Origin: Syntrophomonadaceae bacterium
Lineage (GTDB): Bacteria > Bacillota > Syntrophomonadia > Syntrophomonadales > DTU052
DNA length: 44,518 nucleotides
Direction: 5' to 3'
Assembly (NCBI GenBank): GCA_012729505.1
Contig: JAAYDA010000047.1
Coordinates: 1 to 44,518 of the forward strand
This document shows positions 1 through 44,518 of the stretch, piece by piece (position 1 is the first letter of the stretch; each line of letters starts with the position of its first letter). The notes under the pieces are model-generated. The model saw only the letters and a program-made list of their open reading frames with translations. It was not told the DNA's origin and made no database searches. A program made the translations under genes and the position numbers.

Positions 1-385
1 CGCCCATGGCTATCATGCTCATGTGCTCGATTCCGCCGGTCATGACTATGTCACATCTGCCGGATATTATGGCTTCTGCTCCGAAGGCTATGGCCTGGGA
101 ACCGGAGGAGCAGAATCTGTTTACGGTCACGGCCGGAACGCTTTCCGGGATCCCGGCATAACGGGCGGTTATGCGGGCGGTGTTCATGCCGCAGGCTTGT
201 TCCGGTGTGGCTGCTCCCCAAATTACGTCGTCTATCATTTCGGCCTTAAAGTTGGGGCCGCATCTTTTGATGGCTTCTTCCATGCACAGTTTGCCCAAAA
301 ATTCGGGACGGGTATCTCGAAGGGTTCCCCGCGGAGCTTTTCCTCCCGCTGTGCGTACTGCTGATACGATAACAGCTTCTCTCAC
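1..385 (-). CDS. Acetyl-CoA acyltransferase (thiolase), N-terminal part; cut by window edge
   Basis: The reverse strand reads as the first 128 residues of a thiolase, the enzyme that cleaves 3-ketoacyl-CoA with CoA in the last step of beta-oxidation. It opens REAVIVSAVRTAGGKAPRGT, the usual thiolase start, and carries the active-site motif NRFCSSG with the nucleophilic cysteine near residue 92. The start is a GTG at 385, preceded by GGGAGG at good spacing; no ATG fits the family start. The gene begins 36 bases after the fadN stop and is on the same strand, so the two form a fadN-fadA type operon like that of Bacillus subtilis. The C-terminal catalytic His and Cys lie outside the window. Choice between degradative (FadA) and biosynthetic acetoacetyl-CoA thiolase cannot be made from this part; the neighbour favours FadA. 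Confidence 0.9.
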   Translation of the reverse strand, partial: MREAVIVSAVRTAGGKAPRGTLRDTRPEFLGKLCMEEAIKRCGPNFKAEMIDDVIWGAATPEQACGMNTARITARYAGIPESVPAVTVNRFCSSGSQAIAFGAEAIISGRCDIVMTGGIEHMSMIAMG

Positions 386-421
386 TTTTTATACCTCCCT
401 AGTGTATTATTACCGTGCTAC

Positions 422-2797
422 CTAGTTCCGTAAAGGTTTGCCGGTTTTCAACAGAGACATAATCCTATCCTGAGTCTTCTTCTGGCCACACAAGCTTAAG
501 AATGCTTCTACTTCCAAATCCAAAAGATATTGTTCAGTTATCATGGAACCTTTAATAGCATCCCCTCCAGCCAAAACGTCTGCAATCTTGCAAGCGATAA
601 ACCAGTCGTATTCACTGGCGACACCTGAAAGAACCATCTGTTTAACCGCCAGCTTCAGCAGTGCGGTATCATTTTTACCCGGAGCAGGAACCGATCTGCT
701 AACCGGCGGGGTGTAATCCTCTTCCAACATCTTCAGTACGCGTTTCTTGGCATCTGATACCAGGAAGTCGTTATTCATTGATATTCCATCCGTAGGTTTA
801 AGGTATGACAGTCTTACTCCTTCCTTGGCACTGGTTGCTACCGCGGCGGTAGCCATGTTCTGGAAAGAAGGAATAAGAAAGTCTACCAGGAAAGGACCTT
901 GAACACCTTTGGTTCTTTCAATAGCTTTCAATGTCGCTTCTTTACATCCGCCTGCGGCCGGCAATAGACCTACCCCTACTTCAACCAAGCCTATGTAGGT
1001 TTCAGCCGCTGCCTGAGCAGCAGAGCCGTGCATTACTATTTCACAACCGCCGCCGAGGGTCTGTCCATAGGGAGCTACCACCACCGGCTTAAGCGAGTAT
1101 TTGAGAGCCAGGTTCATATCCTGATTTCTCTTCAAAGCCTTCGCCAGATCATCCCAGGCATTAGTTTCAATGGCGCCAACGACACCGGTCAGATCGGCAC
1201 CTACACAGAAGTTTTTTCCGCCTCCGGTGATAACCATGCCCTCCCAGTTCTTGTCCATTTCGGCTTTAGCCAGCTCCATAGCTGCCACCAGCTCTGGAGA
1301 TATGGCGTTATTCTTGGAATGTAATTGCAGACAGACTACGCCGTCGCCGATATCATAAAGGGTACCGGCAGGCTCAGAAAATACCACCTTATTGTCCTGT
1401 TTCAGCTTGACGAAATTAACGACCTTTTCATTGGCAGGAACCGGCTTGTAAGCTTTGTCAGGAATTGAATAGTAGTATTCAACCCCATTTTCTTCTTTAT
1501 AGAAGGCAGTAATTCCTGCTGCAAACATTTCCTTAACCCATGGTGCAACCGCTCCGCCTTCCTCTTCGATACGAGCCACATACTTGGGCAGGTCCAAACC
1601 GTTCCACATTTTCAGAGGTCCGGATTTATGATTGTAGCCCCACTCCATCGCATTATCTATATTTACTATATCATCAGATATCTCCGGAATCTTCGCCGTT
1701 GCATACTGTAAAGTACTGCTGTTCATTTTCCATACCAGCTGTGCGGCTTTGTCGTTACCCTCGTAGAATGCCGCCAGTTTCTCCGGCAGAGTCTTAGCCG
1801 CTTTGGCCGCTTCCAGGCTAGGGAATTCTGCAGCTTTCTGGGGTCCATATTCGAAAGTTTCGGGGTCCAGCATCAATTTCTCTTTACCGACCCGCTTGTA
1901 GAAACCACCCTTAGTTTTGTTCCCCAGGACACCCTTTTCCATCATTTTCAGGAATAATTCCGGTACTTCGTAAAGGAATTTTTCCGCCGGATCATTCAAA
2001 ACACCATGTATGGACTGGGTCCCGTTAACAGCTATATCCAGTCCAACCAGATCCATCAACCCAAAGGATCCGGTCTTGGGCCTGCCAATAGCCGGACCGC
2101 AAATAGCATCGATTTCTGAAAAAGTAAGGTCCAGTTCTTTCATTAATCTGGCAATACTAGGTCCTCCCTGATTGCCAAAACGGTTAGCAATAAATCCAGG
2201 AGTATCCTTACACCATACGATACTCTTGCCCAGTACTCGCTCCCCAAAGTCTGCCATAAACTGTAAGACTTCGGGATCGGTATCTGCTCCCGGAATTATT
2301 TCCAAAAGCTTCATGTAGCGGACTGGATTGAAGAAGTGGGTCCCCAGCCAGTTCTTACGAAATTCTAAAGGCATGTCCTCAGCCATGACAGTGATGGAGA
2401 TGGTGGAAGTGTTTGAGCTGACAATAGCTCCCGGTTTTATATATGGAGCGATTTTATTAAGAACATCTTTCTTGATGGCCAACTTCTCCGGAACAGCTTC
2501 GACGATCCAGTCACATTCCTTTAAGCACTCCAGGTTATCTTCCATATTGCCCGGTGTTATGTAATCAACATCTTCTTTAGTATATAACTGAGCTGGACGA
2601 CTTTTTAAAAGGCCATCCCTGTTTCGCTGGGCTATCTGATTTCTAGCTACCGGATTGGTCTTGTCTGCATCGGAAAGATTTCCGGGGACGATGTCCAGAA
2701 GATAACTGCTGATACCTGAAGCTGCACATTGCGCGGCAATTCCGCTCCCCATGGTACCTGATCCAAGTATTGCTACTTTTCTAATCCTTCTTTTCAC
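422..2797 (-). CDS. fadN: Multifunctional 3-hydroxyacyl-CoA dehydrogenase / enoyl-CoA hydratase (FadN type)
   Basis: A 791-residue cytosolic enzyme expected to hydrate enoyl-CoA and oxidise 3-hydroxyacyl-CoA with NAD in beta-oxidation. The dehydrogenase part is N-terminal, with Rossmann motif GSGTMGSGIA close to the start and the catalytic His-Glu segment GTHFFNPVRYMKLLEIIPG. The crotonase part is C-terminal, with GGGKNFCVGADL, LGGGCEIVMHG and a second Glu in GLVEVGVGLLPAAGG. This order, dehydrogenase first and hydratase last, and the length match B. subtilis FadN (about 789 residues), not E. coli FadB. The start chosen is GTG at 2797, eight bases after GGGAGG; the open frame extends 34 codons further but without family sequence. 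The thiolase follows after 36 bases. Substrate chain length cannot be read from the sequence. Confidence 0.93.
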   Translation of the reverse strand: MKRRIRKVAILGSGTMGSGIAAQCAASGISSYLLDIVPGNLSDADKTNPVARNQIAQRNRDGLLKSRPAQLYTKEDVDYITPGNMEDNLECLKECDWIVEAVPEKLAIKKDVLNKIAPYIKPGAIVSSNTSTISITVMAEDMPLEFRKNWLGTHFFNPVRYMKLLEIIPGADTDPEVLQFMADFGERVLGKSIVWCKDTPGFIANRFGNQGGPSIARLMKELDLTFSEIDAICGPAIGRPKTGSFGLMDLVGLDIAVNGTQSIHGVLNDPAEKFLYEVPELFLKMMEKGVLGNKTKGGFYKRVGKEKLMLDPETFEYGPQKAAEFPSLEAAKAAKTLPEKLAAFYEGNDKAAQLVWKMNSSTLQYATAKIPEISDDIVNIDNAMEWGYNHKSGPLKMWNGLDLPKYVARIEEEGGAVAPWVKEMFAAGITAFYKEENGVEYYYSIPDKAYKPVPANEKVVNFVKLKQDNKVVFSEPAGTLYDIGDGVVCLQLHSKNNAISPELVAAMELAKAEMDKNWEGMVITGGGKNFCVGADLTGVVGAIETNAWDDLAKALKRNQDMNLALKYSLKPVVVAPYGQTLGGGCEIVMHGSAAQAAAETYIGLVEVGVGLLPAAGGCKEATLKAIERTKGVQGPFLVDFLIPSFQNMATAAVATSAKEGVRLSYLKPTDGISMNNDFLVSDAKKRVLKMLEEDYTPPVSRSVPAPGKNDTALLKLAVKQMVLSGVASEYDWFIACKIADVLAGGDAIKGSMITEQYLLDLEVEAFLSLCGQKKTQDRIMSLLKTGKPLRN

Positions 2798-3534
2798 CAA
2801 TTCTACCTCCCGTTCTCGTTTTGTCCTAAAAGTTGCTGCCCCAATACGACGTATCAACCTGCAATCCGATAAATCCCCCCCTTCTTCTCCCGAGATCAAC
2901 CAGGAAAAAACAGCGTATTTAAACTGTCATCAGGTTTTATGGATTATTCATGCTAAGTCTGGTCGGCCTCCCCGGTTACTTGGAGCTTGACTCTCTCAAT
3001 AAACCTCAGGCAAAATTTTCTGTCTATTTTGATTGTGATGGTTGGCAAAATTAAATGTGATTGATTTGTCCCCGTTGCGGGCCCGGTTTCTTTTAGCCCG
3101 ATTTCTTTGTGCTACTCTTATCCTGATCCAATCATGAAGAAATTGAAATGTAACAAATACTGCTATAAAAATGCTTATAGAAATGCAACAAATATTATAG
3201 AAGGCCATTTCTTAAATAGGAGTGCTTGTGCTGCATAGAATAATTCTTAATGAATGATGGCTCAGACAATATGTTTTCTTTATCTTACCATATTATTACG
3301 ATTCGGAAAGCCCCAATTTATTAAACACCCTTGCCAACTGTTTTATGTGGGCATCATCTTAATTGCCTCAGGCTTCGGACAACAAACCGGATGTCTTTAT
3401 ACACCCGGTTTTAGCAGTATAATCTAACGGTATACGCTGAATTCTCAGCATCCCCGCTTTATTCGCTGAAATTAATTGCTGTTCTTAATATTATTTTAAG
3501 AAATCCCTCTTAGCTGGTGTTACAAATAACTCTC
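2798..3534. other. Intergenic region without a supported gene
   Basis: A 737-base gap between fadN and the next crotonase, both on the minus strand. It should hold the fadN promoter and the crotonase terminator. One open frame on the minus strand (2996-3208) has a hydrophobic N-terminus but no Shine-Dalgarno sequence, so it is not called. The only clear structure is the hairpin at 3384-3411. The segment is AT-rich and otherwise shows nothing I can support. Confidence 0.5.
3384..3411 (-). terminator. Possible terminator hairpin downstream of the crotonase gene
   Basis: AAACCGG-ATGT and ACAC-CCGGTTT form an 11-bp stem with a 6-base loop. One position pairs as G-U only when read on the minus strand, which favours transcription from the crotonase at 3535. 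The T-run after the stem is weak, so this is a tentative call. Confidence 0.35.
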
Positions 3535-4323
3535 TTATTTGTTTTTGAAATTAGGTTTCCGTTTCTCCAAGAAAGCCATTAAGCCTTCTCTCATATCTTC
3601 GGTTGCGAAACACTCAGCAAACAGTTCTCTTTCAATCAGAAGTCCGGTTCTAAGATCAGTTTCGATGCCCAGATCCATAGCACTCTTACAGAACTTAAGG
3701 GCTACAATTGACTTGGACATAATTGTCTTAGCCATGGCCCTCGCTTCTTCCATGATCTGTTCATGAGGAACCACCCGATTGACCAAGCCTATTTCATAAG
3801 CCCTTTCAGCATTTATGGGTTTTCCGGTATAACACATCTCCTTGGCGATTCCCATGCCCACCAGTCTGGGTAATCTTTGGGTGCCGCCGCCGCCCGGAAT
3901 AATCCCTAAATTGATTTCAGCCTGGCCAAAGGAAGCTTTTTCCGATGCGATTCTAATATCACAACACATGGCGATCTCACAACCACCGCCAAAGGCATAG
4001 CCGTTTACCGCTGCGATTACAGGCTTGGGAAATTCAGCTATAGTCTGTTGGGCCCTAAATCCATGATGAGTCATATCCCGGGCTTCAAGAAAGGTTTTGG
4101 TTGACATCATGGAGATATCCGCACCGGCCACAAAAGCTTTGTCTCCGGCGCCGGTAATGATTACCACCTTAACATCGTTATCGTCTGTCATCATTTCGAA
4201 TGCAATTTTCAACTCGGAAAAGACTTCATCATTGAGAGCGTTTAATACCTTGGGCCGATTGACCGTGACTGTGGCTATCCCGTCTTCCTTTTCCACCAGC
4301 AGAACCTTAAATTCATAGCTCAT
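3535..4323 (-). CDS. Enoyl-CoA hydratase / crotonase family protein (first copy)
   Basis: A 262-residue crotonase-fold enzyme, likely hydrating short-chain trans-2-enoyl-CoA such as crotonyl-CoA to 3-hydroxyacyl-CoA. Both catalytic glutamates of the rat mitochondrial enzyme are present: E116 in GGGCEIAMCCDIRIAS and E136 in FGQAEINLGIIPG. The oxyanion-hole segments are VAGADIS (65-71) and FGGG (111-114). Length and the TQRLPRLVG segment fit a standard monofunctional hydratase. The ATG at 4323 follows AAAGGGG. It is a single-gene unit, separated from the upstream reductase by a strong terminator (4414-4440). Two more genes of the same family occur in this window (15937 and 40258), and this copy is visibly closer to the 40258 one. 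Exact substrate is unknown; a 3-hydroxybutyryl-CoA dehydratase role is plausible. Confidence 0.9.
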   Translation of the reverse strand: MSYEFKVLLVEKEDGIATVTVNRPKVLNALNDEVFSELKIAFEMMTDDNDVKVVIITGAGDKAFVAGADISMMSTKTFLEARDMTHHGFRAQQTIAEFPKPVIAAVNGYAFGGGCEIAMCCDIRIASEKASFGQAEINLGIIPGGGGTQRLPRLVGMGIAKEMCYTGKPINAERAYEIGLVNRVVPHEQIMEEARAMAKTIMSKSIVALKFCKSAMDLGIETDLRTGLLIERELFAECFATEDMREGLMAFLEKRKPNFKNK

Positions 4324-4413
4324 TAAGATATGCCCCTTTCCAATATTTTTAGTATCACTGTCCTTCTCAGAATCAGGATCTCAACCTTATGAAATTAACT
4401 GTTACTTAGATAT

Positions 4414-4440
4414 AAGGGACCACCTAATAGGTGGTCCCTT
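4414..4440 (-). terminator. Rho-independent terminator of the SDR reductase gene
   Basis: A perfect 12-bp stem, AAGGGACCACCT with AGGTGGTCCCTT, closes a 3-base loop and lies 20 bases after the stop of the reductase gene. On the minus strand it runs into TTATAT. It isolates the reductase from the crotonase gene downstream. Confidence 0.8.
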
Positions 4441-4460
4441 AGTTTAAAACGATATTTTGA

Positions 4461-5201
4461 TTATGGCATGATCATTCCGCCGTCAACCTGCAGACACTGA
4501 CCGGTGACATAGGATGACTCATCACTGGCGAAAAAGAGAATGGCATTTGCTAATTCTTCTACGGATCCCGGTCTTTGCAGTGCATTAGCTCTGGCAGCAA
4601 TTTCTCTGATCTTATCGGGAATTGCCATGAACATAGCGGTTTCTACTGAGCCAGGCGCCACCGCATTAACAGTAATCCCTTTGCTACCCAATTCTTTAGC
4701 CATGTTTCTGGTAAATCCGACTAAACCAGCTTTGGTGGCTGCATAATTGGCCTGTCCCGGGTTACCAAAACGGCTGGTTGAAGATATATTGATGATCCTG
4801 CCGTATTTCTTATCTCTCATCATCCCGACAACAGCCTGGGTGCAATGGAAAACACCTTTCAGATTAACATCAAAAACCTGATCCCATTGTGCTTCCGTCA
4901 TCTTATGGAATATTGCATCACGGGTAATTCCGGCATTGTTAACTAGAATATCTACAGTTCCGAAGGTTTCTACCGCCTTTTTGACCATCGCATCTACCTG
5001 TTCGCGGTTAACAACGTTGGCGACCACACCCAAAACGGTTCCGCCTTGATCCTTGATCTTTTTTTCTGCACGTCTTACTTCTTCTTCATTGAGGTCACAC
5101 AGGACTACCTTGGCACCTTCCTGGGCAAATTTAAGAGCCACGCCTTCGCCAATTCCATTAGCTGCTCCGGTGACTATAGCCACTTTGTCTTTCAAACGCA
5201 T
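4461..5201 (-). CDS. SDR family 3-oxoacyl reductase (FabG/PhaB-like)
   Basis: A 246-residue classical short-chain dehydrogenase. The cofactor motif TGAANGIG (11-18) is followed by NNAG (88-91), N113, Ser140/141, Y153 and K157 of the SDR catalytic tetrad, and the C-terminal VDGGM typical of FabG-like reductases. It would interconvert 3-oxoacyl and 3-hydroxyacyl thioesters. FabG (fatty acid synthesis), acetoacetyl-CoA reductase (PhaB) or a beta-oxidation dehydrogenase are all possible; the beta-oxidation neighbours favour CoA esters, but no acyl-carrier or PHB gene is next to it. The start chosen is the ATG at 5201, ten bases after AAAGGAG; a GTG three codons earlier lies on top of the Shine-Dalgarno and is rejected. 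Confidence 0.87.
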   Translation of the reverse strand: MRLKDKVAIVTGAANGIGEGVALKFAQEGAKVVLCDLNEEEVRRAEKKIKDQGGTVLGVVANVVNREQVDAMVKKAVETFGTVDILVNNAGITRDAIFHKMTEAQWDQVFDVNLKGVFHCTQAVVGMMRDKKYGRIINISSTSRFGNPGQANYAATKAGLVGFTRNMAKELGSKGITVNAVAPGSVETAMFMAIPDKIREIAARANALQRPGSVEELANAILFFASDESSYVTGQCLQVDGGMIMP

Positions 5202-5335
5202 TAAATACACTCTCCTTTATTGTTTAATGATAATGGCATTAGTATTCCACATATAATATGATTTCAAGATGCTTTACCAAAAAACCTTCTGAAAAAATAA
5301 ATTTTAGCTTAGCTATCCTTTATTATTTCCCGCCA

Positions 5336-5362
5336 AATAAAAAACAGGGGAAATATCCCCTG
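5336..5362 (-). terminator. Rho-independent terminator of the DUF1097-like gene
   Basis: CAGGGGA and TCCCCTG form a 7-bp GC-rich stem around AATA. On the minus strand it is followed directly by six T and then ATTT. It lies about 36 bases after the stop of the membrane-protein gene, a textbook terminator. Confidence 0.85.
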
Positions 5363-5398
5363 CTTTCTAATGCCTGAAATATATGTGCTGTTAACTAA

Positions 5399-5968
5399 TC
5401 AGTGGGCTCCGGCATCTTCGGGAGGAATCAGTCCCGCTTTACGTGCCATTGTGATCAGGAACAGAATCAGGGCCAGGACGCCTCCTCCGCCGAGTACAGC
5501 TGTGGCCATCCAGGTTCCAAATAATGCGTACAAGCTTCCTGCCATTGCAGCTTGAATTATTTCCGGCACCAGCATCAATGCTGCGGTGAAATAAATAAAC
5601 GCATAGTTATTGAAGCATATTGGCATCAGATGTGGGTCGCCCAAAAATGCGATGGCAAAAACCACAATCCAGATCAGAATCAGCTGTGCCAAAACTTCAT
5701 TTCCCAGTGCCATGGCAAACGGAGTAGCGAGAATCATGAACAATAGTGCTATAGCCAAACCGACTACTGCCGAAATCAAGATGCTAGGAATTTTCTGTAC
5801 ATCAGCTCCAGTAATGAAGAAGGAAATCATAGCAAAGAATGCCGGCCATACAGCATGTATTCCCAATGACCACATGATAAATACGCCAAGACAAACACAG
5901 GTTGCGATAATTAATCCAAGAAAAAGATGTGCCTTTATACTGATTTTCTTAATAATAGCTGGATCCAA
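5399..5968 (-). CDS. DUF1097-like integral membrane protein
   Basis: A 189-residue, very hydrophobic protein with about five to six membrane segments, roughly at residues 13-35, 38-52, 60-85, 90-108, 120-142 and 150-175, and a short charged C-terminus. The overall pattern, with W-x-A-F/W stretches and small residues, resembles the DUF1097 family (E. coli YcdZ), whose function is unknown. Start is TTG at 5968, seven bases after GGGGAGGG; there is no ATG start with comparable support. It is a single-gene unit with its own strong terminator. The neighbours, a FabG-like reductase and an HD-GYP protein, do not reveal a function. The family assignment is from memory of the pattern and is moderate. 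Confidence 0.6.
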   Translation of the reverse strand: MDPAIIKKISIKAHLFLGLIIATCVCLGVFIMWSLGIHAVWPAFFAMISFFITGADVQKIPSILISAVVGLAIALLFMILATPFAMALGNEVLAQLILIWIVVFAIAFLGDPHLMPICFNNYAFIYFTAALMLVPEIIQAAMAGSLYALFGTWMATAVLGGGGVLALILFLITMARKAGLIPPEDAGAH

Positions 5969-6339
5969 CTTACACCCTCCCCTTCGTAGTTAAAATTTTG
6001 ACATCCCTACAGAAACGCCCGCCATAACCCTTGGTCACCTGACACCCCCCTCACCTGGTAAAATTCTATTCTCCAGATAGTGACTTTATGCCTGATGACG
6101 TTATGGCTTAAAAACATACTCTGTTGGCACCCCCCCTTTTCGCTGCAAAGCTTCGATTAAGATAAGGTTTAACTTTTCCAATCATATCAGAAAAAGTTTG
6201 AATCTTCAAATTGTTGAAAAATTCCCCTCCTCTTAATCCAGCCAAATTTGGTATAAATCAACGAATTTCTTACCCAATCATTGAGTAATTCCATTCTTTG
6301 ATTTCGAGAAAAAGGTGTTCTCTGTCGAGTTCCAAAATT
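5969..6339. other. Intergenic region, nothing assigned
   Basis: A 371-base AT-rich gap between the HD-GYP gene and the DUF1097-like gene. It must contain the terminator of the first and the promoter of the second, but I see no convincing hairpin with a T-run, no riboswitch-like fold and no ORF with a ribosome binding site. Confidence 0.4.
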
Positions 6340-7473
6340 CTAACTTACCGGGCATTCTCTCATTAATTCCGGTTCGGATAATACCTTCAGCAATTTGGAT
6401 AATTCTTCTTCAGAGAGAACTCTGCTGATTTCAACCAGATAATCTTTGGTAAGATCAATTTCCAGGGGCCGGCTCAACTCCCGGTTGTGCCGGTCAATAA
6501 TAACTCTTACTACCGGCCTGGTTGGGGTTTCTCGATTGTTATCAACAACAATGGCAGTCTCTTGTGTATTCAAAACCACCACACTGCCTATAGGGAACTG
6601 GGCGATATTGGAAAACAAAGTATCTAAATACCAATGATTAAATTGAATCCCTGATCTTTGTTTCATAATTGCTATGGCTTGATCGGTAGAATAGGCTTTA
6701 CGATAGGGACGATCAGCCACTAATGCATCAAAAACATCTGCTACGGATACTATTCGAGCGTAAGGATGAATTTCCTTCCCTGCCAGCCCTCTCGGATAGC
6801 CTTGGCCATCTTCAAATTCGTGATGCTGAAGGGCAATATGGGCAGAAAAAAGTGAGAATTGCTGATCGCCTCGCAGAATATCAAAACCGTATTGGGCATG
6901 GTTTTTGATCATCTCATACTCCTTAGGAGTCAATTTCCCGGGTTTGTTAAGAAGTACTCTGTCAATCAAGGTTTTGCCAATATCATGAGTCAACGCCCCG
7001 GTACCCAATTCTTTTAATTGTATCTTATCAAACCCCAAACTAATGCCTGTCATCAGGGAAAGCACACAAACTTGAACCGAGTGGGCGAAAGTATAGTCAT
7101 CATGACTTCTGATATCAACGCAATTCACCACAACCTCCGGTTTGCTCAGCAATTCGTCAATCAGGCTGTTTACGGCCTGACTAATCCGTGTGGTGCTTAT
7201 GCGTTTCTTACTCTCAAAGCTCCTATATATCTCCTTAACCGCATTAATAGCTTCTAAACGAGTCTGTTCCGATATAACATCAACAGGATCTTCACACTGT
7301 TCAAACAGACTATCCTTAATGAATATCGCCCCGATACCCAATTCTTTCAGCCGTTTGATATACTGTTCGTTTAGAACCATGCCCACGCCTAGTAGCGGGC
7401 GGCCTTCAGAGTTGTAAATACTGCGCCCTACTACCATTCCAGATTCGATAAACTCAAGGCTTACCCTGCGCAT
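6340..7473 (-). CDS. HD-GYP domain protein, probable cyclic-di-GMP phosphodiesterase
   Basis: A 377-residue cytosolic protein. Residues 1-60 form a small N-terminal domain of the DUF3391-like kind found before many HD-GYP domains. The HD-GYP domain covers about 115-290, with HDIGK at 163-167, HHE at 217-219 and the GYP signature at 225-227, so the metal and substrate residues look intact. Such proteins hydrolyse cyclic-di-GMP to GMP. Residues 290-377 are an extra C-terminal domain with no family I recognise. The start is ATG at 7473 behind GGGGAGG; an in-frame start 11 codons upstream lacks a ribosome site. It stands alone between two larger gaps, and no receiver or GGDEF partner is nearby. 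Confidence 0.85.
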   Translation of the reverse strand: MRRVSLEFIESGMVVGRSIYNSEGRPLLGVGMVLNEQYIKRLKELGIGAIFIKDSLFEQCEDPVDVISEQTRLEAINAVKEIYRSFESKKRISTTRISQAVNSLIDELLSKPEVVVNCVDIRSHDDYTFAHSVQVCVLSLMTGISLGFDKIQLKELGTGALTHDIGKTLIDRVLLNKPGKLTPKEYEMIKNHAQYGFDILRGDQQFSLFSAHIALQHHEFEDGQGYPRGLAGKEIHPYARIVSVADVFDALVADRPYRKAYSTDQAIAIMKQRSGIQFNHWYLDTLFSNIAQFPIGSVVVLNTQETAIVVDNNRETPTRPVVRVIIDRHNRELSRPLEIDLTKDYLVEISRVLSEEELSKLLKVLSEPELMRECPVS

Positions 7474-7747
7474 TTTTCCTCCCCGACCCTGGCACGAGTA
7501 TTCCACATAAGTCTCCCTCTGATCACTGAATGAATTGTTTTCAGAACTTACTTAACCAAAAGAACAATTCTTTACGCTGATTAATAAATCCTGCTTTATA
7601 TCGCCATTTTTTATCACAATAGCCTTCGAATGCCTTCTGCTCCAAGGCGGGACAGGCCAAAAAGGCCGGATATTGAAGAAAGATTCAGTCGATTAAGCCC
7701 CGCAAATTCAGCATAAATTGCCTGGAGAGCCAATTAAATCGCCGCCG

Positions 7748-9532
7748 TTATTTTCCAGAGGATAGTCCCATTAAATTCTTTTCATGTTTAACAATATTTA
7801 TTAAATTGTTTCTGTTTAAATCATCAACGACAAATAATTTTCCCATTGCCATACCGGTTAGTTTTTCTAAAAAGTTTTGGTTTCCCTCCACACCAATACA
7901 TATCAGCTTAATCTTATTATTGGGAATCATAGCCGCGGCCTCTAAAGCATCTTTATGAGAATCAAAACTCCAAAGAGGATAGTTGGGAGTACCGTCAGTA
8001 ATTAATACCAAGGTGGGATTCTTAACCCTGGCAGAAGCAATAAGGTCAACCGCAGTAACAATTCCATCGGCCAAGGGAGTCATCCCTCCGGGAATAATAC
8101 GATTCAACCCCCGGATCAGGTCCCGTTGCCGGCGGGTAAAGGGAACCGCCACATTAGCCCGCATCTCCTGAAAGGTAACTACCGCTACTTTATCCTTCCC
8201 CGAAAGCAACAGGTGTTCCGCCAGATAACAGGCCGCCTTCATCTTCTCCCCGACCATACTTCCGCTGGCATCAATCAGCAAGCATATATCAATGGGAACA
8301 TATGACCTCTTGCTATAAATCATAAGGTCCCCTTTATCTACGGTTAAGCGGCGATCATTTCTGAGCAAGCTGGATTTAATGGCCTGGACTACCGTTTCCG
8401 GCACAGCCAGGTCGCCGGTCCAAGAACTGCTGTTGATCCGCATCGCCTTATTTCGATTTGTAAACTCTAATCTGGAGACCTTCTGTGATACACTCCCCAG
8501 CTTGCTGACCCATGCCGCCTGGCCCGGAGTCTGCCTTATCTTTCGTCGCATCTCTGCTTCCAGCTCACATTTATGCTTAGCCAGATACTCCTGCATTTCC
8601 TTACCCTCCTGAGTGAGGACCGGTCCAAAAAAAGAATCCTTGACCAAACCCATTTCTTTCAGCTGCTCAGTTTTTTCGTCCACATTTCCCCATTTCCGTT
8701 TCTTATCATACTGAGATGTTCTCTTAAATATCTTGGTGGAGAGAGTATCCACATAATCCTCAAGATCATTAATGCTGCCAAATTTTTCTGCTAATTTCAT
8801 CATCAGCTGATTTTGATTTTCCTTCATCATCTGGAAGTTTGCACTCTTGAATTTTTTCCAGGGAATGGGAATGCTGACTCCCTGGCTCTGATCAGCCTGC
8901 TCTTTAATCTGAGCGGTTGAGCTGGTAATACGCTTTACTTTTCCCAGTTCCAACCCAGCCTCGGCGATAGCGTCTTCCACCGCTTCCACAATGGGCAGGA
9001 TAATTCCATACTTGTCACTGGTCAGCTTACCCAGAATCTGAACATAGTTTCGTCCCCGCTCCTCCATTTGGATAGGCTCGACTTCCCGGCCTTCTACCAG
9101 GTCCGCAACTACACCTTTGCCTCCCCGGGTTGAAACCATGATTTTAATAGTATGGTCTATCAAACACTCAAGCTTTTCGTCTTCAGCCGCAGTAAGACGC
9201 GGTATCTCAATAGTCATATAGTCTTCAACCGCCGCCCAAATCTTTCGAGCCACCAGGCGCGGATCAATGATACCAGGTTTATGGAACACGTTCAAATTCA
9301 CTATTTTCCCAGGATCGATGTAATCCAATATAATCTGTCCTGCGTCCTGATTGCTGAATATTTTCACATGTCCCTTTAATTTTCCCACTTCATGAACCCT
9401 AAGGCTGGCGACACAGCTTTCTCCCAGTCTTACTCCTTCGCTCTTTTCAAAATAAATCTTCAGATAATTACCCACTGACTTGGCGGTATTATGAGCGTCG
9501 CGTCTTTCCTCGATATTTCTATAATTTTTCAT
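7748..9532 (-). CDS. VWA-domain protein (594 aa) with intact MIDAS
   Basis: The C-terminal third is a von Willebrand factor A domain with a complete metal-ion site: DASGS at 421-425, T485 in TPLADG and D513 in ITDGTPN. The layout resembles magnesium-chelatase D and MoxR-associated VWA proteins. The first 400 residues, rich in lysine and glutamate, match nothing I recognise; a segment around 270-340 is strongly charged and probably helical. The start is ATG at 9532, six bases after GGGAGGAGG; the frame is open for 42 codons upstream with low-complexity glycine-rich sequence and is rejected. Proteins of this kind normally work with an AAA+ ATPase (MoxR, ChlI or RavA type), but none is adjacent. 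It is divergent from the spoVA-type operon. No signal peptide is seen, so it is probably cytosolic. Confidence 0.75.
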   Translation of the reverse strand: MKNYRNIEERRDAHNTAKSVGNYLKIYFEKSEGVRLGESCVASLRVHEVGKLKGHVKIFSNQDAGQIILDYIDPGKIVNLNVFHKPGIIDPRLVARKIWAAVEDYMTIEIPRLTAAEDEKLECLIDHTIKIMVSTRGGKGVVADLVEGREVEPIQMEERGRNYVQILGKLTSDKYGIILPIVEAVEDAIAEAGLELGKVKRITSSTAQIKEQADQSQGVSIPIPWKKFKSANFQMMKENQNQLMMKLAEKFGSINDLEDYVDTLSTKIFKRTSQYDKKRKWGNVDEKTEQLKEMGLVKDSFFGPVLTQEGKEMQEYLAKHKCELEAEMRRKIRQTPGQAAWVSKLGSVSQKVSRLEFTNRNKAMRINSSSWTGDLAVPETVVQAIKSSLLRNDRRLTVDKGDLMIYSKRSYVPIDICLLIDASGSMVGEKMKAACYLAEHLLLSGKDKVAVVTFQEMRANVAVPFTRRQRDLIRGLNRIIPGGMTPLADGIVTAVDLIASARVKNPTLVLITDGTPNYPLWSFDSHKDALEAAAMIPNNKIKLICIGVEGNQNFLEKLTGMAMGKLFVVDDLNRNNLINIVKHEKNLMGLSSGK

Positions 9533-9954
9533 AATCTGCCTCCTCCCTTCGGTACTCATGATGTGGATAGGCGCGGTTCTCATACTGTTTGATGATAATC
9601 TCACCATCTGCCGGCTGCCGCCGCCGCCTTCTATGCCCCCTCTGCCCATGAACAACATACCCAGCAGGAATCCGGAAAAAAGCCATTGTAAAAACGCCGA
9701 TCAAACCACATGAGAATAATAATCCCGATTACAATTAATAGATCAGCAACAGTAAATCTAATTGACTCTCCCGAAACAATTTGCGTTTTGAAATACGCAT
9801 TCATAATTATTTTATAACAAATCCCCTTCTATGCCCATATGCCAGTCAAAGGCGCCTTAAGACAAATCCTGCAAAATCCCCCCATTTCGAATAGATCATA
9901 ACCCTATGGGCAATATAATAAACGATGTTAATTTAATTAAAAGGAGGAGTGGCC
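9533..9954. other. Divergent intergenic region between VWA gene and spoVA-type operon
   Basis: A 422-base region that should carry promoters in both directions. A strong AAGGAGG at 9941-9947 serves the first DUF1657 gene. Upstream of it GAATA (9889-9893) and CAATATAATA (9911-9920) vaguely resemble a forespore sigma-G promoter, as expected for spoVA genes, but the match is poor and I do not call it. No other structure is evident. Confidence 0.4.
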
Positions 9955-10161
9955 GTGACCGTAGCAAGTCAGGTAAAGCAAACCCTGTCCAGTTTAAAAA
10001 GTGCCCAGGCCAGTCTTGAATCATTTGCCATTGAAACCCAAAATCAGATGGCCAAACAGTTGTTTACTGATGCCGCACAGCAGACGAGAAACGTCGTCAA
10101 TATCCTGGAACCGAGAATTCAAGATTTAGAAAGGGAGGAGCCCCAATACCGCCAATTTTAG
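9955..10161 (+). CDS. DUF1657 protein, first gene of the spoVA-type operon
   Basis: A 68-residue soluble helical protein of the DUF1657 family: it starts TVASQVKQTLSSLKSAQASL and ends with EEPQYRQF, the two most conserved stretches. The next gene encodes a paralogue with the same start and end. The GTG at 9955 lies seven bases after AAGGAGG and aligns with the paralogue; an earlier GTG at 9949 touches the Shine-Dalgarno and is rejected. Function is unknown, but DUF1657 genes are known companions of spoVAC-spoVAD-spoVAE and YetF-like genes in spore-formers, including the spoVA2mob heat-resistance operon. It probably acts in the developing spore. Same-strand spacing to the next gene is 50 bases. 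Confidence 0.85.
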   Translation: MTVASQVKQTLSSLKSAQASLESFAIETQNQMAKQLFTDAAQQTRNVVNILEPRIQDLEREEPQYRQF

Positions 10162-10211
10162 ATAAACTGCATCAATCGGCAAATATTTTGATTGGGAGGT
10201 TCTGAACCGCC

Positions 10212-10418
10212 ATGACTGTAGGTTCCCAAGTGAAAGGAACGGTGGCAAGTCTCAAGGGAGTGAAAGCAACTCTGGAAACCTTCGCTTCGCTCCAGACCTA
10301 TAGCGACAATCAGGATCTGCTTAACAACACCTGTGAAACCCTTAATTCGGTGATTGGCTCTCTGGAAAGACGGGTTGCCGAACTGGAGATGCAAGAACCC
10401 CAATATAAGGGACTCTAA
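10212..10418 (+). CDS. DUF1657 protein, second copy
   Basis: A 68-residue DUF1657 protein beginning TVGSQVKGTVASLKGVKATL and ending EMQEPQYKGL. It shares the family's N- and C-terminal motifs with the gene upstream, but the middle differs, so the duplication is old. The ATG at 10212 is preceded by GGGAGG. It lies between the first DUF1657 gene and a YetF-like gene that carries a third DUF1657 domain at its C-terminus. Biochemical role unknown; the context points to the spore. Confidence 0.85.
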   Translation: MTVGSQVKGTVASLKGVKATLETFASLQTYSDNQDLLNNTCETLNSVIGSLERRVAELEMQEPQYKGL

Positions 10419-10439
10419 TAACGGAATAGGAGAATACCT

Positions 10440-11300
10440 ATGCCAGAATGGTCTATTATTTTGTTACGGGTCATCGGAGTTTTGTTTTTAACCCTGCTTC
10501 TGGTTCGAATGCCGGGCAGAAAATCCTTGTCCAGGCTAAGTCCCTTTGAATTAATCTCTGTTTTAGTGATAGGGTTCACGGCGGCTCTATGGTCGTTAAA
10601 CCTGATCGGAGATCTGTTAACCATAATCATAGCCCTGGCCGTTTGGGTGCTAATCCCGCAAATTTTCTCCATCCTGTCCCTTAAATCCAAGAAATTCAGA
10701 GATATTTACCGGGGCCAGGAAACGATTCTTGTCCATCAGGGTAAAGTGCTGGAAGAAAAACTCCTGCGGGAGAAGCTCTCACCCGAAGACCTGTTAAGTA
10801 TGCTGCGCTCCAACCGGGTTTTCAATTTTGCCGATATAGAAATGGCAGTTCTGGAGCCTGATGGTGAACTGAACCTCTTGCTTCGCAAAGAACAGCAGCC
10901 GTTAACGCCTCATAGCATAGGCATTCCAATGCTCCAGGAGCAAGCACCGCAGACAGTGCTTATCGACGGAAATATTATGGAAGAAAAGCTTGCCGCCCTG
11001 GGTCTGAACCGTCATTGGCTCCTGACAGAGCTAATAAAACTGGGAGTGGCAGTAGAAAATGTATTCATGGGTCAGGTAGATTCCGCCGGTCAGTTGTATC
11101 TGGATCTGTTTGACGATCAGATAAAGGTACCTCAGCCTACCATTAAGGAAATGACCAGGGCGACCCTTAATAAATGTCAGGCCGATTTAGAACTGTTTTC
11201 CCTCAGCAGCAGAGCCGATTCAGCCAAAAAGGTTTACTCAGATGCGGCCCGGGATATAAAAAATATTTCCACCGGCCTTGAATCACTTCTTTCACGTTAA
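10440..11300 (+). CDS. YetF-like membrane protein: DUF421 fused to C-terminal DUF1657
   Basis: A 286-residue protein. Residues 5-80 form about three membrane helices followed by the soluble YetF/DUF421 domain (about 85-215), with the family segment LRSNRVFNFADIEMAVLEPD. Residues 230-286 form a DUF1657 domain, visible as KEMTRATLNKCQADLELFS. The same DUF421+DUF1657 architecture is described for the YetF-like protein of spoVA2mob operons. It is likely in the spore inner membrane. The ATG at 10440 follows TAGGAG, 21 bases after the preceding gene, and spoVAC starts 12 bases after its stop, so it is operonic. The mechanism by which such proteins raise spore resistance is not established. Confidence 0.85.
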   Translation: MPEWSIILLRVIGVLFLTLLLVRMPGRKSLSRLSPFELISVLVIGFTAALWSLNLIGDLLTIIIALAVWVLIPQIFSILSLKSKKFRDIYRGQETILVHQGKVLEEKLLREKLSPEDLLSMLRSNRVFNFADIEMAVLEPDGELNLLLRKEQQPLTPHSIGIPMLQEQAPQTVLIDGNIMEEKLAALGLNRHWLLTELIKLGVAVENVFMGQVDSAGQLYLDLFDDQIKVPQPTIKEMTRATLNKCQADLELFSLSSRADSAKKVYSDAARDIKNISTGLESLLSR

Positions 11301-11312
11301 GGAGGCTGACCA

Positions 11313-11789
11313 TTGTCCAATCAAAAGAAAAAGACCTTAACCCCGGTACAGCAAGAATATCAATCATTTGCTCAGAGCAGAGAGCCTAAACGCTCCGTGG
11401 TGCATAATTGCTTCACAGCTTTTGTCGTGGGCGGCACCATCTGTCTTTTAGGTCAGTTTATCCAGAACTTTTTCATCTGGCAATTCGGCTTCACTAAAGA
11501 AACAGCCGGTAATCCTACTGTGGCTGTGCTGATTTTCCTTGCCGCCCTTCTAACAGGCCTGGGGGTATATGATCACTTTGCTCAATGGGCAGGCGCCGGA
11601 ACCGCAGTTCCTGTCACCGGCTTTGCCAATACCATTGCTTCAGCTGCCATAGAACATCGAACCGAAGGATTTGTATTGGGAGTGGGCGGAAATATGTTTA
11701 AGCTGGCCGGGCCGGTTATTGTCTTCGGAGTGTTTTCGGCTTTCGTCGTGGCTTTAATCAAGACCATCCTGACTTCATTAGGGGGATAA
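11313..11789 (+). CDS. spoVAC: Stage V sporulation protein AC, SpoVAC
   Basis: A 158-residue membrane protein, close to the family's usual 150. Four hydrophobic segments are seen, roughly 30-50, 65-85, 90-110 and 125-150, with the SpoVAC motifs AFVVGGTICLLGQ, GLGVYDHFAQWAGAGT and VPVTGFANT. SpoVAC is an inner-membrane channel component of the SpoVA complex that moves calcium-dipicolinate into the forespore and out at germination. The start is TTG at 11313, seven bases after GGAGG. It is followed after 4 bases by spoVAD. Its association with DUF1657 and YetF-like genes indicates the SpoVA2mob-like subfamily, not the housekeeping spoVAA-AF operon. Confidence 0.93.
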   Translation: MSNQKKKTLTPVQQEYQSFAQSREPKRSVVHNCFTAFVVGGTICLLGQFIQNFFIWQFGFTKETAGNPTVAVLIFLAALLTGLGVYDHFAQWAGAGTAVPVTGFANTIASAAIEHRTEGFVLGVGGNMFKLAGPVIVFGVFSAFVVALIKTILTSLGG

Positions 11790-11793
11790 TAAT

Positions 11794-12807
11794 ATGCTGC
11801 AAGGCCATCAGAGCTGGGTTTTCAGTAATCGTCCTCATATTATATCAACCGGCACCGTAGTCGGCCCATTTGAGGCCAATGGTCCTCTGGCCCTGGACTT
11901 TGACCTTTTGCATGAAGATATGTGGCTGGAACAGGATAGCTTTGAAAAAGCGGAAAGAAGAATACTGGAACAGGCTTGTCAAAAATCATTATCCAAAGCC
12001 GGACTGCGAAAAGAGGATATCCAATTCTTTCTGAGCGGCGATCTGGTCAATCAAATCACTCCCAGCAGTTTTGCGGCTCGTACTCTGTCGGCTCCGTATA
12101 TAGGTCTTTTTGGCGCCTGCTCAACCTCGATGGAAGCTCTGGCTCTTGGCTCCTTAATCATTGACAGCGGTTTTGGCCACACCGTCCTTTGTGCCGCCGT
12201 AAGTCATAACGCTACGGTTGAAAAACAATTTCGCTATCCTACTGAATATGGGGGACAGAAACCTCCCACCGCTCAATGGACAGTAACCGGTGCCGGGGCC
12301 GCATTATTAAGCTCACAAGGGACCGGAATCCATACGACTTCGGCTACCATCGGCAGAATTATTGACATGGGAATATCCGACCCATTTAACATGGGAAGCG
12401 CCATGGCCCCCGCCGCGGTTGATACTATTACGGCCCATTTCCGTGATCTGGGGGTTTCTTTTCAGGATTACGATCTGGTTATTACCGGTGATCTGGGCAG
12501 AGTGGGGCACACCATTGCCCGTGATCTTCTGATCAAGCATGGTTTCAGTGTGCCTGATGATCGTTTTTCTGACTGCGGCATCCTGATTTTCAGTGAAAAT
12601 CAACCCGCTTTTTCGGGAGGAAGTGGTTGTGGTTGTTCAGCGGTGGTTACTTACGGCCATATCATCAATAGAATGAAAAAAGGTGAGTTGAACCGAGTGC
12701 TGGTGGTTGCCACCGGAGCTTTGCTGTCACCCCTCTCCTATCAGCAAAAAGATACTATTCCTTGCATTGCGCATGCGGTGTCTCTGGAAATAAATCATCA
12801 GGAGTGA
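11794..12807 (+). CDS. spoVAD: Stage V sporulation protein AD, SpoVAD
   Basis: A 337-residue protein with thiolase/KAS-III fold, the dipicolinate-binding subunit of the SpoVA complex, expected on the outer face of the spore inner membrane. Family landmarks are the [12 protein letters not shown] segment, which holds the cysteine of the former thiolase active site, GAGAALLS, and GCGCSAVV near the C-terminus. Length equals that of B. subtilis SpoVAD. The ATG at 11794 follows GGGGGAT. It sits between spoVAC (4-base gap) and spoVAE (7-base gap). Confidence 0.94.
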
Positions 12808-12814
12808 AATATAT

Positions 12815-13168
12815 TTGGAAATCTATGTGTGGGCATTTGTGGTGGGGGGTTTAATATGTGTTATCGGTCAGATACTTCTTGATGTAGCCCGACTTACTCC
12901 GGCCCACGTCATGACCATCCTGGTAGTTTCCGGCGCTGTTCTTGGCGGGTTCGGCCTCTATGACCCTTTGATAGATTTTGCCGGCGCCGGCGCTACCGTC
13001 CCCATCACCAGCTTTGGCAATTCCCTGCTGCGGGGAGCGCTGGCCGAAGCTGATCGAAGCGGATTAGTAGGAATTCTGACCGGAATATTTGAGGTAACCA
13101 GTGCCGGTATTTCCGCTGCCATTGTCTTTGGTTTTATGGCGGCTCTGCTTTTCAAGTCCAAAGGTTAA
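12815..13168 (+). CDS. spoVAE: Stage V sporulation protein AE, SpoVAE (AEb type)
   Basis: A 117-residue membrane protein with three or four hydrophobic segments. It carries the motifs [12 protein letters not shown] and [20 protein letters not shown], homologous to those in SpoVAC, since both belong to the same membrane family. Length fits SpoVAEb. The TTG at 12815 lies ten bases after AGGAG, which overlaps the end of spoVAD. It is the last gene of the operon; the stop is only 6 bases from the convergent MntR-like gene and no clear terminator separates them. Confidence 0.92.
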
Positions 13169-13174
13169 AAACCC

Positions 13175-13654
13175 TCACTCCCCGGCCTTGACGCTGTTTA
13201 TGAATTTATGATAATCATCAATTAAACCGGGACGTTCTTTAAGGAATCTAATCAGCTTATCCAAAAAAAACAGAGTATGATCACTCAGAGTATGTTCAAT
13301 CTTTTCGATTTGCTCCAGCAAACCCTTTGATACCCCCAGAATTATCAAAAACTCCTCCACCAGCTGATGACGATACAGTAACTCTCCGCCCATTTGCTGA
13401 CCTTTTGAGGTTAACACCACATAGCCATACTTTTCATAATCCACCAAACCTTGATCAGACATTTTCTGAATCATTTTACTAGCCGATGGCGGTTGAACAT
13501 TAAGGGCAGCCGCCAGTTCATTGACCCTTGTAAATCCACTTTCTCTTGACAGGCGATAGACCATTTCCAAATAGTCCTCCATTGAGGCGGTTAATAAATC
13601 CTCCTCCTTTTTCATGTATTCCCGGAAAGTAAAAAACTCCTCTTCTCCTTTCAA
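13175..13654 (-). CDS. mntR: DtxR/MntR-family metal-dependent regulator
   Basis: A protein of about 159 residues with an N-terminal winged helix (VNELAAALNVQPPSASKMIQ as recognition part) and a DtxR/MntR metal-binding dimerisation domain. All manganese ligands of B. subtilis MntR have equivalents: Asp and Glu in SMEDYLEMVY, His and Glu in YRHQLVEEFL, and the two Glu and His in IEKIEHTLSD. It probably represses manganese or iron uptake genes when metal is bound, although no transporter is adjacent. The TTG at 13654 behind AGGTGG is the best start by homology; an ATG at 13672 is possible. A far longer frame to 13810 is wrong because it runs through the fadD terminator. Confidence 0.82.
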   Translation of the reverse strand: MKGEEEFFTFREYMKKEEDLLTASMEDYLEMVYRLSRESGFTRVNELAAALNVQPPSASKMIQKMSDQGLVDYEKYGYVVLTSKGQQMGGELLYRHQLVEEFLIILGVSKGLLEQIEKIEHTLSDHTLFFLDKLIRFLKERPGLIDDYHKFINSVKAGE

Positions 13655-13723
13655 TTGTCCACCTGCTTTCATAGCCTCTTCACCCAACTTATGCCAAGAT
13701 CCCCTTAATGATGAGAGTGTATG

Positions 13724-13757
13724 AGAAAGGTCATGAACACAAGCCCATGACCTTTCT
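13724..13757 (-). terminator. Terminator of the acyl-CoA ligase gene
   Basis: AGAAAGGTCATG and CATGACCTTTCT form a perfect 12-bp stem around a 10-base loop, 76 bases past the ligase stop on the minus strand. The T-run is interrupted (TTTCTCAT). Its position separates the ligase from the MntR-like gene and rules out the upstream start of the latter. Confidence 0.7.
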
Positions 13758-13832
13758 GTCAGACCGATGACAAAAGCGAATCGCCGACTCGCCTCACACC
13801 TGATCTCCACTCCCGTCCATAGAAAGCCGGTC

Positions 13833-15500
13833 TTAAGCTTTGTCTACAGCCTCATCCCGCAGAATTCTCCTCAAAGCTTTCCCCACCGTCGTGCGTGGCA
13901 GCTCATCCTTGAATTCGATAAGCCTCGGAACTTTATAAGCCGCTAAATGCTCCCGGCAGAACTCCCTTAGTTCATCCTCAGTAGCCGTCTGTCCTTCCAC
14001 CAGCTGGACAAAAGATTTAACCGTCTCTCCCCGGTATTCATCCGGTATTCCTACAGTAATAACATCCTTCACTTTGGGATGCTTGAATAAAACTTCATCA
14101 ATATCACGTGGATAAATATTATATCCGCCGGCCAGGATCACATCCTTGGTCCGGTCAACTATGAACACATAACCATCCTCATCCTGATAAGCAACATCAC
14201 CGGTACGCAGCCATCCATCCCGGAGCTGATTAATCGTCTCTTCCGGATTGTTCCAGTACCCGCTCATAACCGTCGGACCTTTTATCCAAATCTCACCTCG
14301 TTCCCCTTGCTTAACATCCTCCAGAGTATCCGGATCTACTACCCTGATATCGTTATCCGGATAAGGAACTCCTATGCTCAAAGGTTTTTTGACTCCCATT
14401 ACCGGATTCGAGATGCCCAATGAAGTTGTTTCACTCATTCCCCACCCTTCACTCATGTAGACATTGAGATCCTTGGCTTTCTCGATCAGCTCTAAAGAAG
14501 CAGGTGCCGCACCGTTGTTAACAAACATAAATTTCCTGCCCAAATCCATCTCCGAGGCTTTGGGGTGAGAAAGAAACGCCGTTAACATAGTGGGAACCGC
14601 CGGCCAAAAGGTAATTTCTTTAACATTTTCAATAGTCTGCATAACCTCTTCAATATCAAAACGGGGCAGTAATATCATGGTGGCACAGCAATGGATTCCG
14701 TACATCAGGCAGCAAATCTCACCATAAACATGAAAAAGGGGCAGTACACTTAAAACATTACGCCTTTCTATCTGGACTGAATCGATTAAAGATGCACCGG
14801 CCATAACTACCTGGAAAGTAGCGGCAACCAGGTTGCGCTGAGTCAGGGTAGCGCCCTTGGGAGTTCCGGTGGTACCTCCGGTAAATTGAATCAAAGCAGG
14901 ATCATCATTTTTCAGATTGGGGCGAGGCGGAACTTTATTGGTGCTGGACTCCAGCAGCTCTGAATAATGGTGCCAGCCGTCCTCCAGTCCCAGGCTCTCC
15001 TTGGTACTTACACCGGCACCGTCTACAAAGTCGGTCAGCTTGGTTACTATAACTACCGGAATGTCAACCGCCTGCGTCAATGGCTTGATCATAGGAATCA
15101 GGGCATCAAAAGTGATAAGTCCTTTAACTTCGGTAATATCGATACAATGTTTCAGCTCAGGGTAAGTATAAATTGGATTTAGATTAACCACTATTGCACC
15201 AATCTGAAGGATTGAAAAATACGAATGGACAAATTGAGGACAATTAGGCAAGAGTAAGCCTACCCGGTCACCCTTCTGTATTCCCAGCTCCAACAGCGCA
15301 TTCGCCATTTTTATTACTTTGAGATACATTTCCCACATTGTTATTTCAGTGCCATAAAAGGATGTGCAAGCCTTGTCCGGATGCGTATTGGCAGAATCCC
15401 TAAGAATCTGATAGGCAGGAATACTGGGATAATTAATTGTCCACGGGAATTTATAATCCAGATGACGCAGCCAAGGTCTCTTTTCCAATAAGCTTAACAT
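13833..15500 (-). CDS. fadD: Long-chain fatty acid--CoA ligase (AMP-forming)
   Basis: A 555-residue acyl-adenylate-forming enzyme that activates fatty acids with ATP and CoA before beta-oxidation. The AMP-binding P-loop FTGGTTGTPKG is at 206-216; the hinge segment WLRTGDVAYQDEDGYV and the C-terminal catalytic lysine region PRTTVGKALRRIL are intact. Length is normal for FadD/LcfA. The N-terminal substrate region cannot tell medium- from long-chain substrates. The ATG at 15500 is five bases after GGAGGG. It is divergent from a crotonase gene, with an inverted repeat in the gap that may be a shared operator, and has its own terminator. It probably works at the membrane or in the cytosol with the fad genes elsewhere in this window. 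Confidence 0.92.
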   Translation of the reverse strand: MLSLLEKRPWLRHLDYKFPWTINYPSIPAYQILRDSANTHPDKACTSFYGTEITMWEMYLKVIKMANALLELGIQKGDRVGLLLPNCPQFVHSYFSILQIGAIVVNLNPIYTYPELKHCIDITEVKGLITFDALIPMIKPLTQAVDIPVVIVTKLTDFVDGAGVSTKESLGLEDGWHHYSELLESSTNKVPPRPNLKNDDPALIQFTGGTTGTPKGATLTQRNLVAATFQVVMAGASLIDSVQIERRNVLSVLPLFHVYGEICCLMYGIHCCATMILLPRFDIEEVMQTIENVKEITFWPAVPTMLTAFLSHPKASEMDLGRKFMFVNNGAAPASLELIEKAKDLNVYMSEGWGMSETTSLGISNPVMGVKKPLSIGVPYPDNDIRVVDPDTLEDVKQGERGEIWIKGPTVMSGYWNNPEETINQLRDGWLRTGDVAYQDEDGYVFIVDRTKDVILAGGYNIYPRDIDEVLFKHPKVKDVITVGIPDEYRGETVKSFVQLVEGQTATEDELREFCREHLAAYKVPRLIEFKDELPRTTVGKALRRILRDEAVDKA

Positions 15501-15659
15501 TATAACCCTCCATTCATTTCTTTACTGAAATACCTTTCCTGTAAGATAGAGATGCAAAGATCAAGTAGCCGCCGGTGCCCTGCCCCCCCTTTCTCTTCTG
15601 ATCAACTTCAGTATCAATTGTTGCGTCAGAATTGTTTGTTTCTTTGCTTAATTTGGTTA

Positions 15660-15698
15660 ATTGGCTAAATTTGCAATATTCGTGCCAATTTAGCCAAT
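15660..15698. promoter_or_regulatory. 12-bp inverted repeat in the divergent ligase/crotonase gap, possible operator
   Basis: ATTGGCTAAATT (15660-15671) and AATTTAGCCAAT (15687-15698) are perfect inverted copies 15 bases apart, a 27-base centre-to-centre arrangement seen for dimeric regulators. A degenerate extra half lies just before (TTTGGTTAATTGGC). The repeat lies in the 436-base gap 15501-15936 between the acyl-CoA ligase and the crotonase, both beta-oxidation genes, so a fatty-acid-responsive regulator is plausible. Elsewhere in the gap I see only the direct repeat TGGCACAG (15774 and 15784 regions) and a strong AGGAGG for the crotonase. No regulator gene of the TetR or GntR kind is adjacent. 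Confidence 0.5.
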
Positions 15699-15936
15699 AT
15701 TCGAAAAATGACATTCTTTAGAACTATATAAGCCGAATGAACTTATGGATGTCCCGCCGATAGTGTTTCATTGTGGCACAGTCTGGCACAGATTGAGTAA
15801 AATCTTAACCATTATTGCAATTTACTTTGTTCTGGTCTTAAATGATCTTCTTTAATACTGAGCAGGAGAATCCAGCTCCTTTGCCTAAGTTAATAGTGTT
15901 GGGTTTTTTGGTATATTCTGTTAGGAGGTTGAGTAA

Positions 15937-16710
15937 ATGGAGTACACGAAATTAACGGTTGAAAGGGAAGACGGGTATGTAGTAGCTGCTCTTAACCATC
16001 CCCCGGCTAACGCCATGGCCCAGGGCGTGCTTTTAGACTTGAACGCCCTACTCGATGAGTGTCTGGAAGATGGCGATGTACGAGCAATAGTAATTACCGG
16101 AACCGGAAACAAGCTGTTCTCTGCCGGAGCTGATATCACTGAGTTTGCAGGATATCAGGATGGTACAAAACCCCAGATCAATGGTGTTGATGTCTATTAC
16201 AGAATTGAAAGATACCCTAAACCAATCATCGCAGCAATTCAAGGTCATGCACTGGGAGGCGGTCTGGAATTAGCAATGTCATGTCATTTCCGTTTCATGT
16301 CATCTTCCGCCAGGGTGGGCTTACCTGAAGTAACTCTGGGTATTTTGCCCGGCTGGGGAGGGACCCAGCGCTTGCCACGCTTGGCTGGCAAGACGAAAGC
16401 TCTGGAAATGATGTTGACCGGCGACCCCATTGGAGCTGAAGAGGCTTTGCAGATTGGGCTGGTAAACAAGGTGTTTCCCCGGGAAGAAGTCCTGGATGAA
16501 GCTAAAGCCTTTGCCGCCCGACTGGGAAAAGGCGCCCCCATAGCTATGAAAGCTATATTGCGGGCTGTAACCGAAGGTCTGGAAACCACCATTGCCGAAG
16601 GAATCAAGATCGAGCAAGAAGGCTCCCTAATGTGTTTTGTCAGTGAAGATGCCAAAGAAGGATCAACTGCCTTTTTGAGTAAGCGGCCGGCGGTGTTCAA
16701 GGGCAAGTAA
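15937..16710 (+). CDS. Enoyl-CoA hydratase / crotonase family protein (second copy)
   Basis: A 257-residue crotonase-fold enzyme. Catalytic glutamates are E111 in LGGGLELAMSCHFRF and E131 in GLPEVTLGILPG; the oxyanion segment is FSAGADITEF. It starts at ATG 15937, eight bases after AGGAGG. It differs from the two other crotonases here in having GGGLELA instead of GGGCE and a Trp-Gly-Gly segment (GWGGTQRLPRL), so it belongs to a separate branch and probably has a different acyl-CoA preference. It is the only plus-strand beta-oxidation gene of the window and is divergent from the acyl-CoA ligase. An isomerase function cannot be excluded, but the two Glu favour hydratase. Confidence 0.88.
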   Translation: MEYTKLTVEREDGYVVAALNHPPANAMAQGVLLDLNALLDECLEDGDVRAIVITGTGNKLFSAGADITEFAGYQDGTKPQINGVDVYYRIERYPKPIIAAIQGHALGGGLELAMSCHFRFMSSSARVGLPEVTLGILPGWGGTQRLPRLAGKTKALEMMLTGDPIGAEEALQIGLVNKVFPREEVLDEAKAFAARLGKGAPIAMKAILRAVTEGLETTIAEGIKIEQEGSLMCFVSEDAKEGSTAFLSKRPAVFKGK

Positions 16711-16757
16711 GCAGCCCTCACTTTCGGTGTTTATCACTAATAGTTTTATGTATGCAG

Positions 16758-16801
16758 CAAATATTCGCCTGGGAGCTAATCCGCTTCGAGGCGAATATTT
16801 G
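16758..16801 (+). terminator. Long hairpin downstream of the second crotonase
   Basis: CAAATATTCGCCT and AGGCGAATATTTG form a perfect 13-bp stem with an 18-base loop, 47 bases after the crotonase stop. There is no T-run beyond the stem, so termination is likely but not certain. The rest of the 317-base gap to minD holds no other supported element. Confidence 0.5.
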
Positions 16802-17027
16802 TCATAAATTGCTTTAAATACTATCCACAGAATCTGATTCCATTCCGCCTTTTACATCTGTTCGTTTCCTTGATTCGTTACATTTCTGATTCGCACTTTT
16901 GCTTTCGTCTTTTACCCTCTTAATTCCCGAGTAATCTGCAATATCATGCAGGAATTTGATGGAGATTGGCGAAAGTCATTAATAATATAGAAGAATTCGG
17001 TAACTCACTTTAGGGGGGCGTACACTG

Positions 17028-17861
17028 ATGAAAAAACCATCGCATGAATGTCAGGTGGTTGTAATTACCTCAGGTAAAGGAGGGGTTGGAAAAACTACTA
17101 CTGTGGCAAATGTCAGCATGGGTTTAGCTAATCTGGGCTACAAGGTCGTCGCACTTGACTTGGATATAGGTTTGAAAAAGCTTGATTTGATCATGGGACT
17201 GGAGAATCGGGTAATATATGATATCGTTCAGGTCCTCGAAGGCGAATGTACCATAAAGCAAGCAGTGGTCAAAGATCGCAGAAATCCTAATCTATATATG
17301 CTGCCGGCAGCTCAAACCCGAAACAAAGAAGATGTTACGGAAGAGCAGATTAAGAAGCTGATTGCAGAGCTAAGAAAAGAATTTGATTTTGTTCTGCTTG
17401 ATTCTCCGGCAGGAATTGAGCAGGGGTTCCGTAATGCAATTGCTGCCGCCGATTGGGCGGTGGTAGTGACTAATCCCGAAATTTCAGCGGTAAGAGATGC
17501 CGATCGCATCATTGGTATGCTGGAATCGGCGCAATTTAATAATATCAAGCTGATTGTCAATCGCATCAGACCCGAAATGGTAAAAGACGGAGATATGTTA
17601 AGCATTGAAGATCTGCTTAATCATCTTTGCATTGACCTGATCGGCATTGTCCCCGAAGATACCCGGGTAGTGATTTCAACCAATACCGGTGAACCCATAA
17701 TCCTGAGTCAGAACTCGCTGGCCGGAAAAGCTTTCAGCAATATTGCACGGCGTTTTACCAAAGAAGAAGTCCCATTCATGAACCTGGAGCATAACGATTC
17801 TTTCTGGGAAAAGCTCAAAAACATGGGACGCAGTGTTTTCTCTAGTAAACAGGTCGGTTAG
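17028..17861 (+). CDS. minD: Septum site-determining protein MinD
   Basis: A 277-residue ParA/MinD ATPase. It has the deviant Walker A motif SGKGGVGKTTT near residue 15, ALDLDIGLKKLDLIMGLENR in the switch region, and LLDSPAGIEQGF as Walker B. MinD binds the membrane with ATP, recruits MinC to block polar Z-rings and is released by MinE. The C-terminus is somewhat longer than usual but ends in the expected amphipathic region (FWEKLKNMGRSVFSSK). The ATG at 17028 follows GGGGGG. It is the first gene of a minD-minE-minC operon; minE begins 16 bases after its stop. Confidence 0.94.
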   Translation: MKKPSHECQVVVITSGKGGVGKTTTVANVSMGLANLGYKVVALDLDIGLKKLDLIMGLENRVIYDIVQVLEGECTIKQAVVKDRRNPNLYMLPAAQTRNKEDVTEEQIKKLIAELRKEFDFVLLDSPAGIEQGFRNAIAAADWAVVVTNPEISAVRDADRIIGMLESAQFNNIKLIVNRIRPEMVKDGDMLSIEDLLNHLCIDLIGIVPEDTRVVISTNTGEPIILSQNSLAGKAFSNIARRFTKEEVPFMNLEHNDSFWEKLKNMGRSVFSSKQVG

Positions 17862-17877
17862 TAAGGAGGATTTTTAC

Positions 17878-18111
17878 ATGATGGAATTTGCGAAAAAGAG
17901 AGGTTCCTCTGATACGGCCAATGAGCGCTTGCATCTGGTGCTGATGCATGATAGGATAGGAACTTCATCCGGCATTCTGGAACAAATCAAAGATGAAATA
18001 ATTAAAGTAATACTCAAACATATTGACGTGGACGCTGACCCGGAAGTAAACCTTACTTCCCAAGGCAGACAATCAGTTCTCGACATTAACATTCCACTAA
18101 AAGGAAGGTAG
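17878..18111 (+). CDS. minE: Cell division topological specificity factor MinE
   Basis: A 77-residue MinE. The N-terminal part has the MinD-stimulating helix region (SSDTANERLHLVLMHDRIG) and the C-terminal topological-specificity domain ends VNLTSQGRQSVLDINIPL. The start is the ATG at 17878 (or the next codon), eight bases after AAGGAGGA; a longer frame starting inside minD lacks family sequence. It is placed between minD and minC with spacing of 16 and 5 bases. Confidence 0.93.
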   Translation: MMEFAKKRGSSDTANERLHLVLMHDRIGTSSGILEQIKDEIIKVILKHIDVDADPEVNLTSQGRQSVLDINIPLKGR

Positions 18112-18116
18112 CAAAA

Positions 18117-18728
18117 TTGATCGTAGACATTAAAGGCCAAAACGGCGGGTTGGTTATCATTTTTGGCCCGGGTGATATAGACCAATACATAAACGCACTT
18201 AAAGAAAAGTTTGAATCTAACCCTCTATTGTTTAAAGATTTTCCAGTCACCTTTCGGGGCAGCAGCCTCAAAAGTCTCGCCCCAGAAGAACTGGCTTCTC
18301 TGCAAAGGCTATGTTTGGATTATGGAATGACCCTGGCTATCCCCTCTTCACCTAAAAGCACTAAAGTACCGACGGTAAGCAAAAATCTAATAGTCAGGAA
18401 AACCCTCCGCAGCGGCCAAAAGATTATTCACGAAGGCTCCGTAATAATCGTCGGCGATGTCCACGAAAGCGCAGAGGTAGTAGCCGAAAAGGATGTTTTT
18501 GTCCTGGGTCGGTTAGAAGGAACCGTTCATGCCGGATGTATGGGTGATCTCACCAGTATCGTGGCCGCATTCAGACTCCACCCGCGTCAGGTCAGAATAG
18601 GTGATAAAATATCCAGGCCGCCCAGTAACTCGTTACCTAATGACCTGCCGGAAATGGCATATGTTGAGGACGATCATATCTGTGTGAAAGAACTGCTTTC
18701 ACCCCGGACCGGTTCAAAAAGATCTTGA
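18117..18728 (+). CDS. minC: Septum site-determining protein MinC
   Basis: A 203-residue MinC, the inhibitor of FtsZ polymerisation. Residues 1-85 form the N-terminal FtsZ-binding domain and about 95-195 the C-terminal beta-helix, recognised by VRKTLRSGQKIIHEGSVII and GDVHESAEVVAEKDVFVLG and GRLEGTVHAGCMGD. The start is TTG at 18117, eight bases after AAGGAAGG that overlaps the minE end. MinC is the last gene of the operon, while in most bacteria it is first; a hairpin follows 20 bases after its stop. Confidence 0.92.
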   Translation: MIVDIKGQNGGLVIIFGPGDIDQYINALKEKFESNPLLFKDFPVTFRGSSLKSLAPEELASLQRLCLDYGMTLAIPSSPKSTKVPTVSKNLIVRKTLRSGQKIIHEGSVIIVGDVHESAEVVAEKDVFVLGRLEGTVHAGCMGDLTSIVAAFRLHPRQVRIGDKISRPPSNSLPNDLPEMAYVEDDHICVKELLSPRTGSKRS

Positions 18729-18747
18729 ATATACTTATTATTTTCAC

Positions 18748-18801
18748 GAAAAATCACTGAAAGAGCAAGTCCTGCTGGATTTTGCCCTCTTGGTGATTTT
18801 C
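18748..18801 (+). terminator. Terminator-like hairpin after the min operon
   Basis: GAAAAATCAC (18748-18757) pairs with GTGATTTTC (18793-18801), with AAGAG/CTCTT extending the stem inside and one bulged A. It lies between minC and the sirtuin gene. The T-run is short, so read-through is possible. A TATAAT at 18822-18827 just downstream may be the -10 of the sirtuin gene, but no good -35 is seen. Confidence 0.55.
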
Positions 18802-18876
18802 TATTAATGATAGTATTAACTTATAATGTATTCAGTGAATTCCTTGCACTCGAACTTTGAGAAAGGGGATGTTTAT

Positions 18877-20190
18877 TTGAGCGACTCAATTAGCAATCTG
18901 TTGGGAATCATTCTTAAATTCCCTATGCCCTGGATCCTTACCGGTGCCGGTATTTCTACAGAAAGCGGCATCCCGGACTTTCGTAGTCCAGGAACCGGCC
19001 TGTGGGAAAAGGTAGACCCTATGGTATACTCCTCCGTTGAAGGCCTGCTGCGTGATCCCAAAGCTTTTTTTTCCTATGGCCGCGATAACATCGTCAATGT
19101 ATTACAGGCCCAGCCTAATACCGGCCACGTGGTTCTAGGAAATCTTCAGCAGCTTGGCATGATCGGACCAATAGTGACCCAGAACATTGACGACCTGCAT
19201 AGGCGAGGAGGTTCAGACCACTTTTACGAGGTCCACGGACACTTCCGCAGTGCCAGCTGTATGAATTGCAGCAACCAGCTTCCCATGGATGAGCTTATAA
19301 ACAAGCTGGATCAAGGAGAAATACCCCCTCTTTGCTGGGACTGTGGCGGAATCCTTAAACCTGACGTAGTTTTGTTTGGCGACATGATGCCCTCCGATTA
19401 TCAGGAAGCCAGTTTATTGGCAAATACCTGTCAGACGGTACCCAAACTAATGATAGTGATAGGCTCCAGCTTAACCGTTTCGCCGGTTAACTACTTGCCT
19501 TTGGAATTTAATCGCATCGTAATAATCAATAACACCCCTACTGAAACTGATTACCGGGCGGAACTGGTGATACGCGAACAGATCGGCCCAGTCATGGGCA
19601 AACTCTGGGAGGAAATCCTGGATCTCAATGAGGGACAGCCTCCTGATCCACTTCCACCCGGCTTCAATTTTGGCATTATGGTTGCCTATTTAGATAATGA
19701 AGTTCGCTTTCTCCAGAATCAAAAATTCCGGCCGTCAGTCTCCCTGGACAGCCTCAGCAAACATTTTGGGGTGGTTCAGTCCGACATTAAGACCGCCCGA
19801 TCCATCATCGCACAATCCCCGCTGCCACCACGGCAGCCCCTGGAAAGAGCTATATTAGACTTTTATCTGCAGGAAATAAATCGGATGGAATATGAAATAG
19901 ACTCCCTCCTTTCCTTTATGGGCATACCTTTCCAAGACGAACAGAGCAGACTGCCCAAGCTTATCAGCGACTATTATAATGAAAGCCTGCGAGCCTTGAC
20001 GACCTATACCCGGCAAGAAAATGTGTTGCCGGAAATAGCTGAAAAAATGGCGGTCAGAGCGGCGGGAAACTATGATTTCTGGTCATCGGCCCATCTGATT
20101 CTGGGACTGGCCCCCCCTGCTAAGGAAGAGCTGGAAAAGCTTAAAAAAATCGTCAGTGACAGAGGAGTGAAAGCTGATCTTCAGTTATAG
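18877..20190 (+). CDS. Sir2-family NAD-dependent deacylase with C-terminal extension
   Basis: A 437-residue protein. Residues 10-255 are a sirtuin: GAGIS (23-27), GIPDFRS, TQNIDDLH (101-108), catalytic H120 in EVHGHF, zinc cysteines 128, 131, 153 and 156 in CMNC and CWDC, and GSSLTVSPVN. It should remove acyl groups from lysines using NAD. Residues 256-437, about 180 residues, are not part of the sirtuin fold and match no family I know; they look mostly helical. The TTG at 18877 follows AAAGGGG at eight bases; an ATG 17 codons upstream would sit in the promoter region. The 78-residue orphan downstream may be co-transcribed. In an organism with heavy acyl-CoA traffic, deacylation of acylated enzymes is a reasonable role, but that is inference. 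Confidence 0.85.
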   Translation: MSDSISNLLGIILKFPMPWILTGAGISTESGIPDFRSPGTGLWEKVDPMVYSSVEGLLRDPKAFFSYGRDNIVNVLQAQPNTGHVVLGNLQQLGMIGPIVTQNIDDLHRRGGSDHFYEVHGHFRSASCMNCSNQLPMDELINKLDQGEIPPLCWDCGGILKPDVVLFGDMMPSDYQEASLLANTCQTVPKLMIVIGSSLTVSPVNYLPLEFNRIVIINNTPTETDYRAELVIREQIGPVMGKLWEEILDLNEGQPPDPLPPGFNFGIMVAYLDNEVRFLQNQKFRPSVSLDSLSKHFGVVQSDIKTARSIIAQSPLPPRQPLERAILDFYLQEINRMEYEIDSLLSFMGIPFQDEQSRLPKLISDYYNESLRALTTYTRQENVLPEIAEKMAVRAAGNYDFWSSAHLILGLAPPAKEELEKLKKIVSDRGVKADLQL

Positions 20191-20345
20191 CTGTGTCTGA
20201 AGAACTCACATATTATTACACTTGGTCAGAACCATGCTTCCCAACTGAATAGGTGCATCCCGAAGAGAGCATACTTCTACCAGGATATTTGCCAAAATAC
20301 AGCAAGACATTGTGCCCAGATCATCGGGCCAAGAAAGGAGAGCCC

Positions 20346-20582
20346 ATGAGAAATTCTCTTTTTCGGGTGAAGAGAGCCGACAGTGAGCAGAGCTCAAAAG
20401 GGGTAGTAATACCCCTGGCCGGACAGCGATATCGGAAAATGAAAAGCAAGATAGCCGATAAAGCTCTGGACAAAGCTATAGAAGCCCAATTTTCAATGTT
20501 TATACCCGATCTGCCTCCTGTTCCTCCCCTTCAGGATACTGAAAATATAAACTCCGACACCAATAATTTCAGGATCAACTAA
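20346..20582 (+). CDS. Small hypothetical protein (78 aa)
   Basis: Not recognised. The protein is basic at the N-terminus (RNSLFRVKRAD, then RYRKMKSKIADKALDKAI) and proline-rich near the C-terminus (IPDLPPVPPLQ). There is no signal peptide or membrane segment. The ATG at 20346 lies five bases after AAAGGAG, which is the main reason to believe it. The frame is open upstream to 20253, but without a ribosome site. It follows the sirtuin gene by 155 bases on the same strand and ends just before a strong bidirectional terminator. Confidence 0.55.
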   Translation: MRNSLFRVKRADSEQSSKGVVIPLAGQRYRKMKSKIADKALDKAIEAQFSMFIPDLPPVPPLQDTENINSDTNNFRIN

Positions 20583-20586
20583 CAGA

Positions 20587-20626
20587 AAAGAGGAAGTCAA
20601 TCAAGTTTGCAGCCGACTTCCTCTTT
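20587..20626. terminator. Bidirectional terminator between convergent genes
   Basis: AAAGAGGAAGTC and GACTTCCTCTTT form a perfect 12-bp stem. T-runs follow on both strands (CTCTTTACATTG on plus, CTCTTTTCTG on minus). It separates the 78-residue orphan from the convergent rubrerythrin-like gene. Confidence 0.85.
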
Positions 20627-20654
20627 ACATTGTTAGCCTTTTATTCGATTTGTT

Positions 20655-21110
20655 CTACCAGGCTTCGGGAAATGCCATATTGGTATAAAGCTCTTCCAGC
20701 CTCACCTTGTGAGATTGCTCCATCCGGGACAGGTTTTCGAAAACTTCTTTTTGTTCCGCGCTGTCACTGGCATCAGCCAGCTCCTGATATAAATTCATAG
20801 CTTCTTCTTCTCTTTTCATGGCCAGCGCAATAGCTTCCACAGGTTTCATATCCAATGACAGCCGAGGTGCCTCAACGGTTTCCGCCACCTTGTAATCATT
20901 CTTGACTTTGAACCTCATTACCTGGGATTCGTTTTTCTGGTAACCCTCCAGCATTGATTGGTGTTGAAGTTCTTCCTCTGCCAGCTCCTTGAAAATCCCT
21001 TTAAGATTAACATCATTGGTCTTTTCGTATATTCCCAGATAGAATTCTGCCGCCTCAATCTCTCGTGCTATGGCCATACTCAATATGTTTTTGTAATAAT
21101 CGTTTATCAT
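20655..21110 (-). CDS. Rubrerythrin-like ferritin-family diiron protein
   Basis: A 151-residue four-helix-bundle protein with two Glu-x-x-His type helices: AREIEAAEFY and ELAEEELQHQ in the first half, MKREEEAMNLYQ and LSRMEQSHK in the second, the pattern of a diiron site. It lacks the C-terminal rubredoxin domain of classical rubrerythrin (no CxxC pair). Proteins of this family reduce peroxide or store iron in anaerobes. The ATG at 21110 follows GGGAGGGA, and a good promoter lies at 21153-21181. It is downstream of the flavodiiron/citrate synthase operon, on the same strand, but has its own promoter. Function as peroxidase is inferred from the family. Confidence 0.8.
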   Translation of the reverse strand: MINDYYKNILSMAIAREIEAAEFYLGIYEKTNDVNLKGIFKELAEEELQHQSMLEGYQKNESQVMRFKVKNDYKVAETVEAPRLSLDMKPVEAIALAMKREEEAMNLYQELADASDSAEQKEVFENLSRMEQSHKVRLEELYTNMAFPEAW

Positions 21111-21152
21111 TAGAATCCCTCCCTTTCAAATTACAGTCAAAAGATTTTCTCT

Positions 21153-21181
21153 ATTATAGCCCCAATATATATTCCACTCAA
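21153..21181 (-). promoter_or_regulatory. Sigma-A-like promoter of the rubrerythrin-like gene
   Basis: Read on the minus strand: TTGAGT (21181-21176), exactly 17 bases, TATAAT (21158-21153). The -10 is perfect and the start codon follows 42 bases later. The -35 overlaps the near-palindrome CCACTCAAGTGG, which might be a regulator site. Confidence 0.65.
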
Positions 21182-21208
21182 GTGGTCAATTTTCTGCTCG
21201 CCTATGCC

Positions 21209-22567
21209 TTATTCGCGATCTTCCAGACGAATATAATCCCGGCGGCGGGCAACACTCTTATAGGCCGGTCTGATTATCTTGCCGGTATTAACCAGCTCCT
21301 CGATGCGGTGAGCACTCCAGCCGGCAATTCTTGCGATAGCAAAGATCGGAGTATACAATTCAGATGGAATTTCCAGCATTTTATATACAAATCCGGAATA
21401 AAAATCAACATTGCTGCTAACCCCTTTATATATAGTGCGAAATTTGCCGATAGCTAAAGGTGCCAGCCGCTCCACCTTCTCATAGAGGCCAAATTCATTT
21501 TCCATTCCTTTTTCCTTGGCCAGTCGGGCGGCATAATCCCGCAAAATAACGGATCTGGGATCGGATACGGAATAAACCGCATGGCCCACTCCATATATTA
21601 ACCCGGTTCGATCAAAAGCCTCTTTTTTCAGTAACCTCAGTAAATATCTTTCAATCTCTTCTTCATCATCCCAGTCGCTTACCTGCTCCTTGAGTTCCTC
21701 AAACATCTGAATAACTTTAATATTAGCCCCGCCATGCCGGGGGCCTTTAAGCGACCCTAATGCGGCGGCAATTACCGAATAAGTATCTGTCCCCGATGAT
21801 GTCAGAACATGGGTGACAAAAGATGAATTGTTTCCTCCCCCATGCTCGGCATGCAGCACCAGGGCCAGATCCAGCAGCCGGGCTTCCAATTCGGTGTATT
21901 TGCTGTCCGGGCGAAGCATGTGCAAAATGTTTTCTGCAATACTCAAGCCAGGTACGGGATTATGGATTATAAGGCTTTTGTTGCCGTGATAATGGGAGAA
22001 AGCCTGATAGCCATAAACCGCTAATGAAGAAAACTGTGCAATTAGCTGCAGACACTGCCGTAAAACGTTTTCCAGCGATATGTCGTCGGCCCGTTCATCC
22101 AGACTATACAAGGCCAAAACACTTCTGGACAAAACCACCATCATATCCTTGCTGGGAGTCTTTAAAATCATATCCCGAATGAAGTCTTCCGGCAATTTCT
22201 GCTTCTCAGTCAACAACTGCCGAAACTCTTCCAGCTCCCTGCTATTAGGAAGGTTGCCAAAAAGCAATAAATAACAGGTTTCTTCAAAACCAAAACGGTT
22301 CTCATTAATAAAGCCCGCCACGATATCATTGATTTCAATTCCCCGGTAAAGAAGCCTGCCCGGCACCGGGATCATTTCGTTTTCATCAACAATATATGAG
22401 TGTACTTCCCCCACCTTAGTCAGGCCAACCAGTACACCTCTGCCATCAATATCGCGCAAGCCCCGCTTTACGATGTATTTACTGAACAGACTCGCTTCTA
22501 TCGAGCCGCTCTCTTCCGCCCGGTCTGTTAACCGGGAGATTAGAATATCTTTATAGGCCTTTTCCAT
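21209..22567 (-). CDS. Citrate synthase family protein
   Basis: A 452-residue citrate synthase homologue, condensing acetyl-CoA (or propionyl-CoA) with oxaloacetate. Active-site residues are seen in LHAEHGGGNNSSF, GLIYGVGHAVYSVSDPR and SSNVDFYSGF (catalytic His, His and Asp). It is longer than the 370-residue Bacillus enzymes, with extra sequence at the N-terminus, as in a clostridial branch. Citrate versus 2-methylcitrate synthase cannot be decided. The ATG at 22567 follows AAAAGGTG and lies 12 bases after the flavodiiron protein gene, so both are probably one transcript. The C-terminus ends in basic RRRDYIRLEDRE. No aconitase or isocitrate dehydrogenase is adjacent. Confidence 0.88.
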   Translation of the reverse strand: MEKAYKDILISRLTDRAEESGSIEASLFSKYIVKRGLRDIDGRGVLVGLTKVGEVHSYIVDENEMIPVPGRLLYRGIEINDIVAGFINENRFGFEETCYLLLFGNLPNSRELEEFRQLLTEKQKLPEDFIRDMILKTPSKDMMVVLSRSVLALYSLDERADDISLENVLRQCLQLIAQFSSLAVYGYQAFSHYHGNKSLIIHNPVPGLSIAENILHMLRPDSKYTELEARLLDLALVLHAEHGGGNNSSFVTHVLTSSGTDTYSVIAAALGSLKGPRHGGANIKVIQMFEELKEQVSDWDDEEEIERYLLRLLKKEAFDRTGLIYGVGHAVYSVSDPRSVILRDYAARLAKEKGMENEFGLYEKVERLAPLAIGKFRTIYKGVSSNVDFYSGFVYKMLEIPSELYTPIFAIARIAGWSAHRIEELVNTGKIIRPAYKSVARRRDYIRLEDRE

Positions 22568-22579
22568 AGAATCACCTTT

Positions 22580-23758
22580 TTATCCAATCTGGCGGCCAAA
22601 TTCTCTGCATATGGCTGTATTCTCTTCATCAGGGTTCCAAAGCACCTTTAATCCTTCATCTATAGTATGAAAACCGCTTTCTTTCAGGAGCGCCGTAATG
22701 ATTTGAGGTGATTCCCCACTCCAGCCATAAGAGCCGAATGCCGCAGCTTGCTTATTTTTGAATCCCAATCCTTTGATTTCCTCCAAAATCCCTGCTACTG
22801 AGGACAAAATTCCCCGGTTAATGGTAGGCGACCCAACAAATATGGTCTTCGACTTAAAAACTTCGGTTATAATATCGTTTTTGTCGCGTCGTGCAGTATT
22901 ATACAGCTTAATAGTCACATCTTTGTCCTGTTCGCCAATTCCCTGAGCTATGGCTTCCGCCATCTTTTGGGTCGATTCCCACATGGTATCATATAGAATT
23001 GTAATCTGATTTTCCTGATAGTCATTGGCCCATTCCGCGTATTTATTGACGATCTGCAAAGGATTATCCCGCCAGATAACCCCATGGCTTGGACAGATTA
23101 AGTCCACCGGCAGATTCAGACTCACAAATTCCTGTATCTTTCGGGATACCATCCTGCTAAACGGCGTTAAAATGTTAGCATAGTACTTGATGCATTCCTG
23201 GTGCAGCTCCGCCTGATCTACCAGGTCATTATACATGTGTTCAGTAGCCAGATGCTGACCAAAGGCATCATTGCTGAACAGAATGTTTTCACCGGTCAGA
23301 TAAGAGAACATGGTATCCGGCCAGTGCAGCATCGGTGCTTCCATAAATATGAATTCATTATCCCCAATAGAAAGCTTATCTCCTGTTTTCATAACTCTGA
23401 AATCCCAATCCTGGTGATACTGCCCCTTCAGGAACTTAGTGCCATTTCGGGTACAATAAATGGGAGTATCCGGAATATGCCGCATTAACTCCGGTAAGGC
23501 GCCACTATGGTCAGCCTCTGAATGGTTGACAATAATATAGTCAATATCCTGTAAATTAATTACATCAGCCAAATTTTTTACAAACTCCTTGGCAAAAGGG
23601 GTCCACACTGTATCTATTAACACATTTTTGTCCCCGCGAACAAGGTAAGAGTTGTAAGTTGATCCTCTATGAGTCGAATATTCTTCCCCATGAAACTTTC
23701 TCAGTTCCCAATCAATCTTGCCAACCCAAGTCACTTTGCCGGTTAACTTAATGCTCAT
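22580..23758 (-). CDS. fprA: Flavodiiron protein (A-type flavoprotein, oxygen or NO reductase)
   Basis: A 392-residue soluble enzyme with an N-terminal metallo-beta-lactamase-like diiron domain and a C-terminal flavodoxin domain. Diiron ligands are H79, E81, D83 and H84 in NHSEADHSG, H145 in MLHWPD, D164 in FSNDAFGQH, and the His of CPSHGVIWRDN. The FMN-binding loop is ILYDTMWESTQKMA and the second loop GSPTINRG. Such proteins reduce oxygen to water and protect anaerobes. There is no C-terminal rubredoxin. The ATG at 23758 is seven bases after GGAGGG; a longer frame of six codons starts inside the Shine-Dalgarno. A TTGAAC-16-TATAAT promoter precedes it. Operon with citrate synthase. Confidence 0.93.
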   Translation of the reverse strand: MSIKLTGKVTWVGKIDWELRKFHGEEYSTHRGSTYNSYLVRGDKNVLIDTVWTPFAKEFVKNLADVINLQDIDYIIVNHSEADHSGALPELMRHIPDTPIYCTRNGTKFLKGQYHQDWDFRVMKTGDKLSIGDNEFIFMEAPMLHWPDTMFSYLTGENILFSNDAFGQHLATEHMYNDLVDQAELHQECIKYYANILTPFSRMVSRKIQEFVSLNLPVDLICPSHGVIWRDNPLQIVNKYAEWANDYQENQITILYDTMWESTQKMAEAIAQGIGEQDKDVTIKLYNTARRDKNDIITEVFKSKTIFVGSPTINRGILSSVAGILEEIKGLGFKNKQAAAFGSYGWSGESPQIITALLKESGFHTIDEGLKVLWNPDEENTAICREFGRQIG

Positions 23759-23794
23759 AGTTACACCCTCCTTCAAGATATTGCCCTTTTAAGC

Positions 23795-23822
23795 ATTATA
23801 CCCAAAAGACAGCCCTGTTCAA
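23795..23822 (-). promoter_or_regulatory. Sigma-A-like promoter of the fprA/citrate synthase operon
   Basis: On the minus strand TTGAAC (23822-23817), 16 bases, TATAAT (23800-23795). The start codon of fprA follows 36 bases downstream. Confidence 0.65.
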
Positions 23823-23961
23823 TAACTTTCTCTATTGCTTTAGATTAAGGAATACTGCATAAGCAGAATACTCACGGCTTAAAACCATAGAAGTGAAACC
23901 GGGAATTTATAATGGGGAAAAGTAATTCGATTTTACCTCAGACAGATATTCATAGCCGCCC

Positions 23962-25308
23962 CTATAATCCTTGCTCCCAAGCTATCTCAATAAGCCTATC
24001 TGTATAATCCGCCATAAACAACGGAATATTTAAGAGATCATCGTCAAGGCGCAGGTTGCTCAAGGAAAGACGGATACGTAATTTAACCTTGTCGCTGTAT
24101 TTTTCTTTGTATTTTTTCAGGCTTCTGCTTTCCACATTGCTTTCCGCTTTTACCTCTACAGGGAAAATATCGTTTTCTCTCTGGATAAGAAAGTCAACCT
24201 CATAGCGAGGATTATCCATAGTCCAATAACGGGGCATGGCTTCAAACTGGTTTTGCAGTGCCTGTAATACATAGTTTTCGCTTAAAGCGCCTTTGAACTC
24301 CACAAACAATCGGTTGCCCTCCCCGAACGCTGAAGGAGCCAGGAGAGACAAGCGGCGTAACAGTCCCACATCCATCATATATAGCTTGAAGGCGGATAAA
24401 TCATCATAGGCGGAGATGGGTAAACCCGGAGCAGTGCTGCGATATATCTTATAGGTCAAGTTGGCATCACAAAGCCATTGCAAGGCATCTTCATATTCCC
24501 TTGCTCTAGCCCCTTCTTTAACAACCTTATAGATGAACTTCTTGTTCTCCCTGGCCAGCTGCGAGGGTATCGATTTCCATATAAGCGATATCTTCGGAAA
24601 ATCTTTAAGGTCAGGATGTTTGGCAAAATCCCGCTCATAAGCTCCCAAAATATTGGATAAGACCTGCTGCATAAGTTCAACATCTCGCTCTTGTGCCCAA
24701 GCTCGGACAGATTCCGGCATACCACCTGTCACAAAATACATTTTCAGCTTTTCATATAATGGATTAAAAAATGCCTCGGGTATGGGCTCGATTTTATCTA
24801 TAGTGTCCATGTAAGCAACAAGATTACCATCGTCATTAGCCATTAAAAACTCATTAAAGGTCATTGGCATGATTTCTAAGAAATCCACTTTGCCAACAGG
24901 AAAAGACGCTGGCCTTGACAGGGCAATCCCCAATAGTGAGCCTGCACAGGCTACATGATAATAAGGTGTATTTTCACAAAAATATTTCATTGTATTTAGA
25001 GCATTAGGGCACTCCTGTATCTCATCAAATACAATGAGGGTATCTTCTGGATTATCCTGATTAATGAATTCACCACTTGCCATCATCAAGTTTTGCAGGA
25101 TACGCTCCACATTTTTGGTGCTTTCAAAAAACTGCTTATATTCCGGATGCTCGTCGAAATTAAAATAGGCTATGTTTTTATAATATCTTTTGGCAAATTC
25201 TTTGAGAATCCAAGTCTTACCTACCTGCCGCACTCCTTTTAGGATAAGAGGTTTCCGATACTTGGAGCCCTTCCAGTCCAGCAGTTTCTGCATAATAAGC
25301 CTTTCCAC
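23962..25308 (-). CDS. AAA ATPase with C-terminal DUF4143 (accessory ATPase)
   Basis: A 448-residue protein with an N-terminal AAA_14 type ATPase: Walker A GVRQVGKT at 25-32 and Walker B LIVFDEIQE (D95, E96), then CAGSLLGI as sensor region. The C-terminal half is DUF4143, with the conserved ending YEVDFLIQRENDIFPVEVKA, which resembles a PD-(D/E)xK nuclease core (D...E-x-K). Function of this common, patchily distributed family is unknown; it is typical of genomic islands. The GTG at 25308 follows GAGGCGG; ATG at 25293 with AAAGG is an alternative. Base composition looks more AT-rich than the flanking operons. It is monocistronic. Confidence 0.82.
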   Translation of the reverse strand: MERLIMQKLLDWKGSKYRKPLILKGVRQVGKTWILKEFAKRYYKNIAYFNFDEHPEYKQFFESTKNVERILQNLMMASGEFINQDNPEDTLIVFDEIQECPNALNTMKYFCENTPYYHVACAGSLLGIALSRPASFPVGKVDFLEIMPMTFNEFLMANDDGNLVAYMDTIDKIEPIPEAFFNPLYEKLKMYFVTGGMPESVRAWAQERDVELMQQVLSNILGAYERDFAKHPDLKDFPKISLIWKSIPSQLARENKKFIYKVVKEGARAREYEDALQWLCDANLTYKIYRSTAPGLPISAYDDLSAFKLYMMDVGLLRRLSLLAPSAFGEGNRLFVEFKGALSENYVLQALQNQFEAMPRYWTMDNPRYEVDFLIQRENDIFPVEVKAESNVESRSLKKYKEKYSDKVKLRIRLSLSNLRLDDDLLNIPLFMADYTDRLIEIAWEQGL

Positions 25309-25431
25309 GACACCGCCTCACATTAATATAGATATTTCGCGCAGTATAATCACACTTCTATATAATATTATGACCATGACCCCAGTTTTTAGTCAATAGG
25401 TTCTCCCTAAATCTTGAATATATCTATATGC

Positions 25432-26319
25432 TCATATTTTCGGATTGCCATTTTGAAAAGCCAACTCACCATCTTTAAAAACCAAGAAATCGCCTTTGTT
25501 AAACTTTCGCCATTGCTCCCCTTTGGTCAAACGCTCGGTAGCAACAATAGCCGCTTTCTCATCAGATGGCTTATGCAAACCGCTAGTGTTCTGTCCAAGA
25601 CAATAAAAATATTGCTCTGCACTAGCATTGAGCGTAATAGCCCCCGGGTCAAGAGTACGGCCATCCCGAAGAACATAATGAAGATGATTATGACCGCTAT
25701 GAAAGGCCATCAAGTATTCACCGTTACTAAGAAGAATATTTAGGCTAGCTCCCGAATCCTGAATAGACTGGCAGGTTTCGTAAATGACTCTCTGAGTTTC
25801 TCCAAAATCGTAGTCGCCTTTTATACGTAAATTGCTGCCTTCCTCTAATCGCAACTTTGTGCTCACCTTGTTATTAATGTCATTTAAAATAATACATAAA
25901 GCTTTTTCCGAACCAGTAGTGCCTATCGGAACAAATCTTTGTTTTTCCCCGGGCTTGATGTAGTTGCGGTAGTATTTGTCTATCCCGCTGGCACCATTGT
26001 GTATTAGAACCCAATCCCGTCCAAACAATTCACGGACAAAAGGATGGGTATTGCTATATAAATGCTTACCTCCGACCGCATAGCGGATGTGATTTAAGAT
26101 TATTCTGGATCTAATCGTTTTCTTTTCTTGAAGATATCGGAACAAATCAGAATCCTTCATGGCCTTAGGTTCCTTAAAGACCTGGCAGAACCCCAATTCT
26201 TCAGGATAGAATGCTACTCCCCACCCATCTGGCTGATTTTGAGAGTCCGCTTGCATTACTTGTTCACTGAACTGAATATTGGATTCCTTGTTTGATGATA
26301 TCCCTAGTAATTCGCACAT
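25432..26319 (-). CDS. Class II glutamine amidotransferase (YafJ-like)
   Basis: A 295-residue protein with Ntn-hydrolase GATase-II fold. The N-terminal nucleophile is Cys2 (start MCELLGIS), followed by PDGWGVAFY, RSRIILNHIRYAVGG and THPFVRELFGRDWVLIHNG, the core motifs of YafJ/GATase_4 proteins. It would hydrolyse the amide of glutamine or of a gamma-glutamyl compound; the partner or substrate is not known. The ATG at 26319 follows GGAGG; the Shine-Dalgarno overlaps the end of the tiny ORF 26326-26472. It lies in the accessory island and has no synthase neighbour. Confidence 0.82.
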   Translation of the reverse strand: MCELLGISSNKESNIQFSEQVMQADSQNQPDGWGVAFYPEELGFCQVFKEPKAMKDSDLFRYLQEKKTIRSRIILNHIRYAVGGKHLYSNTHPFVRELFGRDWVLIHNGASGIDKYYRNYIKPGEKQRFVPIGTTGSEKALCIILNDINNKVSTKLRLEEGSNLRIKGDYDFGETQRVIYETCQSIQDSGASLNILLSNGEYLMAFHSGHNHLHYVLRDGRTLDPGAITLNASAEQYFYCLGQNTSGLHKPSDEKAAIVATERLTKGEQWRKFNKGDFLVFKDGELAFQNGNPKI

Positions 26320-26325
26320 TATTGG

Positions 26326-26472
26326 TTACCTCCACTCCTGCATATGTTCTTCTGTATCTGCAACCCGGCAATCGGTGTTATGGTGATGGACAAAATGATG
26401 CTGGTTGATCTCACCAAATTTACCGGCGATCTGCGGTTGTTCGTAAGGTAGTATAAATAAAAAAACACTCAC
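26326..26472 (-). CDS. Very short ORF (48 aa) coupled to the fragment upstream
   Basis: An uninterrupted frame from GTG at 26472, which overlaps the stop of the pRiA4b-like fragment by four bases (GTGA), to TAA at 26326 just before the amidotransferase gene. The translated middle and end (PYEQPQIAGKFGEINQHH, then TDCRVADTEEHMQEW) look like protein sequence, rich in His and acidic residues. I recognise no family and there is no proper Shine-Dalgarno. It may be the tail of a decayed gene. Low confidence. Confidence 0.2.
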   Translation of the reverse strand: MSVFLFILPYEQPQIAGKFGEINQHHFVHHHNTDCRVADTEEHMQEWR

Positions 26473-26654
26473 CATCTGAAGATAACTTGTGGACGGCGTT
26501 CCCAATCAGATAACTCCAAATTCCAATATCCCGCCCACTGTTTCATTTGCTCGTAATCCTCGTGTTTCGGATTCTGCATTATGTTATGGAAATCAATATA
26601 CCCGTCAACTCCTCCGACATCTTCGGGCGGTGCTTGTCCAGTCGCTTCGAGCAA
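26469..26654 (-). pseudogene. C-terminal fragment of a plasmid pRiA4b ORF-3-like protein
   Basis: The frame encodes LLEATGQAPPEDVGGVDGY, then FHNIMQNPKHEDYEQMKQW, matching the conserved C-terminal block (PPEDxGG...GY, DP-H-x-x-Y/H-E-x-M-x-x-W) of pRiA4b ORF-3 family proteins, which are usually 180 residues or longer. Here only about 60-75 residues remain: the frame continues upstream only to about 26700, where the AbiEii gene ends, and no N-terminal part follows. The ORF begins at a TTG without a ribosome site. This is best read as a truncated remnant of a mobile-element passenger gene, cut when the abiE genes arrived or by deletion. Family assignment is from memory of the motif. Confidence 0.6.
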
Positions 26655-26698
26655 GTACGGTGATTCCTCGTTTGCATATCGATGTTCCTCCGCATTAT

Positions 26699-27661
26699 CT
26701 ATCTGTCCAAACCCTGCAAGACCTCGTACAGCTTGCTCATTTGCTTGATTACTTTCGCAAACGGGATTATGTCGGATTCGTTGAAAACATAAACCCTTTG
26801 CATTTCAGTAAAAGTCGCCTGAAGCTTGGCGTCAGTTTCGAGTGCCTTGAAAAGCAGGAAGTCGGCAAAGGGCTTCTGCGCCAAATCGCAGCCGATTCGA
26901 TTCTGTTCCTCTCGTCGCTTATATTCAAGCATTTTCAGCAGTTCATCTCGTCGGGCAAGGAGTGCGGCGATTCTCTTGGTGTTCATCAACAAAGTCAGGT
27001 CGTATAAATGCTTCGCCATATCAATCAGCATCTGCCGCTGATAGTAAAACTCTGCCGCCAGAATTTTGTCCGCGAAGATGCGCTCCATTTTGATAGTCTT
27101 AACCTCAAAAGGAAAAACGTCAAAGCTATCACGGAGGATACTCCGCTGCTCAGAGGTTGCCTCCGAATACAGCAAAGGTGCGACAACTAAGGATTCAACG
27201 GGTTCGCTCACTGTGAATGATGTTGCTTCTACTTTCACATATCCGAATCGCTGCAGGGTATCGTCGGCATCGATTTTCGTCACCGGCTGATATTCATAAA
27301 CGCTGGTGATGCTCCCTTTGGCATTAATCTCTCTTGTTTTATCGCTTGTCCTGGGCAGAGATGTGTAACCGTTTGCCGCAGTTTCCAATCTCTTTTTCCC
27401 CTGAGATTTTGAGCAGTCCTGTACCTCCACCGTCAGATCTATGTCCTCAGAAAACCTTTTCAGGCTCCCGATGGCTTTGTATAAAGCAGTACCGCCTTTG
27501 AAATACGCAGGCAGTTCCGATTGCCAAGACGCAAGTTCAGAAAGAAGCAGGGTGAGATAGTAATCCTTCTCGATGATATCTTCTCTGATTCCTGTCTTTT
27601 CTGATATGGTCGAAAGCAAAGCCTGAAAAGCGTCTTTGTCTTTATGAAGTCTCATCTCCAT
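26699..27661 (-). CDS. abiEii: AbiEii-type nucleotidyltransferase toxin
   Basis: A protein of about 320 residues with the minimal nucleotidyltransferase fold of AbiEii/AbiGii toxins: FKGGTALYKAIGSLKRFSED with GG at 56-57 and catalytic Asp/Glu in SEDIDL (D73, D75), plus the conserved MERIFADKILAAEFY segment. AbiEii is the toxin of a type IV toxin-antitoxin and phage abortive-infection system; related enzymes add nucleotides to tRNA acceptor ends. It overlaps the antitoxin gene (TGATG), which indicates translational coupling. The ATG at 27661 is used; ATG at 27655 with GAGAGG eight bases upstream is an alternative. The catalytic residues look intact, so the toxin is probably active. Confidence 0.88.
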   Translation of the reverse strand: MEMRLHKDKDAFQALLSTISEKTGIREDIIEKDYYLTLLLSELASWQSELPAYFKGGTALYKAIGSLKRFSEDIDLTVEVQDCSKSQGKKRLETAANGYTSLPRTSDKTREINAKGSITSVYEYQPVTKIDADDTLQRFGYVKVEATSFTVSEPVESLVVAPLLYSEATSEQRSILRDSFDVFPFEVKTIKMERIFADKILAAEFYYQRQMLIDMAKHLYDLTLLMNTKRIAALLARRDELLKMLEYKRREEQNRIGCDLAQKPFADFLLFKALETDAKLQATFTEMQRVYVFNESDIIPFAKVIKQMSKLYEVLQGLDR

Positions 27662-28305
27662 CACCTCTCCACCAGCACATCAACCAGTCCCAGCAAGGTT
27701 TTCTGCGGGTAATGCCGTCTGGCATATGTCAGTGTTTTCACTGTATCTAATTCATTTCTTTCCGCAAAGGCGTGAAGCAATGCTCTTGGATTCTCCGCAT
27801 CAACATGAGCCTCCGGCAAGGCTCTGATGACATCAAGGAACTGCAGATAACGGAAGTTACCCGCATTTACTGTAACAACCGGCTTTCTGACGATGATGAA
27901 TCTGTCACCAACATTCTTACGATAGGCATTGGTGGCTATCTCTCGCTTAGCGGGCACAAGCGTTGTCAGCCCGATTTTATTCATGAGAGAAAATCCTGTT
28001 TCATAGCCGATGATTTCATCGCCGCGACGGGTGAGCAGCTGCGCCTCAATTAATTCTTCGCTCGGTCGAGCCGTGCCGAACACCGTCTGCCTGACACGAT
28101 AATAAACGCCTTTTTGGAAACGCTCAATCAAGCCCTTGTCTGCCAGACGCTTCAAGGCAACGTTGGTAATCGGTTTAGCTTTATGGATAGAGACTTTATA
28201 TTCCTCAGTCATTGCTTCCGCTATGACATCAGTCTGAAAAGCCTGACCATAGGGGATGTCAGCTATTTTGCTTGTGATAAATTCACCGTAGGTGAGGTGC
28301 TCCAT
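27661..28305 (-). CDS. abiEi: AbiEi-type antitoxin / transcriptional autoregulator (DUF6088-like)
   Basis: A 214-residue partner of AbiEii. The N-terminal half contains a winged helix (ITNVALKRLADKGLIERFQKGVYYR), as in AbiEi antitoxins, which repress their own promoter; the C-terminal half (about 100-214) is the antitoxin domain with FSLMNKIGLTT and NAGNFRYLQFLDVIRALPEA. The ATG at 28305 is nine bases after AAAGGAG; a TTG two codons upstream is too close. The promoter region ahead carries an 11-bp inverted repeat flanking the start of transcription. Toxin follows with overlapping codons. Confidence 0.85.
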   Translation of the reverse strand: MEHLTYGEFITSKIADIPYGQAFQTDVIAEAMTEEYKVSIHKAKPITNVALKRLADKGLIERFQKGVYYRVRQTVFGTARPSEELIEAQLLTRRGDEIIGYETGFSLMNKIGLTTLVPAKREIATNAYRKNVGDRFIIVRKPVVTVNAGNFRYLQFLDVIRALPEAHVDAENPRALLHAFAERNELDTVKTLTYARRHYPQKTLLGLVDVLVER

Positions 28306-28323
28306 AGACAAGGACTCCTTTCT

Positions 28324-28395
28324 TGTGTTATTATTATGTTATTATTTCATCAATATTATTGACTCTATAATAACACATTATGCGCAAAAAGCCAA
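28324..28395 (-). promoter_or_regulatory. abiE promoter with flanking 11-bp inverted repeat (probable AbiEi operator)
   Basis: On the minus strand TTGGCT (28395-28390), 17 bases, TATTAT (28372-28367). The -10 lies inside ATAATAACACA (28367-28377), whose perfect inverted copy TGTGTTATTAT is at 28324-28334, in the 5' leader 20 bases before the antitoxin start. An extra half GTTATTAT lies at 28338-28345. AbiEi antitoxins are known to repress by binding inverted repeats in their promoter, so this is the likely operator. Confidence 0.65.
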
Positions 28396-28435
28396 TTGCG
28401 TGTCTCGGTTTCAGGAAATATTAAATCGCTCCCTA

Positions 28436-28609
28436 TCAGATTGCTCTAATGGCTTGTGCCATTTCATTTGTATTTTTAAAGTGTTTGGCTTTGTCGGCGC
28501 TTAATCCTTTTTGTATGAAATCCTTTAACGAATCAGGTGCCTTTTCAGTATCGTTTTTCCTGTCATCACATAATAAATTACCCTGGTCAAAGCGTATGTC
28601 TCTGTGCAA
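28436..28609 (-). CDS. Small ORF or gene remnant (57 aa) upstream of abiE
   Basis: From TTG at 28609 to TGA at 28438 the frame encodes LHRDIRFDQGNLLCDDRKN, then KAPDSLKDFIQKGLSADK, ending FKNTNEMAQAIRAI. The composition is that of a soluble charged protein and looks coding, but there is no good Shine-Dalgarno and the frame loses sense immediately upstream near the tRNA terminator. No family recognised. It could be the C-terminal stump of a gene broken at the edge of the accessory island. The surrounding 380-base gap otherwise holds only the abiE promoter and the tRNA terminator. Confidence 0.3.
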   Translation of the reverse strand: MHRDIRFDQGNLLCDDRKNDTEKAPDSLKDFIQKGLSADKAKHFKNTNEMAQAIRAI

Positions 28610-28643
28610 AGAAAAAGCAAGAGAAAAAACGCTTAATCGCAGT

Positions 28644-28672
28644 AAACCAAAAGCCCCTCCATTTGGAGGAGC
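28644..28672 (-). terminator. Terminator downstream of tRNA-Thr
   Basis: Minus strand: GCTCCTCC, loop AAAT, GGAGGGGC (8 bp with one G-U), then TTTTGGTTT. It begins 14 bases after the tRNA 3' end. Confidence 0.8.
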
Positions 28673-28685
28673 CTACAGTTTCACC

Positions 28686-28760
28686 TGGAGCCGATGGCCG
28701 GATTTGAACCGGCGACCTGCGCATTACGAGTGCGCTGCTCTGCCACTGAGCCACATCGGC
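28686..28760 (-). tRNA. tRNA-Thr (anticodon CGT)
   Basis: A full cloverleaf of 75 bases on the minus strand. Acceptor stem GCCGATG/CATCGGC, D arm GCTC-GAGC, anticodon stem GCGCA/TGCGC with loop CTCGTAA giving anticodon CGT (reads ACG), T arm GCCGG-TTCAAAT-CCGGC, and an encoded CCA end. It is followed by a terminator. Its 3' end faces the accessory island, a usual integration side, but I find no second copy of the 3' end in the window. Confidence 0.97.
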
Positions 28761-28847
28761 ATTTATTATCTAATACATATTATCAAGTTGCCGGCGAAAT
28801 TTCAATGTTGCCAGGCATGAAGGGTTTCACTGCTGCAGCGGGTTAAA

Positions 28848-29108
28848 TCATGAGTCCTGAAAGTTCCTGTTCCGCAATACGTTGCGGGTGCCGCTGTAGA
28901 GTCCTACGGCGGAAAGTCCGATTAACAAGCCCTCTATTATTATCATTGTGACAGGCTGCTCCAAATTGCGCAATGCCAGAGCCGCCAATAAGCCAAAGAG
29001 AATTGCCAAAAGCGGGGCAAATTTATTGGGCAGTCCGGCTTTCTTGGCCGCCTCCACCAAACCGTTGACCACCGGTATGGCAATGGTCATCATATATTCA
29101 TGCGACAA
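28848..29108 (-). CDS. Small membrane protein, holin-like (Hol44 / phage holin 5 type)
   Basis: An 86-residue protein with an N-terminal amphipathic helix (IPVVNGLVEAAKKAGLPNKF) and two membrane segments at about 31-46 and 52-72, ending with the segment GLSAVGLYSGTRNV. This resembles small holins of the Hol44/superfamily V type found in phages and also alone in clostridial chromosomes. No endolysin is adjacent, so a lysis role is doubtful. The TTG at 29108 follows GGGAGGGG by five bases. It lies 77 bases after argH on the same strand. Confidence 0.65.
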   Translation of the reverse strand: MSHEYMMTIAIPVVNGLVEAAKKAGLPNKFAPLLAILFGLLAALALRNLEQPVTMIIIEGLLIGLSAVGLYSGTRNVLRNRNFQDS

Positions 29109-29185
29109 TTTAACCCCTCCCAGACATATTATTTAATCCATTATATGCCCGGGAATTGGAAATGGATGCCAGACGGTCTCTTAAC

Positions 29186-30580
29186 TTAACCGGCTATTAT
29201 GGCAGCAGCCTTTTGCAGAAAATGGTCGGCCTCTTCCAGTGCCTGCTTGATGGCCTCCGGGGCCGTGCCCCCATACAGAGATCTTTTTTCCACACAGGCC
29301 TTCAGCTTTATCTCCCCGTATATATCCTGATCAATCAATGGGGAAAAGCCTCGGAATTCTGCCAGAGTCATCTCCTCTAATGATTTTTCCCGTTCCAGAC
29401 ACCAGGCTACAATCTGACCGACTACACTGTGGGAATCCCGGAAGGCCATGCCTTTTGTCACCAGGTAGTCAGCCAGGTCAGTGGCATTGGTAAAGCCCCG
29501 GGCGGCCCCTCTGTACATCCGATCCACGTTAAATCGGGCGGACCTTAGCATAGGGGTGTAAATTGCCAGGCATTTTTTCAGGGTATCTACCGAATCAAAA
29601 AGGGGTTCCTTATCTTCCTGCATATCCTTGTTGTAGGCCAAAGGCAGTCCTTTCATGGTGGTCAAGAGGGACATGAGATTACCGTAAACCCGACCGGTCT
29701 TGCCTCTAACCAGCTCAGCCATATCAGGATTCTTTTTCTGGGGCATAATGCTGGACCCGGTGCTGAAAGCATCATCTAATTCAATAAATCCGAATTCATC
29801 CGTAGCCCAGAGGATGATCTCTTCAGACAGCCTGCTCAGATGAACCATCAATATGGCTCCAAAGGACATGAATTCCAGGACAAAATCCCGGTCACTGACG
29901 GCATCCAGGCTGTTGCGGGTAAGATGTTCAAAACCTAACTCCTGACGAACCACCTCCCGGTCAATGGGAAAGCCGCTACCGGCCAGAGCACCGGAACCTA
30001 GTGGCATATAGTCCATTCTTTTGACGGCATCCTTCAGTCTTTCCCAGTCCCGTCGCAGCATTTCAAAATAAGCCAGCAGATGATGAGCCAGTGAGATGGG
30101 CTGAGCTTTTTGCAGATGGGTATAGCCGGGCATAACTGTATCCACATGCTCATGGGCCAAATCTCTTAAGGCAGTCATCAATTCAATCAGCAGTCCACTG
30201 ATTATTTCCGCCTCTGAACGCAGGTAGAGACGAATATCCAGGGCCACCTGATCATTGCGGCTGCGGGCAGTATGAAGCTTTTTGCCGGTTTCCCCTATCC
30301 GCTGGATCAAAAAGGTTTCAATATTCATATGGACATCTTCAGCCGTTACCGAAAATTCCAGCTTACCGGCCTCAATGTCTTCCTGGATCGACAAGAGACC
30401 TCTTACGATCTCCTCTGCTTCCACAGGCAGAATTATTCCCTGCAAAGCCAGCATACGGGCGTGGGCTATACTGCCCTGAATGTCTTGGCGATACAGCCTG
30501 GAATCAAAGCTGATGGAAGCATTAAAATCATCTGCCATCTCCGCAGTTTTTTTGGAAAAACGTCCGCCCCACAATTTCAT
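29186..30580 (-). CDS. argH: Argininosuccinate lyase
   Basis: A 464-residue enzyme of the fumarase/aspartase superfamily that splits argininosuccinate into arginine and fumarate, the last step of arginine synthesis. The signature [13 protein letters not shown] with the catalytic Ser loop is intact, as are the N-terminal KLWGGRFSK and HTARSRNDQ segments. Length is normal. The ATG at 30580 follows GGGGGG at a rather long 12 bases. It starts 33 bases after the phosphoglycerate-mutase-family gene, so these two are probably co-transcribed; argG lies 1 kb upstream, beyond a divergent DUF1540 gene. Confidence 0.96.
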
Positions 30581-30613
30581 ACTGCTTTAATACCCCCCGC
30601 CTCAGATTATTAT

Positions 30614-31228
30614 CTAGTTCTCATCTATGAGATGGTCCCGAACGTTCAAATGCTTGAACCGGAACACATCTCCTTCCAGTTCTACTACGCTTATGGCAGC
30701 ATTATTATGGTAATAACGCCGAAAACAGGATAAGTCCTCTCCATGAAGATAACATCCTAATGCCATTAAGGCCCCGCCATGAGTCACCATAACTATTGCT
30801 TCCCCAGTATGACCTTCGACTACCTTATTAAATCCCCCCACTACCCGCCGGGAGAAATCCGTTATCGAGTCCCCTCCAGATATTACCGCTCTTTCGGGAT
30901 CCTCCAGCCAGACTCGATAGGTCTCCTCTCCGAATCTCTCTCTGATCTCTTTCTCATTCAGACCTTCCCATTCCCCAAAATCTATTTCTCCTATTTCGGG
31001 AATGACAATTACCTGCAAATTATGGGACTCGGCAATAATCTCTGCCGTTTCCCGGGCCCGAATCAGATTGCTGGAATAGATAGCTTTAATATCTTCTCTT
31101 CTCAATTTATCGGCCACCTTTCCGGCTTCCCGACGTCCTTGGTCACTCAGGGGAACATCCATCGTTCCCTGATACTTTCCGCTTTCATTCCAGCCGGTGG
31201 TTCCATGTCTTACCAGAAACAGGCGCAT
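30614..31228 (-). CDS. Histidine phosphatase family protein (phosphoglycerate mutase-like)
   Basis: A 204-residue enzyme with the phosphohistidine motif LVRHGTTGWN (H9), the RARETAEI segment, GEIDFGEWEGLN and the second His in VTHGG. It has the CobC/GpmB-type length. Substrate could be alpha-ribazole phosphate, a 3-phosphoglycerate or another phosphate ester. Placement directly before argH makes a housecleaning role possible but nothing in the sequence shows it. The start is ATG at 31228, six bases after GGAGGG; an ATG two codons earlier abuts the Shine-Dalgarno. Confidence 0.87.
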   Translation of the reverse strand: MRLFLVRHGTTGWNESGKYQGTMDVPLSDQGRREAGKVADKLRREDIKAIYSSNLIRARETAEIIAESHNLQVIVIPEIGEIDFGEWEGLNEKEIRERFGEETYRVWLEDPERAVISGGDSITDFSRRVVGGFNKVVEGHTGEAIVMVTHGGALMALGCYLHGEDLSCFRRYYHNNAAISVVELEGDVFRFKHLNVRDHLIDEN

Positions 31229-31270
31229 AGTCATCCCTCCATTCCGCTTGCAGCAAATACTGATCCTGTT

Positions 31271-31299
31271 GTGACAACTTGTTCTTTATTGAATATTAT
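31271..31299 (+). promoter_or_regulatory. Candidate sigma-A promoter of the DUF1540 gene
   Basis: GTGACA (31271-31276), 17 bases, TATTAT (31294-31299), 66 bases before the start codon. Five of six bases match at each box. Moderate support only. Confidence 0.4.
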
Positions 31300-31365
31300 C
31301 AGGCCAACTTATGCAATCTGTTAAAGTAGCAAATATTAAATCTAAATGAAAGGAGGTAGTTGGCA

Positions 31366-31542
31366 GTGAGTCAAACCAGCAGGCTGTCCAGTCCCATTAG
31401 CCGGGTTAAGTGCGTAGTTAATTCATGTTATTTCTATGAACAAGGCGATCAGTGTATGGCGGAAAGAATTGAAGTAAAACCTCCCAATTCTTCCACCAGC
31501 GAAGATACTGACTGTAACACCTTCCAGCCTAAACGAGCTTAA
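31366..31542 (+). CDS. DUF1540 small cysteine protein
   Basis: A 58-residue protein with four cysteines in the DUF1540 pattern: VKCVVNSCYFYEQGDQCMAE, then the ending DTDCNTF. The cysteines probably bind a metal. DUF1540 proteins are common in spore-forming clostridia and are of unknown function. The GTG at 31366 is nine bases after GGAGG; a TTG at 31360 is too close. It is the only plus-strand gene inside the arginine block, between argG and the histidine phosphatase gene. Confidence 0.8.
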   Translation: MSQTSRLSSPISRVKCVVNSCYFYEQGDQCMAERIEVKPPNSSTSEDTDCNTFQPKRA

Positions 31543-31555
31543 ATTCACAGTCTGA

Positions 31556-31585
31556 CCGGGCTGACCTGGAACCAGGCCGGCCCGG
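31556..31585. terminator. GC-rich hairpin between DUF1540 and argG
   Basis: CCGGGC/GCCCGG and the inner CCTGG/CCAGG stack into one hairpin between two convergent genes. The T-runs are weak on both sides, so it is a plausible bidirectional terminator only. Confidence 0.5.
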
Positions 31586-31599
31586 ATTATTTCAGGCGC

Positions 31600-32802
31600 T
31601 TATTTTTTCGCATCCCTTTCCATCATGGCCTGTACCCGCAGAGGGAGGCCAAACAGATTTATAAAGCCTTCCGCATCCTTATGAGAGTAAACCTCATCCT
31701 CGCCAAAAGTGGCCAGGTCGGCACGATACAAGGAATATGGAGATTTTACTCCCACCGGGGTACAACAACCTTTATACAGCTTGACCCGGACTTTGCCGGT
31801 CACATTCTCCTGAGTTTTGTCTACAAAGGCATCCAGGCTCTTTTTTAAGTGTGAAAACCAATTGCCGTCATAAACCAGTTCAGCGTATTCAACTGCTGCC
31901 CGTTCTTTGAAATGAAGAGTCCGCCGGTCCAGGGTCAGGTTTTCCAGTTCACGATGAGCCAGATACAGTATGGTTCCACCCGGACATTCATATACTCCTC
32001 TGGATTTCATGCCCACCAGGCGGTTTTCCACCAGGCTGACAATGCCTACTCCGTTTTCTCCGGCCAACCGGTTCAGTCGTTCGATTAATGCCACCGGCCC
32101 CAGTTCAACTCCATCTACGGCAACGGGCACCCCCTGGACAAAGTCTATTTCTACATAAGCGGGAAGATCCGGAGCCTTTTCCGGTGGAGTAATCATCTGC
32201 AAAATATGATCCTGATACTGATTCCAGGGATCCTCCAGGTCGGCACCCTCATGGCTCATATGCCAGAGATTGCTATCCCGGCTATATATGTTAACCCTGG
32301 TAACCGGCAAAGGAATCCCCCGGTCTTCAGCATACTGTATAGCATCCTCACGGGAACGAATATTCCATTCCCGCCAAGGCGCCACTATTTTAAGATCAGG
32401 GTCCAGGGCCTTTATACTAATCTCAAATCTCACCTGGTCATTGCCTTTGCCTGTAGCTCCGTGAGCTATGGCAACCGCTTTCTCCAGGCGGGCAATTTCC
32501 ACCAGCCTTTTGGCGATGAGGGGGCGGGCAAAGCTGGTTCCCAGCAGGTATTTGCCTTCATATAATGCCCCTGATTTTAGCACCGGCCAGATGAAATCGG
32601 TAACAAATTCTTTTTTTGCGTCTTCTATATATATCTTGGCTGCTCCCGAATTGACAGCTTTTTCTCTTAATGGCGACAGGTCTTCGCCCTGTCCCAGATC
32701 GACACATACCGCCACCACTTCATACCCATAGTTTTCCTTTAACCAGGGAATGATTATGGATGTGTCCAGTCCTCCCGAGTAGGCTAATACAATAGTTCCC
32801 AT
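31600..32802 (-). CDS. argG: Argininosuccinate synthase
   Basis: A 400-residue enzyme joining citrulline and aspartate with ATP. The N-terminal PP-loop AYSGGLDTS (7-15), [13 protein letters not shown] and [14 protein letters not shown] segments are diagnostic. The start is ATG at 32802, nine bases after GGGAG; another in-frame ATG seven codons upstream lacks a ribosome site. It is the last gene of the argC-J-B-D-F cluster as read on the minus strand, 46 bases after the GTPase gene. Confidence 0.96.
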
Positions 32803-32848
32803 TCCTGTAATCTCCCATCCCATACGAATATGCTGCTTCCCCGCAGCT

Positions 32849-34168
32849 CTATAGCACTATCTCCCTGAGCAGCTCTGCCAGGCGCGGTGCTCCAACCTCT
32901 TCCAGATCGTATCTCACCCGCACCGCCGGCTTACTTAAGGTTAACACCCGGCGCAAGTCGATGGGGGTGCCTATTACAACCAATTCCGCCGGCGAGTTGT
33001 TTATGGTTTCAGCCAATTCCGCGATTTGTGTCTGTCCATAGCCCATGGCCGGCAGCAGTCTGGAAAGGTGGTTATATTTCTCAAATGTTTTCTTTATAGA
33101 TCCTACCGCATATGGTCTTGGATCGATTAATTCTGCCGCACCATACTTTTCAGCAGCAATCACTCCGGCCCCATAAGCCATATCTCCATGGGTAAGGGTA
33201 GGCCCATCCTCGACTACCAGAACTTTTTTGCCTTTCATCAGTTCAGGCTCATCAATGCTTATTGGTGAGTTGGCCATAATGATTTCCGCTCCGGGATTGT
33301 TAAGCTTTATGGCCTCCTTGACGGCTTCCACTGAAGCAGGATCGGCGGAATCGATTTTGTTGATAATCGCCACATCAGCCATTCGCAAATTGGTCTCACC
33401 CGGATGATAAAGAGTCTCATGCCCGGGACGATGGGGATCAACCACTACAAGGTGAAGATCGGTGTTATAAAAGGGCAGGTCATTGTTGCCTCCATCCCAA
33501 AGAATAACATCTGCTTCCTGTTCCGCCTGACGCAGGATAGCCTCATAATCCACTCCCGCATATACGATCAGGCCATTATCGATATGGGGCTCGTATTCTT
33601 CTCTTTCTTCAATGGTACACTTATGCAAATCAAGATCCTCATAATCAGCAAAGCGCTGGACGATCTGCTCTTCCAGCTTGCCGTATGGCATAGGATGGCG
33701 GATAACAGCCACTTCTTTACCCATTTCTTTCAAGAGCATACCTATAAAGCGAGTAGTCTGGCTTTTTCCGCTGCCGGTTCTGACTGCAGTTACTGCCACT
33801 ACTTTTTTATTGGACTTTATCATGGTTCTATTGGGACCCATCAGCCGGAAATCGGCACCACAGGCATTTACCAAAGATGCCGCATGCATAACATGCTGGT
33901 GAGAAACGTCACTATAGGCAAAAACCACGGTATCCACACCATATTTCCTGATCAGCTCCGGCATATCCGCCTCGGCGAAAATGGGGATTCCCTCGGGATA
34001 ATCTGGCCCAGCCAGCTCCGGCGGATAACGCCGCCCTTCAATATCCGGTATTTGGGCAGCTGTAAATGCCACCACTTCATATTCGGAGTTGCCTCGGAAG
34101 AAAGTGTTAAAATTGTGAAAATCCCGGCCTGCCGCACCCATAATTAGTATTCGCTCTTTGTCCACCAT
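32849..34168 (-). CDS. Cyclic 2,3-diphosphoglycerate synthetase-like P-loop NTPase
   Basis: A 439-residue protein. Residues 1-130 look like a Rossmann-type NAD- or CoA-binding domain ([28 protein letters not shown]). From about 130 there is a P-loop NTPase domain with [37 protein letters not shown] and INKIDSADP. This is the domain arrangement of archaeal cyclic-2,3-diphosphoglycerate synthetase homologues (COG2403), which occur in bacteria without proven function. The second ATG (34168) is five bases after AAAAGGAG. It sits between the GNAT gene and argG with a 25-base gap to the former, so it is a member of the arginine operon. A role in arginine or carbamoyl metabolism is inference from position only. 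Confidence 0.75.
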
Positions 34169-34193
34169 CATCGCTCCTTTTCAAATTCCTGCA

Positions 34194-34652
34194 TTATTTT
34201 TCGGGGATGTATGTCATTACTTGAATGTCTTCACGTTTGTTCCACCCATTGTGTTCATAGAATTTTATAGCATTAGTGTTTTCATTCAGGACAAACAGGT
34301 GAATCTTCTTGGCGCCCAGGCTTTTCAGCTCCCGGCACACTTTTTCCGCCAGAAGTCTCCCCCAGCCCCGTCCTTGTCTTTCCGGATGAACCGCCAGATG
34401 ATATATGTACCCCCGGCGTCCGTCGAAACCGCCCAATACGGTGCCTGCTATCTGTCGGCCCTCTTTTATCACCAGACAACTGGACGGGTTCTTTTCCAGG
34501 AACAGTCGGAGAGCTTCGATGTCATCCCCACTGCTTGATTCTATCCCCGGAACAGCTCTCCAGAAATCCAGCAAAGCCTCAATGCAGCTTGGTAATATCC
34601 TTTGAATTTGTGGATTGTTGTTATCTGTATCTTCGCTCATGTGCGCTGTCAT
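34194..34652 (-). CDS. GNAT family N-acetyltransferase
   Basis: A 152-residue acetyltransferase with the acetyl-CoA loop VHPERQGRGWGRLLAEKV (motif Q/RxxGxG/A as RQGRGWG) and the C-terminal NTNAIKFYEHNGW. The ATG at 34652 overlaps the argF stop (ATGA), so it is translationally coupled and surely co-transcribed. Because argJ already supplies acetylglutamate by recycling, this protein could be an auxiliary N-acetylglutamate synthase, or a RimI-like or amine acetylase. The sequence alone does not decide. The N-terminal 12 residues are polar and dispensable-looking; a second ATG is at 34640. Confidence 0.8.
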   Translation of the reverse strand: MTAHMSEDTDNNNPQIQRILPSCIEALLDFWRAVPGIESSSGDDIEALRLFLEKNPSSCLVIKEGRQIAGTVLGGFDGRRGYIYHLAVHPERQGRGWGRLLAEKVCRELKSLGAKKIHLFVLNENTNAIKFYEHNGWNKREDIQVMTYIPEK

Positions 34653-35596
34653 TGCATAACCACAGCCATTATGGCTTTCTGAGCATGGAGGCGGTTTTCT
34701 GCTTCGTCGAATACCACCGATTGGGGGCCATCAATTACTTCGTCAGTTATTTCCCGTCCTCTCTTGGCCGGCAGGCAATGCATGACAATAGCCTCAGGTT
34801 TGGCCAGGGCCAGGTTTTTCTGATTGATTTGATATGAAGCGAACCGTTTTTCCTTCTCCGCCGATTCCTTTTCCTGTCCCATGCTGGACCAAACATCAGT
34901 ATAGATTACATCCGCATCATGCAATGCTTCTTCAGGGTCAGTGACCACCCAAAGCCGCGCCCCTGTTTCCTGTGCATCCTCCTTAGCCAAAGCCATGATC
35001 TCCGGATCAGGCTCAAATCCTGATGGGCAGGCTATCACCACATTCATCCCGGTTTTGGCCCCTCCAAACAACAAGGAATGAGCCATATTATTTCCATCCC
35101 CTACAAAAGCAAGCTTTATTCCCTCCAGGGTTTTCTTATGCTCTAATATGGTCATCATATCACCCATTACCTGACAGGGATGCAGCAGGTCGGTAAGACC
35201 GTTTATGACTGGAATAGTGGCGTAATGGGCCAATTCCAGAACCTCATCATGGGAAAAGGTACGGATCATAATCCCATTGAGAAAGCGTGACAGGGTAAGG
35301 GCCGTATCCTTGACACTCTCACCTCTGCCAATCTGCAAATCATTGGGGCTCAGGAACAAGGGATAGCCTCCTAATTGATACATTCCCACTTCAAAAGAAA
35401 CCCGGGTACGGGTTGACGGCTTTTGAAAAATCATGCCCATGGTCTTACCCTCCAGAACCGGATAAGGCTGGCCGGATTTTTGAATTGCCTTTATTTTTGA
35501 TGCCAAGTCCAGCAAATATGCGATCTCTTCCTTTGTATAATCGTGAATCGAAATAAAATCCCTTCCCTTAAAAATTGGGTCCAAATCAAATGTCAT
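34649..35596 (-). CDS. argF: Ornithine carbamoyltransferase
   Basis: A 315-residue anabolic OTCase that makes citrulline from ornithine and carbamoyl phosphate. The carbamoyl-phosphate motif STRTRVSFEVGM is at 61-72; LLHPCQVMGD and the ornithine loop HCLPAKRGREI are intact. The ATG at 35596 is eight bases after GAGGGAG. It starts 36 bases after argD and overlaps the GNAT gene by 4 bases. Confidence 0.96.
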   Translation of the reverse strand: MTFDLDPIFKGRDFISIHDYTKEEIAYLLDLASKIKAIQKSGQPYPVLEGKTMGMIFQKPSTRTRVSFEVGMYQLGGYPLFLSPNDLQIGRGESVKDTALTLSRFLNGIMIRTFSHDEVLELAHYATIPVINGLTDLLHPCQVMGDMMTILEHKKTLEGIKLAFVGDGNNMAHSLLFGGAKTGMNVVIACPSGFEPDPEIMALAKEDAQETGARLWVVTDPEEALHDADVIYTDVWSSMGQEKESAEKEKRFASYQINQKNLALAKPEAIVMHCLPAKRGREITDEVIDGPQSVVFDEAENRLHAQKAIMAVVMQ

Positions 35597-35632
35597 AAAA
35601 CTCGCTCCCTCTTATCTATCTTGCCTTTGGGA

Positions 35633-36823
35633 TCATTTCCAATCCTGCAAAGACTGCTCCAGCCTGTTCAAAGCCTCATCCACTTCCGACTCAGTAATGT
35701 TGAGAGGCGGTACGAAACGAAGGACCCGGGGGCCCGCTGAAAGGAGAAGAAGGCCATTCCCCCGGCAAATATCCACCAGGTCCTTAACCTCCGCTGAAAA
35801 CTCTATGCCCAGCAGAAGCCCACGCCCTCTCAGACCTGATGCCCGGTTATTCTTCAATACTATCTGCTCCAGCTTCTCCTGCATATAGTCAGAAATATTT
35901 TTGACCTGAGCCAGAAAATCCGGTTCCGATATGATCTCCACTACTCGATGGGCTACGGCACAACCCAGAGGATTTCCCCCAAAGGTTGAGGCATGATCAC
36001 CCGGGCCAAAACCTGAGGCTGCTTCATCTGTTGCTAATAAAGCCCCGATGGGAAAGCCCCCTCCCAGCCCTTTGGCCAAGGTTACAATGTCAGGGGTGAT
36101 GCCATAATATTGGAATGCCATCATATCACCAGTACGCCCCACTCCACACTGGACTTCATCCAGCATTAACAAGGCGCCGGTTTCCTGACAGATTCTTTTC
36201 AGACCGGTCATAAACTCAACAGTGGCAGGGTTTACTCCCCCTTCCCCCTGAATCGGCTCTACCAGAATCCCACAAGTCTTATCTGTAAGGAGTGCCTTTA
36301 CTGATTCCAGATTATTAAACTCGGCAAATTCGATACCGGGCAGCAGCGGTTCAAAGCCCTGCTGATACTTGGTCTGACCGGTAGCAGCTAAAGCACCTGT
36401 AGTCCGGCCATGAAATGAATTTCTGCAGGCAATTATCTGATAGCGATTCTGTCCCTGGCGGTAAAAATATTTACGGGCCAGCTTTATTGCCCCTTCATTG
36501 GCCTCTGCCCCACTATTGGCGAAAAATGCTTTATCCATCCCGGTAGATTGGCAAAGCTTAGCGGCTAATTCAACCTGCGGCTCTATCCAATAAAGATTGG
36601 AGCAGTGCCACAGCTTCTCACTCTGGTCCCGCAGCACTGCCGTCAATTCAGGGTGAGCGTGGCCAAGGGCACACACCGCAATTCCACCCACCAAATCCAG
36701 ATATTCTTTTCCGTCAGCATCCCAGACCCGGCTTCCCTCACCTTTAACCAGAGCTATTGGGATTCGGCCATAGGTATTCATTATGTACTGCCGGCCTTTA
36801 TCCATTATGGACTTATTACTCAA
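35633..36823 (-). CDS. argD: Acetylornithine aminotransferase
   Basis: A 396-residue class III PLP aminotransferase that converts acetylglutamate semialdehyde to acetylornithine. K251 in TLAKGLGGGFPIG is the PLP lysine; LDEVQCGVGRTG holds the Asp (222) that pairs with the ring nitrogen, and FANSGAEANEGAIK binds the phosphate. The TTG at 36823 is seven bases after AGGAGGGG; the frame is open 31 codons further into argB but without homology. It follows argB by 13 bases. Confidence 0.95.
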   Translation of the reverse strand: MSNKSIMDKGRQYIMNTYGRIPIALVKGEGSRVWDADGKEYLDLVGGIAVCALGHAHPELTAVLRDQSEKLWHCSNLYWIEPQVELAAKLCQSTGMDKAFFANSGAEANEGAIKLARKYFYRQGQNRYQIIACRNSFHGRTTGALAATGQTKYQQGFEPLLPGIEFAEFNNLESVKALLTDKTCGILVEPIQGEGGVNPATVEFMTGLKRICQETGALLMLDEVQCGVGRTGDMMAFQYYGITPDIVTLAKGLGGGFPIGALLATDEAASGFGPGDHASTFGGNPLGCAVAHRVVEIISEPDFLAQVKNISDYMQEKLEQIVLKNNRASGLRGRGLLLGIEFSAEVKDLVDICRGNGLLLLSAGPRVLRFVPPLNITESEVDEALNRLEQSLQDWK

Positions 36824-36836
36824 TTCGGCTCCCCTC

Positions 36837-37700
36837 CTATCCCCGCACCACCATGGTGCCACTGCCTTCATTAGTAAGCAGCTCAAGTAAAATCGAATGC
36901 GGAACCCGACCATCAATAATATGGGTTCGGGATACCCCTTTTTTCAGAGCGTTTGTGCAGCATTCAACCTTGGGAATCATGCCCCCGTCAATAATGCCGC
37001 ACTCAATCAAATCTGGTATTTCAGAAACAAGAACCTGGGAAAACAAGGTGTCAGAAGCCCTGGAGTCAGCCAGAATCCCCGGAACGTCTGTGAGCAGAAT
37101 AAGCTTTTCAGCTCCGACAGCTACTGCAATCTCGCTGGCAACATGGTCGGCATTAATATTATAGGTTGTGCCATCCTGACCCATTCCAACGGGAGCAATC
37201 ACCGGGATATACCCGTTCTCCACCAAAGGATTCAGGACACAAGGGTTAATATTAACCACCTCACCCACATATCCCAGATCTTCACTGCCCCTCATCTGTA
37301 CGGCTTCGATCAGGTTTCCGTCTTTTCCGCACAAGCCTATGGCTTTGCCCCCACACTCATTGATTCCGGCCACAATTTGTTTATTGATCTTGCCCACCAG
37401 AACCATTTCCACTACTTCCATTATTTCAGGATCGGTAACCCTCATTCCCTTGACGAATCGGGTTTTTATTCCCAGCCTGTGCAGCATCTGAGTAATCTCC
37501 GGGCCACCCCCATGAACCACCAGGGGATTCATGCCTACATATTTCAACAACACCAGATCCTGCATCACCGCTTGCTGCAGGACACTGCTGCCCATTGCCG
37601 ATCCCCCGTATTTAACTACCACTGTCTTGCCGGAAAACTCCTTGATGTACGGCAAGACTTCGGTGATTATTTTCGCCTTTTCCATGGATGAGATCATCAT
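36837..37700 (-). CDS. argB: Acetylglutamate kinase
   Basis: A 287-residue amino-acid kinase that phosphorylates N-acetylglutamate. Motifs are VVKYGGSAMG, NPLVVHGGGPEI, and YNINADHVASEIA with the ATP-site region LILLTDVPGI. It has the N-terminal helix extension seen in arginine-inhibited kinases (EKAKIITEVLPYIKEF), so feedback inhibition by arginine is plausible. The ATG at 37700 (or 37697) follows AGGGGAACT. It lies 40 bases after argJ. Confidence 0.95.
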   Translation of the reverse strand: MMISSMEKAKIITEVLPYIKEFSGKTVVVKYGGSAMGSSVLQQAVMQDLVLLKYVGMNPLVVHGGGPEITQMLHRLGIKTRFVKGMRVTDPEIMEVVEMVLVGKINKQIVAGINECGGKAIGLCGKDGNLIEAVQMRGSEDLGYVGEVVNINPCVLNPLVENGYIPVIAPVGMGQDGTTYNINADHVASEIAVAVGAEKLILLTDVPGILADSRASDTLFSQVLVSEIPDLIECGIIDGGMIPKVECCTNALKKGVSRTHIIDGRVPHSILLELLTNEGSGTMVVRG

Positions 37701-37740
37701 AGTTCCCCTAACACCTCAATTTCCGAGATTATAAAAAGCT

Positions 37741-38931
37741 TCATGTCCGATAAGCAGCGTTAATTTTAACATAATCATAGGTCAAATCACATCCCCAGGC
37801 CACTGCCCGGCCTTCCCCCTGGTTAAGGTTTATCTGCACCTTGACTTCCTCTTCACTTAAATCCTGCTTCGCCATCTCTTCATCAAAATCCACGCCCGCA
37901 CCCTTTCTGGCTACCTGCTGGCGACCCAAGCAAATATCTACAATATCCGGATCAATATCTATTCCGGAATAACCTACCGCACAAATAATCCTTCCCCAAT
38001 TAGCATCCTTGCCAAATACTGCGGCCTTAAAAAGACTGGAGGACACTACGGTGCGGGCCACCTGGCGGGCATCCTGGTCCTGGCGGGCCCCGCTGACCTC
38101 AACCTCAATCAGACAGGTGGCGCCTTCCCCGTCCCGGGCAATGGATTTGGCCAGACTGATATTTATACGATCCAGGGCTTCCCTGAAAATCTGATACTCC
38201 GGAGAATTGACAGCGGTTATTTCTACATTACCGGCCTGACAGTTAGCCAAAATTAAAGCCATGTCATTAGTTGAAGTGTCACCATCAACACTGATCATGT
38301 TATAAGAGATATTGGCCGAATCCTGCAAAGCCTGCTGCAAACACTCCTTGCTGATAACCGCATCGGTGGTAATAAAAATCAAGGTTGTGGCCATATCAGG
38401 ATGAATCATCCCCGAGCCTTTGGCCATCCCTCCCATCCTTACGGTTTTTCCGCCGATAGTAAACTCAGCAATAGCAGTTTTCGGAAAGGTATCGGTGGTC
38501 ATAATGGCTGCCGCCGCATTTTCTCCGCCCTCCTTGCTCAGAGAAGCACAGGCCTTATTAATGCCGCTTTCCACCTTGTCCATGGGAAGCTCGACTCCTA
38601 TTACACCTGTGGAAGCCACTAAAACCTCCTCAGGCTTGATTCCCAGGCACTCCGCCGCCAGAGTCATCATCTGCCGGTTGTCTTTTTCTCCCTGCAAACC
38701 GGTACAAGCATTGGCATTACCGCTGTTAATGACTATAGCCCGTGTTTTCCGGCCTATAAGCTCCCGGTTAGCTTTTACACAGGCAGCCTGAACCCGGTTG
38801 GTGGTAAATACCCCTGCCGTTTGACAAGGTACTTCCGAAAAGATTACCGCCAGATCCAGGGTCTGTTTTTTTATGTTGGCTTCGACCCCCTGGGCCAGGA
38901 ACCCCAGGGGAAAAGTTATTCCATTCTTCAC
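37741..38931 (-). CDS. argJ: Bifunctional glutamate N-acetyltransferase / ornithine acetyltransferase
   Basis: A 396-residue ArgJ, which moves acetyl from acetylornithine to glutamate. It is made as a precursor that cleaves itself before a threonine; the conserved KGSGMIHPDMATTLIF region is present with Thr182 as the new N-terminal nucleophile. The GTG at 38931 is eight bases after GGGAG. It is the second gene of the operon, 28 bases after argC. Presence of argJ means the recycling pathway, so no argE is needed. Confidence 0.95.
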   Translation of the reverse strand: MKNGITFPLGFLAQGVEANIKKQTLDLAVIFSEVPCQTAGVFTTNRVQAACVKANRELIGRKTRAIVINSGNANACTGLQGEKDNRQMMTLAAECLGIKPEEVLVASTGVIGVELPMDKVESGINKACASLSKEGGENAAAAIMTTDTFPKTAIAEFTIGGKTVRMGGMAKGSGMIHPDMATTLIFITTDAVISKECLQQALQDSANISYNMISVDGDTSTNDMALILANCQAGNVEITAVNSPEYQIFREALDRINISLAKSIARDGEGATCLIEVEVSGARQDQDARQVARTVVSSSLFKAAVFGKDANWGRIICAVGYSGIDIDPDIVDICLGRQQVARKGAGVDFDEEMAKQDLSEEEVKVQINLNQGEGRAVAWGCDLTYDYVKINAAYRT

Positions 38932-38959
38932 TTATTACACTCCCTTAATATACTGTGGC

Positions 38960-39997
38960 TTAGGGATAAAGGCCCGGGCTTTGCAAAGCCATTCCCTCAT
39001 CCAACCCTAACATCAGATTGAAGTTCTGAACCGCCTGACCAGCCGCCCCCTTGGTGAGATTATCGATAGCGCTGATTATGATCACCCGGCCATTGTCCGG
39101 ATTAACATAGATTCCGATATGCGCATAATTGCTGCCATATACCCATTTGGTTTCCGGATAGACTCCATGAGGCAGGACTTTTACAAATCTCTCCCCCTGA
39201 TAAAAGTCTTCCATAGCCTCTCTTATTTCATGAGGCTTGACGCCCTTCCTCAGCTCCCCATAGGCAGTTGTAAGAATTCCCCGATTCATGGGCACCAGAT
39301 GGGGAGTAAAGGTTATGTTCACCTGTTTTCCCGCTGCCACACTAAGCTCCTGCTCAATCTCAGGAGCATGGCGATGAGTTCCCACCCCGTAAGCCTTAAA
39401 GTTCTCATTTACATGACAAAAATGAGTGGTCTGGCTGAGACCTTTGCCCGCACCCGATACCCCCGATTTGGAATCCACTATTATTCCGCTCGTGGAGATC
39501 AAACCGTTTTGCAATAAAGGAACCAGGCTCAAAGAAGCTCCGGTGGGATAACATCCGGGATTAGCCACTATCCTGGTATTTCTGATCTGCTCCCGATACA
39601 GCTCAGGCAGGCCATAAACCGCCTCTTGCAGAAGGTCAGGCCGTTCATGGTCTAAAAGATAATGCTGTTTATAAATATTAACATCTCGCAAGCGGAAATC
39701 CGCACCAAAATCTACGCATCTGACTCCGCCTTCTATCAGCTCTGCAACTACAGGAACGGACAGGCCATGGGGCAGAGCCAGGAATGCCACATCACCCTGT
39801 TTTTTCAGTTGGCTCGGATCAGTTTCCTGCAAGGTTATATCTGCCATTCCGGTCAGACTCGGATATACCTCAGAAAACCTTCGCCCCACATTGTCGGCAC
39901 TGGTAACAGACACTATCTGAACCTTCTCATGACCGTATAGAATCCTTACCAGATCAGCCGCAGCATAACCGTCTCCTATAATCACGACTTTTATCAC
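38960..39997 (-). CDS. argC: N-acetyl-gamma-glutamyl-phosphate reductase
   Basis: A 345-residue enzyme with NADP-binding N-terminus VVIIGDGYAAADLVRIL and the catalytic cysteine in ANPGCYPTGA; HRHAPEIEQEL and the C-terminal NLTKGAAGQAVQN segment are typical. The usual GATGYTGAEL at the N-terminus is replaced by GDGYAAADL, a mild departure. The GTG at 39997 is seven bases after AGGGGC; the frame is open 19 codons further but into the promoter. First gene of the arginine operon. Confidence 0.94.
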   Translation of the reverse strand: MIKVVIIGDGYAAADLVRILYGHEKVQIVSVTSADNVGRRFSEVYPSLTGMADITLQETDPSQLKKQGDVAFLALPHGLSVPVVAELIEGGVRCVDFGADFRLRDVNIYKQHYLLDHERPDLLQEAVYGLPELYREQIRNTRIVANPGCYPTGASLSLVPLLQNGLISTSGIIVDSKSGVSGAGKGLSQTTHFCHVNENFKAYGVGTHRHAPEIEQELSVAAGKQVNITFTPHLVPMNRGILTTAYGELRKGVKPHEIREAMEDFYQGERFVKVLPHGVYPETKWVYGSNYAHIGIYVNPDNGRVIIISAIDNLTKGAAGQAVQNFNLMLGLDEGMALQSPGLYP

Positions 39998-40019
39998 TTG
40001 TAACGCCCCTCTCACTACG

Positions 40020-40054
40020 TTAATAATTATACATTCCAGCGTATATTGATGCAA
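40020..40054 (-). promoter_or_regulatory. Arginine operon promoter with overlapping ARG-box-like palindrome
   Basis: On the minus strand TTGCAT (40054-40049), exactly 17 bases, TATAAT (40031-40026), 29 bases before the argC start codon. TGTATAATTATTAA (40033-40020) covers the -10 and fits the ArgR/AhrC box TGAATWWWWATTCA in 8 of its 10 fixed positions. Binding there would block the polymerase, which suits repression by arginine. No argR gene is in the window. Confidence 0.7.
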
Positions 40055-40149
40055 TAATTTTTTATCATTTCCTTTAACTTCACCACCCGCGACAGGAACA
40101 CTTCTCTGCTCATTGTCTCTCTATAGTAATGCCCCTACCCGGCACACAA

Positions 40150-40188
40150 CAACACCCCCGGAGGGTTGCTGCATATCCGGAGGTGTTG
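40150..40188 (-). terminator. Terminator of the third crotonase gene
   Basis: CAACACCCCCGG and CCGGAGGTGTTG form a 12-bp stem with a single A-C mismatch on plus, read as G-U on minus. It lies 70 bases past the crotonase stop. The following T-rich sequence on the minus strand is GTTGTGTG, so efficiency is uncertain. It separates the crotonase from the arginine operon. Confidence 0.55.
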
Positions 40189-40257
40189 TGGTATGCCCGT
40201 ATTTGATAGTCTTCCTTTTGTCACCACACGAGCCACTATGTATATGAGTTTGTGGCT

Positions 40258-41037
40258 CTACCGGTCCTTAAACACCGGCTTTCTCTTTTCGATGAAGGCC
40301 TTCATGCCTTCCTTTTGATCTTCAGTGGCAAAGCATAATGCCAGGAGATCCACCTCGATCAGCTGACCTCTGGCCACATCCAGCTCCAGGCCTTCATTAA
40401 TGGCCTGTTTGGCAAAGCGAACAGCAACCGGTGCGTTGGAAATGATTTTCCGGGCCATTTTCTTGGCCTCTTCCATCAGCTCATCAGGAGCTACAACCCG
40501 GTTAACCAGCCCAATTTGATTAGCCTTCTGGGCATCGATCATATCACCGGTAAAGATCAATTCCTTGGCCATGCCTGCCCCTACCAGCTTGGGCAGCCTT
40601 TGAGTCCCGGCAAATCCGGGCACAATTCCCAGCCCAACTTCAGGCTGACCAAACTTGGCCTTTTCCGATGCAATTCGAATATCACAGGCCATGGCCAGCT
40701 CACAGCCGCCCCCCAGGGCAAATCCATTTATAGCTGCAATGACGGGCTTAGGGAGCTTTTCAATTTTCAGGAAAACCCCTTGTCCCAGAGTGCCGAATGC
40801 TTTGCCTTGTAAACCGTTGTTATTCTGCATGGCTACAATATCTGCCCCGGCCACAAAAGCGTTACCGTTCCCTGTTATAATTACTGCCTTTACTTCATCA
40901 TCCTTGGCAATCAGATCAACTGCCTGGTCCAAATCCACCAAAGTTTCTTCATTCAAAGCGTTGAGAGCCTTAGGCCGGTTCATAGTTATTATGCCAATAG
41001 CCCCGTCCTTTTCCAACAACAAATTATTAAATTCCAT
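40258..41037 (-). CDS. Enoyl-CoA hydratase / crotonase family protein (third copy)
   Basis: A 259-residue crotonase. Catalytic E113 in LGGGCELAMACDIRIAS and E133 in FGQPEVGLGIVPG; oxyanion loop FVAGADIVAM. It is the closest of the three copies to rat mitochondrial hydratase and to clostridial 3-hydroxybutyryl-CoA dehydratase (Crt). The ATG at 41037 is eight bases after GAGGAGG. It is a single-gene unit between the arginine operon and the radical SAM gene, with its own terminator. Substrate chain length not determinable. Confidence 0.9.
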   Translation of the reverse strand: MEFNNLLLEKDGAIGIITMNRPKALNALNEETLVDLDQAVDLIAKDDEVKAVIITGNGNAFVAGADIVAMQNNNGLQGKAFGTLGQGVFLKIEKLPKPVIAAINGFALGGGCELAMACDIRIASEKAKFGQPEVGLGIVPGFAGTQRLPKLVGAGMAKELIFTGDMIDAQKANQIGLVNRVVAPDELMEEAKKMARKIISNAPVAVRFAKQAINEGLELDVARGQLIEVDLLALCFATEDQKEGMKAFIEKRKPVFKDR

Positions 41038-41132
41038 CTGTCCATCCTCCTCTTCTTTGTTCTATTCTCATCGGCCGAATTTTTGCATCATTGATTATAT
41101 TCTAATTCTAACAACAATGGGCTAATCCCTGC

Positions 41133-42134
41133 TCATATAGCTTGGCAGGTGAAATATGCATCTTTCCCGCATACCCTGCAGCGAGTCCCTGCCAGGTTCT
41201 CGATCTTAACCATATAACCCTCCCGGGCCACCAGAATGGCCTGGCAGTTGGAACAACAGGAATTATTGGCGAAACCCGCCATATTCCCCACATAGACGTT
41301 TTGCAAATGCCTGTTGGCTATCTGCCAGGCCATCTCCATAGTATTGCGAGGAGTCGGTGGAAGCTTCAGCTTGTAGGCCGGGTGATAGGCGGATAGATGC
41401 AATGGGATAGAAGCATTGATTCCGGCTATCCACCGGCACATTGCTTCAATCTCTTCCCTGCTGTCATTGAGGCCGGGAATCAGCAGGCAAGTCAATTCCA
41501 CATGGGTGTGACGGACGCAATACTCGATAGTTTCTTTTACCGGCGACAGTCGTCCCCGGCATTGGGAACGATAATATTGCTCCGCGAATGACTTGAGATC
41601 AATATTCATAGCATCAACACCGGAGATAATCGCCTGAAGCGGCTCCGGGTTAATGTAGCCGTTTGTCACCAACACATTCTCAAGTCCCACATTTTTCATC
41701 ATAGGCAAGACATCTGCCAGATATTCATACCACATAAGGGGTTCGGAATAGGTATACGCCACCCCTACAGAATCATGCTTCTTTGCCTCTTGGGCCAGAT
41801 TAAGGAGCTCCTCAGGAGCAACAAATCTGGTAGGCGGATTCTCCTGAGCAATCTGATAGTTCTGGCAGAAAGAGCAGGAAAGACTGCAGCCCACCGTGCC
41901 CACCGACAGAATACTGTGGCCCGGATAAAAGTGGTAAAGAGGCTTTTTCTCAATGGGATCCAACCCCATTGAAGATACCTCCCCGTAATTGGTGGCAAAC
42001 AGCTTCCCACCGCGATTAATTCGCACCCGGCACACTCCGCTTTTTCCCTCTTGGATGCGGCAATTATGGGGACAGAGCCCACACCGAACTGGTCCGTTTT
42101 CTAACTGCTTATATGTTTTTACCGATACTTCCAT
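41133..42134 (-). CDS. amrS: AmmeMemoRadiSam system radical SAM enzyme
   Basis: A 333-residue radical SAM protein related to pyruvate-formate-lyase activase. The iron-sulfur cluster motif CSLSCSFC (C83, C87, C90) is preceded by an N-terminal CGLCPHNC and CRVR set of cysteines, and the C-terminus has SCCSNC and CRVCG. The N-terminal and C-terminal cysteine groups could bind additional metal. This family occurs with AMMECR1 and Memo genes. Its substrate is unknown. The ATG at 42134 follows the stop of the upstream gene without a gap and uses AGGCGG inside it, so the two are tightly coupled. Confidence 0.9.
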   Translation of the reverse strand: MEVSVKTYKQLENGPVRCGLCPHNCRIQEGKSGVCRVRINRGGKLFATNYGEVSSMGLDPIEKKPLYHFYPGHSILSVGTVGCSLSCSFCQNYQIAQENPPTRFVAPEELLNLAQEAKKHDSVGVAYTYSEPLMWYEYLADVLPMMKNVGLENVLVTNGYINPEPLQAIISGVDAMNIDLKSFAEQYYRSQCRGRLSPVKETIEYCVRHTHVELTCLLIPGLNDSREEIEAMCRWIAGINASIPLHLSAYHPAYKLKLPPTPRNTMEMAWQIANRHLQNVYVGNMAGFANNSCCSNCQAILVAREGYMVKIENLAGTRCRVCGKDAYFTCQAI

Positions 42135-43532
42135 CTATTTAAACCGCCTGACCTCAAATCTTTGCAGCCTTATTTTTTCTCCCGGCCTTATGCCCGCTTT
42201 TTGCCGGGCTATTTCCACCTGCTGTTGAGGGGTATCGATACCTTCCAGATCGGGCAGCAAGACTCCCCGCCGACTGCCGCTGCTCACTATGACTCCATAT
42301 TTCAGGGGATCTAATTGAGTAATTTCGGCAATTGGCTCAGGAGGACTCAATACATCTACCGAATATACTAATTCATCTAATTCCGCCGGCTCCACCGGTA
42401 AAAAACGCGGATCCTCCGTTCCGGCATCAATGGCATTTTCCCTGATTTCCAGGGCCAGATGAGGACGAACCGGTTCCAGAGTACCGATACACCCCCGCAG
42501 CTGCCCATCTTTTTTCAGAGAGACAAAAGCGGCCGCAGCATTTTTCAGCTCTTCAGGAAGGGGCTCCGGAATCTTTGCCCTCTTACCAGTATTCACATAA
42601 GTCTCCAGACTCTTTCTGGCCCATTGCACCAGAGGGGACTCCTGTTGCCGCAACCTGGACTGCCGCTCTGTTTTACCCTCTATAAGCTGCTCAAAAATAC
42701 CGGCCTCGGTTTTTTCACCCGGCTCAATCCCGGCCGTAAGATAGCCTACTCCAAATGGACCTTCATAGGAAAGGACTTCAGGCATAATCTTCCGCCCATC
42801 CAAGGCCCCCATCATAATGACCAGGGACCGAAAGCCGCATTCTCCTGCATTTTCCCGCAGTTCATCAGGAAGCTCCAATAATCTTATTATCTCTCCACCG
42901 GCAATACAGTCCTTAACCTCCCGGTCAAAACGTGGTCCATCCGGATGATATGAATATGGTCCCTCCTCCTTTAAGCGGTGAGACATATCACTGGAGGCTA
43001 TTACTGCCACCCGCCGCCCCAATTCCTCCGCCACTTGGGCAATTGCCATTCCAAAGGAATACAGCAGTTCAACGGAGAGAAAGCCAAAGCTTATGGCCAG
43101 GATCGGGATTTCCATTAAGCCCGCAGCCTCTAAATAATGAAGAGGAACTAATACGCCATGATCTAAAGAGGGATCTAACCCCTGCTCGTCCCTGCCACGG
43201 TCAACGGGAACCACAATAACATTGCGGTCCTCAGCTTTTCCTCGCAGCCTTTCCAGATATTCCAGATCATTAGGATGGCTGTATTTCAGCTGCCGATGTC
43301 CAAATCTGCCGAAATCACCCTCCAGCCTGGAGTCAGCCAGGGCGGAAACAGCATCACTATATACATTTCCGTGGGGAGTAATGAATACCAGCAGATCGGG
43401 TGAATAGTCGGCCACCCGGGAAGCCAGCCGGGTCATGCCCTCCACCGTAGCTCTTACCTCTTTGATCTGAGCTCCTCCAATGGCGGGGATTATCATGGGG
43501 GGGTGGGGGAAAACCGCTCCGTACACAATCAT
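42135..43532 (-). CDS. Memo-like (AmmeMemoRadiSam B) domain fused to AMMECR1 (AmmeMemoRadiSam A)
   Basis: A 465-residue fusion. Residues 1-270 are a class III extradiol-dioxygenase / Memo-like domain ([33 protein letters not shown] with metal-type histidines). Residues 285-465 are an AMMECR1 domain with its hallmark LRGCIG at 345-350, VSLKKDGQ before it and DEFVY-like [11 protein letters not shown]. In many prokaryotes these two are separate genes next to a radical SAM enzyme; here they are one protein followed without a gap by that enzyme. Function of the system is unknown. The conserved Cys in LRGCIG suggests a modified or catalytic residue. The ATG at 43532 overlaps the cwlD stop by 4 bases. 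Confidence 0.87.
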
Positions 43533-44257
43533 TCAGCAGGTACCTCCTTTGCAGAATACTTCACGATTCCTGATAAAATTCCATGGGCGATCTTGGTCTG
43601 ATAAATATCATCCCCTAGAAGCATCTCTTCATCAGGATTGGAAATGAAACCTACTTCTATTATAAGGGTTGGCATAGTGGTTTTCTCCATAATAAAGAAA
43701 ACCCCCTCCTTAGCCTTGCGATTATTGTTCCCCAAAATACGCACCAGCTCAGCCTGGATGCATTTAGCCAGCCGCTCTCCCTCCGGGCTTTTTGAATAAT
43801 AGAAGGTCTGGGCCCCGTGCCAGCGTGGAGAGGGATCAGCATTAGTATGAATAGACAGGTACATATCTGCCTCAATCTCTTCTGCCATAGCCACCCTTCG
43901 CGCCAGGTCAATACGTTTTTTCTCCAGCAGACTATCCCCTTCGGTGCCGCTAAGATCGGTATCAGTTTCCCTGGTAAGCACTACCATGGCCCCGGCCTGA
44001 CTCAGGGTTCTGGCCAGTTTTTTGGATATGGCCAAGGTAATATCCTTTTCCTTGACCCCCGTCTTTCGGCCTATGGCGCCGGAATCTACTCCCCCGTGGC
44101 CGGGATCAACCACAATTTTCATTCCCGCAATTCCATACGATAAAACCGGTGTCTCCGATTCAATCCCGGTCATGATCCGTAATGCCCCTAAGGCCACCAT
44201 AGCCGCCAGAACCAGCCCCAACCGCAGTCTTTTCCCGGATATGGTCCAAAACCACAA
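43529..44257 (-). CDS. cwlD: N-acetylmuramoyl-L-alanine amidase CwlD
   Basis: A 242-residue amidase_3 protein with an N-terminal membrane anchor (about 11-28). Catalytic zinc residues are in [12 protein letters not shown] (H54), TLAIS, SIHTNAD and IIEVGFISN. CwlD makes the muramic-delta-lactam of the spore cortex. Length equals B. subtilis CwlD (about 237). The TTG at 44257 is six bases after GGGAGGGG; the frame is open 50 codons upstream, but with no homology. It overlaps the Memo-AMMECR1 gene by 4 bases, so the three form one operon. The upstream neighbour is outside the window. Confidence 0.92.
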
Positions 44258-44440
44258 CGTCTTCCCCTCCCTTGTCCCACCTTTCTTTTTCCCCATTAGT
44301 GTATATGCACAGGGAGAACCGTTTATAAAAAGTACCGCAATTTTTATCCCTGGATAAGCAGAAATCAGATAAAGTAAGACTTGATTCAGGTGGAGTTTTG
44401 ATTCCATCTGAATCTTAGTCGCACGGATCCAGGGACTTAA

Positions 44441-44518
44441 CTGCCCTTGGGCACCCGCCGCCTATAGAGGCGGGGGTCTTAGGGCAGATTAGTCATCGGA
44501 TAAAACCGAGCCGACTCA
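44441..44518. other. Highly structured, unassigned sequence at the window edge
   Basis: Within 78 bases there are several nested inverted repeats: CTGCCCT (44441-44447) with AGGGCAG (44481-44487), inside it TGCCC-TT-GGGCA (44442-44453) and CCCGCC (44454-44459) with GGCGGG (44469-44474), and beyond it AGTC/GACT enclosing CGG/CCG (44491-44516). No T-run follows on either strand. It could be a structured RNA, or the end of an IS200/IS605-type element, whose ends carry similar GC-rich hairpins. Truncated, so not resolvable. Confidence 0.3.

Follow-up and report, generated by a model that had tools for sequence, protein, structure and literature searches.

A LigB-type AmmeMemoRadiSam module that adjoins cwlD and occurs independently of sporulation genes

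The window, by which we mean the whole stretch of DNA analysed, is the entire contig JAAYDA010000047.1 (44,518 nt), and all coordinates are window positions. Its minus strand carries a gene for a LigB-type/AMMECR1 fusion protein between cwlD and the gene for a radical SAM enzyme. In the order of transcription, the features are:

43529..44257, minus strand: cwlD, N-acetylmuramoyl-L-alanine amidase (Amidase_3, 174 bits)
42135..43532, minus strand: LigB-type/AMMECR1 fusion of 465 amino acids, a single chain comprising AmmeMemoRadiSam components B and A (PF02900, PF01871, TIGR04335)
42741..43517, minus strand: LigB/Memo-superfamily domain of the fusion, residues 6-264 (Pfam and conserved residues)
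42141..42629, minus strand: AMMECR1 domain of the fusion, residues 302-464, with the LRGCIG motif containing C348 (Pfam and conserved residues)
41133..42134, minus strand: AmmeMemoRadiSam radical SAM enzyme (amrS), 333 amino acids (TIGR04337)
40258..41037, minus strand: enoyl-CoA hydratase, downstream of amrS on the same strand and probably outside the module
38960..40054, minus strand: argC, first gene of a downstream arginine biosynthesis run

As read from the sequence, the TGA stop codon of cwlD and the ATG start codon of the fusion share the letters ATGA, an overlap of 4 bp, and AAAGGAGGT lies just upstream. The ATG of amrS begins at the next base after the TAG of the fusion. The initial annotation had proposed a fusion in one chain, a radical SAM gene starting at its stop codon and an overlapping cwlD upstream, all of which are confirmed; the span it assigned, 42135-44257, comprises the fusion and cwlD, and amrS lies just outside. 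The cwlD start that it implied, TTG at 44257, comes with a good Shine-Dalgarno sequence (AGGGAGGGG) and likely fits better than ATG 44407, with which the longest ORF begins. CwlD scores 218.1 bits against TIGR02883 (cut-off 221.55), and it is the positional orthologue of genes in relatives that do pass this model, with same-position orthologues reaching 238.8 bits. Terminator-like patterns between 38500 and 44518 show no excess, at 7 compared with 6.3 expected by chance. The arrangement itself is not a product of chance, because within the order the fusion is found in 56 of 61 relatives and cwlD is directly upstream of it in 47 genomes, at distances of 3-392 bp (median 74).

Other parts of the window carry genes of separate interest. 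On the plus strand, at 10440-13168, a YetF-like gene (DUF421 and DUF1657) is followed by SpoVAD and flanking small genes; these resemble a second spoVA-type operon, a kind linked elsewhere to spore heat resistance. On the minus strand, at 26699-28311, the gene for an AbiEii-type nucleotidyltransferase and a 216-amino-acid gene directly upstream of it (27661-28311) are probably a type IV toxin-antitoxin pair, and a tRNA-Thr (CGT) lies near them at 28686-28760.

The fusion and amrS were followed through a survey of 249 genomes of the phylum, which replaced a single-sequence scan of genome contigs that had returned 8 loci only, and through a sample of 81 loci, mostly one per family, divided into a first set of 50 and a hold-out of 31. 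Their pairing is near-obligatory. The fusion occurs in 190 genomes and amrS in 184, all of them among the 190 and with the components either fused or split; amrS without the fusion was found in 0 of the 249 genomes. The two genes adjoin in 76 of the 81 sampled loci. In split forms (for example, genomes G098 and G159), separate adjacent LigB-type and AMMECR1 genes precede the radical SAM gene, and the order LigB-type, AMMECR1, radical SAM is thus common to fused and split versions; genome G151 has the reverse order, with the radical SAM gene before the fusion. This pattern of occurrence and order bears out the earlier proposal that both halves of the fusion act together with the radical SAM enzyme, and gene order and fusion suggest that all three may do so on one substrate.

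A strong radical SAM match was not found in a few genomes that contain the fusion (G080, G216, G236 and G278), which suggests that the fusion may act without amrS in them. Two of these, G236 and G278, encode two full-length fusions each, one of which is 33-35% identical to that of the window, and a search of both genomes with TIGR04337 at E 1e-60 gave no match. A stand-alone AMMECR1 protein, 56% identical to the window's domain, is encoded in an Armatimonadetes MAG (locus L038, 9995-10513) after der and plsY-like genes; neither LigB/Memo nor radical SAM genes were seen beside it.

The initial annotation described the protein as a Memo-AMMECR1 fusion. Its AMMECR1 part and the fusion itself stand, as the C-terminal half scores 160.7 bits against PF01871 (cut-off 25) and 142.4 against TIGR04335 (cut-off 99), but the first domain is LigB-type by Pfam and not Memo. 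The N-terminal half reaches 126.9 bits for PF02900 (LigB; cut-off 26.3) and fails the MEMO family model PF01875, with 21 bits against a cut-off of 27. TIGR04336 gives 30.1 on the window fusion (cut-off 26), and 25.1 or no match on its relatives. When 21 diverse relatives were scanned, LigB matched all of them and Memo matched 16, more weakly than LigB. An AlphaFold2 model of the fusion (mean pLDDT 95.8, pTM 0.89) has as its top solved matches TK2203 (5hee), AMMECR1 proteins (1vaj, 1zq7) and aminophenol dioxygenases, whereas MEMO1 is a lower-ranked match (TM 0.52-0.59 by target).

Conserved residues link the LigB-type half to two known families. Among 65 proteins, H10, H54, H125, D182, H185, C232 and C348 are invariant, the last within the invariant LRGCIG motif, and position 231 is Glu in 62 proteins and Gln in 3. 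G261-V262-G263-Y264 is invariant as well. The residues of the 2-His-1-Glu site of class III extradiol dioxygenases are therefore present, as H10, H54 and E231. E231 aligns with E251 of an aminophenol dioxygenase (3VSG_B), an iron ligand equivalent to C244 of human MEMO1, whose iron ligands are H49, H81 and C244 (PMC11081632). In a MAFFT alignment, the adjacent C232-G233 falls on the Cys-Gly of amrB proteins of the true-Memo type. Candidates for the dioxygenase Glu and for the Memo Cys are thus side by side in one domain, and either E231 or C232 may serve as a metal ligand, the role of C232 in a His-His-Cys site being putative. A MAFFT column that equates H54 with the His of the Memo PHAG motif was not used, since by motif H10 would be expected to match MEMO1 H49, and H54 to match H81.

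With 2-aminophenol 1,6-dioxygenase and other LigB class III extradiol dioxygenases (3VSI, 7TXY, 1BOU), the domain shares the fold, the two His motifs and the aligned Glu. Unlike these enzymes, it has an invariant Cys beside the Glu, an AMMECR1 domain, a radical SAM partner and an apparently anaerobic host. It has the superfamily fold of human MEMO1 (7KQ8) as well, its Cys-Gly matches the Memo CG, and D182 and H185 resemble D189 and H192; however, the structural match is weak, and the window protein retains the dioxygenase Glu and LigB-like PHPP and PHG His motifs. Genes of the host, namely one for an ODP/flavodoxin-type protein and others for beta-oxidation, fit an anaerobe, and O2-dependent ring cleavage is therefore unlikely here. 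Independence from O2 does not extend to the whole family, as the obligate aerobe Sulfolobus acidocaldarius carries a TIGR04337 match.

A link between Memo, AMMECR1 and a family of radical SAM enzymes has reportedly been drawn before, and the system is already catalogued in kind as AmmeMemoRadiSam (TIGR04335/04336/04337; amrA, amrB, amrS). The window agrees with it in having AMMECR1 and radical SAM components above their cut-offs, adjacent and co-occurring genes, and a third component of the Memo superfamily; it differs in that this component scores as LigB (PF02900), not Memo (PF01875), and is fused to AMMECR1. The LigB-type version is standard in this phylum. Among plasmid records of PLSDB, amrB-amrS pairs occur in Ideonella dechloratans (NZ_CP088082) and Segatella hominis (NZ_CP137560), and both amrB proteins are Memo-AMMECR1 fusions, scoring 154 and 194 bits for PF01875. 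They share with the window the domain order, the radical SAM partner, Cys-Gly and LRGCIG, although a genuine Memo domain makes up their N-terminal half and their hosts are Gram-negative non-spore-formers. The plasmid amrS proteins are 39-43% identical to the window's, including the four N-terminal cysteines, and the fusions are 26-28% identical. The radical SAM and AMMECR1 components are thus constant, and a LigB-type or a Memo domain, two members of one superfamily, occupies the third slot. Such a swap supports a common job for the two domains, and that a Memo-clade domain takes the same slot elsewhere adds to the case for joint action.

The radical SAM enzyme scores 328.7 bits against TIGR04337 (cut-off 220). 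Its invariant cysteines are C18/C21/C25/C35 near the N terminus and C83/C87/C90 of the radical SAM motif, and CxxC pairs are present near the C terminus (C294/C297/C319/C322). Among solved structures, pyruvate formate-lyase activating enzyme (3c8f; TM 0.80 by target length, E 4e-14) gives the best match to its AlphaFold2 model (mean pLDDT 96.7); this enzyme has the same CxxxCxxC motif, but not the extra N-terminal four-Cys motif or the C-terminal CxxC pairs.

This structural match bears on the main rival to joint action on one substrate, namely that amrS, like the lyase activating enzyme, modifies the fusion at C348 or at a glycine and so produces the working enzyme. The near one-to-one co-occurrence of the two genes and the invariance of C348 and G261-V262-G263-Y264 speak for this rival, and models of glycyl-radical activases do match the amrS sequence. 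All of these matches are nevertheless far below cut-off (for PFLA, 60.6 bits against 231.75), the folds of NifB, TYW1, viperin, RlmN and QueE match the amrS model as well, and in a few genomes the fusion was detected and the radical SAM gene was not. GVGY probably resembles a glycyl-radical motif for structural reasons, since a GxG is found at the same place in aminophenol dioxygenases, which need no activase; a glycyl radical at this site was set aside for that reason. We regard activase-type modification as possible but rather unlikely.

The linkage to cwlD had been taken as a possible hint of a spore-related role. In such a role, the fusion and amrS would work alongside CwlD while the cortex matures or during germination. 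Linkage to cwlD is indeed kept in relatives, and not only in the 47 genomes of the order: cwlD is within ~6 kb of the fusion in 22 of 50 loci of the first set and 15 of 31 hold-out loci beyond it (37 of 81 in all). The usual setting is rpoA-rplQ-ecf-truA-rplM-rpsI-cwlD-...-fusion-radical SAM-argC. With spoIVA as the marker of spore genes, however, the fusion is present in 167 of 215 genomes that have the marker and in 23 of 34 that do not (p=0.20). It is the proximity of cwlD that differs, at 36 of 68 spoIVA-positive loci compared with 1 of 13 spoIVA-negative loci (p=0.002), and 12 of the 13 sampled spoIVA-negative loci keep the module where cwlD is missing. Genomes G081, G134, G262 and G282, for example, have rpsI followed by the fusion, and cwlD does not intervene. 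Conversely, among 17 spore formers that lack the fusion and have a cwlD match, 11 have cwlD less than 5 kb from rpsI on the same strand.

The wider distribution points in the same direction. TIGR04337 is present in Thermotoga maritima, Methanocaldococcus jannaschii, Methanosarcina acetivorans and the Sulfolobus species mentioned above, and was not found in a Bacillus subtilis control, and the module type extends to the non-spore-formers Segatella (Bacteroidota) and Ideonella (Betaproteobacteria). Because genomes without spore genes retain the module and lose cwlD as its neighbour, a spore function is not supported, and this reading, which is largely refuted, appears to us very improbable. Inheritance of gene order accounts best for the linkage, with cwlD and the module lying in an old block rplM-rpsI-cwlD-...-fusion-amrS-arg and cwlD being a neighbour by descent. 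Translational coupling in such an order need not mean shared function, although a weak functional link to cwlD may persist, as conserved synteny alone does not disprove one. Proximity to rpsI was also tried as a means of separating position from function; the value obtained for cwlD (p=0.012) is biased, because the fetched stretches end ~6 kb upstream, and was discarded.

A second recurrent neighbourhood involves arginine and ornithine. Such genes are within ~6 kb of the module in 24 of 50 loci of the first set and 9 of 31 hold-out loci, the latter fetched after the idea had been written down, for a total of 33 of 81. In the window, a nearly complete run of argC, argJ, argB, argD, argF, argG and argH (29186-40054, minus strand) is downstream of the module; a 440-amino-acid gene between argF and argG (32849-34171) has no NCBIfam match at E 1e-20. 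Elsewhere, argC-J-B-D lie downstream, or the gene directly upstream encodes either an arginase (TIGR01229, 322.8 bits) or an ornithine racemase-like protein, the latter accompanied in some loci by the ornithine-fermentation genes OraE/OrtB. In loci L118, L129 and L130, and also L174, the module directly follows the racemase-like gene in what appears to be a D-ornithine aminomutase (OraE/OrtB) operon.

These neighbours could be partners, with the module serving guanidino, polyamine or ornithine-fermentation chemistry. The linkage recurs in different contexts and in both locus sets, and it is independent of proximity to rpsI (10 of 23 compared with 22 of 58 loci, p=0.8, where a hand tally counted 23 and not 24 linked loci in the first set, locus L092 being left out). 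On the other hand, block inheritance may explain this linkage as it does that of cwlD, the loci are phylogenetically non-independent, amino-acid genes are common, and no such neighbour is annotated in the plasmid loci outside Bacillota (Ideonella, Segatella). We therefore treat the neighbourhood as a new lead and not as a finding, and judge a partnership of this kind improbable. The more specific proposal, that a LigB-clade domain with the Glu-Cys pair displaced Memo across the phylum and that the module functions in metabolism derived from arginine or ornithine (guanidino/polyamine), strikes us as slightly less probable still.

The explanation that we favour, by a modest degree, is that the LigB form of the AmmeMemoRadiSam module is a three-site housekeeping set that acts on one substrate or passes an intermediate between its sites, with cwlD adjoining it by descent. 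By comparison with homologues, H10, H54 and the E231-C232 pair of the LigB-type half would form a site for a divalent metal ion, probably Fe(II). AmrS would supply 5'-deoxyadenosyl-radical chemistry, and AMMECR1, through the region of C348, might bind or process the same molecule. As for this substrate, a small molecule or a nucleotide is more plausible than a component of the spore.

Both MEMO1 and AMMECR1 are conserved proteins of humans, and the primary molecular function of MEMO1 is unknown (PMC11081632). The bacterial module unites both families with a radical SAM enzyme, and our results remove the idea of a role in sporulation. They also identify residues that the LigB-type and Memo-type versions share, of which Cys-Gly and LRGCIG are the most telling. 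The arginine/ornithine lead can be examined in culturable bacteria and, if displacement of Memo and this metabolic reading were both true, they would provide the first metabolic address for the MEMO1 and AMMECR1 families.
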